Shown piece by piece: positions 1 to 64,000 of a DNA stretch of 64,000 bases. Each line of letters opens with the position of its first letter. Within the stretch, counting starts at the first letter, position 1. Below the pieces are notes generated by a model that saw nothing but the letters and a program-made list of their open reading frames with translations, was not told the DNA's origin and did not search any database. The DNA lies in NCBI RefSeq assembly GCF_035961655.1, contig NZ_CP108393.1:3641501-3705500 (forward strand). Reading direction: 5' to 3'. The translations under genes were made by a program, and so were the position numbers. The DNA comes from Streptomyces sp. NBC_01317 (GTDB taxonomy: Bacteria; Actinomycetota; Actinomycetes; Streptomycetales; Streptomycetaceae).

Positions 1-360
1 GGTCTGGCGGAACGCGAGCACGCTACACACCGCGAACATCACCACCAGCAGGACGTCCACGAAGCCGCCGACGCCCGCGATCGCCAGCCCCTCGTACGCG
101 AAGTCGAGCACGAAGCACGCGGCCACGGCGGCGGCCAGCGAGCCGAGGGCCGCGCCGACGCGGCGGAGACCGTAGCCGCCGTCGTGGCCGAGCCAGGTCG
201 TGCCGAAGAAGGGCAGCGTCTCAGGTTCGGGACCGCCGGTGGGACCATCGGTGGGACGGCCGGTGGGGCCGGTGCCGGCGGTCGACATGGCTGCCGTGAC
301 CGCCGGAGCCGTGGCCTTCGTGTCGGTGGGGCGCTCGGGTTGTTCGGTGTGCTCGCTCAC
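1..360 (-). CDS. Partial hydrophobic membrane protein (N-terminal part)
   Basis: The reading frame is open through the left edge of the window, so only about the first 120 residues are present. A Pro/Gly/Thr-rich hydrophilic N-terminus (about 65 residues) precedes a short segment containing FFGTTWLGHDGGYG. Two hydrophobic stretches follow, the first rich in Ala, Val and Leu and the second reading FVDVLLVVMFAVCSVLAF, so this is most likely an integral membrane protein. The GTG at 360 gives an N-terminus beginning MSEHTEQ. An in-frame ATG at 288 is a possible alternative start. I do not recognise the family, and function is unknown. Confidence 0.55.
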   Translation of the reverse strand, partial: MSEHTEQPERPTDTKATAPAVTAAMSTAGTGPTGRPTDGPTGGPEPETLPFFGTTWLGHDGGYGLRRVGAALGSLAAAVAACFVLDFAYEGLAIAGVGGFVDVLLVVMFAVCSVLAFRQT

Positions 361-402
361 GGGACCGAGTATCCCTGGTCTCCCTGGCCGGATACCGCCG
401 TA

Positions 403-430
403 CGCACGGTGACGGTCGTGTCACCGTGCG
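403..430. terminator. Hairpin downstream of the SH3-like gene
   Basis: A perfect 11-bp inverted repeat (403-413 with 420-430) encloses a 6-base loop. It lies 30 bp past the stop of the minus-strand SH3-like gene. There is no T-run, so it would act as a simple stem-loop terminator of the kind common in streptomycetes. Use as a protein-binding palindrome is also possible. Confidence 0.5.
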
Positions 431-460
431 CACGGAGCGGCGGCGTCAGGAGCAGTGGCG

Positions 461-838
461 TCAGGAGCAGTGCGGCGCCACGTACCCGTCGGACCCCGTG
501 TGGACGTACGAGTCCGAGACGAACTGTCCGTTGGCGATGCAGTCCCAGAGGTTGGTCGTCCCGTACGGCCCCGAGATCCACTCCCCCGGCTTCTGGCAGT
601 TGATCGGCACACTCGCGCCGTACGCCAGCACCCGCACGATCTGGTAGTTCGTCCCCGGCCCGCTGCGGACGTTCACCCGGTAACCCGGCGCGACCGGATA
701 CCGCGTGGCCGTCGTCGCCATCGCCGCCACGGTCGGTTCCCCCACCAGCGCCACAGCCGGCCCGGCAGCCGGCTCAGCGGTCCCCCCGTCCGTCGCTTCC
801 ACGACCACCGGAGCGTTCTCCGCCTCTTCGATCGACAT
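461..838 (-). CDS. SH3-like domain protein
   Basis: 125 residues from ATG 838, which is preceded by GGGGGAGG. The N-terminal 45 residues are acidic and Ala/Val-rich, without a clear signal peptide. The C-terminal 75 residues look like a bacterial SH3 domain, with VNVRSGPGTNY, the hallmark of that fold, followed by a segment with two cysteines (INCQKPGEW, LWDCIANG) that may form a disulfide. Such domains usually bind cell-wall or peptide ligands. No export signal is obvious, so location is uncertain. It is divergent from the receptor kinase gene that starts 124 bp away. The last codons contain a short direct repeat (GGCGTCAGGAGCAGT twice). Confidence 0.7.
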   Translation of the reverse strand: MSIEEAENAPVVVEATDGGTAEPAAGPAVALVGEPTVAAMATTATRYPVAPGYRVNVRSGPGTNYQIVRVLAYGASVPINCQKPGEWISGPYGTTNLWDCIANGQFVSDSYVHTGSDGYVAPHCS

Positions 839-961
839 TTGTCCTCCCCCATTGAAGGTGCGCACCCTGCGCCGCGAGGCTAGCAACCCGTGGCTGGATC
901 GCACGCATCATCGACTAGGCTCCGTGCGTCGCGCTTGCGCACGAACACACGGGGGTGGGCG

Positions 962-3148
962 ATGCCACCACTGCGCAACACCGGGCAGGCCCCGGAAGCG
1001 GAGCGTCCGGAATACGCCGGTCGCTACCTGCTCGAATCCGACCTGGGTTCGGGTGGAATGGGTGCGGTCCATCTGGCCACATCCGCTTCGGGGTTGCGCC
1101 TGGCCGTCAAGATCATTCACTCTCACCACGCCTCGGATCCCGAGTTCAGAGCCCGTTTCCGGCAGGAGATCACGGCCGCCCGCCGGGTCAGCGGCGCGTT
1201 CACCGCGCCCGTCGTGGACGCCGATCCGGAAGCCGAACGGCCGTGGATGGCCACGCTGTTCATCGACGGCCCCACCCTGTCCGAGCGGGTGAAGCGGAGC
1301 GGGCCGCTGAGTACGGACGAGCTGATCCAGCTCGGTGCGGGCCTGGCGGAGGGATTGCGGGACATCCACCGGGCCGGTGTGGTGCACCGCGACCTCAAGC
1401 CCAGCAACGTCCTGCTCGCGGCGGACGGTCCCAAGGTCATCGACTTCGGCATCTCGCGTCCTACGGACAGTGATCTGCACACGGAGACGGGCCGGTTGAT
1501 CGGCACCCCGCCGTTCATGGCGCCGGAGCAGTTCCAGCGACCGCGTGAAGTCGGCCCGGCCGCCGACGTGTTCGCGATGGGCGCGGTGCTCGTCCACGCG
1601 GCGACCGGCAAGGGGCCCTTCGACTCGGACAGCCCGTACATCGTCGCGTACCAGGTCGTCCACGACGAACCGGACCTGTCGGGTGTGCCCGAGAGCGTCC
1701 AGCCGCTGGTCGCCCGCTGCCTGGCGAAGGAGCCGGCCGACCGGCCGACGCCCGACGAGCTGATGGCCGCGCTGCGTACGGACCGGAAGGGCACGGCGAC
1801 CGCGCTCGTGCCGCCGAGCCGGAAGCCCAGGACCGACGGCGGCGACCCGACCCCCACGACCCATCCCAAGGCCGGCCGGTCCCGCGGCGGCCGGCCGTGG
1901 ACCGTCCTGTCGCTCAACCGCCGCCGCCCGCGAGTACGTTGGGCCGCGATAGCCGCCGTCCTGGCCGTGACGGCGGGAGCGGGCCTGGTCGGGATGCACG
2001 CGGCGGGCGACGGGCCCGGCCCGTCGCCCGCCAAGACACGCCCCGGCCGAGCGGACTCCGCGACAAAGGAGTTCCGCCCCTGGGACCTCCAACTGCGCGG
2101 CGGTACGGGCGAGAACCGCATACCCGCCTGCGCGGCGGACGGTACGGGTGTCTACTGCGCGGCTCCGGGCATCAAGGCGGCCCGGCTCGATCCCATGGAC
2201 GGCCACCTCGACTGGTCGAAGAAGAGCGCCGGTACGACGCCGGACAGCGTGGGCGGCGCGGCGCCCGTCCTGTCGGGCGGCCTCCTGCACGTCATCACCG
2301 GGAACGGCGGCCACCTGGAGGCGCTCGACCCCGCCTCGGGCGCGAAGCGCTGGGACGTCGACCTGTCCTCGTACCCCGTCGTCCGCCACGCCGGTGACGC
2401 GGTCCTGCTCGTGGCCGACGACGGCATGGTCCGCTCCCTCGACGGCGCGACGGGCGAGGAACGCTGGACGGAGCCGAGGGGCGGACCGGGCTCGCTCTGG
2501 GTGGCGACGGACAGCACGGACAGCGGAGGCGGCGGCCTGTTCGCCGTGACGGCGTCCTCCGACGGTACGTCCACCCAGGTCAGCGCGGTCGATCCCGCGA
2601 CCGGCGCCCTTCGCTGGGAGAAACGGATCACCGGCACGCTGACCCCGGTGTCGGCGTCGGACGGCGCGCTGTTCCTGCTCGCCGGCAATCTCGACAGCAT
2701 GACGGTCGGAGTCGTACGGCTGGACACGGCGACCCGGGACGTACGGCGCGTCCCGCTCACCTCACCGCTCGACCAGGCCCAGGCCACGGTCGCCGGTGAC
2801 ACCGTCTACCTCATCGGCTACGCGGGGTCGCTGGTGGCCGTCGAGACCGAAGGAAGCCCGAAAAAGGAGGCCTCCGAACGGTGGCGGCTGGAGACCTCCG
2901 TCGCGTGGACGTCGGCCCCCGTGGTCCGGGACGGGCGGCTCTACCTCAGCGCGGGAGACGGGCGGCTGCTCGCGGTGGACGCGCGGCGCGGTGTGCTGGA
3001 GGGCGAGACCAAGCCCCGTATGGACGACGGGCGGCACACGTTCACCGCGACGCTGGCCGCGCCGGTCGCCGTACCGGGCCGGGTGTACGCCAGCGCCCCC
3101 GACGGTTCCGTCTTCGCCGTCGACAGCCGCGACCCCTCGCGCTGGTGA
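962..3148 (+). CDS. Receptor-type Ser/Thr protein kinase with C-terminal PQQ-like propeller
   Basis: 728 residues from ATG 962, preceded by GGGGGTGGG. Residues 20-280 form a Hanks-type kinase: glycine loop LGSGGMGAV, ATP lysine near residue 50 in AVKII, catalytic HRDLKPSN near 142 and DFG near 161, so it should be active. A Pro/Arg-rich linker leads to one membrane segment at about 326-348 (AAIAAVLAVTAGAGLVG). The C-terminal 370 residues carry repeated WD-like blades such as GHLDWSKKS, GAKRWDVDL, GALRWEKRI and GSVFAVDSR, typical of PQQ-type beta-propellers. The topology is therefore a cytoplasmic kinase with an extracellular sensor or scaffold. Ligand and substrates are unknown. It is transcribed alone, and a strong hairpin follows. 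Confidence 0.92.
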   Translation: MPPLRNTGQAPEAERPEYAGRYLLESDLGSGGMGAVHLATSASGLRLAVKIIHSHHASDPEFRARFRQEITAARRVSGAFTAPVVDADPEAERPWMATLFIDGPTLSERVKRSGPLSTDELIQLGAGLAEGLRDIHRAGVVHRDLKPSNVLLAADGPKVIDFGISRPTDSDLHTETGRLIGTPPFMAPEQFQRPREVGPAADVFAMGAVLVHAATGKGPFDSDSPYIVAYQVVHDEPDLSGVPESVQPLVARCLAKEPADRPTPDELMAALRTDRKGTATALVPPSRKPRTDGGDPTPTTHPKAGRSRGGRPWTVLSLNRRRPRVRWAAIAAVLAVTAGAGLVGMHAAGDGPGPSPAKTRPGRADSATKEFRPWDLQLRGGTGENRIPACAADGTGVYCAAPGIKAARLDPMDGHLDWSKKSAGTTPDSVGGAAPVLSGGLLHVITGNGGHLEALDPASGAKRWDVDLSSYPVVRHAGDAVLLVADDGMVRSLDGATGEERWTEPRGGPGSLWVATDSTDSGGGGLFAVTASSDGTSTQVSAVDPATGALRWEKRITGTLTPVSASDGALFLLAGNLDSMTVGVVRLDTATRDVRRVPLTSPLDQAQATVAGDTVYLIGYAGSLVAVETEGSPKKEASERWRLETSVAWTSAPVVRDGRLYLSAGDGRLLAVDARRGVLEGETKPRMDDGRHTFTATLAAPVAVPGRVYASAPDGSVFAVDSRDPSRW

Positions 3149-3205
3149 CACCCTCGCCGGTGACGCGCGGCACCTGACCGCGCGAAGGCACCTGCCGGCA
3201 CCACG

Positions 3206-3252
3206 GCTGTGGGCCCCGCCCCCCGGAAACCACGGGGGGCGGGGCCCACAGC
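3206..3252. terminator. Bidirectional terminator between kinase gene and ilvD
   Basis: A perfect 20-bp GC-rich stem (3206-3225 with 3233-3252) with a 7-base loop sits between two converging genes, 58 bp past the kinase stop and 15 bp past the ilvD stop. It can terminate transcription from either side. Confidence 0.85.
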
Positions 3253-3266
3253 TGTCAGAAGAGCGG

Positions 3267-5117
3267 TCAGCCCAGCCGCGAGACGTCCCGCACCGCGCCC
3301 TTGTCCGCGCTCGTCGCCATCGCCGCGTACGCCCGCAGCGCCGCCGAGACCTTGCGCTCGCGGCCGACCGGCGCGTACACCCCGCCGAGAGCCGCCCGCC
3401 GCGTCGCCAACTCCCCCTCCGGGACGAGCAGTTCGATCGAGCGGTTCGGGATGTCGATCCGGATCCGGTCGCCGTCGTGCACCAGCGCGATCGTGCCGCC
3501 CGAGGCCGCCTCCGGCGACGCGTGCCCGATCGACAGCCCCGACGTACCACCGGAGAAGCGGCCGTCGGTGACGAGCGCGCACGCCTTGCCGAGGCCGCGG
3601 CCCTTCAAGTACGAGGTGGGGTAGAGCATCTCCTGCATACCGGGGCCGCCGCGCGGACCCTCGTACCGGATGACGATCACATCGCCCTCCGCGATCTCCT
3701 TGCGGAGGATCTTCTCCACGGCCTCGTCCTGCGACTCGCAGACCACGGCGGGACCCTCGAAGGTCCAGATCGACTCGTCCACGCCGGCCGTCTTCACCAC
3801 ACAGCCGTCGACGGCGAGGTTGCCCTTGAGGACCGCGAGTCCGCCGTCCTTGCTGTACGCGTGAGCCACGTCACGGATGCAGCCGCCCGCCGCGTCCGTG
3901 TCGAGGGTGTCCCAGCGCTCGGACTGCGAGAAGGCCTCGGCGGAGCGGACACAGCCCGGCGCCGCGTGCCACAGCTCGACGGCCTCCTCGGACGGCGAGC
4001 CGCCGCGCACGTCCCAGGTCTCCAGCCACGGCTTGATGCCGGGCGAGTGGACGGTGTGCACGTCCTCGTGGAGCAGTCCGCCGCGGTACAGCTCGCCGAG
4101 GATGGCGGGGATGCCACCGGCGCGGTGGATGTCCTCCATGTAGTACGTGCCGCCGGGGGCGACGTTCGGCGCGACCTTGGCCAGGCACGGGACGCGGCGC
4201 GAGACGGCGTCGATGTCGGCGAGGTCGTAGTCCAGCTCGGCCTCCTGCGCGGCGGCCAGCAGGTGCAGGATCGTGTTGGTCGAGCCGCCCATGGCGATGT
4301 CGAGGGCCATGGCGTTGTCGAAGGCCGCGCGGGTGGCGATGGCGCGGGGCAGGACGGACGCGTCGTCCTGCTCGTAGTAGCGCTTGGTGATCTCGACGAC
4401 CGTACGGCCCGCGTTCTCGTACAGCGCCTTGCGGGCGGTGTGGGTGGCGAGCACCGAGCCGTTGCCGGGCAGCGACAGGCCCATGGCCTCGGTCAGGCAG
4501 TTCATCGAGTTGGCGGTGAACATGCCGGAACAGGAGCCGCAGGTCGGGCAGGCGTTCTCCTCGATACGGAGGATGTCCTCGTCCGAGACCGACTCGTTGA
4601 CGGCGTCCGAGATCGCGTTGATCAGGTCGAGCTTGCGGACCGTACCGTCGACCAGGGTCGCCCGGCCGGCCTCCATCGGACCGCCGGAGACGAAGACGGT
4701 GGGGATGTTGAGGCGCAGCGCGGCGTTCAGCATGCCCGGGGTGATCTTGTCGCAGTTGGAGATGCAGATCAGCGCGTCCGCGCAGTGCGCCTCGACCATG
4801 TACTCGACGGAGTCGGCGATCAGGTCGCGGGACGGCAGGCTGTAGAGCATGCCGCCGTGGCCCATCGCGATGCCGTCGTCCACGGCGATCGTGTTGAACT
4901 CGCGCGGCACGGCGCCCGCGGCTTTGATCGCCTCGGAGACGATCCGGCCGACCGGGGCGAGGTGGGTGTGCCCGGGGACAAATTCGGTGAAGGAGTTGGC
5001 CACGGCGATGATCGGCTTGCCGATGTCCGCGCTCGCCACCCCGGACGCCCGCATCAGGGCACGTGCGCCTGCCATGTTCCGGCCGTGGGTGACAGTGCGG
5101 GACCTCAGCTCGGGCAT
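3267..5117 (-). CDS. ilvD: Dihydroxy-acid dehydratase
   Basis: 616 residues, the normal length for the long IlvD form. It dehydrates 2,3-dihydroxy-isovalerate and 2,3-dihydroxy-3-methylvalerate to the 2-oxo acids in valine and isoleucine synthesis (cytoplasmic Fe-S enzyme). Family signatures are intact: [12 protein letters not shown] near residue 120, and the cluster cysteines in [19 protein letters not shown] near 190. The ATG at 5117 has AGGAG 9 bases upstream. It is monocistronic, ending against a strong shared terminator. Confidence 0.97.
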
Positions 5118-5254
5118 CGTCGCTCGCTCCTTCGGTGAATCCTCGGATCCGGGGTCGAAAATGACTGTCTACGAGCGTACGCCCCGGCTCCAGGATCTGG
5201 ACAGGTTGTCCGCAATACGGAACGACTGCCCACTTTCCGGTCATGCCGTCGCGC

Positions 5255-5271
5255 AGACCCCGCGCGGGTCT
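5255..5271 (-). terminator. Weak hairpin after the TetR gene
   Basis: A 6-bp stem AGACCC/GGGTCT around a 5-base GC loop lies just downstream of the TetR gene stop and upstream of ilvD. It is short and could be coincidental in this base composition. Confidence 0.3.
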
Positions 5272-5277
5272 CCCTGC

Positions 5278-5895
5278 TCAGGCGCCCGCGTCCGTCAAGT
5301 ACCGCTGGAGCGTCGGCGCCACCATCGCCACGATCTCCTCGGGAGGCACCGACGCGAGCGGCTCCGCCTGGATCACATAGCGCAGGAACATGATCCCGAC
5401 CATCTGCGAGGCTGCCAGCTCCGCGCGGAACGTCGGGTTCGGTACGTCCAGCTCCTCCGCGATCCGCTCCAGGATCCGTTGCAGCACGAACGTGCGCAGG
5501 ATCTTCGCCGCCGCCTCGTGCGTCAGCGCGGACCGGATGATCGCGAGGAGCGGCGCCCGGCTCACCGGGTTCTCCCACACACCCAGGAAAAAACGGGCCA
5601 GCCGCTCGCCGATCCCTTCCGTGCCGCCGGCCAGCAGCTTCGGCACCAGCAGGGCGGGCTCGAAGGAGACCTCGACGGCGGCGCCGAAGACCTCGTCCTT
5701 CGTACCGAAGTAGTGGTGTACGAGGGCCGGGTCGACGCCGGCGGCCTTCGCGATGCCCCGTACGGAGGTCTTGTCGTAGCCGCTCTCGGCGAATTCCGTA
5801 CGGGCGGCGTCCAGGATCTTCTCCCGGGTGCCGGGCCCGGTCGCGGACCGGTCGCGCGCGGGGCGTCCGCGGCGGCGCGGAGCCGTGTCGGTCAT
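5278..5895 (-). CDS. TetR-family transcriptional regulator
   Basis: 205 residues. The N-terminal HTH is clear: [15 protein letters not shown], then a recognition region ending in [18 protein letters not shown]-terminal all-helical ligand-binding region follows (TetR_C-like). Its ATG overlaps the stop of the TIM-barrel gene by ATGA, so it is translationally coupled to it and is the third gene of a ppx-like / TIM-barrel / regulator operon. Ligand and targets are not evident. Autoregulation of the operon is possible, but no operator was identified. Confidence 0.9.
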
Positions 5896-6776
5896 GAAGG
5901 ACGCGCCCCCGCCGAGGAGGAAGACGAAGAGGAAGAGGCCGGGGTCACCGGGGGTGTCACGGGCCCGGCCGACGACGACGCCAGGTGCAGCCGCGTGAAG
6001 GCCAGCGCCTCCGCCAGGTCGGACTCGCGCTCGGCCGACGACATCGCGCGCCGGGTGTTGACCTCGATCACCACGTGTCCGTCGAAGGCGCTGCCCGCCA
6101 GGTTCTCCAGCAGCTCGGCGCAGGGCTGCGTGCCGCGCCCCGGCACCAGGTGCTCGTCCTTCGCCGAGCCGTTGCCGTCCGCGAGGTGGACGTGCCCCAG
6201 CCGGTCGCCCATCCGCGCGGCCATCTCCAGGGCGTCGTTGCGGGCGGTCGCGGTGTGCGAGAGGTCGATGGTGAAGTGCCGGTAGTCGTCCTTGGTGACG
6301 TCCCAGTCGGGGGCGTACGCGAGCATCTCGCGGTCCCGGTAGCGCCACGGGTACATGTTCTCGACCGCGAACCGTACGTCCGTCTCGTCCGCCATCCGCC
6401 AGATGCCCTCGACGAAGTCGCGCGCGTACTGGCGCTGCCAGCGGAACGGCGGATGGACCACCACCGTCGACGCGCCGAGCTTCTCGGCCGCCGCCCTGGC
6501 CCGCCGGAGCTTCACCCACGGGTCGGTCGACCAGACCCGCTGGGTGATGAGCAGGCAGGGGGCGTGCACCGCGAGTATCGGGATCCCGTGGTGGTCGGAG
6601 AGGCGGCGCAGCGCCTCGATGTCCTGGCTGACGGGATCGGTCCAGACCATGACCTCGACGCCGTCGTAGCCCAGGCGCGCGGCGGTCTCGAAAGCCGTTG
6701 CCGTGGACTCGGGATAGACCGAGGCCGTCGACAGGGCGACCTTCGCATCCGGGATGCGCACCACTGGTTCTGCCAC
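5892..6776 (-). CDS. Sugar phosphate isomerase/epimerase-like TIM-barrel protein
   Basis: 294 residues of the xylose-isomerase-like TIM-barrel superfamily (AP endonuclease family 2 fold). Typical pieces are [29 protein letters not shown] at the N-terminus, the putative metal-site region [34 protein letters not shown] and VVIEVNT at successive strand ends. The metal-binding His/Glu/Asp set seems intact. The C-terminal 25 residues are a Ser-rich low-complexity tail, absent from the fold. It follows the ppx-like gene by 19 bp and overlaps the TetR gene. Substrate is unknown. Confidence 0.85.
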
Positions 6777-6795
6777 GGAGACAGCCTACGGGCCG

Positions 6796-7731
6796 CTACC
6801 GGGTGGTCGGGAGATGATCCAGCCGGTTCAGGATCACGCCCTCGCGCAGCGCCCAGGGGCAGATCTCCAGCACCTCGACCCCCAGGAGATCCATCGCGCC
6901 CTCCGCGACGAGCGCTCCCGCCAGCAGTTGCGCGGATCTGCCGTCGGAGACACCGGGCAGGGCGGCGCGCCGGAGCGTGGTCATCCCGGCGAGCTTCGGA
7001 ACCCACTCCTCCAGTGACGAACGACTCAGTTCGCGCTGGACGTACAGCCCCTCGGCGGAGCGCGCCGCGCCGGCGATCCTGGCGAGCTGGCGGAAGGTCT
7101 TGGAGGTCGCCACGACGTGGTCCGGCTTGCCGAACCGCGCGAACTCTCCCACGGTACGGGCGATCTCGGCGCGTACGTGGCGGCGCAGCGCCCGTACGTC
7201 CTGGGGGTCGGGGGGATCGCCGGGCAGCCAGCCCGCCGTGAGGCGGCCCGCGCCCAGCGGGAGCGAGACCGTGGCGTCCGGTTCCTCGTCCAGGCCGAAC
7301 GCGATCTCCAGGGAGCCGCCGCCGATGTCCAGGACCAGCAGTTTCCCGGCGGACCAGCCGAACCAGCGGCGGGCGGCGAGGAAGGTCAGCCGGGCCTCCT
7401 GGCGGCCGGTGAGCACCTCAAGATCCACCCCGGTCTCGGCCTTGACGCGGCCGAGGACCAGATCGGCGTTGCTGGCCTCCCGTACGGCGGAGGTCGCGAA
7501 CGCCAGCACGTCCTCGCAGCCCTTGTCCTCGGCGGCCTGGAGCGCTCCGGCGATCGTCGTCACGAGGCGGTCGAGGCCGACAGGCCCGATGGCGCCGTCG
7601 GCGTCGAGCAGTTCGGCGAGCCGCAGCTCGGCCTTGTGCGAATACGCGGGCAGGGGCCGGGCGCCGCGGTGGGCGTCGACCGCCAGCAGATGAACGGTGT
7701 TCGAACCGACGTCGAGGACTCCGAGTCTCAT
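6796..7731 (-). CDS. Ppx/GppA-family phosphatase
   Basis: 311 residues from ATG 7731. It belongs to the exopolyphosphatase / pppGpp phosphohydrolase family (ASKHA fold). Signatures are [16 protein letters not shown] at the N-terminus (phosphate 1 loop), [12 protein letters not shown], and the phosphate 2 loop [12 protein letters not shown] near residue 135. It has only the catalytic domain pair, as in the short actinobacterial Ppx proteins, so activity on polyphosphate or (p)ppGpp cannot be separated by eye. It is the first gene of a three-gene operon. Upstream, 39 bp separate it from a divergent Cys-rich protein gene. Confidence 0.9.
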
Positions 7732-7770
7732 GGACCGAACGCTACTGCCGCCGCGGCATACGCTGGACCC

Positions 7771-8667
7771 GTGCCAAAGACGAAAAAGGCGAAGCCGGGC
7801 AAAGCCGCGGTCAAGGTCCAGGACACCGTTTCCGCTGAGAGCGCGCGGACGCACCCCGACACGAAGTATCAGCAACTGGAGGCGCACAAGGACCTGGCGG
7901 GCGCGCGGGGTGTCCCCGACGAGAAGGGCATCGACTTCGCCCGCGCGTGGGTGGAGTTCCCGGACCCGGCGGACGAGGACCAGGTCTTCCGCTGCGACCT
8001 GACCTGGCTCACCTCGCGGTGGTCGTGCATCTTCGGCAGCGGCTGCCAGGGCATCCAGGCGGGCCGCGCGGACGACGGGTGCTGCACGCTGGGCGCGCAC
8101 TTCTCCGACAAGGACGACGAGAAGCGGGTCGCGGGGCATGTGGCGCGGCTGACGCCGGAGCAGTGGCAGTTCCACGAGGAGGGCACGGCGGGCGGCGGCT
8201 GGACCCAGACCGACGAGGACGGCGAACGCCAGACGCGCCGCTGGAACGGCTCCTGCATCTTCCAGAACCGCCCCGGTTTCGCGGGCGGCGCGGGCTGCTC
8301 GCTCCACATCCTGGCGCTGTCCGAGGGCCGCGAGCCCCTGGAGACGAAGCCGGACGTGTGCTGGCAGTTGCCGGTGAGGCGTACGTACGACTGGATCGAG
8401 CGGCCCGACGACACGAAGGTGCTCCAGGTGTCGATCGGGGAGTACGACCGGCGGGGGTGGGGTTCTGGGGGCCACGACCTGCACTGGTGGTGTACGTCGG
8501 CGACGTCTGCGCATGGGGCGGGGGAGCCGGTCTTTCGTACGTACGCGCCGGAGCTGACGGAGCTGATGGGGGTGGGGGGGTATGAGGCGCTGGTCGCGCT
8601 GTGCGAGCGTCGTCTGGCGAGCGAGTTGCCGCTTTTGGCTCCGCATCCGGCGGATCCGGGGTCGTAG
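7771..8667 (+). CDS. Conserved cysteine-rich protein of unknown function (DUF3109-like?)
   Basis: 298 residues from GTG 7771, which gives a basic N-terminus [11 protein letters not shown]. The central part has many cysteines in conserved-looking contexts: [56 protein letters not shown] and HWWCTS. This pattern suggests metal or Fe-S binding and resembles the DUF3109 group, an identification from memory only. There is no signal peptide and no membrane segment. It is divergent from the ppx-like gene and followed by the inverted-repeat region. Function is unknown. Confidence 0.75.
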
Positions 8668-8697
8668 CCTCGGCCCGGTGTCCGTTGCGCTTACTGA

Positions 8698-9242
8698 TTG
8701 TCCTCAATCGCCGGACGGGCTGGGTTTGTCGTGGTGACGGGGGGCGGGGCCTGCGGAGGTACGTATGTCCGGACTGCATGTTTTACGGCGCCTCAGGGAC
8801 TTGTTTGGTTCACCGGTAGTCATGCGCCACAAAACACGCTTTACGTCCGGACACACGCACCTCCTCCGACCCCACCCCCCTCACGCCGAGGGTGAGCTCA
8901 ACGACCCCCCGCTGCGGGGAGCACCTGGCGCCCGGTGGGCGAGCGCGGCTTACCGATGTCCTCAAACGCCGGACAGGCTGGATGGTGCCCCCGTGCCCTC
9001 CAACGCCGGGGCGGGCCGGGGTTTGTCTTGACGCGGGCGTGAAAGGGGGACGGGCAGGGGTCGTGTCCGGAACGTAAAGCGTGTTTTGTGTCGCGTGACT
9101 ACCGTGAATGTCCGAAGTCCCCGAACGCGACGTAAAACATGCAGTGCAGGACACGACCCCTGCCCGGCCCCCGGCAACAACCCGCGGACAAAGCCCCGGC
9201 CCGCAGCGGGCACAACCAAGCCCGTCCGGCGATTGAGGACAA
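8698..9242. repeat. Nested inverted-repeat region between convergent genes
   Basis: The roughly 590 bp between two convergent genes hold no convincing gene. They are built as a symmetric set of inverted repeats. The outer arms are a perfect 24-bp pair (8698-8721 and 9219-9242) of the TCCTCAATCGCCGGACGGGCT type seen repeatedly in streptomycete intergenic DNA. Inside are a 15-bp pair (8773-8787 and 9131-9145), a 19-bp pair (8828-8846 and 9072-9090) and a local 18-bp hairpin (9051-9068 with 9149-9166). Each inner copy is itself an imperfect palindrome of about 65 bp. Likely roles are a bidirectional terminator or the remains of a small mobile element. Confidence 0.8.
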
Positions 9243-9259
9243 CACGAACCGCAACGCGG

Positions 9260-11770
9260 TCAGCTTGGCGCGGAAGGGGACGGTGGCTCATCCGTGGGGG
9301 ACGGACTCGGTGGTGGGGGCGTCGGGGTCGGGGACGGTGGATCCGTCGGGACGGAGGGGCCTGGGCCGGGATCGGACGAGACGGTGGGGTCCGGATCCGA
9401 GGGTCCGGGTCCGGATCCGGGACCGGGACCGGGGGCCGTCGGTCGGCTCGGCCGCGTGGGGGGCGGCGCCGTACGACCGTAACCGTCCAGCCTCACGACC
9501 GCGCCCGAGGGATGCAGCAGAATCCGAGCCGTCCAGACCCCACCCGGCTCGTACCGCCGGTCGACCCACACCCGCACCGTCACCACGCCGCCAGGCACCA
9601 GCGTTCCCGAACTCTCGCTGAGCCGGATCCACCGCGCACTCGTACCGGCCGACCACGTCACCGCGGCGCCCCCGTAGGCCCGGAGCGTGAGCGTCGTCGT
9701 GCCGCCCGACGACCGCGCCTCGACCGAGAGCCGGCCGGGAGCCGGTTGCCCGGGCCGGGCCGGACGCGGGGGCGGACCGTCGCTGATCACCTCGACGGAC
9801 ACGTCCGGCGTACGGCCACCCCCCGGGCCGCCCGCCCCACCCGCACCGCCCACCAGGAAGCCGTCCCCGGCCCGGACCTCCGCGTTGCCCGCGTTCTCGT
9901 AACGCTCGTACGCACGGTCCTCACCCGGCGCCCCGTCCCTGTCCCGCGCGCTGACCGAGGGCCCCCGGCCCTCCTCCGCCTGCGGCCCGCTCCGGTACGC
10001 CGCCCAGAGCGCGAACACGGGCGCGGCGACGACCGTCGCCACGACGGTGGTGGTCACGGCACGGGCCCGCAGCCGGTCGCGGCGGGCCGCGCGGTCCTTG
10101 GGGTCCATCGGGAAGCCGTTGCGGCCGAAGCGCGGGGAGGTCGCGCGGCCGCGCGGGGCGCGGATCATCGCGGTGTACGCGGCGGCCCTCGGCGCCTCGA
10201 TGAGCGGGAGGACGGCCGGTGAGGTACGGGTACGGACCGAGGGCGTCGTACGGGAACCGGGCCACGGCGCCGACGCCTCCGCGCGCTCGGCGACCCGGCG
10301 GCAGCGCGGGCAGTCGTCCACGTGCCGGACGAGTTCGCGCCGGAGCGTGGCGGAGAGGAGGACGTGATTGTCGCCGGTGAGCCGGGCCACCGAGGGGCAG
10401 CCGCCGGTCTCGACGACCGCGAGGGCGGCGCGGGTGCGCTCCACCTCGCACGCGGCGGAGGCGAGCAGCTCGCGCGCCGCCGTCAGCTCCATCGACAGGA
10501 CGGCGGCCACCTCGTGCGGGCCGAGCTGGTGGCGTACGGCCAACTCCAGGATCTCGCGCTGCTCGGGCGTCGTACCGGCGGCCTCGGGCCAGGCCAGCTG
10601 GGCGAGTTCGTGACGCCGACGCTCCTCGGTCGCGGCGGAGGCGACGGGATCGGTGGTGGAGGAGGTGGAGGAAGTGAAGGAAGTGAAGGAAGTGGAGGAG
10701 GTGGAGGAGGTGGAGGAGGTGGAGGACGGGCTGGGGGCGGGGCCTGGGCCATTCGCCGGGTCGGCGCCCACGCGCCCCGCCGCGGCCCACCCGCCCGGAG
10801 AGTCCCTTCGTCCCGACGCGCGCCACCGACCCGCCGTGCCGATCCCGCCGGTCCCGTCTGCGGCGGTACCCGGCCGGTCCGGACCACCGGACCAGCCCGC
10901 CCCGCCAGAGGCGTCCGCCGCGTCCGGCCCGGCCACGCCGTAAGACGCATCCGACCGGTCCACTCGGGCCGACGCGTCGCGCCTGCCCGCCGAGCCCGTC
11001 CTGTCCACCCCACCGGGGCCGCCGGCCACACCGGCCCGGTCCGCCCCGTCCGCCCTGCCGGACCCGTCCGCCCCACCGGACCGGCCCCGCCCGGATGCGG
11101 CATCGGGACTGCCGGGCCCGTCCGCCGTACCTGAACGGTCCGCCCACGCCGTCGCGTCCGGGCCGCGGACCGCGTTCTGCCCGACCCTCGTGGCCGTCGG
11201 CCCGGCTGCGGCATCCGGACCGCCGACCGCGCCCCCCGCACCCGACCGATCCCCCCAAGCCGCCGCGTCCGGGCCGGCCGCCGCGTCCGGGCCGGCCGCC
11301 GCGTTCGGCCCACCCGCCGTGGCCGCCGCGCCTGGCCCGCCCCGGCCGGTCCGGTGGGACCAGCCCGAGCCGTGGCTCTGGTTCCGGCCGGGCGGTCCGC
11401 CCGTCGCCTGGTCGGTGACCGGCGGGGCCGACCCCGCGCCCGGGGCGCCGGCAGGCGCATGCGCCCCCCGGCGCTGTTCGGTGAGTTTGCGCAGACACGC
11501 CCAGCGGGCCAGCGCATACAGCCACGCCTTGCGCTCCCCCGCGTCGGACGGCGAGCGGCCGAACTGTCGTTCGGAGAGGGCGAGGACGTCCCCTAGCGCC
11601 TCGGTCGCCGCGTCGTGGTCGCAGAGCACGGAGAGGCAGTAGGTGAACAGGCCGTCCAGATAGGGCTCGTACCGTACGGGCGGCCGCCGCTCCAGGGGGC
11701 GGGGGGCGCGGCGGGGCGCGCGATGTGCGCCGGTGGTGTGCGGGGAGGTTTCCGGACTGCTGCTGGTCAC
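9260..11770 (-). CDS. Sigma-like / zinc-finger / membrane / BACON-domain fusion protein
   Basis: 836 residues from GTG 11770. Residues 34-97 resemble sigma-70 region 2 (YLDGLFTYCLSVLCDHDAAT, then AWLYALARWACLRKL). About 105-380 are low-complexity Gly/Ala/Asp/Arg/Ser. About 395-465 resemble a region 4 helix-turn-helix (PEQREILELAVRHQLGPHEV). An HxxxCxxC anti-sigma-type zinc motif (HVDDCPRC) is at H483, C487 and C490. A single membrane segment lies near 569-589. About 680-767 look like a BACON beta-sandwich (TVRVWVDRRY, WTARILLHP), and the tail is Pro/Ser/Thr-rich. The layout suggests a membrane-tethered sigma/anti-sigma hybrid with an outside ligand domain. Whether region 2 or 4 still works is unknown. 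SSTSST repeats come from a GGA/GGT run at 10655-10730. Confidence 0.8.
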   Translation of the reverse strand: MTSSSPETSPHTTGAHRAPRRAPRPLERRPPVRYEPYLDGLFTYCLSVLCDHDAATEALGDVLALSERQFGRSPSDAGERKAWLYALARWACLRKLTEQRRGAHAPAGAPGAGSAPPVTDQATGGPPGRNQSHGSGWSHRTGRGGPGAAATAGGPNAAAGPDAAAGPDAAAWGDRSGAGGAVGGPDAAAGPTATRVGQNAVRGPDATAWADRSGTADGPGSPDAASGRGRSGGADGSGRADGADRAGVAGGPGGVDRTGSAGRRDASARVDRSDASYGVAGPDAADASGGAGWSGGPDRPGTAADGTGGIGTAGRWRASGRRDSPGGWAAAGRVGADPANGPGPAPSPSSTSSTSSTSSTSFTSFTSSTSSTTDPVASAATEERRRHELAQLAWPEAAGTTPEQREILELAVRHQLGPHEVAAVLSMELTAARELLASAACEVERTRAALAVVETGGCPSVARLTGDNHVLLSATLRRELVRHVDDCPRCRRVAERAEASAPWPGSRTTPSVRTRTSPAVLPLIEAPRAAAYTAMIRAPRGRATSPRFGRNGFPMDPKDRAARRDRLRARAVTTTVVATVVAAPVFALWAAYRSGPQAEEGRGPSVSARDRDGAPGEDRAYERYENAGNAEVRAGDGFLVGGAGGAGGPGGGRTPDVSVEVISDGPPPRPARPGQPAPGRLSVEARSSGGTTTLTLRAYGGAAVTWSAGTSARWIRLSESSGTLVPGGVVTVRVWVDRRYEPGGVWTARILLHPSGAVVRLDGYGRTAPPPTRPSRPTAPGPGPGSGPGPSDPDPTVSSDPGPGPSVPTDPPSPTPTPPPPSPSPTDEPPSPSAPS

Positions 11771-11849
11771 CCGGTGACGTTAGACAGAGCCGCCCGCGCC
11801 CATCTCACTCCTTGAGCCCACTTAATCCTAACGAGTGACGGTATCCCTC

Positions 11850-11868
11850 AAAAGGGGACAGCTGTCCC
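11850..11868 (-). terminator. Terminator of the biosynthetic operon
   Basis: Immediately after the KS stop codon, the minus strand reads GGGAC-AGCT-GTCCC followed by CCTTTT, a short 5-bp stem with a 4-base loop and a T-run. The same bases form a perfect 14-bp palindrome (11855-11868), so a protein-binding site is an alternative. Confidence 0.45.
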
Positions 11869-13122
11869 TCATTCCGGCGGGCGGAAGGCAAGGACGGTGT
11901 TGTGGCCCCCGAACCCGGCCGACGTGCTGAGCGCGAGCCCGAGCGGATGTTTGTACGCCTCGCCGGTGACGAGGTCCAGCTCGCCCGTTCCGCTGTCGGG
12001 ACGCCGGAAGTTGGCCGTGGGCGGGGCCAGTTGGTGGGAGACCGTCAGCGCGGTGAGCGCGGCCTCGATGGAGCCCGCCGCGCCCATGGGATGCCCGGTG
12101 ACCCCTTTCGTGGAGGTGACCGTCGGCGGGCGCGCGCCGAAGAGCCGGCGCAACACGCTTGCCTCCCGCGCGTCGTTGAGCGGGGTGCTCGTGCCGTGGG
12201 CGTTGATGTGGTCCACCTCCTCCGGACCGGCTCCCGCCGTCGCCAGGGCCCGTACCAGCGCCTCGTGCAGTCCGCGCCCCTCCGGATGCGGGGCGACCGG
12301 GTCGTGCGCGTCGGTGGTGGAGCCGTACCCCGCGAAGAGCGCGTGCACCGGCGCACGCCGGGTGGCGGCGTCCGCCGTACGTTCCAGCACCAGCACCCCC
12401 GCGCCCTCCGCGATGACAAATCCGTCCCGGTCCGCGTCGAACGGCCGTGAAGCGGCGGCCGGATTCCCCGCGCGCCCGGACAACGCGCCCATCTGGGCGA
12501 AGGCCGTCACGCACAGCGGCGTGACCATGGCGTCGGTCCCGCCCGCGACGGCGATGTCGCAGGCCCCCTCGCGCAGGAGCATCGCGGCGACGATCAGCGC
12601 GGTGGCCCCGGACGCGCAGGCGGTGGCGGTGTGCAGGACGGGACCCCGCGCGTCGAGCGCGATGGCCGTCTGCCCGGCCGCCATGTTCGGCAGGAACGCC
12701 GGGAGGGTGAGCGGCGAGACCGAACGCGGGCCGGTACGGAGCAGTCTGGTGTGCTGGCTCTCGTACGTCGTGACTCCGCCGGCCGCCGACCCCATGACCA
12801 CCGCGACCCGGGCGCCGTCCCAGGACGCGGGGTCGAGCCCGGCGTCCGCGACCGCCTCCCTGGCCGCCGTGATGCCGAACTGCGTACAGCGGTCGAGCCG
12901 CCACGCCTGCCGTACGCCGACATGGATGCGGGGGTCGAAGCCCGGGACGCGGCAGGAGAACGGGACGGGGAGGCCGGCCAGTTCGGGGTCCGTGGCGGCG
13001 GTCGGCACGCCGGCGCAGACCCGGTCCCAGGTCGCCCGCGTGCCGATGCCCGCGGGGGTGACGAGGCCGATGCCGGTGACGGCGAGAGGTTCCGTACGGT
13101 CGGCCCTCGCGCGACCGGTCAC
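11869..13122 (-). CDS. Beta-ketoacyl-ACP synthase, FabF/KS-alpha type
   Basis: 417 residues from GTG 13122, which overlaps the ACP stop by GTGA. It is a condensing enzyme that would extend an acyl-ACP with malonyl-ACP. The catalytic set is intact: Cys169 in TACASGATAL, His309 in NAHGTSTPL, and His344 in TKGVTGHPMGAAGS with the usual Lys just before it. There is no KS-beta/chain-length-factor partner beside it, so it is not a standard type II aromatic PKS pair. It is the last gene of the seven-gene island operon, directly after its ACP. Whether it is fatty-acid or specialised-metabolite in nature is inferred from context, since housekeeping fab genes are absent here. Confidence 0.93.
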   Translation of the reverse strand: MTGRARADRTEPLAVTGIGLVTPAGIGTRATWDRVCAGVPTAATDPELAGLPVPFSCRVPGFDPRIHVGVRQAWRLDRCTQFGITAAREAVADAGLDPASWDGARVAVVMGSAAGGVTTYESQHTRLLRTGPRSVSPLTLPAFLPNMAAGQTAIALDARGPVLHTATACASGATALIVAAMLLREGACDIAVAGGTDAMVTPLCVTAFAQMGALSGRAGNPAAASRPFDADRDGFVIAEGAGVLVLERTADAATRRAPVHALFAGYGSTTDAHDPVAPHPEGRGLHEALVRALATAGAGPEEVDHINAHGTSTPLNDAREASVLRRLFGARPPTVTSTKGVTGHPMGAAGSIEAALTALTVSHQLAPPTANFRRPDSGTGELDLVTGEAYKHPLGLALSTSAGFGGHNTVLAFRPPE

Positions 13123-13400
13123 CGCGCGGTTCCGGTGTCGGCGGCGGCGTCGACCGGGCCGCCGCCCTCGGGCAGTTGGTCCGCGACCAGGCGCGCGAGG
13201 TGGTCGATCGACAGCTCAGCGGCCGCGTCGCCGTCGTCCAGTTCGACGCCCCACCGCTCCTGCACCGTGACGAGCAGCTCCACCACCGCCAGGGAGTCCA
13301 ACTCCAGCTCGGCGAGGGTCGATCCGGGCTTGACGGCATCGGGGTCGACGTCGAACTTGTCCACGAGCAGGGTCACGAGGTACTGGCTGACAGTTTCCAT
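13119..13400 (-). CDS. Acyl carrier protein
   Basis: 93 residues from ATG 13400. The phosphopantetheine attachment serine is Ser36 in ELDSLAVVEL, the standard DSL motif. An acidic four-helix ACP core (about residues 1-75) is followed by a short Gly/Ala/Asp-rich tail. Its start lies 28 bp inside the 3' end of the upstream KAS III gene and its stop overlaps the KS start by GTGA, so it is co-translated with both. It is the only carrier protein in the operon and is expected to carry all acyl intermediates. Confidence 0.93.
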   Translation of the reverse strand: METVSQYLVTLLVDKFDVDPDAVKPGSTLAELELDSLAVVELLVTVQERWGVELDDGDAAAELSIDHLARLVADQLPEGGGPVDAAADTGTAR

Positions 13401-14506
13401 GACGGATGACTCCGGTCTGTGTCGGAAAGAGAAAGGGGACGGGGTGTCGGGTCGGTGGAGAACGGCAGGACGGACGGCCAGGTGAGCGCGATCGCCCCCC
13501 AGGTCAGCCCGCCCCCGAAGGTGGTGAGCAACGCCCGCGCGCCGGGCCTGACGAGCCGCCGGGCCGCCGTGTCGGCGAGCGCCAGCGGGATGGACGCGGC
13601 GGCGGTGTTGCCGACGTCCGCGATGTTGCCGAAGCGGTGGTGGGCGGCGACTCCGAGCCGTTCGGCCACTGAGTCGAGGATGCGCTGGTTGGCCTGGTGG
13701 CCGATGAACGCCTCGACGCTCGGGGCGGGCCAGCCGGCCCGGCCGAGCGCGGTCTGCGCGGAGCGCGTCATGTGCGTCACGGCCTGCGCGTACACCTGAC
13801 GCCCCCGCATCCGGAAGTACCGCTCGTCACGGTCGAGTTGAGCCGTGCCGGGCAGCCGCGAGCCGCCCCCGGCGACGGCGATCAGGTCGCTGCCCGAGCC
13901 GTCCGCGCCGAGGTCGGCGGCGACGAGGGCGCCGGGCTCGTCCCGGTCCCCCGCCCGCAGCAGGAACGCCCCGGCGCCGTCGCCGAAGATCGGGGCGGTG
14001 TCGCGGTCCTGCGGATCGACGATGGCCGAGTACTTCTCGGCGCCGATGACCAGCGGATAGCGGCACGTGCCGTGGGCGATCAGGGCGTTGGCCGTGGTCA
14101 GGGCGTACAGGAAGCCGGAGCAGACAGCCGCGAGGTCGAAGGCCGGTACGGGGCCGAGGCCCAGCCGGTGGGCGACGTCGGGGGCGGTGGCGGGGCACGG
14201 CCGGTCCGGGGTGGTGGTCGCGATCAGCACCAGATCGGGCCGGATGCCGGGCGCGGACCGCATGGCCGCCTCCCCGGCGGCGAGGGCCAGATCGCCGGTG
14301 CTGACGCCGGGGGCCGCGTGGCGGCGGCGGGCGATGCCGGTGCGGGAGCGTATCCACGCGTCGGTGGTCGCCAACTCCCCCCGGGCCACGATCTCTTCGT
14401 TGGTGAGCGAGCGCGGCGGGAGGCAGGAGCCGATGCCGCAGACGACGGCGGTGGAGGCGGAGACGGGGGACACGGCGGAAACGGCGGAGACCGGGGACAC
14501 GTTCAC
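13373..14506 (-). CDS. KAS III-type ketoacyl synthase (copy A)
   Basis: 377 residues. The start is the GTG at 14506, which overlaps the SDR stop by GTGA and places a short Val/Ser-rich leader before the conserved VVCGIGSCLP. The FabH-type triad is intact: Cys129 in AVCSGF, His270 in GHQANQRI, Asn300 in VGNTAAAS. Such enzymes condense an acyl-CoA with malonyl-ACP, or in relatives transfer acyl groups. The C-terminus extends about 30 residues past the usual FabH end, and its coding region runs 28 bp into the ACP gene. It is one of two different KAS III proteins in the operon. Confidence 0.92.
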   Translation of the reverse strand: MNVSPVSAVSAVSPVSASTAVVCGIGSCLPPRSLTNEEIVARGELATTDAWIRSRTGIARRRHAAPGVSTGDLALAAGEAAMRSAPGIRPDLVLIATTTPDRPCPATAPDVAHRLGLGPVPAFDLAAVCSGFLYALTTANALIAHGTCRYPLVIGAEKYSAIVDPQDRDTAPIFGDGAGAFLLRAGDRDEPGALVAADLGADGSGSDLIAVAGGGSRLPGTAQLDRDERYFRMRGRQVYAQAVTHMTRSAQTALGRAGWPAPSVEAFIGHQANQRILDSVAERLGVAAHHRFGNIADVGNTAAASIPLALADTAARRLVRPGARALLTTFGGGLTWGAIALTWPSVLPFSTDPTPRPLSLSDTDRSHPSWKLSASTS

Positions 14507-15441
14507 CGCGTGGGATCCGGGAACGGCAGCGGCTCGTCGGCCGGGGCGGGCGAAGGCACCGGAGCCACGAACGGGGAGGGCGGCTTGGGGTTCCCCGCCA
14601 GACCGCCGTCCGGTACGGACATCCCGCCGTCCAGCACCAGCGCGTGGCCGGTCAGATACGCGGACGCCGGCGAGGCCAGGTAGAGCGTGGCCGCCGCCAC
14701 GTCCGCCACCTCGGCCCACCGCCCCAGCGGCACATGCCCCATCAGCCAGTCGGAGAGCGGCCCGCTGCCGTACGCGAACGCCGTCATGTCCGTACGGGTC
14801 CAGCCGGGGCAGAGCGCGTTGACCCGGACCCCCTGGTGCGCCCAGCCCGTCGCCAGACTCCGTACGAGCGAGATCTGCGCCGCCTTCGAGGCCGCGTACG
14901 CCTCCATGCGCGGCGCCCCGACCACCCCGGCCACGGACGACATCAGCACCAGACTGGCCCGGGGGGATTCCACGAGGTACGGGTACGCGGCCCGGCAAAT
15001 GGCGGCCGTGGCACCGAGGTTGACGTGCAGCACGCTGTCCCAGTCCCGCTGGAAGGACTCCTGGAGGGGCAGGACGACCGGCGACCCGTCGGCCTCCATG
15101 GGCAGGATGCCCGCGTTGTGGACGACGATGTCGAGGCCGCCGAGCGCCCGCGCCGCCCGGTCCACGACGTGGACGGCCTGGGCGGTGTCGGCGAGGTCGC
15201 CGGGCACGAGCACGGCCGTCCGCCCCTGCTCCTGGACGAGGGTGGCGGTCTCCTTGAGGGCGTCGCCGGTACGGGCGGAGAGGGCGACGTCGGCGCCCGC
15301 CTCCGCGAGGGCCTGGGCGACGGCCCGGCCGATGCCCCGGGAGGCGCCGGTGACCAGCGCGCGGGCGCCGTCGACGCGGAAGGTGGACAGGACGGTGCTG
15401 CCGACGCGGCTGGTGCTCGTACCGCTCGCGCTGGTGGTCAC
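14503..15441 (-). CDS. Short-chain dehydrogenase/reductase (probable ketoreductase)
   Basis: 312 residues from GTG 15441 (GTGA overlap with copy B of KAS III). Classical SDR features are the NAD(P) motif VTGASRGIGRA near residue 30, VHNAG, the catalytic Ser in LMSSVAG, and Tyr182/Lys186 in YAASK. A C-terminal Pro-rich tail of about 35 residues follows the fold. In this setting a FabG-like reduction of beta-ketoacyl-ACP is the simplest role. Oxidation of an alcohol intermediate is an alternative that sequence alone cannot exclude. It is coupled at both ends to the two KAS III genes. Confidence 0.9.
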   Translation of the reverse strand: MTTSASGTSTSRVGSTVLSTFRVDGARALVTGASRGIGRAVAQALAEAGADVALSARTGDALKETATLVQEQGRTAVLVPGDLADTAQAVHVVDRAARALGGLDIVVHNAGILPMEADGSPVVLPLQESFQRDWDSVLHVNLGATAAICRAAYPYLVESPRASLVLMSSVAGVVGAPRMEAYAASKAAQISLVRSLATGWAHQGVRVNALCPGWTRTDMTAFAYGSGPLSDWLMGHVPLGRWAEVADVAAATLYLASPASAYLTGHALVLDGGMSVPDGGLAGNPKPPSPFVAPVPSPAPADEPLPFPDPTR

Positions 15442-16508
15442 TGATGGCTCCTTCGACGGTCCGTGGGAGGGGGAGAGGGTGCGGCGGGGATCCCGGCGCC
15501 GGGGGCGCCGGTCCAGTCCAGGAGGGCGCTGCCCCAGGTGAGGCCCGCGCCGAAGACGGTGATCAGGACCCGGCCGCCGTCCGGTACGAGTCCGTGCGCG
15601 GCGGCGGTCGCCAGGGCGTACGGTGCCGAGGCGGCGCCGATGTTGCCCACCTGGTCGCCGACGATCACCAGGCGTTCGGGCCGGATGCCCATCTCGGCGC
15701 CGAGGCGTCGCAGCAGCACGGGATTGGGCTGGTGGACGACAAACGTGTCGATGTCGTCCAGGACGAGGTCGTTGCGTTTCAACGTCTCCTCGACCAGCCG
15801 GGGGAAGACGTCCACGATGAAGTCGCGGACGGCCCGGCCGTCCATGTGGATGAAGTGGGCGCCGCTGTCGAGCGTCGCGGCGGTGGCCGGCCTGCGGCTG
15901 CCACCGGCGGGGATGAGGACGTGGTGGGCGCCGCGGCCGTCGGAGCCGAGGCGGAACTCCCGGAATCCACGGCCCTGTTCGACCGGTCCGAGGATGGCCG
16001 CGGCGGCGCCGTCGGCGAAGAGGACCGCCGTACCCCGGTCGGTGAGATCGAGGAACTTGGAGTACGTCTCGACACCGACGACCGCCGCGTACCGCGCCCG
16101 GGAGTCGCCGCGCAGCCAGTCGTGGGCGACCTTGGCGGCGAACAGCCAGCCGGAGCAGGCGGCGCTGACGTCGAGGGCGACCGCGTGGTGGGCGCCGGTG
16201 AGGGCCTGGACCCGGCAGGCGGTCGAGGGGCCCAGTTCGTCGGGGGTGGAGGTGGCGGAGACGAGGAGGCCGATCTCGTCGGTCCCGAGGCCGGCCGCGT
16301 CGGCGGCGGCGCGGACGGCCGCCGCCGCGAGGTCGGAGGCCGCCTCGTCGGGGGCGGCGACGTGGCGGGTGCGGACGCCGGTGCGCTCGGCGATCCACTG
16401 CGGGGTGACCCCGGCGGACCGGGCGATCTCCTCGTTGTCCCGCTGCCGGGCGGGGAGGTGGGCGCCCATGCCGAGGACGCCGATGGAGGGATCGGTACGC
16501 GCCCTCAT
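15438..16508 (-). CDS. KAS III-type ketoacyl synthase (copy B)
   Basis: 356 residues from ATG 16508 (ATGA overlap with the oxidase gene). It has its own intact triad, Cys118 in AACSGW, His259 in VVHQPNP and Asn289 in VGNIGAASA. The residues around the triad differ from copy A (GNIGAASAPYAL against GNTAAASIPLAL), so the two are not a recent duplication and probably have different substrates. Possible roles are starter-unit condensation or acyl transfer, as in the CerJ-like branch of KAS III proteins. The Cys is retained, unlike DpsC-type priming proteins with Ser. Confidence 0.92.
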   Translation of the reverse strand: MRARTDPSIGVLGMGAHLPARQRDNEEIARSAGVTPQWIAERTGVRTRHVAAPDEAASDLAAAAVRAAADAAGLGTDEIGLLVSATSTPDELGPSTACRVQALTGAHHAVALDVSAACSGWLFAAKVAHDWLRGDSRARYAAVVGVETYSKFLDLTDRGTAVLFADGAAAAILGPVEQGRGFREFRLGSDGRGAHHVLIPAGGSRRPATAATLDSGAHFIHMDGRAVRDFIVDVFPRLVEETLKRNDLVLDDIDTFVVHQPNPVLLRRLGAEMGIRPERLVIVGDQVGNIGAASAPYALATAAAHGLVPDGGRVLITVFGAGLTWGSALLDWTGAPGAGIPAAPSPPPTDRRRSHQ

Positions 16509-18559
16509 GTGGCCCTGCCTCGTCGGGTGTCGGTGTGGTGGCTCGCATGCGGATCGGTCCCGTACGAGTCCGTCGCGTGAGACTCGGTCCCGCACGGATC
16601 GGTGCTGTACGAGTCGGTCCTGTACGAGTCGGTCCCGTACGCGCCCCCGTCCAGCCCCTCGACCAGCGCCGCCGCGTACTCGTCGGCGCCCAGCGGCGCG
16701 GGCGCGAGCCCGTCGGGCAGGGCCATGCCCCGCGCCAACAGCGGGAGGTGCGGGGTCAGTTCGTCGCACCGGTCGTCCATGAGGGCGGGCAGCGCGGTGA
16801 CGGTCGGGGCGTCCAGGACCCCCGTGGACTGGAGGACGCCGGACAGGCGGTGTGCCTGGAGCAGTCCGTACAGCGCGGCGAGCAACGGCAGTGCCTGTTT
16901 CACCCCGGGCTCCCCGGCGCCGTTCACGGCGGCGGTGAGGTTCTCGGCCGCGAGCCGGTGCGCGTACACCTCCCCCAGCTGTTGCGCCCGGCTGAGCAGG
17001 GGGTTCCACAACTCCAGCCCCTCCAGGCCCTGTTCGGTACGGGCCCGCAGGGCGCCGCGCAGGTCGGCCGTGAGCCGGCGTTGCAGGGCGCGGGTGACCG
17101 CCGGCCACCAGGCGGGGTCGGCCGGGGAGAGGGCGTGGTGCGGGGTGCCGGGCTCCGGCTCGGGCGGTACGTCGTCGGTGGCCAGGGCACGGCCGGTGTC
17201 GAGCATGATCAGCGTGCTGTCGCCGCCCGCGCTGTCGAAGGCGTGGGCGAAGCCCTGCCAGGACTGGAGCCGGTTGACGTCCAGGAACCCGGCGAGTCCG
17301 CTGCGGTGCTGGCAGGAGGCGGCGAGCCGGGCGGTCTCCCGTACGGTGAACGCCTTGTAGGCCGCCAGCGGACGGTCGACGGCCGACCAGGGCGCGAAGG
17401 TCATCTTCGCGCCGGCGCGCACCTGGCCCGGGAGCGCCGCCGTTCCCTCGGGGGGCCGGTGGGCCGCGCTCCACGTGTCGCGGGCCGTGCCCGCCGTACA
17501 GCTCAGCGCGAAGGCCTCCGCCAGGGCACCGAGCACGGCGTGCTGCTGGGTGCGGTACGTGAGCACCGGCGCGCCGGGGGCGAACCTGCCGTGGGAGCGC
17601 CGGTGGGCCGAGTGGCGCAGGGTCGTCACGGCGGCGCCGCGGGCCATCGCCGCCATCGCGGACGGCAGGGTCGCCCAGAGCGCCTGCCCGACGGACAGGG
17701 TCCGCCGGAGCCGGGCGTCGGGGGTGCCGAGCGGGTCGTGCGGGACGCCGTCCGCGTCGAGATCGGCGCTGTCCCGCAGCCAGTTGTCGTACGGGACCCT
17801 GACCTGGTCGAAGCGGACCACGGCGTACGCGAGGGGCAGCGCGTGCGCGGAGAGCGGGCCGGAGATGTGGACGCCGGGCACGGTCACGCCGTCGTCGTCG
17901 CTCAGTTCGACGGCGAACGAGAACACCCCCGCGTCCCGGCCGCCGGAGAGGACCCGCGCGCAGACGACCGCCGTCTGCGGGAGGCCGAGCACGGCGACGG
18001 CGGAGAACTTCGCGGCGCGGGCGTCGGGGGTGTGCAGGACGAACTCCCGCCGCTCCCGGTCGAAGGTCGCGGTGGTGCGGATCGCGAGGTGGCTGCTGGC
18101 GTCGCCGATCTCGGTGACCATGAACACGCCCCGGGCGCGCGCCCCTTCGAGCCGCGCCAGGGCGGGCGCGGGCCGGTCGCCGCCGGAGAGGGTGAGGACG
18201 GACCCGGCGCACAGGATGTAGTGCGAGAGCACCGCCATGTAGAGGCTGGGGTCGGCGGCGGCGGCACAGGCGCTGACCTCGGCCAGCAGCTCGGTGTCGG
18301 AGAAGACCTCCTGAATGCCGGGCAGGGACTCGGCGAGGCGGCGCAGCCGCAGGTGGACGGCGTGGTCGCCGGGGAGTCCGGCCTCGGCGGGGAGCGGGGC
18401 GGGGCTGCCGGCGAGCGCGGCCACGATCCGCTCGCGCAGGCCGGGCGGGCAGGAGGTGCCGGTGATCCGGGCGAGTTCGGCGAGCGCCGCTTCGGAGGCG
18501 GCGAAGGGGGCGGTGATGGGGGCGGTTGCCGAGGTGGGCGCGGTGACGGGCGGGTTCAT
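16505..18559 (-). CDS. Acyl-CoA oxidase-like flavoprotein
   Basis: 684 residues, close to peroxisomal-type acyl-CoA oxidases in length. Recognisable parts are the flavin/substrate region VFMVTEIGDASSHLAIRTTATFD near 135-160, VRFDQVRVPYDNWL near 245, and the C-terminal oxidase block from SCQHRSGLAGFLDVNRL to LIMLDTGRALA. In typical family members that block holds the catalytic Glu in FEGDNT. Here the matching stretch is AGGDST, with Gly445 at that position. It would put a 2,3-double bond into an acyl thioester, as HxcO does for the CDA lipid. The last 40 residues are degenerate TDS-type repeats. The start overlaps the AT stop by ATGA. Confidence 0.88.
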   Translation of the reverse strand: MNPPVTAPTSATAPITAPFAASEAALAELARITGTSCPPGLRERIVAALAGSPAPLPAEAGLPGDHAVHLRLRRLAESLPGIQEVFSDTELLAEVSACAAAADPSLYMAVLSHYILCAGSVLTLSGGDRPAPALARLEGARARGVFMVTEIGDASSHLAIRTTATFDRERREFVLHTPDARAAKFSAVAVLGLPQTAVVCARVLSGGRDAGVFSFAVELSDDDGVTVPGVHISGPLSAHALPLAYAVVRFDQVRVPYDNWLRDSADLDADGVPHDPLGTPDARLRRTLSVGQALWATLPSAMAAMARGAAVTTLRHSAHRRSHGRFAPGAPVLTYRTQQHAVLGALAEAFALSCTAGTARDTWSAAHRPPEGTAALPGQVRAGAKMTFAPWSAVDRPLAAYKAFTVRETARLAASCQHRSGLAGFLDVNRLQSWQGFAHAFDSAGGDSTLIMLDTGRALATDDVPPEPEPGTPHHALSPADPAWWPAVTRALQRRLTADLRGALRARTEQGLEGLELWNPLLSRAQQLGEVYAHRLAAENLTAAVNGAGEPGVKQALPLLAALYGLLQAHRLSGVLQSTGVLDAPTVTALPALMDDRCDELTPHLPLLARGMALPDGLAPAPLGADEYAAALVEGLDGGAYGTDSYRTDSYSTDPCGTESHATDSYGTDPHASHHTDTRRGRAT
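16551..16640 (-). repeat. Degenerate 15-bp tandem repeats in the oxidase C-terminus
   Basis: About six imperfect copies of a 15-bp unit encode a pentapeptide of the form (Y/H)xTDS near the C-terminus, for example YRTDSYSTD and HATDSYGTD. The repeat lies after the folded domain and probably arose by slippage. It forms an acidic, hydroxyl-rich tail of unknown role. Confidence 0.7.
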
Positions 18560-19572
18560 CCGACGGCTCCGGGGTGGGGTACGGGTACGGGGTGCGGCGA
18601 CCAGCCGAAGCCGGGGTCGGCCAGGGGCGCCCGGGCCAGGGCGCCGGGCACGATGTGCCGGGCGTTACGGGTCAGCGCGCCGCCCGTCCCCGCCTCCAGC
18701 AGCAGGGCGGGGCCGGGGGCCGCGCGGCGCAGGGTCTCGGGCAGCCGGGCGGGTCGGGTCAGGCAGTGCGCCAGCGCGGCCGCGAGATCGGTGCCGGGGC
18801 CGTGGACGCCCTGGGCGACGGCCGAGTGGACGGGCAGCAGGGGCGGCCGGGCGGGCAGGGTCCCGACGAAGGCGGCGAACGCGGTCGCCGTGCGGCCGAG
18901 CGACGGGTGGTGGGAGAGGAACGGCAGGCGCAGCCGGGTGGACGGGAGCCCGCGCTCATGGGCGAGTTTCTCCACGAGTCCGAGGGCGGGCAGCGGGCCG
19001 GCGAGCACGGTCTCGTGGGAGTCGTTGACACAGGCCACGACCACCCGGTCCCGGGAGGGGCCGAGGGCGACACCGGCCGTCCGCACGAGCGCGTGGGCGG
19101 ATTCCTCGCCCGCGCCGAGCAGTGTCAGTCCTCCGGGGCAGTCGTGCAGCAACTGCCCCAGCCGCAGGGCGATCCGGGCGCCGTCGGGCACGGTGAAGCA
19201 GCCGGCGGCGACCAGGGCGGGGATCTCGCCGAAGCTGACGGCCAGCAGCCGTTCGGGGACCCGCCCGGCCGCGCACAGCGCCCGGTGCACGGACAGAGAG
19301 GCCCCGAACAGCGCCAACTGGGCGGTCCCCGGCGGCCCTTCGGCCAGGTCGCGCCCGCTGGGCGGAGCGTCGGAGACCAGGCGCGGGCCCAGCGGGGCGA
19401 GCCCGTGCTCGACGGCGACCCGGTCGACCTCCTCGAACACCCCGGCGACCGCGTCGCGCAGAGGTAAATGGGCCCGCAGTCCTTTCACCAGAGGAGTGAG
19501 AGCGAAATCGCCCTGGCCGGGAAAGAGATGGAGAGTGGCACGCGGAACGGTGCCGGAAGATGAGGCGGGCAT
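18556..19572 (-). CDS. Discrete acyltransferase (malonyl-CoA:ACP transacylase-like)
   Basis: 338 residues. The ATG at 19572 has a good AGGAGG 9 bases upstream. The N-terminal LFPGQGDFALTPL is the AT family start. The nucleophile is Ser113, but in AVSFGEIPAL rather than the usual GHSLGE, so the residue before Ser is Val, not His. A candidate catalytic His is at 221-222 in PFLSHHPSL. It probably loads malonyl or another acyl unit onto the operon ACP. The altered nucleophile elbow suggests changed selectivity or weak activity. It is the first gene of the operon, and everything downstream is coupled by overlaps. Confidence 0.87.
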   Translation of the reverse strand: MPASSSGTVPRATLHLFPGQGDFALTPLVKGLRAHLPLRDAVAGVFEEVDRVAVEHGLAPLGPRLVSDAPPSGRDLAEGPPGTAQLALFGASLSVHRALCAAGRVPERLLAVSFGEIPALVAAGCFTVPDGARIALRLGQLLHDCPGGLTLLGAGEESAHALVRTAGVALGPSRDRVVVACVNDSHETVLAGPLPALGLVEKLAHERGLPSTRLRLPFLSHHPSLGRTATAFAAFVGTLPARPPLLPVHSAVAQGVHGPGTDLAAALAHCLTRPARLPETLRRAAPGPALLLEAGTGGALTRNARHIVPGALARAPLADPGFGWSPHPVPVPHPGAVG

Positions 19573-20108
19573 TGCCCAGTGCCTCCTGTCGGAAGGAAAG
19601 AGAAACATGCGCTCGGCGCCCCGGTGAACGGGCTGGCCGATCGGCGATCTTCCTCCAGAGTGGAGTACGTGCCCTGCGCCCAAGAATTTTCCGGAGGCCT
19701 GACCTGTTAAATGTTCACCACTGTCAAAAGAGCACGGAACGCAACGCTCCACCGGCGGTCCACCCATGACCCACCAGTGATCCGCCAGTGATCCACAGTC
19801 GATTCAAGAGACACGTGGGACAGAGCGGCACTCGGTCCCCTCGCAGACCACAGGGGCCATGAGACGCGAATCGGACACCGGAGGGCGGCTGTCCGAAAAC
19901 CCGGTTGTGGATATCGGACACCGGCCTGTTCCCTGTCGAACGTGTCACATGTGAGGGCCGCGGAGGACAACGAGGCGCACGCACCCGGCACATTCCACAA
20001 TAAGGCCGCCGTTCGAATCGGTTACAGGCCAGTAAATTCATATCGTGGTCACGTGCGCGTTTCCTTGAGTGTCGAAAAGCGCCGAAAGATGAGTCCGAAA
20101 GGTTTCCC
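19573..20108. promoter_or_regulatory. Divergent control region of the island
   Basis: This 536-bp region, visibly more AT-rich than its surroundings, separates the AT operon (minus) from the HTH-TPR regulator (plus) and holds no gene. It contains two direct copies of ATCGGACACCGG (19870-19881 and 19913-19924). The first is also paired with a downstream TGTCCGA as an inverted repeat. There are also a CCAGTGATCC direct repeat near 19785 and a CACATGTG palindrome near 19948. A TTGACA-like hexamer on the minus strand lies near 19725. These are candidate operators and promoters for both directions. No specific match to a known box is claimed. Confidence 0.5.
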
Positions 20109-21485
20109 ATGACGTCACGGCGTCCGCCGAACGGATTGTTCAAGGACCTCCTGGCCGAAACAGGCTGGACCGGTGAGGAATTGGCGCGTGCCGTCAATCG
20201 CCTCGGCGCCGAGTCCGGCCTGACCCTCCGCTACCAGCGGGCCTCGGTCTCCCAGTGGGCGGCCGGGATCCGCCCCAGACCCCCGGCCCCCGAACTGCTC
20301 GCGGAGGCATTCTCCCGCCGGCTCGGCCGGCGGATCACGGTGGCCGACGTGCTGCCGGGGGCGACCACGCCCGCAGCGGATCCGGTGGCCGCGGAGACCG
20401 GATCGCCGGTCGAAAAACCCACCCCCGCAAGGCAGTTGGTGGATCTGGGGCGTCGGGTCGCCCAGCGCGACCGGGCGGCGGCCGCGCTGGTGTACGAACA
20501 CGATCCGCGCCCCTCCCCCGCCGACCGGTACCCCGCCGCCCCGCCCTCGCTCCCCGCCCCACACCCCTCGCCGCAGCCCGCCCCGCATCGCCTGACCCCC
20601 GCCGCCACCGCCGCCGTCGCCGCCATGATCGACGTCTTCTCGACGGCCGACCGTACGCACGGCGGAGGCTTCGCCAGGGCCGCGCTGGCCGCGTATCTGA
20701 GCCAGAGTGTGGCGCCCCTGCTCCGTGCCCCGGGCCCCTCACCGCTGCGGCGTCAACTCCTTTGCTCCGGCGCCACGTTGAGCTATCTGTGCGCCTTCAT
20801 GCACTTCGACGACGAGCTGCACGGACCGGCCCAGCGCTATTACCGCACCAGCCTGGAGCTGGCCGAGGCGGCCGGTGATCCCACGGCCCAGGCCCTCGCC
20901 CTGCGCGCGCTGAGCATCCAGGCCCACACCCTCAAACACCACCGGCGCGCCCTGGACCTGGCCGAGGAGGCGCACCGCCGGGTGACGGCCCGTACCCCCG
21001 CGCAGGTCCGCGCGGGCATACTCGGGCAGCTGGCCGTGGCCGAGGCGGCGACCGGCGGGGGACCCGCATCGACCCGCCGACTGGATGAGGCGGCGCGGGA
21101 GTTGGAGAACGCCGACCGGAACGAACCGGCCGTAGGCGCCTATCACAGCGCGTCCCTCGCCCATCAGCACGCGACGGTCGCCGCCCATCTCGGCGACGGG
21201 ACCCGGGCCGTCTCCGCCCTCCAGGCCTCCCTCGACCGGCGCCCCGACACCGAACCGCGCTCGCGGGTCATCACCTGCGCGGCTCTTGCCGAACTGCACT
21301 TCGCCCGCGGCCATCTGGAGGCCGCGTGCGCGACCTGGCACAGCTTCCTCGACGGATATCCGGCGGTGTCCTCCGCCCGCGCCGACACGGCGCTCACCAC
21401 GATGAGATCGCTGACCCGGGTGCACCGGCGCCAGCCCACCGCCCAGGCCCTCATCCAGCGGGCGGCGTCACTGCAACGCCGTTGA
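20109..21485 (+). CDS. HTH regulator with TPR-like helical repeats
   Basis: 458 residues from ATG 20109. The N-terminus is an XRE-like helix-turn-helix: LFKDLLAETGWTGEELARAVNRLG, then the recognition region LRYQRASVSQWAAGIRPRPP. A Pro-rich linker follows (about 130-165). The C-terminal 280 residues are helical repeats of TPR type (RYYRTSLELAEAAGDPTAQALAL, RRALDLAEEAHRRV). This is the architecture of streptomycete regulators such as the NsdA-like group. It is divergent from the seven-gene operon and is its most likely controller, judged by position. The last codons run into a 22-bp tandem repeat. Confidence 0.85.
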   Translation: MTSRRPPNGLFKDLLAETGWTGEELARAVNRLGAESGLTLRYQRASVSQWAAGIRPRPPAPELLAEAFSRRLGRRITVADVLPGATTPAADPVAAETGSPVEKPTPARQLVDLGRRVAQRDRAAAALVYEHDPRPSPADRYPAAPPSLPAPHPSPQPAPHRLTPAATAAVAAMIDVFSTADRTHGGGFARAALAAYLSQSVAPLLRAPGPSPLRRQLLCSGATLSYLCAFMHFDDELHGPAQRYYRTSLELAEAAGDPTAQALALRALSIQAHTLKHHRRALDLAEEAHRRVTARTPAQVRAGILGQLAVAEAATGGGPASTRRLDEAARELENADRNEPAVGAYHSASLAHQHATVAAHLGDGTRAVSALQASLDRRPDTEPRSRVITCAALAELHFARGHLEAACATWHSFLDGYPAVSSARADTALTTMRSLTRVHRRQPTAQALIQRAASLQRR

Positions 21486-21541
21486 GGCGTCACCGCCACG
21501 CCGTTGAGGCGTCACCGCCATTCCGATGAGGCGTCACCGCC
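21476..21541. repeat. Three tandem 22-bp repeats spanning two stop codons
   Basis: Three consecutive 22-bp units (21476-21497, 21498-21519, 21520-21541) share the core TGAGGCGTCACCGCC; the third differs in its first bases. The first unit supplies the TGA of the regulator, and the third supplies the stop of the convergent IspH-like gene. The junction was therefore made or extended by slippage duplication, at the right edge of the accessory island. Confidence 0.85.
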
Positions 21542-22667
21542 ACACGGCCGAGCGCCCGCCCTGCTGGGGCAGATGCCCGGACCCCCGGCCCACGACCCGG
21601 CGGTGGGCCTCCTGGCGCACCACGCTGTACGGCCCGAGACCCGACAGCGCCTCGGTGACCTCGGCCAGCAGACCGGCGGACGCACCGGGCCCCGCGACGA
21701 CCCCGACGGTGGCGCGGCCCGCGAGCCACTCGCGCCGGATGTCCCGTACGGCCGCGACAGGACGGACGGCCGCCGGGCCCGGCAGACCCGCCAGGAGGAC
21801 CGGGTCGGGCCGGTCGAGCAGCAGGACCACGTCACTCGCCGCGGACAGGGCCCGCAGGGCGTCCCTGCGGTCCGCGGACCGGTAGCACCACTGGTCCGGA
21901 TGCTGTCCGCGCAGCCGGGGGAAGGCCTCGCGCAGCGCCCTGACGGCCGGCACGACGTCGTCGACCGGGGTGCAGGGCCGTACTACGAAGGACACGCTCT
22001 CCGGGTCGGCGACCGCCCGCAGCCGGGTCAGCTGGCGCTCCACCTCGCGGGTGCTGTCGAACGCGACGAGCCGCTCGGGGCCGTCACCCCCGCGCGGGCC
22101 CGCGGGGCCGCCCCTGTCCGGCTCCCCCGAGCCGATCCGGACCACCGTGTCGCCCCGCCGCAGGAACTCCGCCACCGTCTCCCGGGTGCGCGCCGCCCCC
22201 GCGCAGGACGCCGCCGCCTCCGTACCGGAAGCCTCCTCCGTACCGGAAGCCGCCTCCTTACCGGAACAGGTGGCGGCCGTCTCTGCGATCAGCAGCCGGC
22301 GCGTACGGAAGAGGGCCGCCCACTCCCGTACGGACCGCTCGGCGGCGCCGAGGACGTCCGCGCCCAGATCCGCGGGACCCGCCACGGCCACCCCGGCCAC
22401 CGTGCCGTCGACGTCCACGTACGTAGCGGCGAACACGACGGCGCTCCCCGCCCCGTCCCCCGGACGCCCGGCCCCCGGCGTCGGCGTCAACGTCAACGGC
22501 GCCGGATACGCGGAATGCCCGAGCCGCTCCAGGTCGGCCGCGACGAGCGGCGCGGCCGAACAGCGCACCGCCCCCCGCTCCGGATGCACGGCGGAGGTGG
22601 CCACCGTCAGACAGCCCGGACGGACGGCCTCCGTGGCCGACCGCTCGTACAACAGCGTCCTGTTCAC
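21534..22667 (-). CDS. Degenerate IspH/LytB-like protein
   Basis: 377 residues from GTG 22667, which has GGAGGG 8 bases upstream. The C-terminal half aligns by eye with IspH (HMBPP reductase): [22 protein letters not shown], then [26 protein letters not shown] with Cys261 at the position of the third Fe-S cysteine, and later [21 protein letters not shown]. The N-terminal GFCAGV-type cysteine motif is missing. The substrate motif SxN that follows the VVLVVGS strand is also lost (here [10 protein letters not shown]). It therefore lacks key parts of the active site and is unlikely to make IPP/DMAPP. It may be a repurposed paralogue. It is divergent from radA. Confidence 0.75.
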
Positions 22668-22859
22668 CCTCACGACCCTCCGGCCCGGGACGGGCCGCTC
22701 GTCACTCTTCCCTCCGGATTTCCTCCGGCCTACACCTGGATTTTCCCCGGACCGACCGGTCAGGAGCGGCATTTCGGCGCCCGTCCGCCAGAAGTCACCG
22801 GATCGGGGCGGGACCCCGTGCCGGACGGGTTGTCAGTGGTGCCCTATACGGTGAGCGTC

Positions 22860-24272
22860 ATGGCAACCGCCCGCACGAAATCCGCCAAGGACAGGCCGTC
22901 CTACCGCTGTACCGAGTGCGGCTGGACGACCGTCAAATGGCTCGGGCGCTGCCCCGAATGCCAGGCGTGGGGGACGGTCGAGGAGTACGGAGCGCCGGCG
23001 GTACGGACCACCGCGGCCGGCCGCGTGTCCACCGCCGCGCTCCCCATCGGCCAGGTCGACGGGCGTACGGCCACGGCGCGCTCGACCGGGGTGGACGAGT
23101 TCGACCGGGTCCTCGGCGGCGGGCTCGTGCCCGGGGCCGTCGTGCTGATCGCGGGCGAGCCCGGCGTCGGCAAGTCCACGCTCCTGCTGGACGTGGCGGC
23201 CAAGGCGGCCAGTTCCGAGCACCGCACGCTCTATGTGACGGGCGAGGAGTCCGCGAGCCAGGTGCGGCTGCGCGCGGACCGCATCAAGGCCATCGACGAC
23301 CACCTCTACCTCGCCGCCGAGACGGACCTCTCCGCCGTCCTCGGCCATCTCGACGCGGTCAAGCCCTCCCTGCTGATCGTGGACTCCGTACAGACCGTGG
23401 CGTCGCCGGAGATCGACGGGGCGCCGGGCGGGATGGCGCAGGTCCGCGAGGTCGCGGGCGCGCTCATCCGCGCGTCCAAGGAGCGCGGCATGTCCACGAT
23501 GCTGGTGGGCCACGTCACCAAGGACGGCGCGATCGCCGGGCCCCGGCTGCTGGAACACCTCGTGGATGTCGTGCTGTCCTTCGAGGGCGACCGGCACGCC
23601 AGGCTGCGGCTGGTGCGCGGGATCAAGAACCGGTACGGCACGACGGACGAGGTCGGCTGCTTCGAGCTGCACGACGAGGGGATCACCGGCCTCGCCGACC
23701 CGTCGGGGCTCTTCCTGACCCGCCGCGCCGAGGCCGTCCCCGGCACGTGCCTCACGGTCACCCTCGAAGGCCGCCGCCCGCTGGTCGCCGAGGTGCAGGC
23801 CCTGACCGTCGACTCGCAGATCCCCTCCCCCCGGCGGACCACGTCGGGGCTGGAGACGTCCCGGGTGTCGATGATGCTCGCCGTGCTGGAGCAGCGCGGC
23901 CGGATCACGGCCCTCGGCAAGCGGGACATCTACTGCGCCACGGTCGGCGGCGTGAAGCTCACGGAGCCCGCCGCGGACCTGGCGATCGCCCTCGCCCTGG
24001 CCTCCGCCGCCAGCGACACCCCCCTGCCGAAGAACCTGGTCGCGATCGGCGAGGTGGGCCTCGCGGGCGAGGTCAGACGGGTCACCGGAGTGCAGCGCCG
24101 GCTGGCCGAGGCGTACCGGCTGGGCTTCACCGAAGCCCTCGTGCCGAGCGACCCCGGACGGATTCCCGCCGGTATGAAGGTCACGGAAGTCGCCGACATG
24201 GGGGATGCTCTGAGGGTGCTGCCGCGCCGAGGTCGTGCGGACGCCCCACGGGACAACAACGCTCGCCGGTAG
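22860..24272 (+). CDS. radA: DNA repair protein RadA/Sms
   Basis: 470 residues, the usual length. Domain order is a C4 zinc finger (CTECGW near 17, CPEC near 31-34), RecA-like ATPase with Walker [10 protein letters not shown] near 100, the RadA-specific KNRYG motif near 256, and a Lon-like C-terminal domain. It is a branch-migration helicase that processes recombination intermediates. The ATG at 22860 starts the conserved [21 protein letters not shown]. It is 44 bp upstream of disA and probably co-transcribed with it, a pairing found across Gram-positives. Confidence 0.97.
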
Positions 24273-24316
24273 ACTTTGCCCTGGTCTCGCCCATCCGTAC
24301 GAGCCGGAGGAGTGCA

Positions 24317-25441
24317 GTGGCAGCCAACGACCGGGCATCAGCACCCGGAAAGTCCGGCGCGGGCTCCGGCAACGAGGCGCTGATGCGCGCCTCCCTGAGC
24401 GCCGTCGCGCCCGGGATGCCGCTGCGTGACGGCCTGGAGCGGATCCTGCGCGGCAACACCGGCGGTCTGATCGTCCTCGGCATGGACAAGACCGTCGAGT
24501 CGATGTGTACGGGCGGGTTCGTGCTGGACGTGGAGTTCACCGCGACCCGCCTGCGTGAGCTGTGCAAGCTCGACGGCGCACTCATCCTCGACAAGGACAT
24601 CACCAAGATCCTGCGGGCCGGTGTGCAGCTGGTCCCGGAGTCCTCCATCCCCACCGAGGAGACCGGCACCCGGCACAGGACCGCCGACCGCGTCTCGAAG
24701 CAGTGCGGGTTCCCGGTGGTCTCGGTGTCGCAGTCGATGCGGCTGATCGCGCTGTACGTGGACGGGGAGCGCCGGGTCCTGGAGGAGTCGGCGGCGATCC
24801 TGTCGCGGGCGAACCAGGCGCTGGCGACCCTGGAGCGCTACAAGCTCCGCCTGGACGAGGTGGCGGGCACGCTCTCCGCGCTGGAGATCGAGGACCTGGT
24901 CACGGTCCGGGACGTGACGGCGGTCGCGCAACGCCTGGAGATGGTACGGAGGATCGCCACCGAGATCGCGGAGTACGTGGTCGAGCTGGGCACCGACGGC
25001 CGCCTTCTCTCGCTCCAGCTGGACGAGTTGATCGCGGGCGTGGAGCCGGAGCGTGAGCTGGTGGTACGGGACTACGTACCGGAGCCGACGGCGAAGCGGT
25101 CCCGCACGGTGGACGAGGCGCTCGCCGAGCTGGGTTCGCCCAGCCACGCCGAGCTGCTGGAACTGGCCGTGGTGGCGCGGGCGTTGGGGTACAGCGGTTC
25201 GCCCGAGACGCTCGACTCCGCGGTCTCGCCGCGGGGTTACCGGCTGCTGGCGAAGGTGCCGAGGCTGCCGGGCACGATCATCGAGCGGCTCGTGGAGCAC
25301 TTCGGCGGACTCCAGAAGCTGCTCGCGGCGAGCGTGGACGACCTCCAGACGGTGGACGGCGTCGGCGAGGCGCGGGCGCGCAGCGTCCGCGAGGGCCTGT
25401 CACGGCTGGCGGAGTCGTCCATCCTGGAGCGGTACGTCTAA
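24317..25441 (+). CDS. disA: DNA integrity scanning diadenylate cyclase
   Basis: 374 residues from GTG 24317, preceded by GGAGGAG. It makes cyclic di-AMP from two ATP and scans DNA for branched structures. The DAC domain carries both active-site motifs, DGALILD near 86 and GTRHRTADR near 117. A helical linker spans about 150-290, and a C-terminal helix-hairpin-helix DNA-binding region ends in [19 protein letters not shown]. It lies directly downstream of radA; in Bacillus RadA binds DisA and dampens its cyclase, so the pair is functionally linked. Confidence 0.97.
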
Positions 25442-25519
25442 TCCAGCCCGTCCGGTAATCCAGCCCGTGCGGCGCTTGAGGACACCCGGCCGAAGGCCGG
25501 GCCGCGCCACCCGCCAGGG
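25442..25519. terminator. Intergenic repeat and hairpin between disA and a convergent gene
   Basis: The gap holds two copies of CCAGCCCGT and a further copy of the streptomycete intergenic repeat (GTGCGGCGCTTGAGGACAC), related to the arms at 8.7-9.2 kb. A 7-bp stem with a 3-base loop (25485-25491 with 25495-25501) should terminate both convergent genes. Confidence 0.65.
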
Positions 25520-26440
25520 TCAGTCCTTCTCCAGCCGGATGGACTTCTGCCCCTGCTGCACCGACGCGCCCGCCGTGGTGATCTCCACCAGATACGTCCC
25601 CGGAGCCACAGCGCCGCCAGGCGCCTTCGCACACTTCGGGGCGCTCTTCTTCCGATCCCACTCCACGGTCCGGGTGATCGTCGCGCCCGCCGGGATCTCG
25701 AACAGCGCCCGGCCCGTCTTCGGGCAGTCCTTGGAGGACCAGAGCTGCTCGTCCTCGGCGTCGGTGACGCTCAGCACCACGGCCCTCGGCCCGAAGTCGG
25801 CCTTGCAGGTGGTGGGGGACGTGTTGGTGGCGATGAGCCGGAACGCGGGCTTCTCGCCGGGCTCGTACGCGTTCTTGCTGACGTCGAGGCGCAGGATCAG
25901 CGAGCCCCGGACGCAGGTGGGGAGGGTGGAGCCGGCCGGCACCTGCCGCCCGGAGTTGACGCTCCCGCCGCCCCCGGTGCCGCCCGTGCCCGCCGTGGCC
26001 GTACCGGCGCCGCCCGTACCGCCGTTCGCGGCTCCGGCCGTACCACCGGAACCGGCACCGCCGGAACCAGCACCGCCCGTGGCAGCGCCGCCGCCGGAAC
26101 CCGCGCCGCCCGCTCCCGCCGGGTCGCCGTTCTTGCCGCTGTCCCCCGCGCCGGCGTCCGTACCGTCGTCGCCACCGCTCCCGCCCGTGCCGCCCGACTC
26201 GTCGCGCCCGCCCGGCTGTTCGCTGATGGCGGGCCCCGATCCCGAGGGTCCCGGGGTGATGGACGTGGCGGGGTTGGCTCCGTCCGACCGGTCGTCGTTC
26301 TTCTTGCCGCCGTCCTCACCGGAGGTGACGATCCACACGACCAGCAACGCGAGCAGCGCGATCAGCGTCGCCGCTACTGCCCTCCGTCGCCAGTAGATGG
26401 GAGAGGGGAGCGGCCCGACCGGATTACGCAAAGATCCCAC
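25520..26440 (-). CDS. Membrane-anchored protein with Gly-rich stalk and Ig-like domain
   Basis: 306 residues from GTG 26440, giving the basic start VGSLRNPVGPLPSPIYWRRR. A single membrane segment at about 22-42 (AVAATLIALLALLVVWIV) is followed by a Ser/Pro/Asp-rich and then a long Gly/Ala/Ser/Thr-rich linker to about residue 180. The C-terminal 125 residues form a beta-rich domain (GSLILRLDVSKNAYEPGEKP, VLSVTDAEDEQLW, TITRTVEWDRK, APGTYLVEI) like the BsuPI protease-inhibitor fold. It has four cysteines that may form disulfides. It is probably surface-exposed. An upstream ATG at 26500 is possible but makes a less natural N-terminus. Confidence 0.75.
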   Translation of the reverse strand: MGSLRNPVGPLPSPIYWRRRAVAATLIALLALLVVWIVTSGEDGGKKNDDRSDGANPATSITPGPSGSGPAISEQPGGRDESGGTGGSGGDDGTDAGAGDSGKNGDPAGAGGAGSGGGAATGGAGSGGAGSGGTAGAANGGTGGAGTATAGTGGTGGGGSVNSGRQVPAGSTLPTCVRGSLILRLDVSKNAYEPGEKPAFRLIATNTSPTTCKADFGPRAVVLSVTDAEDEQLWSSKDCPKTGRALFEIPAGATITRTVEWDRKKSAPKCAKAPGGAVAPGTYLVEITTAGASVQQGQKSIRLEKD

Positions 26441-26654
26441 GTCGCAAACTGTACGAGAGATCTCCGCCAACTCCCGCCCCCATGCCGTCCGTCTTCGCAA
26501 GTTTTACGGATCATCAGCCTGCGATCGTCCTGACGGTGGCCGGTCAGGTGCCGGTCAGGTGCCGGAGACACCCCGCCGCGCGCCGAAGGCACCCCGCCGC
26601 ACACGCGTCCGATGCGCCGTCCGCAGGTCGGAACATGCCAGGATCGGAGGTGCC

Positions 26655-27590
26655 ATGACTGCTACCTCTCCGACTCCCGAGACCCCCGCGACGCCGCCGG
26701 CCCCGGCCACGGCCTCCGCCGCCGCCCTCCACGCCCCTGTCATCGAGTGGTTCGACACCCACGCTCGCGATCTGCCCTGGCGCCGCCCGGAAGCGGGGGC
26801 CTGGGGGGTGATGGTCAGCGAGTTCATGCTCCAGCAGACCCCGGTGAGCCGGGTGCTCCCGGTCTACGAGGCGTGGCTCGCGCGCTGGCCGCGCCCCGCC
26901 GACCTGGCGAAGGAGCCGCCCGGCGAGGCGGTCCGGGCGTGGGGGCGGCTCGGCTACCCCCGCCGCGCGCTGCGCCTGCACGGGGCAGCGCAGGCGATAA
27001 CAGAGCGGTACGGCGGGGATGTGCCCAGCGAGCACGCCCAGTTGATCTCGCTGCCCGGGATCGGCGAGTACACGGCGGCGGCCGTCGCCTCGTTCGCGTA
27101 CGGACAGCGCCATGCCGTCCTCGACACGAACGTGCGCCGGGTCTTCGCGCGGGCGGTGACCGGTGTCCAGTTCCCGCCGAACGCGACCACGGCCGCCGAG
27201 CGCAAGCTGGCCCGCTCCCTGCTGCCCCCGGACGAGCCGACCGCCGCCCGGTGGGCCGCCGCGTCCATGGAGTTGGGCGCGCTGGTCTGTACGGCGAAGG
27301 GCGAGGAGTGCGTACGGTGCCCGATCGCGGACCGGTGCGCGTGGCGGCTGGCGGGCAAGCCGGCGCACGAAGGACCGGCCCGGCGCGGGCAGACGTACGC
27401 GGGCACGGACCGCCAGGTGCGCGGCAAGCTGCTGGCCGTCCTGCGCGAGGCGCTCACGCCCGTGCCGCAGGACATGCTGGACGCGGTGTGGGAGGAGCCG
27501 GTGCAGCGGGCCCGCGCGCTGGACGGGCTGGTGGCGGACGGCCTGGTGGAGCCGATGGAGAACGGGGTGTACCGCCTGCCCCTGAGCTGA
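26655..27590 (+). CDS. mutY: A/G-specific adenine glycosylase
   Basis: 311 residues from ATG 26655, with GGAGG 4 bases before it. It removes adenine mispaired with 8-oxoguanine. The catalytic Glu lies in SEFMLQQTPVSRV, the HhH segment in SLPGIGEYTAAAV, the catalytic Asp in VLDTNVRRV, and the 4Fe-4S cluster in C-x6-C-x2-C-x5-C (VCTAKGEECVRCPIADRC). The C-terminal NUDIX-like 8-oxoG recognition domain is absent and only about 80 residues follow the cluster, as in other actinobacterial short forms. It ends at a strong terminator before sigE. Confidence 0.95.
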   Translation: MTATSPTPETPATPPAPATASAAALHAPVIEWFDTHARDLPWRRPEAGAWGVMVSEFMLQQTPVSRVLPVYEAWLARWPRPADLAKEPPGEAVRAWGRLGYPRRALRLHGAAQAITERYGGDVPSEHAQLISLPGIGEYTAAAVASFAYGQRHAVLDTNVRRVFARAVTGVQFPPNATTAAERKLARSLLPPDEPTAARWAAASMELGALVCTAKGEECVRCPIADRCAWRLAGKPAHEGPARRGQTYAGTDRQVRGKLLAVLREALTPVPQDMLDAVWEEPVQRARALDGLVADGLVEPMENGVYRLPLS

Positions 27591-27595
27591 GCCGC

Positions 27596-27633
27596 GGGCG
27601 GCCCGTGGAGTGCGGAACTCCACGGGGCCGCCC
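27596..27633 (+). terminator. Terminator after mutY
   Basis: A 16-bp stem with one bulged C (27596-27611 with 27617-27633) and a 5-base loop lies 6 bp after the mutY stop. It insulates the sigE operon from upstream transcription. Confidence 0.85.
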
Positions 27634-27769
27634 CGCCTTCCGTTACACAACCGATGGACAGCCGTGCGTTTGCCGACGGCTGCCCCGCACAGCCCCGTGA
27701 CAACCGCTCCGTAATTTCGGTGGCGCAAGGAAGAACGCGGGAACGGTCACGGGGTCGGAGGCGGTTGGC

Positions 27770-28366
27770 ATGGCGCAGGGCGAAGTGCTCGGAGAGGTGC
27801 TGGGGTTCGAGGAGTACGTACGGACCCGGCAGGAGGCCCTGCTGCGCAGCGCCCGGCGGCTCGTGCCCGACCCGGTGGACGCCCAGGACCTGCTCCAGAC
27901 CGCCCTGGCCCGTACGTACGGCCGCTGGGACGGCATCGCCGACAAGTCCCTCGCCGACGCCTACCTGCGCCGCGTCATGATCAACACCCGTACGGAGTGG
28001 TGGCGCGCGCGCCGGCTCGAAGAGGTCCCCACCGAGGAGCTGCCCGACGCGAGCGTCGAGGACGGCACCGAGCAGCGCGCCGACCGCGCCCTGCTGATGG
28101 ACATCCTCTCCGTCCTGGCTCCGAAGCAGCGCAGTGTGGTGGTGCTGCGACACTGGGAGCAGATGAGTACGGAAGAGACGGCCGCGGCGCTGGGAATGTC
28201 GGCCGGTACGGTCAAGAGCACGCTGCACCGGGCGCTGGCCCGGCTCCGCGAGGAGCTGGAGAGCCGGTCCGCCGACGAGGCGGAGGCGCGCATGCTGGAA
28301 CGGGCGGAGCACGGCGGCGGCCTCATCGGCCGCCAGGATCGGGGGCGGGAGCGGTGCGTGGCCTGA
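27770..28366 (+). CDS. sigE: ECF sigma factor SigE (cell-envelope stress)
   Basis: 198 residues from ATG 27770, with GGAGG 8 bases upstream. Region 2 (DPVDAQDLLQTALARTYGRWD, YLRRVMINTRTEWWRARRLEEVP) and region 4 (LAPKQRSVVVLRHWEQMSTEETAAALGM, AGTVKSTLHRAL) match S. coelicolor SigE almost word for word from memory. It directs cell-wall and envelope genes under lysozyme or antibiotic stress. In S. coelicolor its promoter is switched on by CseB, and there is no classical anti-sigma. A GTG a few codons later is an alternative start. The stop lies inside cseA. Confidence 0.96.
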   Translation: MAQGEVLGEVLGFEEYVRTRQEALLRSARRLVPDPVDAQDLLQTALARTYGRWDGIADKSLADAYLRRVMINTRTEWWRARRLEEVPTEELPDASVEDGTEQRADRALLMDILSVLAPKQRSVVVLRHWEQMSTEETAAALGMSAGTVKSTLHRALARLREELESRSADEAEARMLERAEHGGGLIGRQDRGRERCVA

Positions 28367-29055
28367 GGGGCCCGGTCCGGCCGGTGACGGCGGGACCACT
28401 CACGGGGGAACGGCTCACGGGGGGACGGCTCGCGGCGGCCATGGCCGGTGCGGCGGTGCTGTGCCTGCTGGCCGCCGGGTGTTCGACCGGTGGTACGGGT
28501 ACGCGGGACGAGGGCGCGGCCGTGACCGCGCCCGTCGAGCGGGGGGTGCCCACGCCGCGCGCCTCGGCGGTCCCGCCGGTGAGGACGGTGGACGCGGCCT
28601 CGCTGCTGCGCGAGGACCCCGAGGTCAGCAAGCGGATCAAGGCCGACCTCAAACCGTGCTCCGAGGGCGCCTACCCGGTGGACACCTCGTACGGGAATCT
28701 GACCGGCGGATCCGTCCCCGACGTGGTCGTGAACGTGATGACCTGCGGGGACGCGGTAGGCATCGGCACGTACGTGTACCGCGAGAAGGACGAGACGTAC
28801 GAGAACGTCTTCGCCGTCGAGGAACCGGCCGTCTATGCCACCATCGACCGGGGGGAGCTGGTCCTCACCCAGCAGGTGTACGCGAAGGGTGATCCGGTGG
28901 CGTATCCCTCCGGGGAGGACGTGGTCACGTACAGCTGGAGCGACACCAAGTTCACCGAGCGCTACCGCGTGCGCAACAACTACAGCAGCGCGGTCGGCGA
29001 CGGCGCGGTGGAGGCGCCGGACGTCGTGGACCCGACGGTGCCGCGCCAGAACTGA
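28354..29055 (+). CDS. cseA: CseA lipoprotein, negative modulator of the SigE system
   Basis: 233 residues from GTG 28354, which overlaps the last four codons of sigE. An unusually long N-region (about 35 residues with LTGERLTGGRL) precedes a hydrophobic stretch and the lipobox LLAAGC, so it is a lipoprotein outside the membrane. The mature part has conserved-looking segments (VSKRIKADLKPCSEGAYPVD, VVVNVMTCGDAVGIGTYVYRE) with two cysteines. In S. coelicolor loss of CseA raises sigE promoter activity. Its place between sigE and cseB supports the assignment. Confidence 0.92.
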   Translation: MRGLRGPVRPVTAGPLTGERLTGGRLAAAMAGAAVLCLLAAGCSTGGTGTRDEGAAVTAPVERGVPTPRASAVPPVRTVDAASLLREDPEVSKRIKADLKPCSEGAYPVDTSYGNLTGGSVPDVVVNVMTCGDAVGIGTYVYREKDETYENVFAVEEPAVYATIDRGELVLTQQVYAKGDPVAYPSGEDVVTYSWSDTKFTERYRVRNNYSSAVGDGAVEAPDVVDPTVPRQN

Positions 29056-29096
29056 GTCCGCTGCCCCCCCAGACAGAGAGCAGAGAGAGCCGCCCG

Positions 29097-29801
29097 ATGG
29101 CAGATACCCATGTGCTGTTCGTCGAGGACGACGACGTCATCCGCGAAGCCACCCAGCTCGCGCTGGAGCGGGACGGCTTCGTGGTGACCGCGATGCCCGA
29201 CGGGCTCTCCGGTCTTGAGGCGTTCCGCGCCGACCGCCCCGACATCGCGCTGCTCGACGTGATGGTCCCGGGCCTGGACGGCGTCAGCCTGTGCCGCCGT
29301 ATCCGCGACGAGTCGACCGTGCCCGTGATCATGCTGTCGGCGCGCGCCGACGCGATCGACGTGGTGCTGGGCCTGGAGGCCGGCGCGGACGACTACGTCA
29401 CCAAGCCGTTCGACGGGGCGGTGCTGGTGGCCCGGATCAGGGCCGTACTGCGCCGCTTCGGTCACGCGGGCCGGGCGGCCGGGGACCCGGCGGGGCGGGA
29501 GGGGCCCGACGAGCGGGGGGTGCTGACCTTCGGCGAGCTGGAGATCGACACGGAGGGCATGGAGGTACGCAGGGGCGGGGTGCCGGTCGCGCTGACCCCG
29601 ACGGAGATGCGGCTGCTGCTGGAGTTCTCGACCGCGCCGGGCACGGTCCTGTCCCGCGACCGGCTGCTGGAGCGGGTCTGGGACTACGGCTGGGGCGGGG
29701 ACACCCGGGTGGTGGACGTCCACGTCCAGCGGCTGCGTACCAAGATCGGGCAGGACCGGATCGACACGGTCCGCGGCTTCGGCTACAAGCTCAAGGCATG
29801 A
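29097..29801 (+). CDS. cseB: CseB response regulator (OmpR type)
   Basis: 234 residues. Receiver domain with acidic pocket VEDDDV, phosphoacceptor Asp54 in ALLDVMVPG, and Lys in YVTKPFDG. A C-terminal OmpR/PhoB winged helix follows (LTPTEMRLLLEF, DTRVVDVHVQRLRTKIG, TVRGFGYKL). It activates the sigE promoter when phosphorylated by CseC. Its stop overlaps the first base-quartet ATGA of a chain of tiny reading frames leading to cseC. Confidence 0.96.
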   Translation: MADTHVLFVEDDDVIREATQLALERDGFVVTAMPDGLSGLEAFRADRPDIALLDVMVPGLDGVSLCRRIRDESTVPVIMLSARADAIDVVLGLEAGADDYVTKPFDGAVLVARIRAVLRRFGHAGRAAGDPAGREGPDERGVLTFGELEIDTEGMEVRRGGVPVALTPTEMRLLLEFSTAPGTVLSRDRLLERVWDYGWGGDTRVVDVHVQRLRTKIGQDRIDTVRGFGYKLKA

Positions 29802-29854
29802 GGCATGAGGCCGCGCGTATGACGCGTATGAACGGCATGAGGCTCCGCGTATGA
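29798..29854 (+). CDS. Minicistron 1 between cseB and cseC
   Basis: An 18-codon frame (MRHEAARMTRMNGMRLRV) starts at the ATG that overlaps the cseB stop (ATGA, 29798-29801) and ends at a TGA that overlaps the next ATG (29851-29854). It is unlikely to encode a functional peptide. Its value is probably to hand ribosomes on by termination-reinitiation. No expression evidence is available. Confidence 0.4.
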   Translation: MRHEAARMTRMNGMRLRV

Positions 29855-29892
29855 ACGGCATGAGGCTCCGCGTATGGACGGCATGAGGCTCC
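29824..29892 (+). repeat. Three tandem 23-bp repeats upstream of cseC
   Basis: Three head-to-tail 23-bp units (29824-29846, 29847-29869, 29870-29892; one G-for-A change in the third) each carry GGCATGAGGCTCC, that is, a start codon plus a GAGG ribosome-binding-like core. A partial fourth unit forms the real cseC start region. Because 23 is not a multiple of 3, each unit shifts frame and creates a new ATGA junction. Confidence 0.9.
29851..29886 (+). CDS. Minicistron 2 between cseB and cseC
   Basis: An 11-codon frame (MNGMRLRVWTA) starts in the ATGA shared with minicistron 1 and stops in the ATGA at 29883-29886. It is made of repeat units 2 and 3. It would be the second step in a reinitiation chain towards cseC; a peptide function is not implied. 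Confidence 0.38.
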   Translation: MNGMRLRVWTA

Positions 29893-29900
29893 GCTCATGA
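29883..29900 (+). CDS. Minicistron 3 overlapping the cseC start
   Basis: A 5-codon frame (MRLRS) starts in the ATGA shared with minicistron 2. Its TGA (29898-29900) overlaps the cseC ATG (29897-29899). The GAGG inside it is also the likely ribosome-binding site of cseC, 7 bases upstream. Confidence 0.38.
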   Translation: MRLRS

Positions 29901-31216
29901 GGCGCCTGGCGCTGCGGACCGGGGTCCGCTGGAAGATCAGCATCGCGATCGCGGCGGTCGGCGCGCTGGTCGCGGTGGCGCTGAGCCTGGTGGTGCACAA
30001 CGCGGCGCAGGTCTCGATGCTCGACAACGCGCGCGAGGTGCAGCTGGAGCGGCTGCTGTTCGCGCAGCGGATGTACGACACGACCAAGGAGCCCAAGTTC
30101 GGCACGAAGGTCAACGATCCGGCGCTGCCGCACGATCTGCGGGAGAAGATGGCGCAGGGGCGGCGGGCGACGTACGTGCAGGACGTCAGCGAGGGGGTGC
30201 CTGACGTCTGGGCGGCCGTCCCGCTGGGGAACGGCACGGTGCTCTCCCTCCACAACAAGTTCGCCGACCGCAGTACGACGATCATGAAGGACCTGGACCG
30301 GGCGCTGATCATCGGCTCGGTGTCGGTGGTCTTCGGCGGCTGCGCGCTGGGCGTGCTGATCGGCGGCCAGCTGTCGCGCAGGCTGCGCAGGGCGGCGGCC
30401 GCGGCGGGCCGGGTCGCGCAGGGCAACACGGACGTACGGGTCGGGGACGCGGTCGGCGGGGTCGTACGCGACGAGACCGACGAACTGGCGCGCGCGGTGG
30501 ACGCGCTGACCGACGCCCTGAACGAGCGGATCGAGGCGGAACGCCGGGTGACGGCGGACATCGCCCACGAACTGCGCACCCCGGTGACGGGTCTGCTGAC
30601 GGCGGCGGAACTGCTGCCGCCGGGCCGCCCGACGGAGCTGGTGAGAGACAGAGCACAAGCGCTACGAACACTGGTGGAAGACGTCCTGGAAGTAGCAAGG
30701 CTCGACAGCGCCTCGGAGCGGGCGGAACTCCAGGAGATCGAGCTGGGCGAGTTCGTGAAGCGGCGGGTCACCGCACTGGACCGGACGATCAGCGTGCACG
30801 TGACGAACGACTCCTGGGTGAACACCGATCCCCGCCGCCTGGAACGCATCCTGGGCAATCTGCTGGCCAACGCGGCGAAGCACGGCGGGACGCCGGTGGA
30901 GGTCACGGTCGAGGGCCGGGTGGTACGGGTACGGGACCACGGCCCCGGCTTCCCCGACGCGCTCCTGCGCGAGGGCCCGAGCCGCTTCCGCACGGGCGCG
31001 AGCGACCGCGCGGGCCACGGCCACGGCCTGGGCCTGACCATCGCGGCGGGCCAGGCCCGCGTCCTGGGCGCCCGCCTGACCTTCCGTAACGCATCCCAAG
31101 AACCCACCCCCACCCCGGAAACACCCCCCGGAGCGATAGCGGTCCTCTGGCTCCCGGAACACGCCCCCACCACCACGGGCAGCTTCCCGATCCTCCACCT
31201 CCCGAACCCGAGGTGA
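29897..31216 (+). CDS. cseC: CseC sensor histidine kinase
   Basis: 439 residues. TM1 spans about 12-34 (ISIAIAAVGALVAVALSLVV) and TM2 about 138-160, with an extracellular loop of about 100 residues between them. HAMP (SRRLRRAAAAAGRVAQGNTDV), HisKA with the phospho-His near 224 in ADIAHELRTPVTG, and an ATPase domain (NLLANAAKHGG, RDHGPGF, GHGLGLTI) follow. It senses cell-envelope damage and phosphorylates CseB. The start at 29897 keeps the conserved MRRLALRTGVRWK; it is the end of the ATGA chain. Confidence 0.95.
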   Translation: MRRLALRTGVRWKISIAIAAVGALVAVALSLVVHNAAQVSMLDNAREVQLERLLFAQRMYDTTKEPKFGTKVNDPALPHDLREKMAQGRRATYVQDVSEGVPDVWAAVPLGNGTVLSLHNKFADRSTTIMKDLDRALIIGSVSVVFGGCALGVLIGGQLSRRLRRAAAAAGRVAQGNTDVRVGDAVGGVVRDETDELARAVDALTDALNERIEAERRVTADIAHELRTPVTGLLTAAELLPPGRPTELVRDRAQALRTLVEDVLEVARLDSASERAELQEIELGEFVKRRVTALDRTISVHVTNDSWVNTDPRRLERILGNLLANAAKHGGTPVEVTVEGRVVRVRDHGPGFPDALLREGPSRFRTGASDRAGHGHGLGLTIAAGQARVLGARLTFRNASQEPTPTPETPPGAIAVLWLPEHAPTTTGSFPILHLPNPR

Positions 31217-31226
31217 CGCGGCGGAC

Positions 31227-31742
31227 TCAGCCCACCCCGCGCCCCGCCGTGGCGGCCCATCCACGAAGGTGGGGGTCGGAATGATCCCGGGCGGCCGCGA
31301 TGTCTCGCGACTCGTCCAGAGCGGAATCACGCACCCCACCGGGTCCGTACGCCGGAGACCGCTCCGGATACACCGACACACAGGCGCAGTACCAGGCCCG
31401 TACAGCCCCCGCCCGCTCGGCATCCGTGCCGTTCCGCAGATAGTCGACCAACGCCGCCCGCACCCGGCGGCGCCCGAACGCGTAGACCGCCGGCTCGACG
31501 AACCAGCGACAGAAACTGGGATCCGGATCGTGAACAGCCGCCGCCATCAACGGACCGAACAACTCCTCAGGCAGAGTGGCCCGTTCGAGCAACGGCTTAC
31601 GCAACGCCCCGGCAAGGTGCCGCACGTGCCGGTCCTCCGGCCGCACGGCGACATCCTCATACCCCAGCAGCCGAGCCACCTCCGTCACCCACATCAGGAA
31701 TGAACCCGTTTGCGCGCCGCTCTGCTCGTCTCCGACCACCAC
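31227..31742 (-). CDS. Conserved streptomycete protein of unknown function
   Basis: 171 residues if started at the GTG at 31742; there is no strong ribosome-binding site, and an internal ATG giving MWVTEVARLLGYEDVAV is a fair alternative. The protein looks soluble and helical (HVRHLAGALRKPLLERATLPEELF, AFGRRRVRAALVDYLRNGTDAE, AGAVRAWYCACVSVYPE), a HEAT-like or immunity-protein-like pattern. No catalytic motif is recognised. It lies 10 bp from the cseC end in the opposite direction. Confidence 0.65.
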   Translation of the reverse strand: MVVGDEQSGAQTGSFLMWVTEVARLLGYEDVAVRPEDRHVRHLAGALRKPLLERATLPEELFGPLMAAAVHDPDPSFCRWFVEPAVYAFGRRRVRAALVDYLRNGTDAERAGAVRAWYCACVSVYPERSPAYGPGGVRDSALDESRDIAAARDHSDPHLRGWAATAGRGVG

Positions 31743-31786
31743 AGCATTCTGAACGTCCCGGATGCAGCTCCGCCCAGAATGCAGCC

Positions 31787-32047
31787 ATGACCGAACGTGA
31801 CGTGATACTCAACGAACTCGCCCAAGGACTGCGCTCGATGTCACAGGGCATCGAATGGTTCGAGACCCTGGCCCCGGCGGAGCAATCCGAGACACTGCGG
31901 TATCTCTGCCATCACCGCGCCCAGGCGCGCGCCGTCATAAAGGATCACTTGGGGGGTGCGGCGACCCTCATGACCCTCGATCCGTTCGTACGGCGGGCGT
32001 ACGAACGCCCCCCGGCGAGCGCGTCGGGGGGCGTTCCGTACAGCTGA
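31787..32047 (+). CDS. Small protein resembling a truncated DUF5958 member
   Basis: 86 residues from ATG 31787. The start TERDVILNELAQGLRSMSQGIEWFETLAPAEQSETLRYLCHHRAQARAV resembles, from memory, the streptomycete DUF5958 family. Those proteins are longer and end in a conserved Cys/His-rich block that is missing here, so the gene may be shortened. The last 25 residues (RRAYERPPASASGG) look unrelated. It is convergent with the MFS gene, with 12 bp between stops. Function is unknown. Confidence 0.55.
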   Translation: MTERDVILNELAQGLRSMSQGIEWFETLAPAEQSETLRYLCHHRAQARAVIKDHLGGAATLMTLDPFVRRAYERPPASASGGVPYS

Positions 32048-32059
32048 GGCGGTCGGGCG

Positions 32060-33685
32060 TCAGGCCGACTGGGGGACCCTGCCGTCCGCCGGGGACGGGT
32101 CGTCCGCCGGCTTCGGGCCCGCGCCCCGCAGCGGGACCTCCTTGACGAAGAACGCCGCGACGAAGCCGATCACCGCGATCGCCGCGCCCAGCGTGAAGGC
32201 GCCGTGGATGCCGGTGGACACCGCGTGCTGGTACGCCTCGCGCGCCGCGTCCGGCAGCTTCGCCAGGCTGGCCGCGTCCAGTTGCGCGGACGCGAGGCCG
32301 CCGCTGGTGCTGCCGCCCCTGGCCGCCATCTCGTCCTGTACGCGGGAGTTGAAGAGCGCGCCCATGATGGCGACTCCGAACGAGCTGCCCAGCGTACGGA
32401 AGAGGGTCGTCGAGGAGGACGCGACGCCCATGTCCTTGGCCTCGACGCTGTTCTGCGCGACCAGCATCGTGATCTGCATCAGGAAGCCCATGCCCGCGCC
32501 GAGCACCGCCATGTAGAGGCCGGACGTCAGCCGCGAGGTCTCGGTGTCCATCTGCGCGAGCAGGAACAGGCCGACCGTCATCAGGGCGCCGCCCAGGATG
32601 GGGAAGATCCGGTACTTGCCGGTGTTGGTGGTGACCCGGCCCGCGATCAGCGAGACGACCATCATCGACAGCAGCATCGGCAGGAGCAGCAGCCCGGAGT
32701 TGGTGGCGGAGGCGCCCTGCACGGCCTGCTGGTACAGCGGCAGGAAGAGCACCGCGCCGAACATCACGAAGCCGGTGAGGAAGCCGATCACCGACATGAG
32801 GGTGAAGTTGCGGCTGCGGAAGATGTGCAGCGGCAGCAGCGGCTCGGCGGTCTTCTTCTGGACGACGACGAAGCCGATGAGCGCGACCACACCGAGCGCG
32901 ATGAGCTCCATGATGATCGCGGAGCTCCAGTCGTACTCCGTACCGCCCCACGTCGTGACCAGCACGATCGAGGTGATGCCGACCGTCAGCAACCCGGCGC
33001 CGAGGAAGTCGATCCTGACCTTCGAGCGGTCCTTCTTGGGCAGGTGCAGGACGGCCGTGACCATCGCCAGCGCCACCGCGCCCAGCGGCAGGTTGATGTA
33101 GAAGCTCCAGCGCCAGCCGAGGTGGTCGGTGATGGCGCCGCCGACCAGCGGTCCGCCGATCATGGCGAGGGCCATCACGCCGGCCATCATGCCCTGGTAC
33201 TTGCCGCGCTCGCGGGGCGGGATCAGGTCACCGATGATCGCCATGACGCCGACCATCAGACCGCCCGCGCCCAGGCCCTGTATCGCGCGGAAGCCGATCA
33301 GCTGGCTCATGTCCTGGGCCATCCCGCTCAGCGCGGAACCGATCAGGAAGATCACGATGGAGGCGAGGAAGACGCCCTTGCGGCCGTACAGATCGCCGAG
33401 CTTGCCCCAGATCGGGGTCGAGGCGGCGGTGGCGAGCGTGTACGCGGTGACCACCCACGACAGGTGCTCAAGACCGCCCAGCTCACCGACGATCGTCGGC
33501 ATGGCCGTACCGACGATCATGTTGTCCAGCATCGCCAGCAGCATCGCGATCATGAGCGCGAGCAGCACGATCCGTACGCTGCGCGGCTGCGGCTCCGGCT
33601 TGCCGGGCGTCAACGTCCCGGCTGACGGGTTCCCGGGTGCCGCGGCCTCTTCGGCCTTCCCCGTCTGACGGCTCGTCTGACTCAT
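32060..33685 (-). CDS. MFS drug exporter, DHA2 (EmrB/QacA) family
   Basis: 541 residues with 14 predicted membrane helices, typical of DHA2 proton-driven multidrug exporters. Motif D1-like LDNMIVGTAMPTI is in TM1, motif A GKLGDLYGRKGVF in the first cytoplasmic loop, and the motif C-type region GPLVGGAITDHLGWRWSFYINLPLG in TM5-6. The N-terminal 35 residues are hydrophilic. It is divergent from a TetR repressor with twin operators between them, so it is very likely repressed by that protein and induced by an exported compound. Confidence 0.93.
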   Translation of the reverse strand: MSQTSRQTGKAEEAAAPGNPSAGTLTPGKPEPQPRSVRIVLLALMIAMLLAMLDNMIVGTAMPTIVGELGGLEHLSWVVTAYTLATAASTPIWGKLGDLYGRKGVFLASIVIFLIGSALSGMAQDMSQLIGFRAIQGLGAGGLMVGVMAIIGDLIPPRERGKYQGMMAGVMALAMIGGPLVGGAITDHLGWRWSFYINLPLGAVALAMVTAVLHLPKKDRSKVRIDFLGAGLLTVGITSIVLVTTWGGTEYDWSSAIIMELIALGVVALIGFVVVQKKTAEPLLPLHIFRSRNFTLMSVIGFLTGFVMFGAVLFLPLYQQAVQGASATNSGLLLLPMLLSMMVVSLIAGRVTTNTGKYRIFPILGGALMTVGLFLLAQMDTETSRLTSGLYMAVLGAGMGFLMQITMLVAQNSVEAKDMGVASSSTTLFRTLGSSFGVAIMGALFNSRVQDEMAARGGSTSGGLASAQLDAASLAKLPDAAREAYQHAVSTGIHGAFTLGAAIAVIGFVAAFFVKEVPLRGAGPKPADDPSPADGRVPQSA

Positions 33686-33702
33686 CGTCCCCTACTCCCC
33701 TG

Positions 33703-33728
33703 ACTTACTTGCCGCCCGGCAAGCTAGC
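33703..33728. promoter_or_regulatory. TetR operator 1
   Basis: A 26-bp site centred on CTTGCCGCCCGGCAAG (6-bp arms, 4-bp spacer). It matches the reverse complement of operator 2 at 24 of 26 positions. It lies between the MFS start and a candidate plus-strand promoter (TTGCCG then TACACT, 16-bp spacing) for the TetR gene. Confidence 0.75.
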
Positions 33729-33749
33729 ATTACACTCAGAAGGTAGACG

Positions 33750-33775
33750 GCTAACTTGCCGGGCGTCAAGTAAGT
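33750..33775. promoter_or_regulatory. TetR operator 2
   Basis: The mirror-image copy of operator 1, 21 bp away. On the minus strand it contains TTGACG, a good -35 for the MFS gene, with TACCTT 18 bp further on as -10. Binding would block both divergent promoters. Confidence 0.75.
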
Positions 33776-33795
33776 TTTTTCCCAAGGAGAGCACC

Positions 33796-34380
33796 GTGGG
33801 CAGCACTCAGCACCCCCGGCGGGGCAACACCCGTCAGCGCATCCAGGAAGTCGCCCTGGAGCTCTTCGCCGAACAGGGATACGAGAAGACCTCGCTGCGG
33901 GAGATCGCCGAGCACCTGGACGTCACCAAGGCCGCGCTCTACTACCACTTCAAGACCAAGGAAGACATCCTGATCAGCGTCTTCCAGGACGTGACGCAGC
34001 CGATCGACACGCTGATCGAGTGGGGCAGGGCCCAGCCCCAGCCCGCCACGCTGGAGACGAAGCGGGAGATCCTGCGCCGCTACAGCGCCGCTCTGCGCGG
34101 CGCCTCCCCGCTCTTCCGCTTCATGCAGGAGAACCAGGCGACGATCCGGGACCTGAGCGTCGGCGAGACCTTCAAGGACCGCATGATGGCCCTGATGGAG
34201 CTGCTGCTGGACCCGGACGCGACCATGGTCAACCGGGTACGGTGCACCAGCGCGATCTTCACCATGCACGCGGGGTTGTTCGCCCTCAAGGACATCGAGG
34301 CGGACCCCGAGGAGAAGCGCCTGGCCATCCTGGAGGTCTCCACCGACCTGATCACCCAGGCGCACCACGTCGGACTCTGA
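33796..34380 (+). CDS. TetR-family repressor of the divergent MFS exporter
   Basis: 194 residues from GTG 33796, preceded by AAGGAGAG. Clear TetR HTH: RQRIQEVALELFAEQGYEKTSLREIAEHLDVTKAALYYHFKTKEDIL. The C-terminal ligand domain is helical (LRRYSAALRGASPLFRFMQENQ, LMELLLDPDATMVNRVRCTSAIF). Divergent orientation and two symmetric operators in the 110-bp gap argue for local repression of itself and the exporter. The inducer is unknown. Confidence 0.93.
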   Translation: MGSTQHPRRGNTRQRIQEVALELFAEQGYEKTSLREIAEHLDVTKAALYYHFKTKEDILISVFQDVTQPIDTLIEWGRAQPQPATLETKREILRRYSAALRGASPLFRFMQENQATIRDLSVGETFKDRMMALMELLLDPDATMVNRVRCTSAIFTMHAGLFALKDIEADPEEKRLAILEVSTDLITQAHHVGL

Positions 34381-34407
34381 GACGGCCCTGCCGACGGCGG
34401 GACCGGC

Positions 34408-35199
34408 TCAGACCGTGACACCCGCGTGGCGCAGGAAGGTGAGCGGGTTGATCGCCGAGCCGTAGTTCGGGGTCGTACGGATCTCGAAGTGCAGGTGGGG
34501 GCCGCTGGAGTTGCCGGTGTTGCCCGAGTACGCGATCCGCTGGTCGGCCTTCACGTGCTGGCCGACCCACACCTTGATCTTGGACAGGTGCGCGTACTGC
34601 GAGTACTTCCCATCGCTGTGCCGGATCACGATCGCGTTGCCGTACGCGGACCCGTCACCGGCGCCGTTCGGTCCCGCCTTGACCACCGTGCCGCTGTGGG
34701 CGGCCTTGACCGAGGTGCCGGTCGGTACGGCGAAGTCCTGGCCGGAGTGCTTGTGGGACCACATGGTGCCGCCCCGGCCGAACGTCGCGCTCAGCTGGTA
34801 GCGGTCGACCGGGTCCGTCCAGCCGTGCGCCTTCTTGATCCTGTCGGCCTTCGCCTTGGCCCTGGCCTGGTCCGCCTTCACCTTCGCGGCCTTCTTCTTC
34901 GCCCCGGACTCGGCCCTCTTCGCCTCCGCCTTCGCACGATCGGCCTGGGCCTGCTTGGCATGCGCCGCGGCCTTGGCCTGGGCGGCGGCCTGCTCGGCCA
35001 CCGCGCCGGACGCCACGGAGGCGGTCGCGGCGGTCGCGGTACGGCTCACTCCGCCATCGGCGCCGTCGCCACCGGTCGCGGCGACCGCGGCCCCCGCCCC
35101 GCACGCCATGGACACCCCGAGGCCGGCGGCCACCAGGCCGGTACGGGTACGCAGGGTGGACGGGAGGCGGGAGAGACGGAACTGGTCGCGCTGGAACAT
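34408..35199 (-). CDS. Secreted M23-family peptidoglycan peptidase
   Basis: 263 residues from ATG 35199, with GGAGG 10 bases upstream; an ATG at 35220 is less likely. A Sec-type signal (LVAAGLGVSMACGAGAAVAA) is followed by an Ala/Lys-rich coiled-coil segment of about 70 residues (AEQAAAQAKAAAHAKQAQAD, KKAAKVKADQARAK). The C-terminal lysostaphin-type domain has the zinc ligands in HSGQDF and SGPHLHFEI. It should cleave peptide cross-links in the wall. It is convergent with the TetR gene. Confidence 0.93.
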   Translation of the reverse strand: MFQRDQFRLSRLPSTLRTRTGLVAAGLGVSMACGAGAAVAATGGDGADGGVSRTATAATASVASGAVAEQAAAQAKAAAHAKQAQADRAKAEAKRAESGAKKKAAKVKADQARAKAKADRIKKAHGWTDPVDRYQLSATFGRGGTMWSHKHSGQDFAVPTGTSVKAAHSGTVVKAGPNGAGDGSAYGNAIVIRHSDGKYSQYAHLSKIKVWVGQHVKADQRIAYSGNTGNSSGPHLHFEIRTTPNYGSAINPLTFLRHAGVTV

Positions 35200-35552
35200 G
35201 CGGGGAAAACCTCCGGGCATGAAGGGACCCGACACGGATGCCGGGCGGTCCCCACCTTGGTAACCCAGACCCCCATCTCCGCCCAAACACCCCATCTACG
35301 ACATGCCGTCGTAGGAGTCGGAACGGCATAAAGCCCCTTGACGCGGACCCCGCCCCGCCCGGCCCCGGCCCCCTGGGCCCACCCCGCCCCGCACCCGGCA
35401 CTACGCCCCCTAGTAGCCCCGAAACGCCCTGTGCGGCTTGTCACCACCCCCGGACCGAAGCCCTGTCCGTTTCAGGACCAAGGGCCTGTCCCCGCGAGCC
35501 CAGCAAAAGGGGGCACAGCAAAAACAAAAAAGGGGGCACGGGGGCACAGCAA
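35200..35552. other. Intergenic region between M23 peptidase and clpC
   Basis: No gene is supported. The first 140 bp are the leader of the peptidase gene. Towards clpC there is an A-rich direct repeat on the plus strand (35500-35560) with two GGGGCACAGCAAAA copies and runs of 4 to 6 A. On the minus strand these are T-runs downstream of the clpC terminator. I looked for a c-di-AMP riboswitch in the peptidase leader and could not support one. Confidence 0.6.
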
Positions 35553-35597
35553 AAGGGGCTGCCCCGCACCGTGGGAAACGGTCCGGGGCAGCCCCTT
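35553..35597 (-). terminator. clpC terminator
   Basis: A perfect 14-bp stem (35553-35566 with 35584-35597) with an inner 5-bp extension. Read on the minus strand it is followed by TTTT and further T-runs. It is a strong intrinsic terminator 25 bp after the clpC stop. Confidence 0.9.
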
Positions 35598-35621
35598 CGT
35601 GCGTACGCGCCTTCGCGAGGA

Positions 35622-38144
<2,523 letters not shown>

Positions 38145-38348
38145 CGTTAATCGCTCCTCAGAGCGGTCAGGCAGTAAAGGGGTCGGTCCCCTCCCTGTCC
38201 TTCCGCAGCTTAGTCCCGCAAGCGGGGACCGCTCATTCCAACTGCCGGGTCCCGCGTCCTCGGCCGTGAGCCCCGGACGCCGTCAACAGCTCCAACCTGA
38301 TGGTGCGAGACGATGTTCCCGCAGGCCAGGCAGATACCCTCATCGGCA

Positions 38349-38365
38349 GTACGCCGATGGCGAAC
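38349..38365 (-). promoter_or_regulatory. ClgR-like box proximal to clpC
   Basis: The minus strand reads GTTCGC-CATCG-GCGTAC, matching the published ClgR consensus GTTCGC-N5-GCG as I remember it. It overlaps a 7-bp inverted repeat CATCGGC/GCCGATG (38341-38359). It is about 205 bp upstream of the clpC start. Confidence 0.55.
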
Positions 38366-38457
38366 GTGAGACGCCCGAAACCGCGTGTCGCCCCTCCCCA
38401 CTAGGAATGTCTTACCCGCAAAGACTGACAGTCCATGCGGCGCACGCCGATTCCCTC

Positions 38458-38471
38458 CGCTACGGGCGAAC
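38458..38471 (-). promoter_or_regulatory. ClgR-like box distal to clpC
   Basis: The minus strand reads GTTCGC-CCGTA-GCG, a second match to the ClgR consensus in the same orientation, about 315 bp upstream of clpC. The rest of the 432-bp gap to the divergent gene at 38577 shows no gene. Confidence 0.45.
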
Positions 38472-38576
38472 AACCTTGCGCCGCGCAATGCGCCCGTACG
38501 CCCGCAAGTCGGGCACCCGGCGCGAGTCGCCGCACACTTTCCGTAACTCCGGGTCGCTCCCGGGAGTTCCCCGGGC

Positions 38577-39209
38577 ATGACGGCCACGGTCCCGCTCCCC
38601 CGCCGCGCACCGCTCCAGGGCGGTCGCGTCCCCCGGGCTTCGGCATGGGCGCGGTGGTACGGCGACGGGCCCGGCGGACTCGGCTGGCCCACGGACGGGG
38701 GACCCCCGCTCGCTCTGCTGACGGGCGTGCGCTTCGACGTGCTGGAGCTGCCCGCGGGGGCTGGTACGGCCCTGCTGCGGCGGATCGGCCCGACCGGGCC
38801 TGTGGCGCTCGGCGACGGGCGGATGCGGCTGCTGGTGGCCGCGGGGAGCGCGGACGAGCTGCCGGGGCTGCTCGACTGGCTGGAATGGGGCGCGATCGGC
38901 TCCGTAACGCTCGGCCTGACCGCGCTCGGCGCGGGAGGCCGGACGCCGGCGCCCGTACCGCCGTGGTGGCCGGCGGAGGGCGTCGCGCAGGGGGCCGCCG
39001 TATGGCTGCGGCCCCCCGAGCCCGGACGCGAGGTGGAGGCGACACTGCCGGCGCTCGTCCCGTTCGGACGGGCCACGGGCAACGGGGGCAGTGGGGATGC
39101 CCCCGATCTCGTACGCCTCGTGGACGCGGCGGCCACCGAGTGCCACCGGGCCCGGCTGCTGCACAGAATTACGCTCCGTACGAATGCTCAGCCGTTGGCG
39201 TTCTCGTAA
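38577..39209 (+). CDS. Primase-polymerase-like hypothetical protein
   Basis: 210 residues from ATG 38577. The segment WPTDGGPPLALLTGVRFDVLELPAGAG resembles the N-terminal part of streptomycete proteins with a bifunctional primase/polymerase-type domain. The catalytic acidic motif is not visible and the protein is short, so it may be a non-catalytic relative. No signal peptide or membrane segment. Its 3' end overlaps the convergent lsr2 gene by 22 bp. The role is not known. Confidence 0.65.
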   Translation: MTATVPLPRRAPLQGGRVPRASAWARWYGDGPGGLGWPTDGGPPLALLTGVRFDVLELPAGAGTALLRRIGPTGPVALGDGRMRLLVAAGSADELPGLLDWLEWGAIGSVTLGLTALGAGGRTPAPVPPWWPAEGVAQGAAVWLRPPEPGREVEATLPALVPFGRATGNGGSGDAPDLVRLVDAAATECHRARLLHRITLRTNAQPLAFS

Positions 39210-39523
39210 GCCTCGCGGATCTCGGCGGGAACGCGGCCGCGATCGTTGACGCTGTAGCCGTTCTCCTTGGCCCACTTGCGGATTTCCGCGGTGTCCTTGT
39301 TACCGCCCGCCGCGACACGGCCCTTGCCACGGCTGCCCGCGGCACGGCCGCCGGTGCGCCGGCCGCCCTTGGTGTACGGATCGAGGAGACCCCGCAGCTT
39401 GTCCGCATTGGCGGTAGTGAGGTCGATCTCGTAGGTCTTGCCGTCGAGAGCGAACGTCACTGTCTCGTCTGCCTCGCCACCGTCGAGGTCATCGACAAGA
39501 AGGACCTGAACCTTCTGTGCCAC
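39188..39523 (-). CDS. lsr2: Lsr2 nucleoid-associated silencer
   Basis: 111 residues from GTG 39523, chosen for the GAAAGGA ribosome-binding site; an ATG at 39538 would add five residues. N-terminal oligomerisation domain (AQKVQVLLVDDLDGGEADET, TYEIDLTTANADKLRGLLDPY), basic linker RRTGGRAAGSRGKGR, and the C-terminal DNA-binding domain with the RGR motif (IRKWAKENGYSVNDRGRVPAE). It binds AT-rich DNA in the minor groove and silences horizontally acquired and biosynthetic genes. It overlaps the convergent gene by 22 bp. Confidence 0.96.
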   Translation of the reverse strand: MAQKVQVLLVDDLDGGEADETVTFALDGKTYEIDLTTANADKLRGLLDPYTKGGRRTGGRAAGSRGKGRVAAGGNKDTAEIRKWAKENGYSVNDRGRVPAEIREAYENANG

Positions 39524-39667
39524 CGGATTTCCTTTCATCGAAAAATGCAGTACGCGGAAAGGAAACCGCTTTTCTCAGGAAAACACAAACCCTCGGCAGA
39601 GGTTCAGTGGCACGAGAAGACGGGAAACGTGCGCGATTCGGACATAGGGCTCCGGCACATCGGACGG

Positions 39668-40207
39668 TCACAGGTGCAGAAGCATCCGGCTGTTGCCCAA
39701 GGTGTTCGGCTTCACCCGTTCGAGACCGAGGAACTCCGCAACACCCTCGTCATAGGAACGCAGCAGCTCCCTGTACACATCTCGGTCGACCGGTGTCCCA
39801 CCGATCTCCGCGAAGCCGCGCTTCGCGAAGAACTCGACTTCGAAGGTGAGGCAGAATACGCGCCGCACTCCCAGCCACCGGGCCGTCTCCAGGAGCTTGT
39901 CCAGCAACAGATGGCCCGCTCCCAGGCCTCTGACCGCAGGATCCACGGCCAGGGTGCGCACTTCGGCGAGGTCTTCCCACATGACGTGCAAGGCGCCGCA
40001 GCCGATGACACGCGCGTCCTCGTCGCGTTCCGCGACCCAGAACTCCTGGATGTCCTCGTAAAGCGTCACCGGCGCTTTGTCGAGGAGGATGCCTTGGCGT
40101 ACGTAAGGGTCCACGAGTCGGCGGACCGCCGGCACATCCACGGTCCTGGCCCGCCGGACCGTGAGGGCATTCGCGGACGCATTGGGAAGCGGAACGGCTG
40201 AGGACAT
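39668..40207 (-). CDS. GNAT acetyltransferase (amino-acid N-acetyltransferase-like)
   Basis: 179 residues, single GNAT domain with the acetyl-CoA loop VRGLGAGHLLLDKLLETAR and a following strand (VFCLTFEVEFFAKRGFAEIG) typical of the short ArgA-like N-acetylglutamate synthases of actinobacteria. If so, it makes N-acetylglutamate for arginine synthesis. No kinase domain. It ends about 145 bp upstream of lsr2 and is preceded by the BlaI-type gene 10 bp away, so the three may be co-transcribed. Confidence 0.8.
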   Translation of the reverse strand: MSSAVPLPNASANALTVRRARTVDVPAVRRLVDPYVRQGILLDKAPVTLYEDIQEFWVAERDEDARVIGCGALHVMWEDLAEVRTLAVDPAVRGLGAGHLLLDKLLETARWLGVRRVFCLTFEVEFFAKRGFAEIGGTPVDRDVYRELLRSYDEGVAEFLGLERVKPNTLGNSRMLLHL

Positions 40208-40216
40208 GCCCGGACG

Positions 40217-40708
40217 CTATCGCCCCGCCTCCGCCGTCCCGTCGGCGCCCTCGGCCTGCCGTTCCCCGGGCCGGCCTTCCCCCGGAGCGGCTTCCGGTGG
40301 GGCTTCCCCTTCCCCGGGGCCGCCTTCCGCGTCGTCGCCTTCCGGGCGGTCGGCGCGGGCCATACGGACGGCGTCTTCGAGAGATCGGCGCTGCTCGGGC
40401 GACATCATGCCGAAGAACGCGACAAGGGCGGCGGCCGGGTTGTCACTCTTCGACCATGCTTCGTTCATCAAGGCGGCGGCGTAGGCGGCGCGGGTGGAGA
40501 CCGCCGTATATCGATAGGCGCGGCCGTCGACTTCCCTCCGTACCCAGCCCTTCTGATGGAGATTGTCCATTACGGTCATGACGGTGGTGTAGGCGATGGA
40601 CCGTTCCCGCTGAAGGTCTTCGAGCACTTCCCGGACGGTGACCGGGCGGTTCCATTGCCAGACGCGTGTCATGACGGCGTCCTCAAGGTCTCCCAATTGG
40701 CGGGGCAC
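40217..40708 (-). CDS. BlaI/MecI/CopY-family repressor
   Basis: 163 residues from GTG 40708. The winged-helix part is standard (LGDLEDAVMTRVWQWNRPVTVREVLEDL, IAYTTVMTVMDNLHQKGWV), followed by the dimerisation helices. The last 50 residues are an acidic Glu/Gly/Ala/Pro tail outside the fold. No BlaR-type sensor protease lies nearby, so the signal and targets are unknown. It is directly upstream of the GNAT gene and may control it or itself. Confidence 0.88.
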   Translation of the reverse strand: MPRQLGDLEDAVMTRVWQWNRPVTVREVLEDLQRERSIAYTTVMTVMDNLHQKGWVRREVDGRAYRYTAVSTRAAYAAALMNEAWSKSDNPAAALVAFFGMMSPEQRRSLEDAVRMARADRPEGDDAEGGPGEGEAPPEAAPGEGRPGERQAEGADGTAEAGR

Positions 40709-40755
40709 AGCGCCACCATAGTAGGAGATGTCGGAATGGCCGGTTATTGACGTAA

Positions 40756-40792
40756 CAAAAAGGACGTACGACTGGGAATCAGTCGTACGTCC
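40756..40792 (-). terminator. Intrinsic terminator of the 61-residue membrane protein gene
   Basis: A perfect 13-bp stem (40762-40774 with 40780-40792) with a 5-base loop is followed on the minus strand by TTTTTGTT. This classic Rho-independent terminator is rare in such GC-rich DNA. Confidence 0.92.
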
Positions 40793-40842
40793 AGGTCACC
40801 GGCGACGGGGCCGGGACGGCGCGCCGCCCGGCCGGGGACACG

Positions 40843-41028
40843 TCAGGCGCTGTGGGTGTCCGGGGTACGGCCCTGCTGGGCGGCCTCGGCGCGGGAGAGC
40901 GCGGCGTCGACGGCCGCGTCCTCCTTGGCCTTGTTCGCACCGCCCTGGCTCTTGACGATCGTCCGGACCAGCGCGATGAAGAAACCAGCCATCACCACAG
41001 GGGGCACAAGCGCGGATACGTAGTCCAT
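40843..41028 (-). CDS. Small single-pass membrane protein
   Basis: 61 residues: MDYVSALVPPVVMAGFFIAL forms one hydrophobic segment, followed by a charged cytoplasmic tail (AKEDAAVDAALSRAEAAQQG) that is probably helical. Similar small proteins sit at this position in other streptomycetes as far as I recall. It starts 15 bp after the end of the next upstream gene and ends at a strong terminator. Function unknown. Confidence 0.75.
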   Translation of the reverse strand: MDYVSALVPPVVMAGFFIALVRTIVKSQGGANKAKEDAAVDAALSRAEAAQQGRTPDTHSA

Positions 41029-41042
41029 GCCGACCAGACTAG

Positions 41043-41636
41043 CTACCCGGCCGCCCGTTCCTCGGGCGGGGGCTTCGGGCGGCGGCGCGGCGGGAAGACC
41101 TCGGACGGCTTGGGCATGGGGCGGGCGGGCTCGCCGGGCTTGCGCGGCTCGCGGGGGTCGCGCGACGGCTTGGGCTGGTTCGGCTGGGCGGGCTGCGGCT
41201 GCCTGGGCTGCTTCGGTTCGTCGGCGGCGCGGCCGCCGGGGAGCGAGAAGAGCCGCGTACGGCGGGCGGGGAGGTCCTGGCAGCGGTCCAGCAGGGCGGC
41301 GGCGAGGGTGTTGCCGCGCAGGGCGCGCAGCGCGGCGAGGTCGTCGGGCCCCGGCAGGTAATCGCCGGCGAGGGCGTCCTGGAGCAGCTCCAGATAGCCC
41401 CCGACGGAGCCGGGCAGGGCGGCGCGGTACCGGGCGAGGTCCGCGAGCAGGAACGCCCGCATGCGGTCGGCCTCCCCCTCCGCCTCGTCCACGGACTCGG
41501 CGAGCCGCAGGCAGGCCCGGACGTCCTCGTCGGGAAGCGGGGCGGGACGAAGGGCGACGGCGAGGGCGCGTCGGAGCACACGCAGCTCGTCAGCGCCGAA
41601 CGCCATGCCGCCACGGGATCCGTATGGCGTGGGCAT
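41043..41636 (-). CDS. Hypothetical helical protein with Pro-rich tail
   Basis: 197 residues from ATG 41636. The first 125 residues are helical with a regular Leu/Ala pattern (ELRVLRRALAVALRPAPLPDEDVRACLRLAESVDEAEGEADR, LLADLARYRAALPGS). The last 70 are rich in Pro, Gln, Lys and Arg. No recognised domain. It is 15 bp upstream of the small membrane protein gene and likely in the same transcript. Confidence 0.7.
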   Translation of the reverse strand: MPTPYGSRGGMAFGADELRVLRRALAVALRPAPLPDEDVRACLRLAESVDEAEGEADRMRAFLLADLARYRAALPGSVGGYLELLQDALAGDYLPGPDDLAALRALRGNTLAAALLDRCQDLPARRTRLFSLPGGRAADEPKQPRQPQPAQPNQPKPSRDPREPRKPGEPARPMPKPSEVFPPRRRPKPPPEERAAG

Positions 41637-41762
41637 GCGGCGACCCTACGCGCTGGGGGGACAAAATCCGCTTAACGGTCCTTCCCGGGCGCGGCCCGGG
41701 GGCCGTGCCCGGGTCCACACGGACCCGCGCGGCCCCCCGAGGTGGCGGACCGGCGGACGGCG

Positions 41763-42560
41763 TCACATGCGCGAGACGTTGCGTTCGTACACCAGTCGTA
41801 GCCCGATCAGCGTCAGCCACGGTTCGTGCTCGTCGATCACCGACGCCTCGCCCAGCACCATCGGCGCCAGCCCGCCCGTGGCGATCACCGTCACCTCGTC
41901 GGGGTCGTCGGCCAGCTCCCGTTTCATCCGGGTCACCACCCCGTCGACCTGGCCCGCGAAGCCGTACACGATGCCGGACTGCATGGCCTCCACCGTGTTC
42001 TTGCCGATCACGCTCCGGGGCCGGGCCAGCTCGATCTTGCGGAGCTGCGCGCCCTTCACCCCGAGCGCCTCGACAGAGATCTCGATGCCGGGGGCGATGA
42101 CCCCGCCCGCGTACTCCCCGCGCGCGCTGACGGCGTCGAACGTCGTCGCCGTACCGAAGTCGACCACGATCGCCGGACCTCCGTAGAGGTCGACCGCCGC
42201 GACCGCGTTGATGATGCGGTCCGCGCCGACCTCCTTGGGGTTGTCCATGAGGATCGGCACCCCCGTCTTGATGCCCGGCTCGACCAGGACCGAGGGAACG
42301 TCCCCGTAGTAGCGGCGGGTCACCTCGCGCAGTTCGTGCAGGACGGACGGGACCGTCGAACAGATCGCGATCCCCTCGACCCCTTCGCCCAGTTCGTCGC
42401 CGAGCAGCGGGTGCATCCCCATCAAGCCCTGGAGGAGGACGGCGAGTTCGTCGGCGGTACGGCGGGCGTCCGTGGACACGCGCCAGTGCTCCACGATGTC
42501 CTCACCGTCGAACAGGCCGAGGACCGTATGGGTGTTGCCTACGTCGATGGTGAGCAGCAT
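41763..42560 (-). CDS. coaX: Type III pantothenate kinase
   Basis: 265 residues of the CoaX family, ASKHA fold: LLTIDVGNTHTVLGLFDG (P-loop-like), GADRIINAVAA, IVVDFGTATTFDAVSARGEYAGGVIAPGI. It phosphorylates pantothenate in the first step of CoA synthesis and depends on a monovalent cation. Its start overlaps the nadC stop by TGATG, so it is coupled to the NAD genes. It is the last gene of the cofactor operon. Confidence 0.96.
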   Translation of the reverse strand: MLLTIDVGNTHTVLGLFDGEDIVEHWRVSTDARRTADELAVLLQGLMGMHPLLGDELGEGVEGIAICSTVPSVLHELREVTRRYYGDVPSVLVEPGIKTGVPILMDNPKEVGADRIINAVAAVDLYGGPAIVVDFGTATTFDAVSARGEYAGGVIAPGIEISVEALGVKGAQLRKIELARPRSVIGKNTVEAMQSGIVYGFAGQVDGVVTRMKRELADDPDEVTVIATGGLAPMVLGEASVIDEHEPWLTLIGLRLVYERNVSRM

Positions 42561-43675
42561 CAGGCGCCCGCCCCGTCGGGTCCGTCGTGCGCCTCGGCGT
42601 CCGACACGAAGTCGGCGAGGGCCTCCGCGTCGAAGGGCTCGGCCTCGCGCAGGTCCAGGCCGATGTCCAGGATCGGGGAGGAGTGCGTGAGCGCCCCCAC
42701 CGCGAGGAAGTCGACCCCCGTCTCCGCGTACGCACGCGCGGTGTCGAGTGTGAGCCGCCCGGAGGACTCCAGGATCGCCCGTCCCGCGACGATGCCCACC
42801 GCCTCCGCCGTCTCGGCCGGGGTGAAGTTGTCCAGCAGGATCAGGTCGGCGCCCGCGTCCAGCACCTCACGGACCTGGTGGAGGGTGTCGACCTCCACCT
42901 CGACGGCCAGGCCGGGGAACCGGTCCCGTACCGCCTTGAAGGCCTCCGCGACACCCCCCGCCGCGACCACGTGGTTGTCCTTCACCAGCGCCGCGTCCGA
43001 CAGCGACATCCGGTGGTTGACGCCGCCGCCGCACCGCACCGCGTACTTCTCCAGGGCCCGCAGCCCCGGCGTGGTCTTGCGGGTGTCCCGTACCTTCGCC
43101 GACGTCCCGTCCAGGACGTCCGCCCACGCGCGCGTGGCCGTCGCGATGCCGGACAGCCGGCACAGGAGGTTGAGCGCGCTGCGCTCGGCGGTGAGCAGGT
43201 CGCGGGTGCGGGCGGTGACGCTGAGCAGCTTCTGCCCGGCCTCCACGCGGTCGCCGTCCGCGACGTGCCGTTCCACCGCGAACTCGTCGGTGGCCACGAC
43301 GGACAGCACGGCCTCGGCGACGTGCACGCCGGCGACCGTGCCGCTCTCACGGGCCGTGAAGTCACCGGTGGCGACGGCGTCCTCGGGGACGGTCGCGACG
43401 GTCGTCACGTCCACCCCGTGGTCGAGGTCCTCCTCCACGGCGACGTGCGCGATGTCCTCGACCTGGACGGGGTCGAGGCCGGACTCGGCGAGGAGCTGGG
43501 CGAGCACGGGGTCGAGCCCGCACTCCAGGTCGTCGGGGCCGAAGCCGTCCGCGCCGCCGGAGCAACCGCAGCCGTCGCCGCAGCCACCCCCGGCGGACGC
43601 CCCGGCCGGGGCGCCGATCTGGATCAGCGGTACGTCCACGGGCTCGGGGCGCGGACTGTCTTCGGGCGTGCTCAC
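42560..43675 (-). CDS. nadC: Nicotinate-nucleotide pyrophosphorylase (quinolinate PRTase)
   Basis: 371 residues from GTG 43675, about 80 longer than the usual NadC. It converts quinolinate and PRPP to nicotinate mononucleotide. Core signatures are intact: ERSALNLLCRLSGIAT, RDTRKTTPGLRALEKYAVRCGGG, HRMSLSDAALVKDNH, ILLDNFTP. The extra N-terminus holds a short Gly/Cys cluster GGGCGDGCGCSGG that might bind metal or an Fe-S group; I know of no role for it. It lies 2 bp after nadB. Confidence 0.95.
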   Translation of the reverse strand: MSTPEDSPRPEPVDVPLIQIGAPAGASAGGGCGDGCGCSGGADGFGPDDLECGLDPVLAQLLAESGLDPVQVEDIAHVAVEEDLDHGVDVTTVATVPEDAVATGDFTARESGTVAGVHVAEAVLSVVATDEFAVERHVADGDRVEAGQKLLSVTARTRDLLTAERSALNLLCRLSGIATATRAWADVLDGTSAKVRDTRKTTPGLRALEKYAVRCGGGVNHRMSLSDAALVKDNHVVAAGGVAEAFKAVRDRFPGLAVEVEVDTLHQVREVLDAGADLILLDNFTPAETAEAVGIVAGRAILESSGRLTLDTARAYAETGVDFLAVGALTHSSPILDIGLDLREAEPFDAEALADFVSDAEAHDGPDGAGA

Positions 43676-43677
43676 GG

Positions 43678-45573
43678 TTACGGCTCCCTGGGGACGTCGG
43701 GTTCTGCATGTACGTATACGGGGTCGACGGGCGGGAACGCAGCCGTTCCGGTACGCCGGACCGTCAAACTACGGTCCGGTGCCAAACGGACGACAAGATG
43801 CCGGCGCCACTCCGCGTCGTCGCGCTCGGGCCGGTCCTCGCGCCAGTGGCAGCCACGGGTCTCCTCGCGCTCCAGAGCGGCTGCGACGAGGACGCGGGCG
43901 ACACAGAGGAGGTTCGACGTCTCCCAGGAGTCCACCCCGGGGACGGCGGCCTTGGCCTCGCCCTCCCCCGGCTGGTCGTCGGCGCGCAGGGCGTCCAGGT
44001 GGACGGCTTCGAGGGCCTGGGCGGCGGTGCCGAGGCCGTGGGCCGAGCGGAGGACTCCGGCGCCCTCGGACATGATCCGCTGGATCCGGATGCGGGCCTC
44101 GGGGGTGATGAGGGGGAGCTGGCGGGAGGCGGGCGGGGAGAGGTCGGAGGGGCGGACGGGGGCGTCGGGGATAGTGTCTTCAGTAGAAGAGACGGCACTC
44201 GCTCCAGGGGAGCGGCGCTCCGCCACGTCCGCCGCGATCCTCTCCGCGAACACCAGCCCCTCCAGGAGCGAGTTCGACGCCAGCCGGTTCGCGCCGTGGA
44301 CGCCCGTGCACGCCACCTCACCGCACGCGTACAGCCCCGGGACCGTCGTCCGCCCGCGCAGGTCCGTCCGGACGCCGCCCGAGGCGTGGTGGGCCGCCGG
44401 GGCCACCGGGATCGGTTCCGTCACCGGGTCGATGCCGTGGGAGCGGCACGCCGCCAGGATCGTGGGGAAGCGGGTCTCCCACATCTCCGCGCCGAAGTGC
44501 CTGGCGTCCAGGTACATGTGCTCGGCGCCCTTTTCCAGCATGCGCCGCATGATCGCCTTGGCGACGATGTCACGGGGTGCCAGCTCGGCCAGTTCGTGCT
44601 GGTCGCGCATGAAGCGGACCCCGTCGGCGTCCACGAGGTGGGCGCCCTCGCCCCGTACCGCCTCGGACACCAGCGGCTGTTGGCCCTCCGAGCCCGCGCC
44701 CAGGAAGAGCACCGTGGGGTGGAACTGCACGAACTCCAGGTCCGAGACCTCGGCGCCCGCCCGCAGCGCCAGTGCCACGCCGTCGCCGGTGGAGACGGCG
44801 GGGTTGGTCGTCGCCGCGAAGACCTGGCCCATGCCGCCGGTGGCGAGGACGACCGCGGGCGCGTGGACCGCGCCGACGCCGTCGTGCTGGCCCTCGCCCA
44901 TCACGTGGAGGGTGACCCCGGACGTACGGCCGTGCTCGTCGGTCAGCAGGTCGAGGACGAGCGCGTTCTCGACGGTCGTGAGCGCGGCGTCACGGACCGC
45001 CTCGACGAGCGCCCGGGAGATCTCCAGGCCGGTCGCGTCGCCGCCCGCGTGGACGATACGGCGCCGGTGGTGGCCGCCCTCGCGGGTGAGCTGGAGTTCA
45101 CCGCCCGCGCCGGTGTCGAAGTGGGCGCCGGTGCCGATCAGCCGGCGTACGGCGTCCGGGCCCTCGGTGACGAGCGTACGGACGGCCTCCTCGTCGCACA
45201 GGCCCGCGCCCGCGACCAGCGTGTCGTCCAGGTGCTGCTCGGGGCTGTCGCCCTCGCCGAGCGCCGCGGCGACGCCGCCCTGGGCCCAGCGGGTGGAGCC
45301 GTCGTCCAGGCGGGCCTTGGTGACGACGACCGTACGCAGTCCGGCGGCGGTGCAGCGCAGGGCCGTGGTGAGCCCGGCGACGCCCGAGCCGACCACCACG
45401 ACGTCGGCGTCCAGGGCCCAGCCGGGGGCGGGGGCGGCCAGCCGTATCCCGGTCGCGACGGCGCTTCCGTGGAAGGCGGCGGCTCCGGGCGCTCCGGCAG
45501 CGGCGGGTATCTCCTGGGAAGGCGCGGATCCTGACGATCCGGGGAGCGTCCCCCGGGAGGACTCTGCGGTCAC
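43678..45573 (-). CDS. nadB: L-aspartate oxidase
   Basis: 631 residues from GTG 45573 (GTGA overlap with panC). It oxidises aspartate to iminoaspartate with FAD. FAD loop [15 protein letters not shown], the region [39 protein letters not shown], and the C-terminal FAD site [22 protein letters not shown]. It is about 90 longer than E. coli NadB because of an N-terminal extension and a Ser/Pro linker near 455-490. NadA is not nearby. Confidence 0.95.
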
Positions 45574-46601
45574 TGGGAAGCTCCGAAGGTCAGGGGGATG
45601 TTGTCGATGAGCCGGGTGCCGCCGACCCGTGCCGCGACGGCCAGGATCGCCTCGCCGGTGTGGTCGTCGGGGACTTCCGTGAAGTCGGCGGGGTCGACCA
45701 GGGCGAGATAGTCCAGCGTCAGGGGCGGCACGGCCCTGGCGGCGGGCATGAGGACCGCGCGGGCCGCCGCCCTTACGGCGTCCGCCCCGCAGGGGCGGGC
45801 CGGTGCCCCGCCGCGCGCCACCGCGTGTGCGTCGGCCGCGAGCCGGGGCTCGCCGAGGGCGGAGAGTCCGGCGGCACGCGCGTCCGGCGCGGGCGCCCAC
45901 TCCGCGCGGGCGCGCAGCGCGTGCTGGGCGCCGAGGCGGTCGCGGGCCGCGAACAGGGCGCGGGAGAGCGCGAGGGCGGTACGGCGTTCCGCCACGGACA
46001 GGAAGCGGTTACGGCTCGACAGGGCCAGGCCGTCGTCCTCACGGACCGTCGGTACGCCGATGATCTCGACGGGGAAGTTCAGGTCGCGCGCCATGCGGCG
46101 GATCAGGGCGAGCTGCTGGGCGTCCTTCTGTCCGAAGAACGCGATGTCGGGGCGGGTGAGGTGGAGCAGCTTGGCGACGACCGTGAGCATGCCGTCGAAG
46201 TGGCCGGGGCGCGAGGCCCCTTCGAGCAGTTCGCCCATGGGGCCCGCCGTGATCCTGACTTGGGGCGCGCCGCCCGGGTACACCTCGTCCACGGACGGGG
46301 CGAAGACGGCGTCGGCGCCCGCGTGCTCGGCGGTCTTGAGGTCGGCGTCGAGGGTGCGGGGGTAGCGGTCGAGGTCCTCGCCCGCGCCGAACTGGAGCGG
46401 GTTGACGAAGACGGTGACCACGACGAACCCGGTGGGGCCGACGTGCGCGCGGGCCGCCCGTATCAGCGTGGCGTGCCCTTCGTGGAGGGCGCCCATGGTC
46501 ATGACCACCGCGACTCCGTCCCGCCGGCCGGGGTGCTCGGCGTGCCAGGTGTCCAGCAGGCGGTCCAGGTCCGCGCGGGAGAGGACCGGGGCGAGGCTCA
46601 T
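45570..46601 (-). CDS. panC: Pantothenate synthetase
   Basis: 343 residues from ATG 46601 (ATGA overlap with the DUF2520 gene). It joins pantoate and beta-alanine using [18 protein letters not shown] (HIGH-like), [51 protein letters not shown] and LSSRNRFLS (KMSKS-like) are all present. An Ala/Arg-rich insertion of about 60 residues near 225-285 is beyond the usual length. It feeds pantothenate to CoaX, encoded three genes on. Confidence 0.95.
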
Positions 46602-47551
46602 CGGGCGCCCCCGCCGGCGCCTCCGCGGGTGTCCCCGAGGCTGTCGCCGTCCGCGAGGACGTCCAGGAGGTCTTCCGCCAGCTCCGGCTTGAGCATGCCG
46701 TGGGCGAGCGCGCGGTCCGCGGTCGTACGGGCCATCGCCAGGTAGCCGGCGACAGCGGCCGGCGCGTGCTCGCGCAACACCTCCACGTGCGCGGCGACCG
46801 TGCCCGCGTCCCCGCGCGCGACCGGGCCGGTCAGGGCCGCGTCGCCGGAGCGCAGCGCGTTGTCGAGGGCCGCGCCGAGGAGCGGGCCCAGCATCCGGTC
46901 CGGGGACTCGACCCCGGCCTTGTGCAGCAGCTCCATGGACTGGGCGACCAGCGTGACCAGGTGGTTCGCGCCCAGCGCCAGCGCCGCGTGGTAGAGCGGA
47001 CGCGATTCCTCCGCGATCCACTCGGCCTCGCCGCCCATCTCGATGACCAGCGCTTCCGCCGCCAGCCGCAGCTCCTCGGGCGCCGTCACGCCGAACGAGC
47101 AGCCCGCCAGCCGCTGCACGTCCACGGACGTGCCGGTGAACGTCATGGCCGGGTGCAGGGCCAGCGGGAGGGCGCCCGCGCGCAGGGCCGGGTCGAGCAC
47201 CTTGGTGCCGTACCGCCCCGAGGTGTGGACGAGCAGCTGACCGGGCCGTACGGCCCCGGTCTCGGCGAGCCCCTGGACGAGCGCGGGCAGCGCGTCGTCC
47301 GGGACCGTCAGAAGGACCAGCTCCGCGCGCGCGAGGACTTCGGCGGGGGTGACCACGGGGACGTCGGGGAGCAGGGTGGCGGCGCGCCGCACGGACGCGT
47401 CCGAGACGCCGGAGACGGCGACGGGACGGTGCCCCGCGAGGCTCAGGGCGGCGGCGAGGGCCGGGCCCACCCGGCCGGCCCCGACCACGCCGACCGTGAG
47501 GCGGGCGGGACGGTCCCGTGGGTCGAGCGGTTCCTGTGCTGCTGGGTTCAC
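46598..47551 (-). CDS. Rossmann/DUF2520 oxidoreductase, possible ketopantoate reductase
   Basis: 317 residues from GTG 47551, with GGAAGG 9 bases upstream. The N-terminal Rossmann fold ([24 protein letters not shown]) is joined to a C-terminal DUF2520 helical domain ([24 protein letters not shown]). Architecture is that of 6-phosphogluconate-dehydrogenase-like reductases. Its invariant position in front of panC supports a role supplying pantoate, in the manner of PanE, but this is inference. It heads the five-gene operon. Confidence 0.85.
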
Positions 47552-47635
47552 GCGTCGGAGCCTTCCGTTCCAGTCCGCGGCGGGTACCGGACGATTTCTG
47601 GCCATGCTACGCCAGCGTCCGGCCCGCCTCCCCGG

Positions 47636-47667
47636 TTGTCCACAGCCCCAGGACCGAGTTGTCCACA
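47636..47667 (+). promoter_or_regulatory. Two DnaA-box sequences between divergent genes
   Basis: Two perfect TTGTCCACA nonamers (47636-47644 and 47659-47667) lie in the same orientation, 23 bp apart. This is the preferred DnaA-box form of streptomycetes. They sit in the 157-bp gap upstream of both the cofactor operon and the PLP lyase gene. Regulation by DnaA or titration of it are possibilities. Confidence 0.6.
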
Positions 47668-47708
47668 GGGCTGTGCGCGCCGGACGGCGGCTGGGCGATG
47701 ATCGGTGC

Positions 47709-48932
47709 ATGGGTGACACGAGCGAACAGGCCGAGGACGTACGGGACACCTCTCCCGGAGAGGTGGGGGACGGCCTCCCCGGCGGCGGGGACCGTTCCCC
47801 CGACGACGAGCGGGACCGTCGGCGGGCCGCCTGGCGCGGCGCGGAGCGGAAACTGAGCAACGACTTCACGAGCCGGCCCATGGGCGAGACGCTGGCCGCC
47901 CTCGTCGCGGCCGGCGGCTCGGTGTACGACCTGGACGAGGGCCCCGACATCTACGGGGACGGGGTGGTCGCGGAACTGGAGCGGCGGGTGGCCGCGCTGC
48001 TCGGATTTCCGGCCGCGGCGTTCTTCCCGACAGGCACGATGGCGCAGCAGGCCGCGCTGCGCGGCTGGGCGGGGCGTACGGGGAACCGTACGGTCGCGCT
48101 CCACCCGCTCGCGCATCCGGAAGTCCACGAAGGCGGTGCGCTGTCGGTCGTCAGCGGGCTGCGTACGGTCCACCCGACCCGGGAGCCGAGGCTGCCGACC
48201 GCCGAGGAGGTCCACGACCTGGCGGAGCCCTTCGGCACGCTGATGCTGGAACTGCCGCTCAGGGACGCGGGTTTTGTCCTGCCTTCGTGGGACGAGCTGG
48301 TCGCGGTGGTGGGCGCGGCGCGAGAGCGGGACGCCGTGGTGCACTTCGACGGCGCGCGCCTGTGGGAGTGCGCCTCCCACTTCGGACGGCCCCTGGCGGA
48401 GATCGCCGGGCTCGCGGACAGCGTCTATCTGTCCTTCTACAAGTCGCTGGGCGGGATGTCGGGCGCGGTGCTGGCCGGACCCGCGTCCCTGATGGCGGAG
48501 GCGCGCGTATGGCGCCACCGCTACGGGGGCCAGCTGTTCCAGCAGTACCCGGCGGCCCTGTCGGCACTGCTCGGCCTGGAGCGGGAGCTGCCGCGCCTGC
48601 CGTCGTACGTGACGCACGCGCGTGTGGTCGCGGCGGCGCTCGCCGAAGGACTCGCGGAATCGGCGGTGCCGTGGTTCCGCGTCCATCCGGAGCCGCCGCA
48701 CACGCACCAGTTCCAGGTGTGGCTGCCGTACGACCGGGAGGTGCTGAACGAGGCCGGGCTGCGGCAGGCGGAGGAGACGAAGGTGACGCTGTTCCGCCTC
48801 TGGCGCGAGGCGGGCGCGGGGCCGCCCGGGGTCCCGGTCACGGAGGTCACGGTGGCGGAGGCGGGCCTGGAGTGGACGGCGCAGGACGTGAAGGCGGCGG
48901 TGGCGGAGTTCGTGAGGCGGGTGACCGGCTAG
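47709..48932 (+). CDS. Threonine aldolase-like beta-eliminating lyase
   Basis: 407 residues from ATG 47709. The first 50 residues are acidic and disordered. The rest is a fold-type I PLP enzyme of the low-specificity threonine aldolase family: LSNDFTSRPMGETLAAL, FFPTGTMAQQAALRGWA, VHFDGARLWECASHFG, and the PLP lysine in YLSFYKSLGGMSGAVL. It probably cleaves beta-hydroxy amino acids such as threonine to glycine and an aldehyde; the exact substrate is open. Its TAG stop is also the left boundary of the hairpin element that follows. Confidence 0.9.
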   Translation: MGDTSEQAEDVRDTSPGEVGDGLPGGGDRSPDDERDRRRAAWRGAERKLSNDFTSRPMGETLAALVAAGGSVYDLDEGPDIYGDGVVAELERRVAALLGFPAAAFFPTGTMAQQAALRGWAGRTGNRTVALHPLAHPEVHEGGALSVVSGLRTVHPTREPRLPTAEEVHDLAEPFGTLMLELPLRDAGFVLPSWDELVAVVGAARERDAVVHFDGARLWECASHFGRPLAEIAGLADSVYLSFYKSLGGMSGAVLAGPASLMAEARVWRHRYGGQLFQQYPAALSALLGLERELPRLPSYVTHARVVAAALAEGLAESAVPWFRVHPEPPHTHQFQVWLPYDREVLNEAGLRQAEETKVTLFRLWREAGAGPPGVPVTEVTVAEAGLEWTAQDVKAAVAEFVRRVTG

Positions 48933-49105
48933 GGCGTGTCCGCAAAGTGGGGTCGTCCGCCCGGAGGGCGGGGCTCGCGGGGTCTGGTGCGTGCGATCGC
49001 AAGGCGGAGGACCCACCCCGTACTGGATGTACGGGGTGGGTCCGACAACGCCGCGAGCGCGCGTGCCAGACCCCGCGAGCCAGGCCCCACTTTGCGGACA
49101 CGCCC
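48932..49105. mobile_element. 174-bp MITE-like hairpin element
   Basis: Perfect 21-bp terminal inverted repeats (48932-48952 and 49085-49105, starting GGGCGTGTCCGC) enclose DNA that folds into one long hairpin. Its centre is a 15-bp stem GGACCCACCCCGTAC with a 5-base loop. The element is flanked by TA on both sides (48930-48931 and 49106-49107), as expected for a TA target duplication. The left TA belongs to the stop codon of the lyase gene. It codes for nothing convincing. A second GGGCGTGTCCGG directly outside may be an end of another copy. Confidence 0.8.
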
Positions 49106-49170
49106 TAGGGCGTGTCCGGCGGATCTTCGTGGGGGCGGCGTCCAGGACAGCGACAGCGGCCCGGTGGGGG

Positions 49171-49842
49171 TCAGGCTCCGCCGCCGCCCGCCCGTACCAG
49201 CCCCGACTCGTACGCGAGCACGACCACCTGCACCCGGTCGCGCAAACCGAGCTTGGTGAGGATGCGGCCGACGTGGGTCTTCACGGTCGCCTCCGACAGC
49301 ACCAGCCGCCCGGCGATCTCGCCGTTCGACAGCCCCTGCGCGACCAGCAGCATCACCTCGCGCTCCCGCTCGGTCAGCCGTTCCATCTGCTTGTTGCGCG
49401 GCTTGTCCGCGCTCGGCAGCAGCGGGGCGAACCGGTCGAGCAGCCGCCGTGTCGTGGAGGGCGCGACCACGGCGTCGCCGCTGTGCACCGAGCGGATCGC
49501 GCTCAGCAGCTCGCTCGGCGGCACGTCCTTGAGCATGAAGCCGCTGGCCCCGGCCTTGAGCCCGGAGAACGCGTACTCGTCCAGGTCGAAGGTGGTCAGG
49601 ATGAGGACCTTCGGGGGGTCGGGCTCGGCGCAGATCCGGCGCGTCGCCTCCACCCCGTCGAGGCGGGGCATGCGGACGTCCATCAGCACGACGTCCACGG
49701 CGGTGGCACGGAGGTTCTCGATCGCCTCGGCGCCGTCCCCGGCCTCCGCGACGACCTCCATGTCGGGCTGCGCGGCCAGCACCATACGGAAACCGGTACG
49801 CAGGAGCATCTGGTCGTCGACGAGCATGACGCGGATCGACAT
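49171..49842 (-). CDS. NarL/FixJ-family response regulator
   Basis: 223 residues from ATG 49842. An upstream in-frame start at 49905 exists, but the conserved N-terminus is [18 protein letters not shown]. Phospho-Asp in [13 protein letters not shown], Thr in ILTTFD, Lys in FMLKDVPP. C-terminal LuxR-type [43 protein letters not shown]. It is paired with the histidine kinase gene upstream. Targets unknown. Confidence 0.94.
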
Positions 49843-49906
49843 CGGGGGTTCCTTGTCCGTGGGGTGGGGGCTCATGCGCGGGGGAGTGGAGGAGCGGCCC
49901 GGCATG

Positions 49907-51106
49907 TCAGTGTGCCGGTTTCAGCGGGAGCAGCGCGCTGATCCGGAAGCCGCCGCCCGGGCGGGGCCCGGCGTCCAGCGTGCCGCCGACCATCCCGACC
50001 CGCTCCCGCATCCCGATGAGGCCGTGGCCCCGGCCGTCCGCGCCGCCGTCCTCGTACATCTCGTGGGCGGCGCCCCGGCCGTCGTCCTCGACGAGCAGGC
50101 CCAGGCCGTCGTCGAAGTAGACCAGCCGCACGCTCGCGCCCACATCGGGTCCGCCGTGCTTGCGGCTGTTGGTGAGGGCTTCCTGCACGATCCGGTACGC
50201 GGTCAGCTCGACCCCGCTGGGCAGGGGACGCGCGGTGCCCTCGATCTTGAAGTCCACGGTGAGACCGGCCCGGCGCACCTGCTCCACCAGGTCCTCGATC
50301 TGGTCGACGTCGGGCTGGGGCACGTACTCCCCGCCCTCCCGCGTGTCCCCGGTCCGCAGGACACCAAGGAGCCTGCGCATCTCGGCGAGGGCCTGGCGGC
50401 CGGTGCTCGAAATGGTCTCCAGAGCCTGTTTGGCCTGGTCGGGGGCGGCGTCCAGGACATACGCGGCGCCGTCGGCCTGCACGACCATCACGGACACGTT
50501 GTGCGCCACGACGTCGTGCAGCTCCCGGGCGATCCTGGCCCGCTCGGCGGCGACCGCCACCTTGGCCTGCGCCTCGCGCTCCTTCTCCAGCCGGGTGGCG
50601 CGCTCCTCCAGCTGGTCGAAGTAGGCGCGGCGGGTACGGAGGGAGTCGCCGAGGACCCAGGCGAGGACGAACGGCACGGTCAGCACCACACCCGCGAAGA
50701 CCCGGCCGAAGGTGCTCGCCTCGTCCACCGGCCAGCGCAGCTGGGAAAGCGGAGCCGCGAACAGCCCGCCGACCAGGGCGAGCCGGGAGGCCCAGCGCGG
50801 ACCGCCCTCGGCGGCGACGGTGTAGATGATGACCAGCATCGCGAAGTCGCCGGGATTGACGGAGACGTCCAGCGCGAGCTGGACCACGCCCAGCGCGACG
50901 ACGAGCAGCAGCATCCGGGCCGGGGCCCGGCGGCGCAGCGCGACCACCAGGCTGAGCAGCACGACCACGCCGATGGCCCGGAGCCGCGGCCCGACCCCGT
51001 TCACCGCGGTGACCGCCCACAGCAAAGACACCCCGAGGAGCATGACAGCCAAGAAGGTGTCGACGCCCGTGGGGTGTCTGCGGAGGAAGTCGTAGAAGCG
51101 CTGCAC
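49907..51106 (-). CDS. Sensor histidine kinase (HisKA_3 type)
   Basis: 399 residues with four or five membrane helices in the first 165 residues and almost no extracytoplasmic domain, so it probably senses membrane state or a partner. Dimerisation/phospho-His: [24 protein letters not shown] near 200. ATPase: [41 protein letters not shown]. It is the cognate partner of the NarL-type regulator 64 bp downstream. Divergent from the methyltransferase gene. Confidence 0.94.
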
Positions 51107-51202
51107 GTTATCCAGCGTAGGGAGGCGGAAAAGGCGGAGGGGTCAACCGGAGGGTCGATCCGGTCGGCGGAAGCGTACTCCCCAAGGTGGAGACTTGACG
51201 CC

Positions 51203-52276
51203 GTGACGGATGACAACGGGAAGCAGCGGGGGGCGCGCGTCCGCCCGGACGATCCCCCGGCCGCCCGCCCGGACGGCCCGCGGGCCGAGGGGTGGCGGGC
51301 GGCGGCGGAGCGCGCGCTCTACGGGCCCGGGGGCTTCTACCTGCGGCCGGAGGGCCCGGCCGGCCATTTCCGCACGTCGGTGCATGCCTCCCCGCTCTTC
51401 GCGGCCGCCGTCGCCCGGCTGCTGACCGCCACCGCCCGGGCGCTGGGGACGGACGAGGTGGCGTTCGTCGACATGGGCGCGGGGCGTGGTGAGTTGCTGA
51501 CCGGTGTGCTCGCGGCGGTCCCGGACGCCCTGATCGTGCATCCGTACGCCGTGGAGCGCGCCCCCCGGCCCGCGGGGCTCGACCCGCGCGTGGAGTGGTG
51601 CGCGGAACCCCCGGCCGGCGTCGGCGGGCTGCTCTTCGCGAACGAATGGCTGGACAACGTCCCGGTGGACATCGCCGAGACCGATCCGGACGGGGTGGTG
51701 CGGTACGTGCTCGTGCGCCCCGACGGTACGGAGGAGCTGGGCGCGCCGGTCGCGGGCGCGGACGCGCGGTGGCTCGCGCGCTGGTGGCCGCCGGCCGGGC
51801 CCGGCACCCGCGCGGAGATCGGCCGGCCCCGCGACGAGGCCTGGGCCGCGGCCGTCGCCACGCTGGAGCGCGGGCTCGCGGTCGCCGTCGACTACGCGCA
51901 TGTACGGGACGCCAGGCCGCCCTTCGGGACGCTGACGGGCTTCCGGGAGGGCCGGGAGGTGGCACCCGTACCGGACGGGAGCTGTGACCTGACCGCCCAT
52001 GTGGCGCTCGACGCCTGCGCGTTGCCCGGCGCGGAGCTGACCGACCAGCGCACGGCGCTGGGCCGCCTGGGGATGAGCGGGGCGCGCCCGCCGCTGTCCC
52101 TGGCCGCCGCGGAGCCGGCCGCGTACGTACGAGCGCTGGCGGCGGCCGGGGAGGCGGCGGAGCTGACGGCGCGGGGCGGGCTGGGCGACTTCGGCTGGCT
52201 GGCCCAGCCGGTGGGAGTCGCACCGGGCGGACCGGGCGGCGGCGCCCTCCCCACCGTCGCGGCTCCGGGCCTCTGA
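51203..52276 (+). CDS. MidA/NDUFAF7-type SAM-dependent methyltransferase
   Basis: 357 residues from GTG 51203. The layout fits the DUF185 (MidA) family: substrate region [39 protein letters not shown] motif [13 protein letters not shown] near 95, and post-motif [15 protein letters not shown] near 150. In mitochondria the family member NDUFAF7 methylates an arginine of NDUFS2, the NuoD homologue of complex I. The next gene, 47 bp on, encodes a NuoD protein, which makes it the obvious candidate substrate. The last residues are Gly/Pro-rich. Confidence 0.85.
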
Positions 52277-52323
52277 CGCCACCTCCGGAAGTCCGGCCCC
52301 CGGCCTCTGAGAGACTGTCGTCC

Positions 52324-53475
52324 ATGACGGAGACCACGCGGACGACGGTCGGCATCGGCGGCGCGGCGGAGAGCACCGACATGGTGCTCAACATCGGCCC
52401 CCAGCACCCTTCGACCCACGGTGTGCTCCGGCTCCGCCTGGTGCTCGACGGCGAGGTGATCCGCGAGGCGGAGCCCGTCATCGGATACATGCACCGGGGC
52501 GCGGAGAAGCTCTTCGAGGCGCGCGACTACCGGCAGATCGTGATGCTCGCCAACCGCCACGACTGGCTGTCGGCGTTCTCCAACGAACTGGGCGTCGTGA
52601 TGGCCGTCGAGCGGATGCTCGGCATGGAGGTCCCCGAGCGCGCCGTGTGGACCAGGACGCTGCTGGCCGAGCTGAACCGCGTGCTCAACCACCTGATGTT
52701 CCTCGGCTCGTACCCCCTCGAACTGGGCGGGATCACCCCGGTGTTCTACGCGTTCCGGGAGCGGGAGGTCATACAGGCCGTGATGGAGGAGGTCTCCGGC
52801 GGCCGGATGCACTACATGTTCAACCGGGTCGGCGGCCTCAAGGAGGACCTCCCGGCCGGCTGGCAGGGCCGGGCCCGGCAGGCGATCGCCGAGGTCCGTT
52901 CCCGGATGGACGTGTACGACCGGCTGGTCCTCGGCAACGAGATCTTCCGGGGCCGTACGCGCGGGGTCGGCGTGCTGTCGCGCCAGGCGGTGCACGCGTA
53001 CGGGGTCTCCGGGCCGATCGCCCGCGCCTCGGGCGTCGACTTCGACCTGCGCAGGGACGAGCCGTACCTGGCGTACGGCGAACTCCAGGACACGCTCACC
53101 GTCGTGACCCGGGAGGCCGGGGACTGCCTGGCGCGGTTCGAGTGCCTGCTGGAGCAGACGCACAACGCGCTGGACCTGGCGGACGCCTGCCTGGACCGGC
53201 TCGCGGAGCTGCCTCCCGGGCCGGTCAACCAGCGGCTGCCCAAGGTGCTGAAGGCGCCGGAGGGACAGACGTACGCCTGGACCGAGAACCCGCTCGGCAT
53301 CAACGGCTACTACCTGGTGTCGAAGGGCGAGAAGACGCCGTACCGCTTGAAGCTCCGCTCGGCGTCGTTCAACAACATCCAGGCGCTCACCGAACTGCTG
53401 CCCGGGACGCAGGTCGCGGACATGGTGGCGATCCTGGGGTCGCTGTTCTTCGTCGTGGGCGACATCGACAAGTAG
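52324..53475 (+). CDS. nuoD2: NuoD-type NADH-quinone oxidoreductase 49 kDa subunit (isolated copy)
   Basis: 383 residues, full-length NuoD fold: [34 protein letters not shown], the quinone-site region, and the C-terminal [36 protein letters not shown]. No other nuo genes are present; the main nuo operon of streptomycetes lies elsewhere, and this matches the extra copy called NuoD2. Arg58 in HRGAEKL is the position corresponding, as I recall, to the arginine methylated by NDUFAF7. It may work with the neighbouring MidA-type enzyme. Confidence 0.93.
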
Positions 53476-53494
53476 CCGACCGGCAGGGCCGCTC

Positions 53495-54835
53495 TCAGCC
53501 GGTGGAGCTGCGAACGCCGCCCACTTCGAGCCGCCCCTTCGCGTCCTTCTTCGTGGCGTCGTCAGCGTCGTCGGCGTCGTCGGCCTCGCCCGCCTTGTCC
53601 TCGCCGCGGTCCGGCTCGGTCAGGTCGATGACCGCGCCGACCGCCGGGTCGTCGGAGCGCCGGCGCCCGGCGAGCGCCTCCTCGCCCACGACGTCCGCGA
53701 GATCCTCGCGCTCGACGGGGGTGTCCCCCGGCAGCGGGGCGGGCGCGGGGTCGTCACGGTCCGCCGCGTCCACCGCCTCGCTCGTCCCCTTGCCGCCGCG
53801 CCTGGACGGCTGCGGGCCACCCGCGTCCTCCCCCTTGGGGTGCGCGCCGGCCTGAGTACCGAAGAAGTCGAAGCCGCTGCCCGGCCGCCGCGCCGGGCGG
53901 CGCTGCGCGGAGTACGGCACGATCGCGGACGCGCCCGGCACCCGCTTGGCGAGCGCCGCGGCCGGGCGGGTGTGCTGCTCCGCCGCGCTCCGGCCGGTGC
54001 CCGCGCCGCCGAAGACGGACTCGTCCGCGCCGTCGGCGTCGTCACCGGCGTCGTCGGTGGTGTCCTCGGTGTCCTCCGCCGGGGCGTCGCCGCGCGCCCC
54101 CTTGCCGGCCTTCGCGCCGCCGGACCGCGCGGTCTCCTTCGCCGGCGCCCCGTCCGCGGCGGCTTCGTCCGCCGTCACGTCCTTCGCGGTGTCCGCCCCG
54201 GACGCCGGGGTGTCGGCCCCGGACCTGCCGTTCGTCGCGGCCCCCTCCGGGGTCGCGGCCGGCTGGAGCGCCCGCCGGTCCTCGGCGGTCTTGATCAGGT
54301 TGTCGAGCGCCTGCGCCGCGCGCAGATAGACGGACGCGGTGGGCGTACTGCCCGCCACCGGGAGCGCCTTGGGCTCCACGGCCGCCTCCAGGGCGAGCTG
54401 ACGGCGGCCCTCCAGCGCGGTGGCGCGCTCGGTCTCCGCGGTGGCGTAGCGCCGCAGCAGCGCCGCGTGTTCACCCCGCAGCCCCGCCAACTCGATCCGC
54501 TTCGTGCGGAGTTTGGCGTCGAGTTTGACGCGCAGTTCGCGCGATTCGTCGACGTCCGCCTCCAGCTCGGCTATCCGCTCCTCGGTGTTCCACTGGTCGC
54601 TCTCCCGCGCGCGGGTCAGATCCGCGACACGGCGACCGGCGCTCTCGTCCCAACTGCGCATGAACACCGCGCCGGTGAGCGCCGCCACGGCCGTGGCGGC
54701 GACCAGACCGCGCAGCGCCGCCGGATCCGCGAGGAGCCAGGCCCCCGCCGCGCAGAGGACCGCGGCTCCGGCGACCGCCAACGGCGGAAGAAGCTTGTGG
54801 AGGGGTGGGGAATGGCGGTGGCGTCCACGTGGCAT
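53495..54835 (-). CDS. Membrane-anchored coiled-coil protein with acidic disordered tail
   Basis: 446 residues from ATG 54835; an upstream ATG at 54874 is less likely. Basic N-terminus (PRGRHRHSPPLHK), two hydrophobic segments at about 15-50, then a coiled coil at about 60-145 (RIAELEADVDESRELRVKLDAKLRTKRIELAGLRGEHAALL). The rest (about 190-446) is disordered, Ala/Asp/Glu/Thr-rich with Lys/Arg patches. It is reminiscent of polar-growth or envelope-scaffold proteins, but I do not recognise it. Convergent with nuoD2. Confidence 0.7.
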   Translation of the reverse strand: MPRGRHRHSPPLHKLLPPLAVAGAAVLCAAGAWLLADPAALRGLVAATAVAALTGAVFMRSWDESAGRRVADLTRARESDQWNTEERIAELEADVDESRELRVKLDAKLRTKRIELAGLRGEHAALLRRYATAETERATALEGRRQLALEAAVEPKALPVAGSTPTASVYLRAAQALDNLIKTAEDRRALQPAATPEGAATNGRSGADTPASGADTAKDVTADEAAADGAPAKETARSGGAKAGKGARGDAPAEDTEDTTDDAGDDADGADESVFGGAGTGRSAAEQHTRPAAALAKRVPGASAIVPYSAQRRPARRPGSGFDFFGTQAGAHPKGEDAGGPQPSRRGGKGTSEAVDAADRDDPAPAPLPGDTPVEREDLADVVGEEALAGRRRSDDPAVGAVIDLTEPDRGEDKAGEADDADDADDATKKDAKGRLEVGGVRSSTG

Positions 54836-54952
54836 GGCCTGGAATTTACCGTGCGTGGAGACCGGATGGGGCACCCGTCGGACAATCTTTCCCGGCCCGT
54901 TGCCGTTCCGCCGCCGATTCGGCTTTCCCGCCCCGCCATTCGCCGACCCGCG

Positions 54953-55954
54953 CTACTTCGTAAGAAGGCCCTTCGACTCCAGGTACTCCTTCGCCACGTC
55001 CTCCGGCTTCGCCCTCTCGGCGTCGACCTTGAGGTTCAACGCGGCGAGATCGCTGGTGGTCAGAGCGGCCGTCAGCTTGTTCAGGACCTCGGCCACCTCC
55101 GGCGTTCCTGCGTCCTTGGCATTGACGACCGGAAGCAGGTTGTCCGCGTTCTGGAGCTTCTTGTCGTCCTCCAGCACCACCAGTCCGAAGCTGTCGAGCG
55201 TGCCGTCGGTGGTGGAACTCAGCACGACCTGGTCCACCCCGTCCTTGACGGCCTGCTTGGACTGCGGCGTACCGACACCCTTGGGGTCGATGCCCGCGAC
55301 GTCGATGCCGTACGTCTTCTTGAGGCCCGGCGCGCAGAACGGGCGCACCTCGCACTCGTCACCCGCCGCGATCTTCACCTTGATCTTCGACTTGCCGAGA
55401 TCGGAAAGCGTCTTGAGGTTGTTCTTCTCGGCGAATTCCTTGGTGACCGCGAAGGCATTCTGGTCGACGGCCTGACCGACCTCCAGCACCTTCAGTCCGC
55501 GCGGCTCGGCGAGCTTCTTCAGCTCGGCCACGGTCGCGGCGGCGTCGCTGGACGCGAGCGGGTTCGCCTCGGCCTTCTTCGCGCCGTTCACCTTGGCGTT
55601 GAGGAATTCCGTGATCGTCGCCGCGTATTCCGGTACGACGTCGATCTCGCCCTTCTCCAGGGACGGTTCGTACAGCTCACGGTTGTTCACCGTGGTGACG
55701 GACGTCGAGTACCCGGCGTCGCCGAGGATCTGGGCGTACAGCTGCGCCAGCACCTTGGACTCCGTGAAGGCCGCCGCGCCGATGACGAGCGAGCCCTTCT
55801 TGCCGGAGCCGGAGCCGGAACCCGCGTCGGTGTCCGCGGTGCTGCCGGAGTCGCTCTTGCCCTTCTCCAGGCTGTCGCCGCCGCACGCGGCGAGCGAGAC
55901 GGTCAGCACCGAGGCTCCGAGGACCGCACCCGCGATGCGCGAGATCTTGCTCAT
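54953..55954 (-). CDS. OpuC-type glycine betaine/choline-binding lipoprotein
   Basis: 333 residues from ATG 55954; an ATG 12 bp upstream is possible. Signal peptide with lipobox SLAACGG, a Ser/Gly/Asp linker, then the periplasmic-binding fold of OpuAC type: LVIGAAAFTESKVLAQLYAQIL, YEPSLEKGEIDVVPEYAATITEFL, VVLSSTTDGTLDSFGLVVLEDDKK. It captures quaternary ammonium osmoprotectants for the permeases encoded just upstream in the same operon. Confidence 0.92.
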   Translation of the reverse strand: MSKISRIAGAVLGASVLTVSLAACGGDSLEKGKSDSGSTADTDAGSGSGSGKKGSLVIGAAAFTESKVLAQLYAQILGDAGYSTSVTTVNNRELYEPSLEKGEIDVVPEYAATITEFLNAKVNGAKKAEANPLASSDAAATVAELKKLAEPRGLKVLEVGQAVDQNAFAVTKEFAEKNNLKTLSDLGKSKIKVKIAAGDECEVRPFCAPGLKKTYGIDVAGIDPKGVGTPQSKQAVKDGVDQVVLSSTTDGTLDSFGLVVLEDDKKLQNADNLLPVVNAKDAGTPEVAEVLNKLTAALTTSDLAALNLKVDAERAKPEDVAKEYLESKGLLTK

Positions 55955-55988
55955 GAGATTCACCATCCAAAAAGAACAGAAGTCGTAG

Positions 55989-56723
55989 TCACGCGGTCGT
56001 GGGGGACCCGGCGGCATCAGTGGCACCGGACGTCTGTGAGGGGCGCGAGCGCGCGGTGGCGCTGCGCCTGCCGGGGTCGATCAGCCGGTCGAGCAGCAGC
56101 AGCGCGCCCTCGACCAGCAGGGCGAGCAGCGCCACCAGGAGCGCGCCCGCGACCACCTGCGGGGTGTTGTACGTGTTGAAGCCGGCCGTGATGATCCGCC
56201 CGAGCCCGCCCTGGCCCACCATCGCCGCGATGGTGGCCGTGGCCACCACCTGGACGGCGGCGGAGCGGAGCCCGGTCATGATCAGCGGGTACGCGAGGGG
56301 CAGTTCGACCCGTACGAAGACCTGGCGGCCCGACATGCCCATCCCCCGGGCCGCCTCCACCACCGCCCGGTCCACCTCGCGCATGCCGACGTACGCGTTG
56401 GTCAGCAGGGGCGGCACGGCGAAGAGCACCAGGGCGATGATCGTGGGCACATAGCCGGAGTTGCGCAGCGGCGAGACCATGAAGAGGGCGAGCACGGCGA
56501 ACACGGGGACCGCCCGGCCCACGTTGGAGATGTTGATCGCGAGCGCGCCGCCCTTGCCGAGGTGGCCCAGGTACAGCGCGACGGGCAGGGCGACGAGACA
56601 GGCCAGGACGAGGGCGACCCCGCTGACGTACACATGCTCCCCGAGTCTGTTCCAGACCCCGCTGGTGCCGGACCAGTTGGCGCCGGTCGTCAGCCAGGTC
56701 CAGGCGTCTCCCAGAACTCCCAT
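55989..56723 (-). CDS. Betaine/choline ABC transporter permease 1
   Basis: 244 residues, five or six membrane helices and the binding-protein-dependent transport signature in VVEAARGMGMSGRQVFVRVELPLAYPLIMTGLR (EAA loop). It resembles OpuCB/OpuCD. It begins 1 bp after the other permease stops and ends 35 bp before the lipoprotein gene. The C-terminal 20 residues are a hydrophilic Ser/Thr/Arg tail. Confidence 0.92.
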   Translation of the reverse strand: MGVLGDAWTWLTTGANWSGTSGVWNRLGEHVYVSGVALVLACLVALPVALYLGHLGKGGALAINISNVGRAVPVFAVLALFMVSPLRNSGYVPTIIALVLFAVPPLLTNAYVGMREVDRAVVEAARGMGMSGRQVFVRVELPLAYPLIMTGLRSAAVQVVATATIAAMVGQGGLGRIITAGFNTYNTPQVVAGALLVALLALLVEGALLLLDRLIDPGRRSATARSRPSQTSGATDAAGSPTTA

Positions 56724-56724
56724 G

Positions 56725-57519
56725 TCAGCCCACCGCCTTCACGGAGTCGCCGGCCGTCGTGCGGTCGTCGTCCGTGGACGGCCCGCCGGTGCCCGGCCGG
56801 GCGGCGCGGTCCGTACGGCGCAGCAGGCGCGGGCGGCGCGAGGCGCGCCCGGTGCCGGCCCGGGTCCAGGGCGTCAGCAGCCGCTGCACCCCGAGGAGGA
56901 GCAGGTCGGCGACGACCGCGAGGAGCACGCAGAGGACCGACGCGGCGAGCACCTGTGCCTTGAAGAAGCTGGTCAGCGCGTCCGTGATCAGGTTCCCGAG
57001 GCCGCCCTTGCCGACGATCGAGCCGACCGTGGTGAGCGCCACCGTCGAGACCGTGGCGATGCGCAGCCCGGCCATCAGGGCGGGCAGCGCGAGCGGCAGC
57101 TCGACCTCCCAGAGCAGCCGCGCGGGGCCGTAGCCGAGTCCGCGGGCCGCTTCCCTGGCCTCCTCGGGCACCGATTCCAGCCCCGCCATGATGTTCCGTA
57201 CGAGGATCGTCAGGGAGTACAGCACCAGGCCGGTGATCACGAGTCCGGCGGAGAGCCCGAAGAACGGCAGCAGCAGCGAGAACATCGCCAGCGAGGGGAT
57301 CGTGTACAGCAGGGTCGTCAGACCCAGCACGGGTCCGGCGAACGCCGGTCTGCTCCGCGCCAGCAGCGCCAGCGGGAAGGCCACGAGCAGCCCGATGGCG
57401 ACCGACACGGCCGTGATCCAGATGTGCTGGACCGTCGCGTCGGTCAGTTCTTGGCTACGGGAGCGGAGATACTCCCCGCAGATCCAGTCGTTCGCCGCCA
57501 GGCATCCTTGTGCGCTCAT
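56725..57519 (-). CDS. Betaine/choline ABC transporter permease 2
   Basis: 264 residues from ATG 57519. Six helices, with the EAA loop EEAREAARGLGYGPARLLWEVELPLALPALMAGLR. OpuCB/OpuCD-type partner of the downstream permease. The C-terminal 45 residues are an Arg/Asp/Thr-rich cytoplasmic tail. It is divergent from the ATPase gene, so the transporter is split over two transcripts meeting at a 155-bp promoter gap. Confidence 0.92.
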   Translation of the reverse strand: MSAQGCLAANDWICGEYLRSRSQELTDATVQHIWITAVSVAIGLLVAFPLALLARSRPAFAGPVLGLTTLLYTIPSLAMFSLLLPFFGLSAGLVITGLVLYSLTILVRNIMAGLESVPEEAREAARGLGYGPARLLWEVELPLALPALMAGLRIATVSTVALTTVGSIVGKGGLGNLITDALTSFFKAQVLAASVLCVLLAVVADLLLLGVQRLLTPWTRAGTGRASRRPRLLRRTDRAARPGTGGPSTDDDRTTAGDSVKAVG

Positions 57520-57674
57520 CCGTCCCCGCCTCCCCCCTCTTCCCGTACCTATGTGTCCGAACGTATGTGTCGTCTGTGTGTCCGGCGAGACTATCCCCGA
57601 CCACTGACATTCGCGGAAATCCGCCACATTCCAGCAACATGGCCTTCACATAAGACGCCGCACAATGGGGAATC

Positions 57675-58841
57675 ATGATCCGATTCGAGAACGTCACCAA
57701 GCGGTACCCGGACGGCACCACCGCCGTCGACGACCTCTCCTTCGAGGTCTCCGAGGGCGAGCTGGTCACGCTCGTCGGACCGTCGGGCTGCGGCAAGACC
57801 ACGACCATGAAGATGGTCAACCGGCTGATCGAGCCCTCCGAGGGGCGGATATTCCTCGACGGGGACGACATCTCCGCCATCGACCCGGTCCAGCTCAGGC
57901 GGCGTATCGGATATGTGATCCAGCAGGTCGGGCTGTTCCCGCACAAGACCGTGCTGGAGAACACGGCGACCGTCCCGCACCTCCTCGGCTGGAAGCGCGA
58001 CAAGGGCCGGGCCCGCGCCGCCGAACTCCTCGACCTGGTCGGCCTCGACCCGTCCGTGTACGGCGACCGGTACCCGGAGCAGCTCTCCGGCGGCCAGCGC
58101 CAGCGCGTCGGCGTGGCCCGCGCGCTCGCCGCCGATCCGCCCGTCCTGCTGATGGACGAGCCGTTCGGCGCGGTCGACCCGGTGGTGCGCGACCACCTCC
58201 AGAGCGAGTTCCTCCGGCTCCAGGCGGCGGTCCGCAAGACCGTGCTGTTCGTCACGCACGACATCGAGGAGGCCGTACGGCTCGGAGACCGTATCGCCGT
58301 CTACGGACAGGGCAGGATCGAGCAGTTCGACGCGCCGGCCGCGGTGCTCGGCACACCCGCCACCCCGTACGTCGCGGACTTCGTCGGCGCGGACCGGGGT
58401 CTCAAGCGGCTCTCCGTGACCCCGATCGAGGAGGGCGACCTGGAACAGCCGCCCGTCCTGCACCTCGACGACCCGCTGAGGCGCGCCGCCGCGAAGCTGG
58501 AGAAGGAGGGCGCGCGCTGGGCGGTCGTCCTGGACAGCGACGACAACCTGCACGGCTGGATCTCCACCGAGCAGACCGGCGCGGAGGGGACCGTACGGGA
58601 ACACGCGCGCCGCATGGAGGCGTGGCTGCCCGTCGGCGCGTCGCTCAAGCAGGCGTTCTCCACGATGCTCCAGCACGACGCGGGGTGGATCGCGGTGATC
58701 GACAAGGAGGGGACGGGCCGCTTCCTGGGCGTCCTGACCCCGGCCCGGCTCCACGAGGCGCTGCGCCGCTCGATCGACGCGGACGCGCACGCCGTCCCCC
58801 GTACCGCCGTGGAACTGGAAACGATCAGCAAGATCGGCTGA
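57675..58841 (+). CDS. Betaine/choline ABC transporter ATPase with CBS domains
   Basis: 388 residues. Walker A GPSGCGKTTTMKMVN near 38, Q-loop GYVIQQVGLFPHKTV, signature LSGGQRQRVGVARAL, Walker B PVLLMDEPFGAVDP, and H-loop FVTHDIEEA. The C-terminal 130 residues are a pair of CBS domains (LDDPLRRAAAKLEKEG, VGASLKQAFSTMLQHDAGWIAVID), the osmosensing module of OpuA/OpuC ATPases, which can bind c-di-AMP in some bacteria. That is notable because disA is in the same window, but direct binding is inference. Confidence 0.95.
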   Translation: MIRFENVTKRYPDGTTAVDDLSFEVSEGELVTLVGPSGCGKTTTMKMVNRLIEPSEGRIFLDGDDISAIDPVQLRRRIGYVIQQVGLFPHKTVLENTATVPHLLGWKRDKGRARAAELLDLVGLDPSVYGDRYPEQLSGGQRQRVGVARALAADPPVLLMDEPFGAVDPVVRDHLQSEFLRLQAAVRKTVLFVTHDIEEAVRLGDRIAVYGQGRIEQFDAPAAVLGTPATPYVADFVGADRGLKRLSVTPIEEGDLEQPPVLHLDDPLRRAAAKLEKEGARWAVVLDSDDNLHGWISTEQTGAEGTVREHARRMEAWLPVGASLKQAFSTMLQHDAGWIAVIDKEGTGRFLGVLTPARLHEALRRSIDADAHAVPRTAVELETISKIG

Positions 58842-58878
58842 AGCCCCTCTCCTACCGACAACCCCTAGGGTGTCGGGT

Positions 58879-59736
58879 ATGAGTACGTTGCGCGGGCGAG
58901 GCACGGTCGAGGGACTGCCGCAGTGGGACCGCTGTGCGGTCATGGGGGTCGTCAATGTGACGCCCGACTCCTTCTCCGACGGAGGTCGCTGGTTCGACAC
59001 CACCGCCGCCGTCAAGCGCGGCCTCGACCTGGTCGCCGCGGGCGCGGACCTGGTCGACGTCGGCGGTGAGTCGACCCGCCCCGGGGCCACCCGGGTCGAC
59101 GAGGACGAGGAGCTGCGGCGGGTCGTCCCCGTCGTGCGCGGGCTCGCCTCCGAGGGCGTCACGGTCTCCGTGGACACCATGCGCGCCTCGGTCGCCGCGC
59201 GGGCGGTCGAGGCCGGGGCCGCCCTGGTCAACGACGTGAGCGGCGGCCTGGGCGACCCCGACATGGTGCCCGTCGTCGCCGCCGCCGGAGTGCCCTTCGT
59301 GGTGATGCACTGGCGCGGCTTCAGCCAGGAGATGAACCGTCTCGCGGTGTACGGAGACGTCGTCGCCGAGGTCGTCGCCGAACTCCGCGACCGGATGGAC
59401 GCGGTGATCACCGGCGGCGTCGCGCCGGAGCGGATCGTCATCGACCCCGGCCTCGGCTTCGCCAAGCGGGCCGAGCACGACCTCGCGCTGGTCGCGCACC
59501 AGGCCGAGCTGCGCACCCTGGGCCGCCCGCTCCTCATCGCCGCGTCCCGCAAACGCTTCCTGGGGCACGTCCTGGCCACCGAGGGCGCCCCGCCGCCGGC
59601 CCGCGAGCGGGACGCGGCCACCGCCGCGATCTCCGCGATCGCCGCGCACCAGGGCGCCTGGGCGGTCCGGGTCCACGAGGTACGGGCCACGGCGGACGCG
59701 GTCCGCGTGGCGCGCGCCGTCGAGGACGCCGCATGA
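58879..59736 (+). CDS. folP: Dihydropteroate synthase
   Basis: 285 residues from ATG 58879; a GTG 9 bp upstream is possible. It condenses dihydropterin pyrophosphate with p-aminobenzoate and is the sulfonamide target. MGVVNVTPDSFSDGG (loop 1), DVGGESTRPGA (loop 2), VNDVSGG, and LLIAASRKRFLG (loop 7) are intact. Its stop overlaps the next start by ATGA. It heads the folate cluster folP - NTF2-like - folB - folK. Confidence 0.97.
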   Translation: MSTLRGRGTVEGLPQWDRCAVMGVVNVTPDSFSDGGRWFDTTAAVKRGLDLVAAGADLVDVGGESTRPGATRVDEDEELRRVVPVVRGLASEGVTVSVDTMRASVAARAVEAGAALVNDVSGGLGDPDMVPVVAAAGVPFVVMHWRGFSQEMNRLAVYGDVVAEVVAELRDRMDAVITGGVAPERIVIDPGLGFAKRAEHDLALVAHQAELRTLGRPLLIAASRKRFLGHVLATEGAPPPARERDAATAAISAIAAHQGAWAVRVHEVRATADAVRVARAVEDAA

Positions 59737-60188
59737 CCGCCCGCACGGACGTCGAGCAGGTCGAGCAGGCGAACACCACCTTCTACGAGGCGATGGAGCG
59801 GGGGGATCTCGACGCGCTGACCGCGCTCTGGCTGGAGGACGAGGACGGCATCTCCTGCGTCCACCCCGGCTGGCCCGTGCTCTCCGGCCGCGCCGAGGTG
59901 CTGCGCTCGTACGCCCTGATCATGGCGAACACCGAGTACATCCAGTTCTTCCTCACCGACGTCGCCGTGTCCGTCGCCGCCGACACCGCCCTCGTGACCT
60001 GCACCGAGAACATCCTCAGCGGCGGCCCCGCCGAGGAGAGCGGCGAGCTGGGGCCGCTCGTCGGGCAGCTGGTCGTGGCGACCAACGTGTTCCGCCGCAC
60101 GCCGGAGGGGTGGAAGGTCTGGTCGCACCACGGTTCTCCCGTGCTGACGGAAACCGACGAGGAAGAAGAGGAGGAGCCGTCCGCCTGA
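59733..60188 (+). CDS. NTF2/SnoaL-like protein in the folate cluster
   Basis: 151 residues, coupled to folP by ATGA. The alpha+beta cone fold of the NTF2/SnoaL superfamily is suggested by ANTTFYEAMERGDLDALTALWLED, HPGWPVLSGRAEVLRSYALI and GWKVWSHHGSPVL. The C-terminus is a run of Glu. No catalytic residue can be named. Conservation of this position among streptomycetes hints at a link to folate metabolism, but function is unknown. Confidence 0.85.
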   Translation: MTARTDVEQVEQANTTFYEAMERGDLDALTALWLEDEDGISCVHPGWPVLSGRAEVLRSYALIMANTEYIQFFLTDVAVSVAADTALVTCTENILSGGPAEESGELGPLVGQLVVATNVFRRTPEGWKVWSHHGSPVLTETDEEEEEEPSA

Positions 60189-60334
60189 GTGGGTAGGGGC
60201 CTCTTGCGGGCGGGGTCCCCGGGCCCCGTGGGAGGGCACTGTCGGTGTCCGAAGGTAGATTCGAATAAGGGGCACCCCGGCGCCCACCCGTGGCCGGGAC
60301 GTCCCGACGACCGACAACAGCAGGAGTGATTCGC

Positions 60335-60694
60335 GTGGATCGTGTCGCGCTGCGCGGCCTCAAGGCCCGTGGGCACCATGGCGTCTTCCCCAGGGAGCGC
60401 GAGGAAGGACAGACCTTCGTCGTGGACGTGGTGCTCGGCCTGGACACGCGCCCCGCGGCGGCGGACGACGACCTCACCAAGACCGTGCACTACGGAGTCG
60501 TGGCCGAGGAGGTCGTGGAGATCGTCCAGGGGGACCCGGTCGATCTGATCGAGACACTCGCGGAGCGCATCGCCCAGCGGTGCCTCAAACACGACGGCGT
60601 CCAGGAGGTCGAGGTGGTGGTGCACAAACCCGACGCACCGATCACCGTGCCCTTCGACGATGTGACCATCACCATCATCCGGAGCCGACTATGA
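60335..60694 (+). CDS. folB: Dihydroneopterin aldolase
   Basis: 119 residues from GTG 60335, preceded by CAGGAG. It splits dihydroneopterin to hydroxymethyl-dihydropterin and glycolaldehyde. DRVALRGLKARGHHGVFPRERE at the start, KTVHYGVVAEEVVEIVQGDPVDLIETLAERI in the middle, and VVVHKPDAPI at the end are family signatures. Its stop overlaps the folK ATG (ATGA). Confidence 0.96.
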   Translation: MDRVALRGLKARGHHGVFPREREEGQTFVVDVVLGLDTRPAAADDDLTKTVHYGVVAEEVVEIVQGDPVDLIETLAERIAQRCLKHDGVQEVEVVVHKPDAPITVPFDDVTITIIRSRL

Positions 60695-61305
60695 CCGCCC
60701 CCTACGCGAACGGGCCGCAGAGCGACCCGACCGTCCAGCCGGTACCCGCCTCCGTCGTCGCCCAGGTCGACGCCGCCGATGTCACGCTGTCCAACCCCAA
60801 ACGGGCGGTGGTCGCCCTCGGCTCCAACCTGGGCAACCGGCTGGAGACGCTCCAGGGGGCTATCGACGCCCTGGAGGACACGCCGGGCCTGCGCGTCAAG
60901 GCCGTGTCCCCGGTGTACGAGACCGAGCCGTGGGGCGTCGACGCCGACTCCCAGCCCACGTATCTGAACGCGGTCGTCGTCGTGAAGACGACCTTGCCGC
61001 CGTCGTCCCTGCTGGAGCGCGGCCAGGCCATCGAGGAGGCCTTCGACCGGGTCCGACTGGAGCGCTGGGGCCCCCGGACGATCGACGTGGACATCCTGGC
61101 GTACGCGGACGTCGTCCAGGACGATCCGGTGCTCACCCTGCCCCACCCCCGCGCCCACCAGCGCGCCTTCGTCCTCGCCCCGTGGCACGACGTGGAGCCG
61201 GAGGCGAAGGTGCCGGGCCTCGGGGCCGTCGCCGACCTGCTGGCCTACGTCGGGACGGACGGCATACAGGCCCGCGCCGACCTGGAACTCCGCCTGCCCG
61301 ATTAG
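60691..61305 (+). CDS. folK: HPPK, hydroxymethyl-dihydropterin pyrophosphokinase
   Basis: 204 residues with an N-terminal extension of about 35 residues before RAVVALGSNLGNRLETLQGAI. VSPVYETEPWGVDADSQPTYLNAVVVV and the metal/ATP motif ERWGPRTIDVDILAYADVV, LPHPRAHQRAFVLAPW are intact. It transfers pyrophosphate from ATP to hydroxymethyl-dihydropterin, the substrate of FolP. Confidence 0.96.
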   Translation: MTAPYANGPQSDPTVQPVPASVVAQVDAADVTLSNPKRAVVALGSNLGNRLETLQGAIDALEDTPGLRVKAVSPVYETEPWGVDADSQPTYLNAVVVVKTTLPPSSLLERGQAIEEAFDRVRLERWGPRTIDVDILAYADVVQDDPVLTLPHPRAHQRAFVLAPWHDVEPEAKVPGLGAVADLLAYVGTDGIQARADLELRLPD

Positions 61306-61366
61306 TCGTTAGGCTCAACGGATTCCGGTACGGCTGAGGACGGCAAGGCGAAGGGCGGCTCTCTCG

Positions 61367-61852
61367 GTGCAGCAGTTGCGGATCAAGGTGCTCGCCGGCC
61401 TGTTCGTGGTGGCCGGGGTGCTCTCCTGGGGCGCCGCCCGCCTCTGGGACGCCCTCGGCAGCCTGCCGGGCGTGCCGCTCGCGGCGCCCATCGTGCTCGC
61501 GGTGATCGCCGTGGTCCTCGCGGCCACGGCGCTGTCGCTGCGCTCGCGGCTGCGGGCCCAGCGCGAGCGGCGGCCGGGAGCCAAGGGCGTCGACCCGCTG
61601 ATGGCGGCCCGCGCCCTGGTCTTCGGCCAGGCCAGCGCGCTCGTCGTGGCCCTCGTCTCGGGGATGTACGGCGGGGTGGGCGTCTTCCTGCTGACCAAGC
61701 TGGACGTCCCCGCCCGCCGCGACCAGGCGATCTACTCGGGCTTCGCCGTCGTGGCCGGCGTCGCGGTGATCCTCGCGGCCTTCTTCCTGGAGCGCGTCTG
61801 CAAGCTCCCGGAGGACCACGACGACGACCACCCGACCGCGACCCGCGCCTGA
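61367..61852 (+). CDS. DUF3180 membrane protein
   Basis: 161 residues from GTG 61367. Four hydrophobic segments (LAGLFVVAGVLSWGAARLW, PIVLAVIAVVLAATALSL, ALVFGQASALVVALVSGMYGGV, SGFAVVAGVAVILAAFFL) and an acidic/His C-terminus. The motif ARALVFGQASAL is typical of actinobacterial DUF3180 proteins that follow folK. Function unknown. Convergent with folE. Confidence 0.85.
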   Translation: MQQLRIKVLAGLFVVAGVLSWGAARLWDALGSLPGVPLAAPIVLAVIAVVLAATALSLRSRLRAQRERRPGAKGVDPLMAARALVFGQASALVVALVSGMYGGVGVFLLTKLDVPARRDQAIYSGFAVVAGVAVILAAFFLERVCKLPEDHDDDHPTATRA

Positions 61853-61913
61853 GCCGTACGTCCTGACCCGTACGTCCTCGGCGGTTCAGCGGGTCATGAT
61901 CAGCGGGCCGTGA

Positions 61914-62519
61914 TCACCGGGCCATGATCAGGCTCATGGCCTCCGCACGCGTCGCCGGCACCCGCATCTGTCCCCGGACCGCCGACGTGATCGTCTTCGC
62001 GCCCGGCTTCCGTACCCCGCGCATGGTCATGCACATGTGCTCGCACTCGATGACCACGATCACTCCCCGGGGATCCAGGATCTCCATCAGCGAGTCGGCG
62101 ATCTGGGTCGTCAGCCGCTCCTGGACCTGCGGGCGGCGCGCGTACACGTCCACCAGCCGGGCCAGCTTGGACAGTCCGGTGATCTTGCCGTCGGCGGACG
62201 GGATGTAGCCCACGTGCGCCACCCCGACGAACGGCACGAGGTGGTGCTCGCAGGAACTCATGACCTCGATGTCCTTCACCAGGACCATCTCGTCGTGCCC
62301 CAGGTCGAACGTCGTCGTCAGGACATCCTCGGGTGTCTGCCACAGCCCCGCGTATATCTCCTTGTACGCGCGGGCCACCCGCTCCGGGGTCGCTCGCAGA
62401 CCGTCGCGGTCCGGGTCCTCGCCGATGGCGAACAGCAGCTCCCGCACCGCATTCTCCACCCGCTTCTCGTCGTACTCATGGATCGGGCTCTCCCCGTCCA
62501 GAGTCACCGGGTCGGTCAT
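61914..62519 (-). CDS. folE: GTP cyclohydrolase I
   Basis: 201 residues from ATG 62519, preceded by GAGG. It converts GTP to dihydroneopterin triphosphate, the first folate step. Zinc ligands lie in [10 protein letters not shown] and [28 protein letters not shown] and [14 protein letters not shown] are family signatures. It lies downstream of ftsH on the same strand, separated by a terminator-like hairpin, and faces the folP-folK group. Confidence 0.97.
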
Positions 62520-62560
62520 GTATGTGCCTCGTTCCTGTGCCGTCCTGTGGGCGGGCAAAC

Positions 62561-62609
62561 GAATGCCGCGCCCCCACAGGCTAAAACCTGGGGGACGCGG
62601 CATGCATTC
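62561..62609 (-). terminator. Hairpin between ftsH and folE
   Basis: A roughly 20-bp imperfect stem (62561-62580 with 62587-62609) with the loop CTAAAA lies 24 bp after the ftsH stop. It should end or attenuate ftsH transcription before folE. Confidence 0.75.
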
Positions 62610-62632
62610 CGGGCCTTCTCGACGGTCCGGGA

Positions 62633-64000
62633 TCAGCTCTCCGGGCGGTCCTCGGGGATCGCTTCGGTCGGTGTCTCACCGGTCGTCACGGAGGGCAGGC
62701 CACCGTTCGAACCGTTGGCGCCGATCGCGCCGTTGGTGAGCGCCAGCTCCTTGGGTGAGAGCACCGGCGGACGCGTCGAAGGCGTACGACGCGAGGAGCC
62801 GGTCCACGCCGGGCGGGCGGGGCGCCGAACGATGGTGGAGAAGATCTCGGCGATCTGCTCCTTGTTCAGCGTCTCCTTCTCCAGGAGCGCGAGGACCAGG
62901 TTGTCGAGAACGTCGCGGTTCTCGACCAGGATCTCCCAGGCCTCGTTGTGCGCGGTCTCGATGAGCTTCTTGACCTCTTCGTCGACCAGCGCCGCGACCT
63001 CTTCCGAGTAGTCGCGCTGGTGGCCCATCTCACGGCCGAGGAAGGGCTCGGTGTTGTCGCCGCCGAACTTGATGGCGCCGAGCCGCTCGGTCATGCCGTA
63101 CTGGGTCACCATGGCCCTGGCGGTCGCCGAGGCCTTCTCGATGTCGTTGGCGGCGCCCGTGGTCGGGTCGTGGAAGACCAGTTCCTCGGCGGCGCGCCCG
63201 CCCATCATGTACGCGAGCTGGTCGAGCATCTCGTTGCGCGTGGTGGAGTACTTGTCCTCGTCGGGCAGGACCATGGTGTAACCCAGGGCCCGGCCGCGGG
63301 ACAGGATGGTGATCTTGTGCACCGGGTCGGAGTTCGGAGACGCCGCGGCGACCAGGGCGTGTCCGCCCTCGTGGTACGCGGTGATCTTCTTTTCCTTCTC
63401 GGACATGATCCGGGTCCGCTTCTGCGGGCCCGCCACCACACGGTCGATCGCCTCGTCCAGCGCGTGGTTGTCCACGAGCTTCTTGTCGCCGCGCGCGGTG
63501 AGCAGCGCGGCTTCGTTCAGCACGTTCGCCAGGTCGGCGCCGGTGAAGCCGGGCGTACGACGGGCGACCGCGCCCAGGTCGACGTCCGGGGCGACCGGCT
63601 TGCCCTTCTGGTGGACCTTGAGGATCTCCAGACGGCCCAGCATGTCGGGGCGGTCGACGGCGATCTGCCGGTCGAAGCGGCCCGGGCGCAGCAGCGCCGG
63701 GTCGAGGATGTCGGGCCGGTTCGTGGCGGCGATCAGGATCACGCCGCCCTTCACGTCGAAGCCGTCCATCTCCACGAGCAGCTGGTTCAGCGTCTGCTCG
63801 CGCTCGTCGTGGCCACCGCCGAGACCCGCGCCGCGGTGCCGGCCGACGGCGTCGATCTCGTCGACGAAGACGATCGCCGGGGCGTTCGCCTTGGCCTGCT
63901 CGAAGAGGTCACGCACGCGGGACGCGCCGACACCGACGAACATCTCGACGAAGTCGGAGCCGGAGATCGAGTAGAACGGCACCCCGGCCTCCCCCGCGAC
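62633..64000 (-). CDS. ftsH: ATP-dependent zinc metalloprotease FtsH (3' part)
   Basis: The gene runs off the right edge; about 455 C-terminal residues are present. The fragment starts inside the AAA+ domain: pore loop [17 protein letters not shown], Walker [19 protein letters not shown], second region of homology [22 protein letters not shown]. The protease part has the zinc motif HEGGH. The Walker A motif and the two membrane segments lie outside the window. The C-terminal 70 residues are a Pro/Thr/Asn-rich tail. It degrades membrane and some cytoplasmic proteins. Confidence 0.97.

Follow-up and report, generated by a model that had tools for sequence, protein, structure and literature searches.

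What does a tight group of seven fatty-acid-like biosynthetic genes make in the chromosome of Streptomyces sp. NBC_01317, and does it belong to a pathway that has already been described? The group lies in a stretch of 64,000 nucleotides (hereafter, the window), where a first-pass annotation had read it as a same-strand operon with a divergent regulator. This arrangement was confirmed by gene calls, translations and Pfam/NCBIfam profiles: genes for AT, an ACOX-like flavoprotein, KAS3a, SDR, KAS3b, ACP and KS all occupy the minus strand (Table 1), and profiles of both collections back the assignments, ACOX being matched by no NCBIfam model. Five of the six junctions (AT/ACOX, ACOX/KAS3a, KAS3a/SDR, SDR/KAS3b and ACP/KS) are indeed 4-base overlaps, but four of them, not all five as had been claimed, are consecutive, the fifth coming after the 28-base overlap of KAS3b and ACP. 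The limits initially given for the locus, 11869–21485, were too short, since an IspH/LytB-like gene lies in the insert as well.

Table 1. Features of the locus (positions are those of the window)
Feature	Position	Strand	Support
KS (FabF-like)	11869–13122	−	NCBIfam/Pfam, motifs
ACP	13119–13400	−	Pfam PP-binding
KAS3b (second KAS III, chain-priming candidate)	13373–14506	−	NCBIfam/Pfam, motifs
SDR (FabG-like ketoreductase)	14503–15441	−	Pfam, motifs
KAS3a (KAS III, cassette marker)	15438–16508	−	NCBIfam/Pfam, motifs
ACOX-like flavoprotein	16505–18559	−	Pfam ACOX domains PF22924 and PF01756
AT	18556–19572	−	Pfam Acyl_transf_1, 46.4 bits
REG (NsdA-family HTH-TPR regulator)	20109–21485	+	NCBIfam NsdA_fam_reg, 323 bits
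IspH/LytB-like gene	21534–22673	−	Pfam LYTB, 34.9 bits
Inserted block, about 10.95 kb, nine called genes	11862–22813		Empty-site comparison

The nine genes are inserted as one block. On the left side DNA homology to empty sites stops at 11859–11861 in all six of those compared, 8 bp from the KS stop codon, while the right edge falls between 22674 and 22814, homology resuming at 22814–22869 depending on the relative. The cassette genes are missing from the site in each of the seven relatives examined, out of 15 with a radA match, so that the suggested insertion into a conserved segment holds for the whole block of about 10.95 kb. No 11-mer common to both edges was found in a search for direct repeats, and the window contains no tRNA gene. 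There is no NRPS or PKS gene among the nine called genes of the insert, and the remaining gene list of the window was screened by eye. In place of the KS-alpha/KS-beta pair of a type II aromatic PKS, the insert carries one FabF-type KS with its active Cys.

Using the ACOX-like gene, 43 named loci were gathered for comparison. The other six genes agree in order and strand in 33 of them, a homologue of the NsdA-type regulator is present in 38 and the IspH/LytB-like gene in 18; genes of these loci were called with a GC-frame script, which places some starts approximately and overlooked some genes (in L041 the AT, in L043 both AT and KAS3b, all recovered by tblastn), and conservation alignments omitted matches under the set identity limits. 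The 4-bp overlaps recur between KAS3a and SDR (27 of 36 loci), SDR and KAS3b (13/34) and ACP and KS (29/34). Since order and strand are kept and the overlaps recur, the arrangement is not due to chance. The view of the set as a stand-alone pathway is supported. By comparison of flanks the 43 loci fall into 35 neighbourhoods, a number inflated by contig-end loci with few flanking genes. Pairwise distances of the cassette proteins correlate with r = 0.67–0.92 over 528 locus pairs, which fits joint inheritance, but vertical descent would yield the same. The gene order is maintained across Streptomyces and Kitasatospora, an altered form exists in Catenulispora, and Burkholderia sp. BCC0506 has an AT-ACOX pair without KAS genes. 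At E ≤ 1e-100 KAS3a was registered in 12 of 295 Streptomyces genomes, nine of which hold all seven genes; with the site empty in all relatives examined, a core fatty-acid set of streptomycetes, an idea that had been raised for checking, was rejected. The cassette is conserved and self-contained, has its own NsdA-type regulator and has probably spread horizontally.

Motifs are intact in the condensing enzymes, the reductase and ACP. KAS3a has the Cys118-His-Asn triad (CSGWLF, HQPNP, GNIGAAS), KAS3b also retains Cys-His-Asn and KS its Cys-His-His; Ser-Tyr-Lys and GASRGIG are kept in SDR, and the phosphopantetheine Ser motif of ACP, LDSL, is conserved among loci. Homologues of KAS3b with 50–57% identity adjoin ACP genes, in some cases also KS genes, of other clusters, which bears out the earlier statement that a KASIII-ACP-KS module is found elsewhere.

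The two remaining enzymes depart from their families. In ACOX the fold itself is preserved: the top PDB matches of its AlphaFold model (pLDDT 79) in Foldseek are acyl-CoA oxidases (E 2.4e-23), and the FAD-binding loop TExGxxS aligns with that of solved ACOXs, T149, E150, G152 and S156 being invariant in an alignment of 22 sequences. The catalytic Glu of the EGDN/EGEN motif, located by profile alignment to solved ACOXs, is replaced by Gly445. Among 188 distinct ACOX sequences (213 rows with identical ones merged), the Glu-less ones gathered by similarity to the window protein and the ordinary Streptomyces ACOXs being those of the retrieved loci, the Glu is missing from the nearest 174 (171 Gly, 2 Ala, 1 Thr), all with at least 30.8% identity to the window ACOX, while the 14 below this value keep it. 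A split ACOX of L103/L045/L011, read separately from the 188, has Gly. In all 12 genomes with KAS3a an ACOX of this Glu-less type is encoded too, with Gly in 10 of them, Ala in one and Thr in one. Loss of the Glu is nevertheless not exclusive to the cassette, because three Glu-less ACOXs (L047–L049) adjoin NRPS/type I PKS genes without it; no product was found for these three loci.

In LCAD and isovaleryl-CoA dehydrogenase the catalytic base is placed elsewhere. A passage of PMC11659651 lists both of them, together with benzylmalonyl-CoA dehydrogenase, as having Gly or Ala at the canonical Glu position, and therefore loss of this residue alone does not rule out dehydrogenation. At position ~289–290, taken as equivalent to the relocated-base site, an acid is not conserved, occurring in only 15 of the 174 Glu-less ACOXs. 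Far more frequent in the same group are acids at the position of Asp275 (174/174, Asp or Glu), Asp454 (172/174), Asp/Glu218 (161/174), Asp/Glu442 (140/174), three residues before the lost Glu, and Asp/Glu281 (133/174), as well as His157 beside the flavin loop (166/174). Any of these could serve as an alternative base.

AT keeps the FabD-type nucleophile and His, Ser113 (SFGE) and His221/222 (HHP), both of them conserved, and has Leu138 instead of the malonyl-binding Arg at Ser+25. The carboxylate-binding Arg of FabD is absent from all 41 cassette ATs, which have Leu (39) or Val (2) there; the two with Val lacked the searched motif and were read separately, and one motif match in L164, being off frame, was not counted. 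In the host all nine other distinct ATs have Arg at Ser+25, five second copies of mirrored ATs being left out of this comparison. The two deviations go together in all seven AT-ACOX fusion proteins listed, where an N-terminal AT with Leu is joined to an ACOX with Gly. Alternatively, the AT may be a remnant without function or a hydrolase with an editing role. Since both the ACOX Glu and the AT Arg are lost, an ordinary 2,3-desaturated product is doubtful, even if a relocated base is possible; accordingly, of the short, reduced or 2,3-unsaturated product envisaged by the first-pass annotation the unsaturated part is in question, as is a CDA-like epoxy product.

The regulator scored 323 bits against a cut-off of 75 for NsdA_fam_reg, so that in place of a ScbR/ArpA-type TetR receptor an NsdA-family protein accompanies the window oxidase. 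In 28 of the 43 loci its homologue lies upstream of AT and points away from it. A shared operator upstream of AT was sought by a k-mer scan and rejected: the commonest 9-mer stood in 14 and the commonest 10-mer in 13 of 41 regions (shuffle maxima 10 and 7), a recurrence that could not be told apart from effects of coding sequence and relatedness, while no exact 6-6 palindrome occurred in more than seven of the 41. In the LytB-like protein Cys157 and Cys263, out of Cys38, Cys157 and Cys263, align with cysteines of the host IspH, and Cys38 has no partner in this alignment. The gene is also found without the cassette, and its role as a resistance copy of IspH is unlikely because the sequence has diverged so far (32.6 bits versus 314 for the host IspH).

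On these grounds we tentatively propose a type II fatty-acid-like cassette making a small acyl-derived molecule, a reading that falls only a little short of probable. Priming would fall to KAS3b and lengthening to KS, the short acyl chain being carried by the dedicated ACP while the host would lend its ketoreductase, dehydratase and enoyl reductase. Through addition of another malonyl unit KAS3a may then produce a beta-ketoacyl thioester; SDR would be on hand for keto reduction. The AT, presumably no longer malonyl-specific, would transfer neutral acyl or ketoacyl groups among carriers such as ACP, CoA or a small acceptor. The coupled ACOX-like flavoenzyme probably oxidises the group at an already acidic alpha-carbon rather than introducing an ordinary 2,3-double bond, and the acidity of this carbon would allow it to dispense with the Glu base; the reaction may be an oxygenation or an oxidation coupled to decarboxylation. 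The IspH-like protein, where encoded, might act as an accessory reductase. In L046, L052 and L104, where the gene group includes KAS3a and SDR, the place directly upstream of ACOX is taken by an AfsA-type hotdog protein instead of AT. According to an excerpt of PMC7756379, AfsA-type domains catalyse the condensation of 3-ketothioesters with dihydroxyacetone phosphate, and their presence in the three loci fits a 3-ketoacyl intermediate. For the oxidation step a chemical precedent is offered by the decarboxylase-desaturase-monooxygenases TmcF/EpnF of epoxyketone warheads, flavoenzymes working on a beta-keto acid intermediate (excerpt of PMC9943649); the title of a cited paper calls them acyl-CoA-dehydrogenase-like. 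3-Sulfinopropionyl-CoA desulfinase (PDB 5ahs), a distant structural match of the ACOX model at rank 34, likewise combines the ACAD fold with a non-dehydrogenase reaction, but is a short, catabolic ACAD. Its catalytic base is lost.

An ACP belongs to the acyl module of calcium-dependent antibiotics (CDA) and cystargamides. Beside it, according to a section of PMC9136287, stand a KAS III, a FabF-type KS and an ACOX-type oxidase, and KAS3b-ACP-KS with the ACOX fold resembles this FabH4/FabF3/HxcO group. By analogy the cassette would make a short saturated acyl-ACP, to be desaturated or epoxidised at C2–C3 by ACOX as proposed for these compounds. The retained fold and FAD loop and a possible relocated base, e.g. 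Asp442, agree with this scheme, which we nonetheless find unlikely: the Glu missing here is present in Streptomyces ACOXs of gene sets resembling that of CDA, which adjoin a small thioesterase-like gene and either KASIII-ACP-KS (L050, L051) or KS (L022, whose thioesterase-like gene matches YbgC/FadM-type models below their cut-offs), these three serving for comparison in place of HxcO itself. Moreover, the scheme leaves KAS3a, AT and SDR unexplained; these genes, the regulator and the LytB-like gene are additions of the cassette, and the NRPS is lacking in the insert. A butenolide- or lactone-like signal with the NsdA-type HTH-TPR protein as its receptor is a rather improbable product. Autoregulator synthases are known in two types, the AfsA-like one and Aco, which is acyl-CoA oxidase-like (a passage of PMC7670052), and the AfsA-type protein before ACOX in three variant loci and the regulator homologues are in line with such a role. 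In Aco/avenolide-type loci, too, an ACOX-fold protein of Streptomyces has a regulator nearby. However, five ACOXs beside ScbR-type TetR receptors (L019, L020, L024, L026, L029; all five neighbours over the cut-off) keep Glu, and KAS genes are absent from the short flanks of these five, whereas the cassette has Gly, an NsdA-type regulator and the full KAS/KS/ACP set; its insert lacks a ScbR-type receptor and a P450, and its main form lacks AfsA. Because the Glu is missing, the cassette was assigned neither to CDA-type desaturases/epoxidases nor to Aco-type synthases. It would be a long shot to see here a new class of Streptomyces signal, a small 3-ketoacyl-derived molecule that AT (in most lineages) or an AfsA-type synthase (in others) would release, an ACOX-fold flavoenzyme of novel chemistry would oxidise and the adjacent NsdA-type HTH-TPR protein would sense.

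Supply of an unusual starter or extender to a polyketide or nonribosomal line elsewhere in the genome is improbable as well. KASIII-ACP-KS sub-cassettes do occur in other clusters, such as a VlmB-containing one on a plasmid of Streptomyces sp. NBC_00887 and EpnD/E butanoyl supply, and further AT domains occur on the host chromosome in open frames whose great length recalls type I PKS genes. In NBC_00887 KAS3b and KS have homologues with 57% and 61% identity, but KAS3a, the Glu-less ACOX and the cassette AT and SDR were not found in that stretch, and the many neighbourhoods, the own regulator and the insert free of PKS/NRPS genes speak against such dependence. That the genes form a dedicated or auxiliary fatty-acid set for membrane lipids or stress, rather than for a specialised metabolite, is very improbable: FAS-like components with intact KS, KAS, SDR and ACP motifs would suit it, but the patchy occurrence of KAS3a, the separate FabD-like and FabH locus of the host near 5.854 Mb and the poor fit of a non-malonyl AT and a Glu-less ACOX would not.

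Full-text literature searches aimed at the set yielded no characterised pathway with these genes, the second point on which the first-pass annotation could have been overturned, and the cassette stands as an orphan pathway of conserved gene order without a published match in the literature searched. It probably builds a small fatty-acid-like molecule with a flavin enzyme devoid of the catalytic residue of its relatives. Database names would mislead for both unusual proteins, the so-called ‘acyl-CoA dehydrogenase/oxidase’ lacking the usual base and the acyltransferase the Arg that binds malonyl groups. Since the 11 kb with one main operon can be cloned whole, the product and the flavin chemistry are directly testable, and the exchange of AT for AfsA, together with the kinship to Aco-type oxidases, bears on the origin of Streptomyces signals.

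The window covers positions 3641501-3705500 of a single-contig genome of 8.07 Mb, whose host is placed in Streptomyces by the named best protein matches. Domain scans confirmed the AT, the acyl-CoA-oxidase-like flavoprotein (ACOX), two KAS III proteins (KAS3a and KAS3b), the SDR, the ACP and a FabF-type KS. Gene calls, sequence and translations bore out the seven genes, strands and overlaps of the operon described in the first-pass annotation, except that the five 4-base overlaps, reported there as consecutive, are split into four and one by the 28-base overlap of KAS3b and ACP. The regulator encoded divergently from the operon belongs to the NsdA family of HTH-TPR proteins (323 bits versus a cut-off of 75). 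Where its gene converges with a LytB-like gene, a 22-bp unit starting with GGCGTCACyGC is present in tandem copies. Elsewhere on the host chromosome (G000:C1) a second IspH homologue (271 bits; L161, L170) lies within a 713-aa open frame and has Ala at the third Fe-S cysteine column of the alignment.

For comparison with empty sites radA was found by search in 15 relatives, and the region was taken from 7 of these. Cassette genes are missing at the site in all seven, and the called flanking genes keep the order seen in the window. On the left, DNA homology to the empty sites extends to 11859-11861, adjoining the KS stop codon (6/6 compared); on the right it restarts at 22814-22869, varying with the relative. 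Because homology breaks at these two edges, the block measures about 10.95 kb, with the LytB-like gene inside it. Thus, the insertion proposed earlier is borne out by the empty sites, while the extent then assigned to it was too small. No 11-mer common to both edges was found as a candidate direct repeat, and no tRNA was found in the window. The left edge is adjoined by a gene with a marginal BACON-domain match (836 aa as an open reading frame); six of the 7 relatives have a called frame of 482-602 aa in its place.

Positions of features and loci departing from the common gene order (window numbering unless a chromosome or locus is named)
Feature or locus	Position	Observation
Diverged IspH/LytB-like gene	21534-22673	gene after regulator; 34.9 bits
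Tandem 22-bp unit	21464-21551	
Open reading frame with marginal BACON-domain match	9260-11770	
Second IspH homologue	G000:C1:1027402-1028142	
Mirrored AT domains	G000:C1, ~30-50 kb and 8.016-8.036 Mb	
L087		contig end falls inside KAS3b
L091		ACOX and regulator only; contig start cuts AT side; KAS3a to KS missing
L064		without SDR
L076, L090		rearranged
L088, L098, L100		only AT, ACOX, KAS3a
L099, Burkholderia sp. BCC0506	8979-11881 of the locus	only AT and ACOX
L104		AfsA variant

An alignment of 22 ACOX relatives, run once against genome contigs, gave 43 loci. In 33 of them the gene order and strand around ACOX are those of the window, with AT, KAS3a, SDR, KAS3b, ACP and KS all present, including two in which ACOX is split (L103) or KS runs past the contig end (L066); the exceptions are tabulated. 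A regulator homologue accompanies 38 of the 43 loci, in 28 of which it lies upstream of AT and is divergently oriented, and a LytB-like gene is found in 18, in varying arrangements. The flanks form 35 groups if loci with at least two flanking genes in common at 60% identity are put together, and neither radA nor disA of the window occurs in any of them (0/43). Protein distances of complete sets gave r = 0.67-0.92 over 528 pairs, a pattern which vertical descent would produce as well. In an evenly drawn sample of 295 Streptomyces genomes KAS3a was present in 12 (window counted). The full seven-gene set is found in 9 of these; of the remaining three, two are AfsA variants and one is without SDR. 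Insertion and conservation are nearly certain: the cassette is real, conserved, mobile and stand-alone. No published match to the gene set was found in searches of an open-access library.

In the profile alignment Gly445 of the window ACOX coincides with Glu of the EGDN-type motif in solved acyl-CoA oxidases, where this residue is the general base. Glu is absent from 174 of 188 distinct ACOX sequences (171 Gly, 2 Ala, 1 Thr), a set collected by similarity to the window protein and at least 30.8% identical to it, and all sequences below 30.8% carry Glu (14/14). In the 12 Streptomyces genomes with KAS3a the residue is always other than Glu (10 Gly, 1 Ala, 1 Thr). The FAD loop is retained, and typical residues of the Glu-less group include His157, Trp260, Asp275, Trp295 and Asp454. 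The predicted structure (pLDDT 79, pTM 0.82) has acyl-CoA oxidases as best structural matches (Foldseek E 2.4e-23), so the fold is conserved and the change local. Glu-bearing proteins include "Aco-like" ones beside ScbR-family receptors (5/5 neighbours tested exceed the cut-off), this label, as well as "CDA-like", being given by gene context and not by comparison with Aco or HxcO sequences; others adjoin KASIII-ACP-KS or KS genes (L050, L051, L022). Three Glu-less ACOXs (L047-L049) adjoin NRPS/PKS genes (type I PKS) with the cassette missing; two of the three have an altered AGLST motif.

The chemistry of ACOX is probably non-standard. Loss of the canonical residue need not abolish the ordinary reaction: PMC11659651 describes certain acyl-CoA dehydrogenases that carry Gly or Ala at this position and still act as dehydrogenases. 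Judging by the alignment, the base may have been relocated to another residue. An acid at helix position ~289-290, taken as equivalent, is found in just 15 of 174 Glu-less proteins; relocation is conceivable because position 442, three residues ahead of the lost Glu, is acidic (Asp/Glu) in 140 of 174, and Asp275, Asp454 and His157 are almost constant.

AT retains Ser113 and His. At Ser+25 the 41 cassette ATs have Leu (39) or Val (2), as against Arg in 9/9 distinct other AT domains of the host genome; Arg at this position binds the malonyl carboxylate. Leu is also found in 7/7 AT-ACOX fusion proteins (all fusions among the matches listed). The L099 pair, non-actinobacterial and without KAS genes, combines Leu at Ser+25 with a Glu-less ACOX. 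AT domains of identical score are mirrored at the ends of the host chromosome, which would fit long terminal inverted repeats with type I PKS in duplicate. Cys-His-Asn of both KAS III proteins, Cys-His-His of KS, Ser-Tyr-Lys of SDR and Ser of ACP are retained (36-41 sequences per protein, window counted); ACOX and AT are the two proteins that depart from their families.

KAS3b-ACP-KS is a starter builder of an already known kind, and AT-ACOX-KAS3a-SDR is the new part. The former is also present in the NBC_00887 plasmid cluster and on another plasmid, where the rest of the cassette is missing. One plasmid cluster (L031, NZ_CP108789.1) combines a VlmB-like protein, an aminotransferase and KASIII-ACP-KS, and resembles azoxy-alkyl pathways. 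PMC9943649 describes KASIII and ACP as the source of a butanoyl thioester in epoxyketone clusters. The gene immediately upstream of ACOX in L046, L052 and L104 encodes an AfsA-type hotdog protein in place of the AT of the main form, and KAS3a and SDR are nearby. According to PMC7756379, AfsA-type domains join 3-ketothioesters to dihydroxyacetone phosphate by condensation, releasing the chain. Since an AfsA-type protein replaces AT and such domains use 3-ketothioesters, we propose that KAS3a would form a 3-ketoacyl thioester, AT or the AfsA-type protein would move or release it, and ACOX would oxidise an activated thioester of that kind with no need for a Glu base. For the ACOX step, a precedent in chemistry only is TmcF/EpnF, a flavin-dependent decarboxylase-desaturase-monooxygenase whose substrate is a beta-keto acid (PMC9943649). 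AT-ACOX fusions support a hand-over between the two proteins; the detailed reaction order is tentative and rather doubtful. Among type II fatty-acid-like assembly systems the cassette is a new form, in which the oxidase and the transferase are altered.
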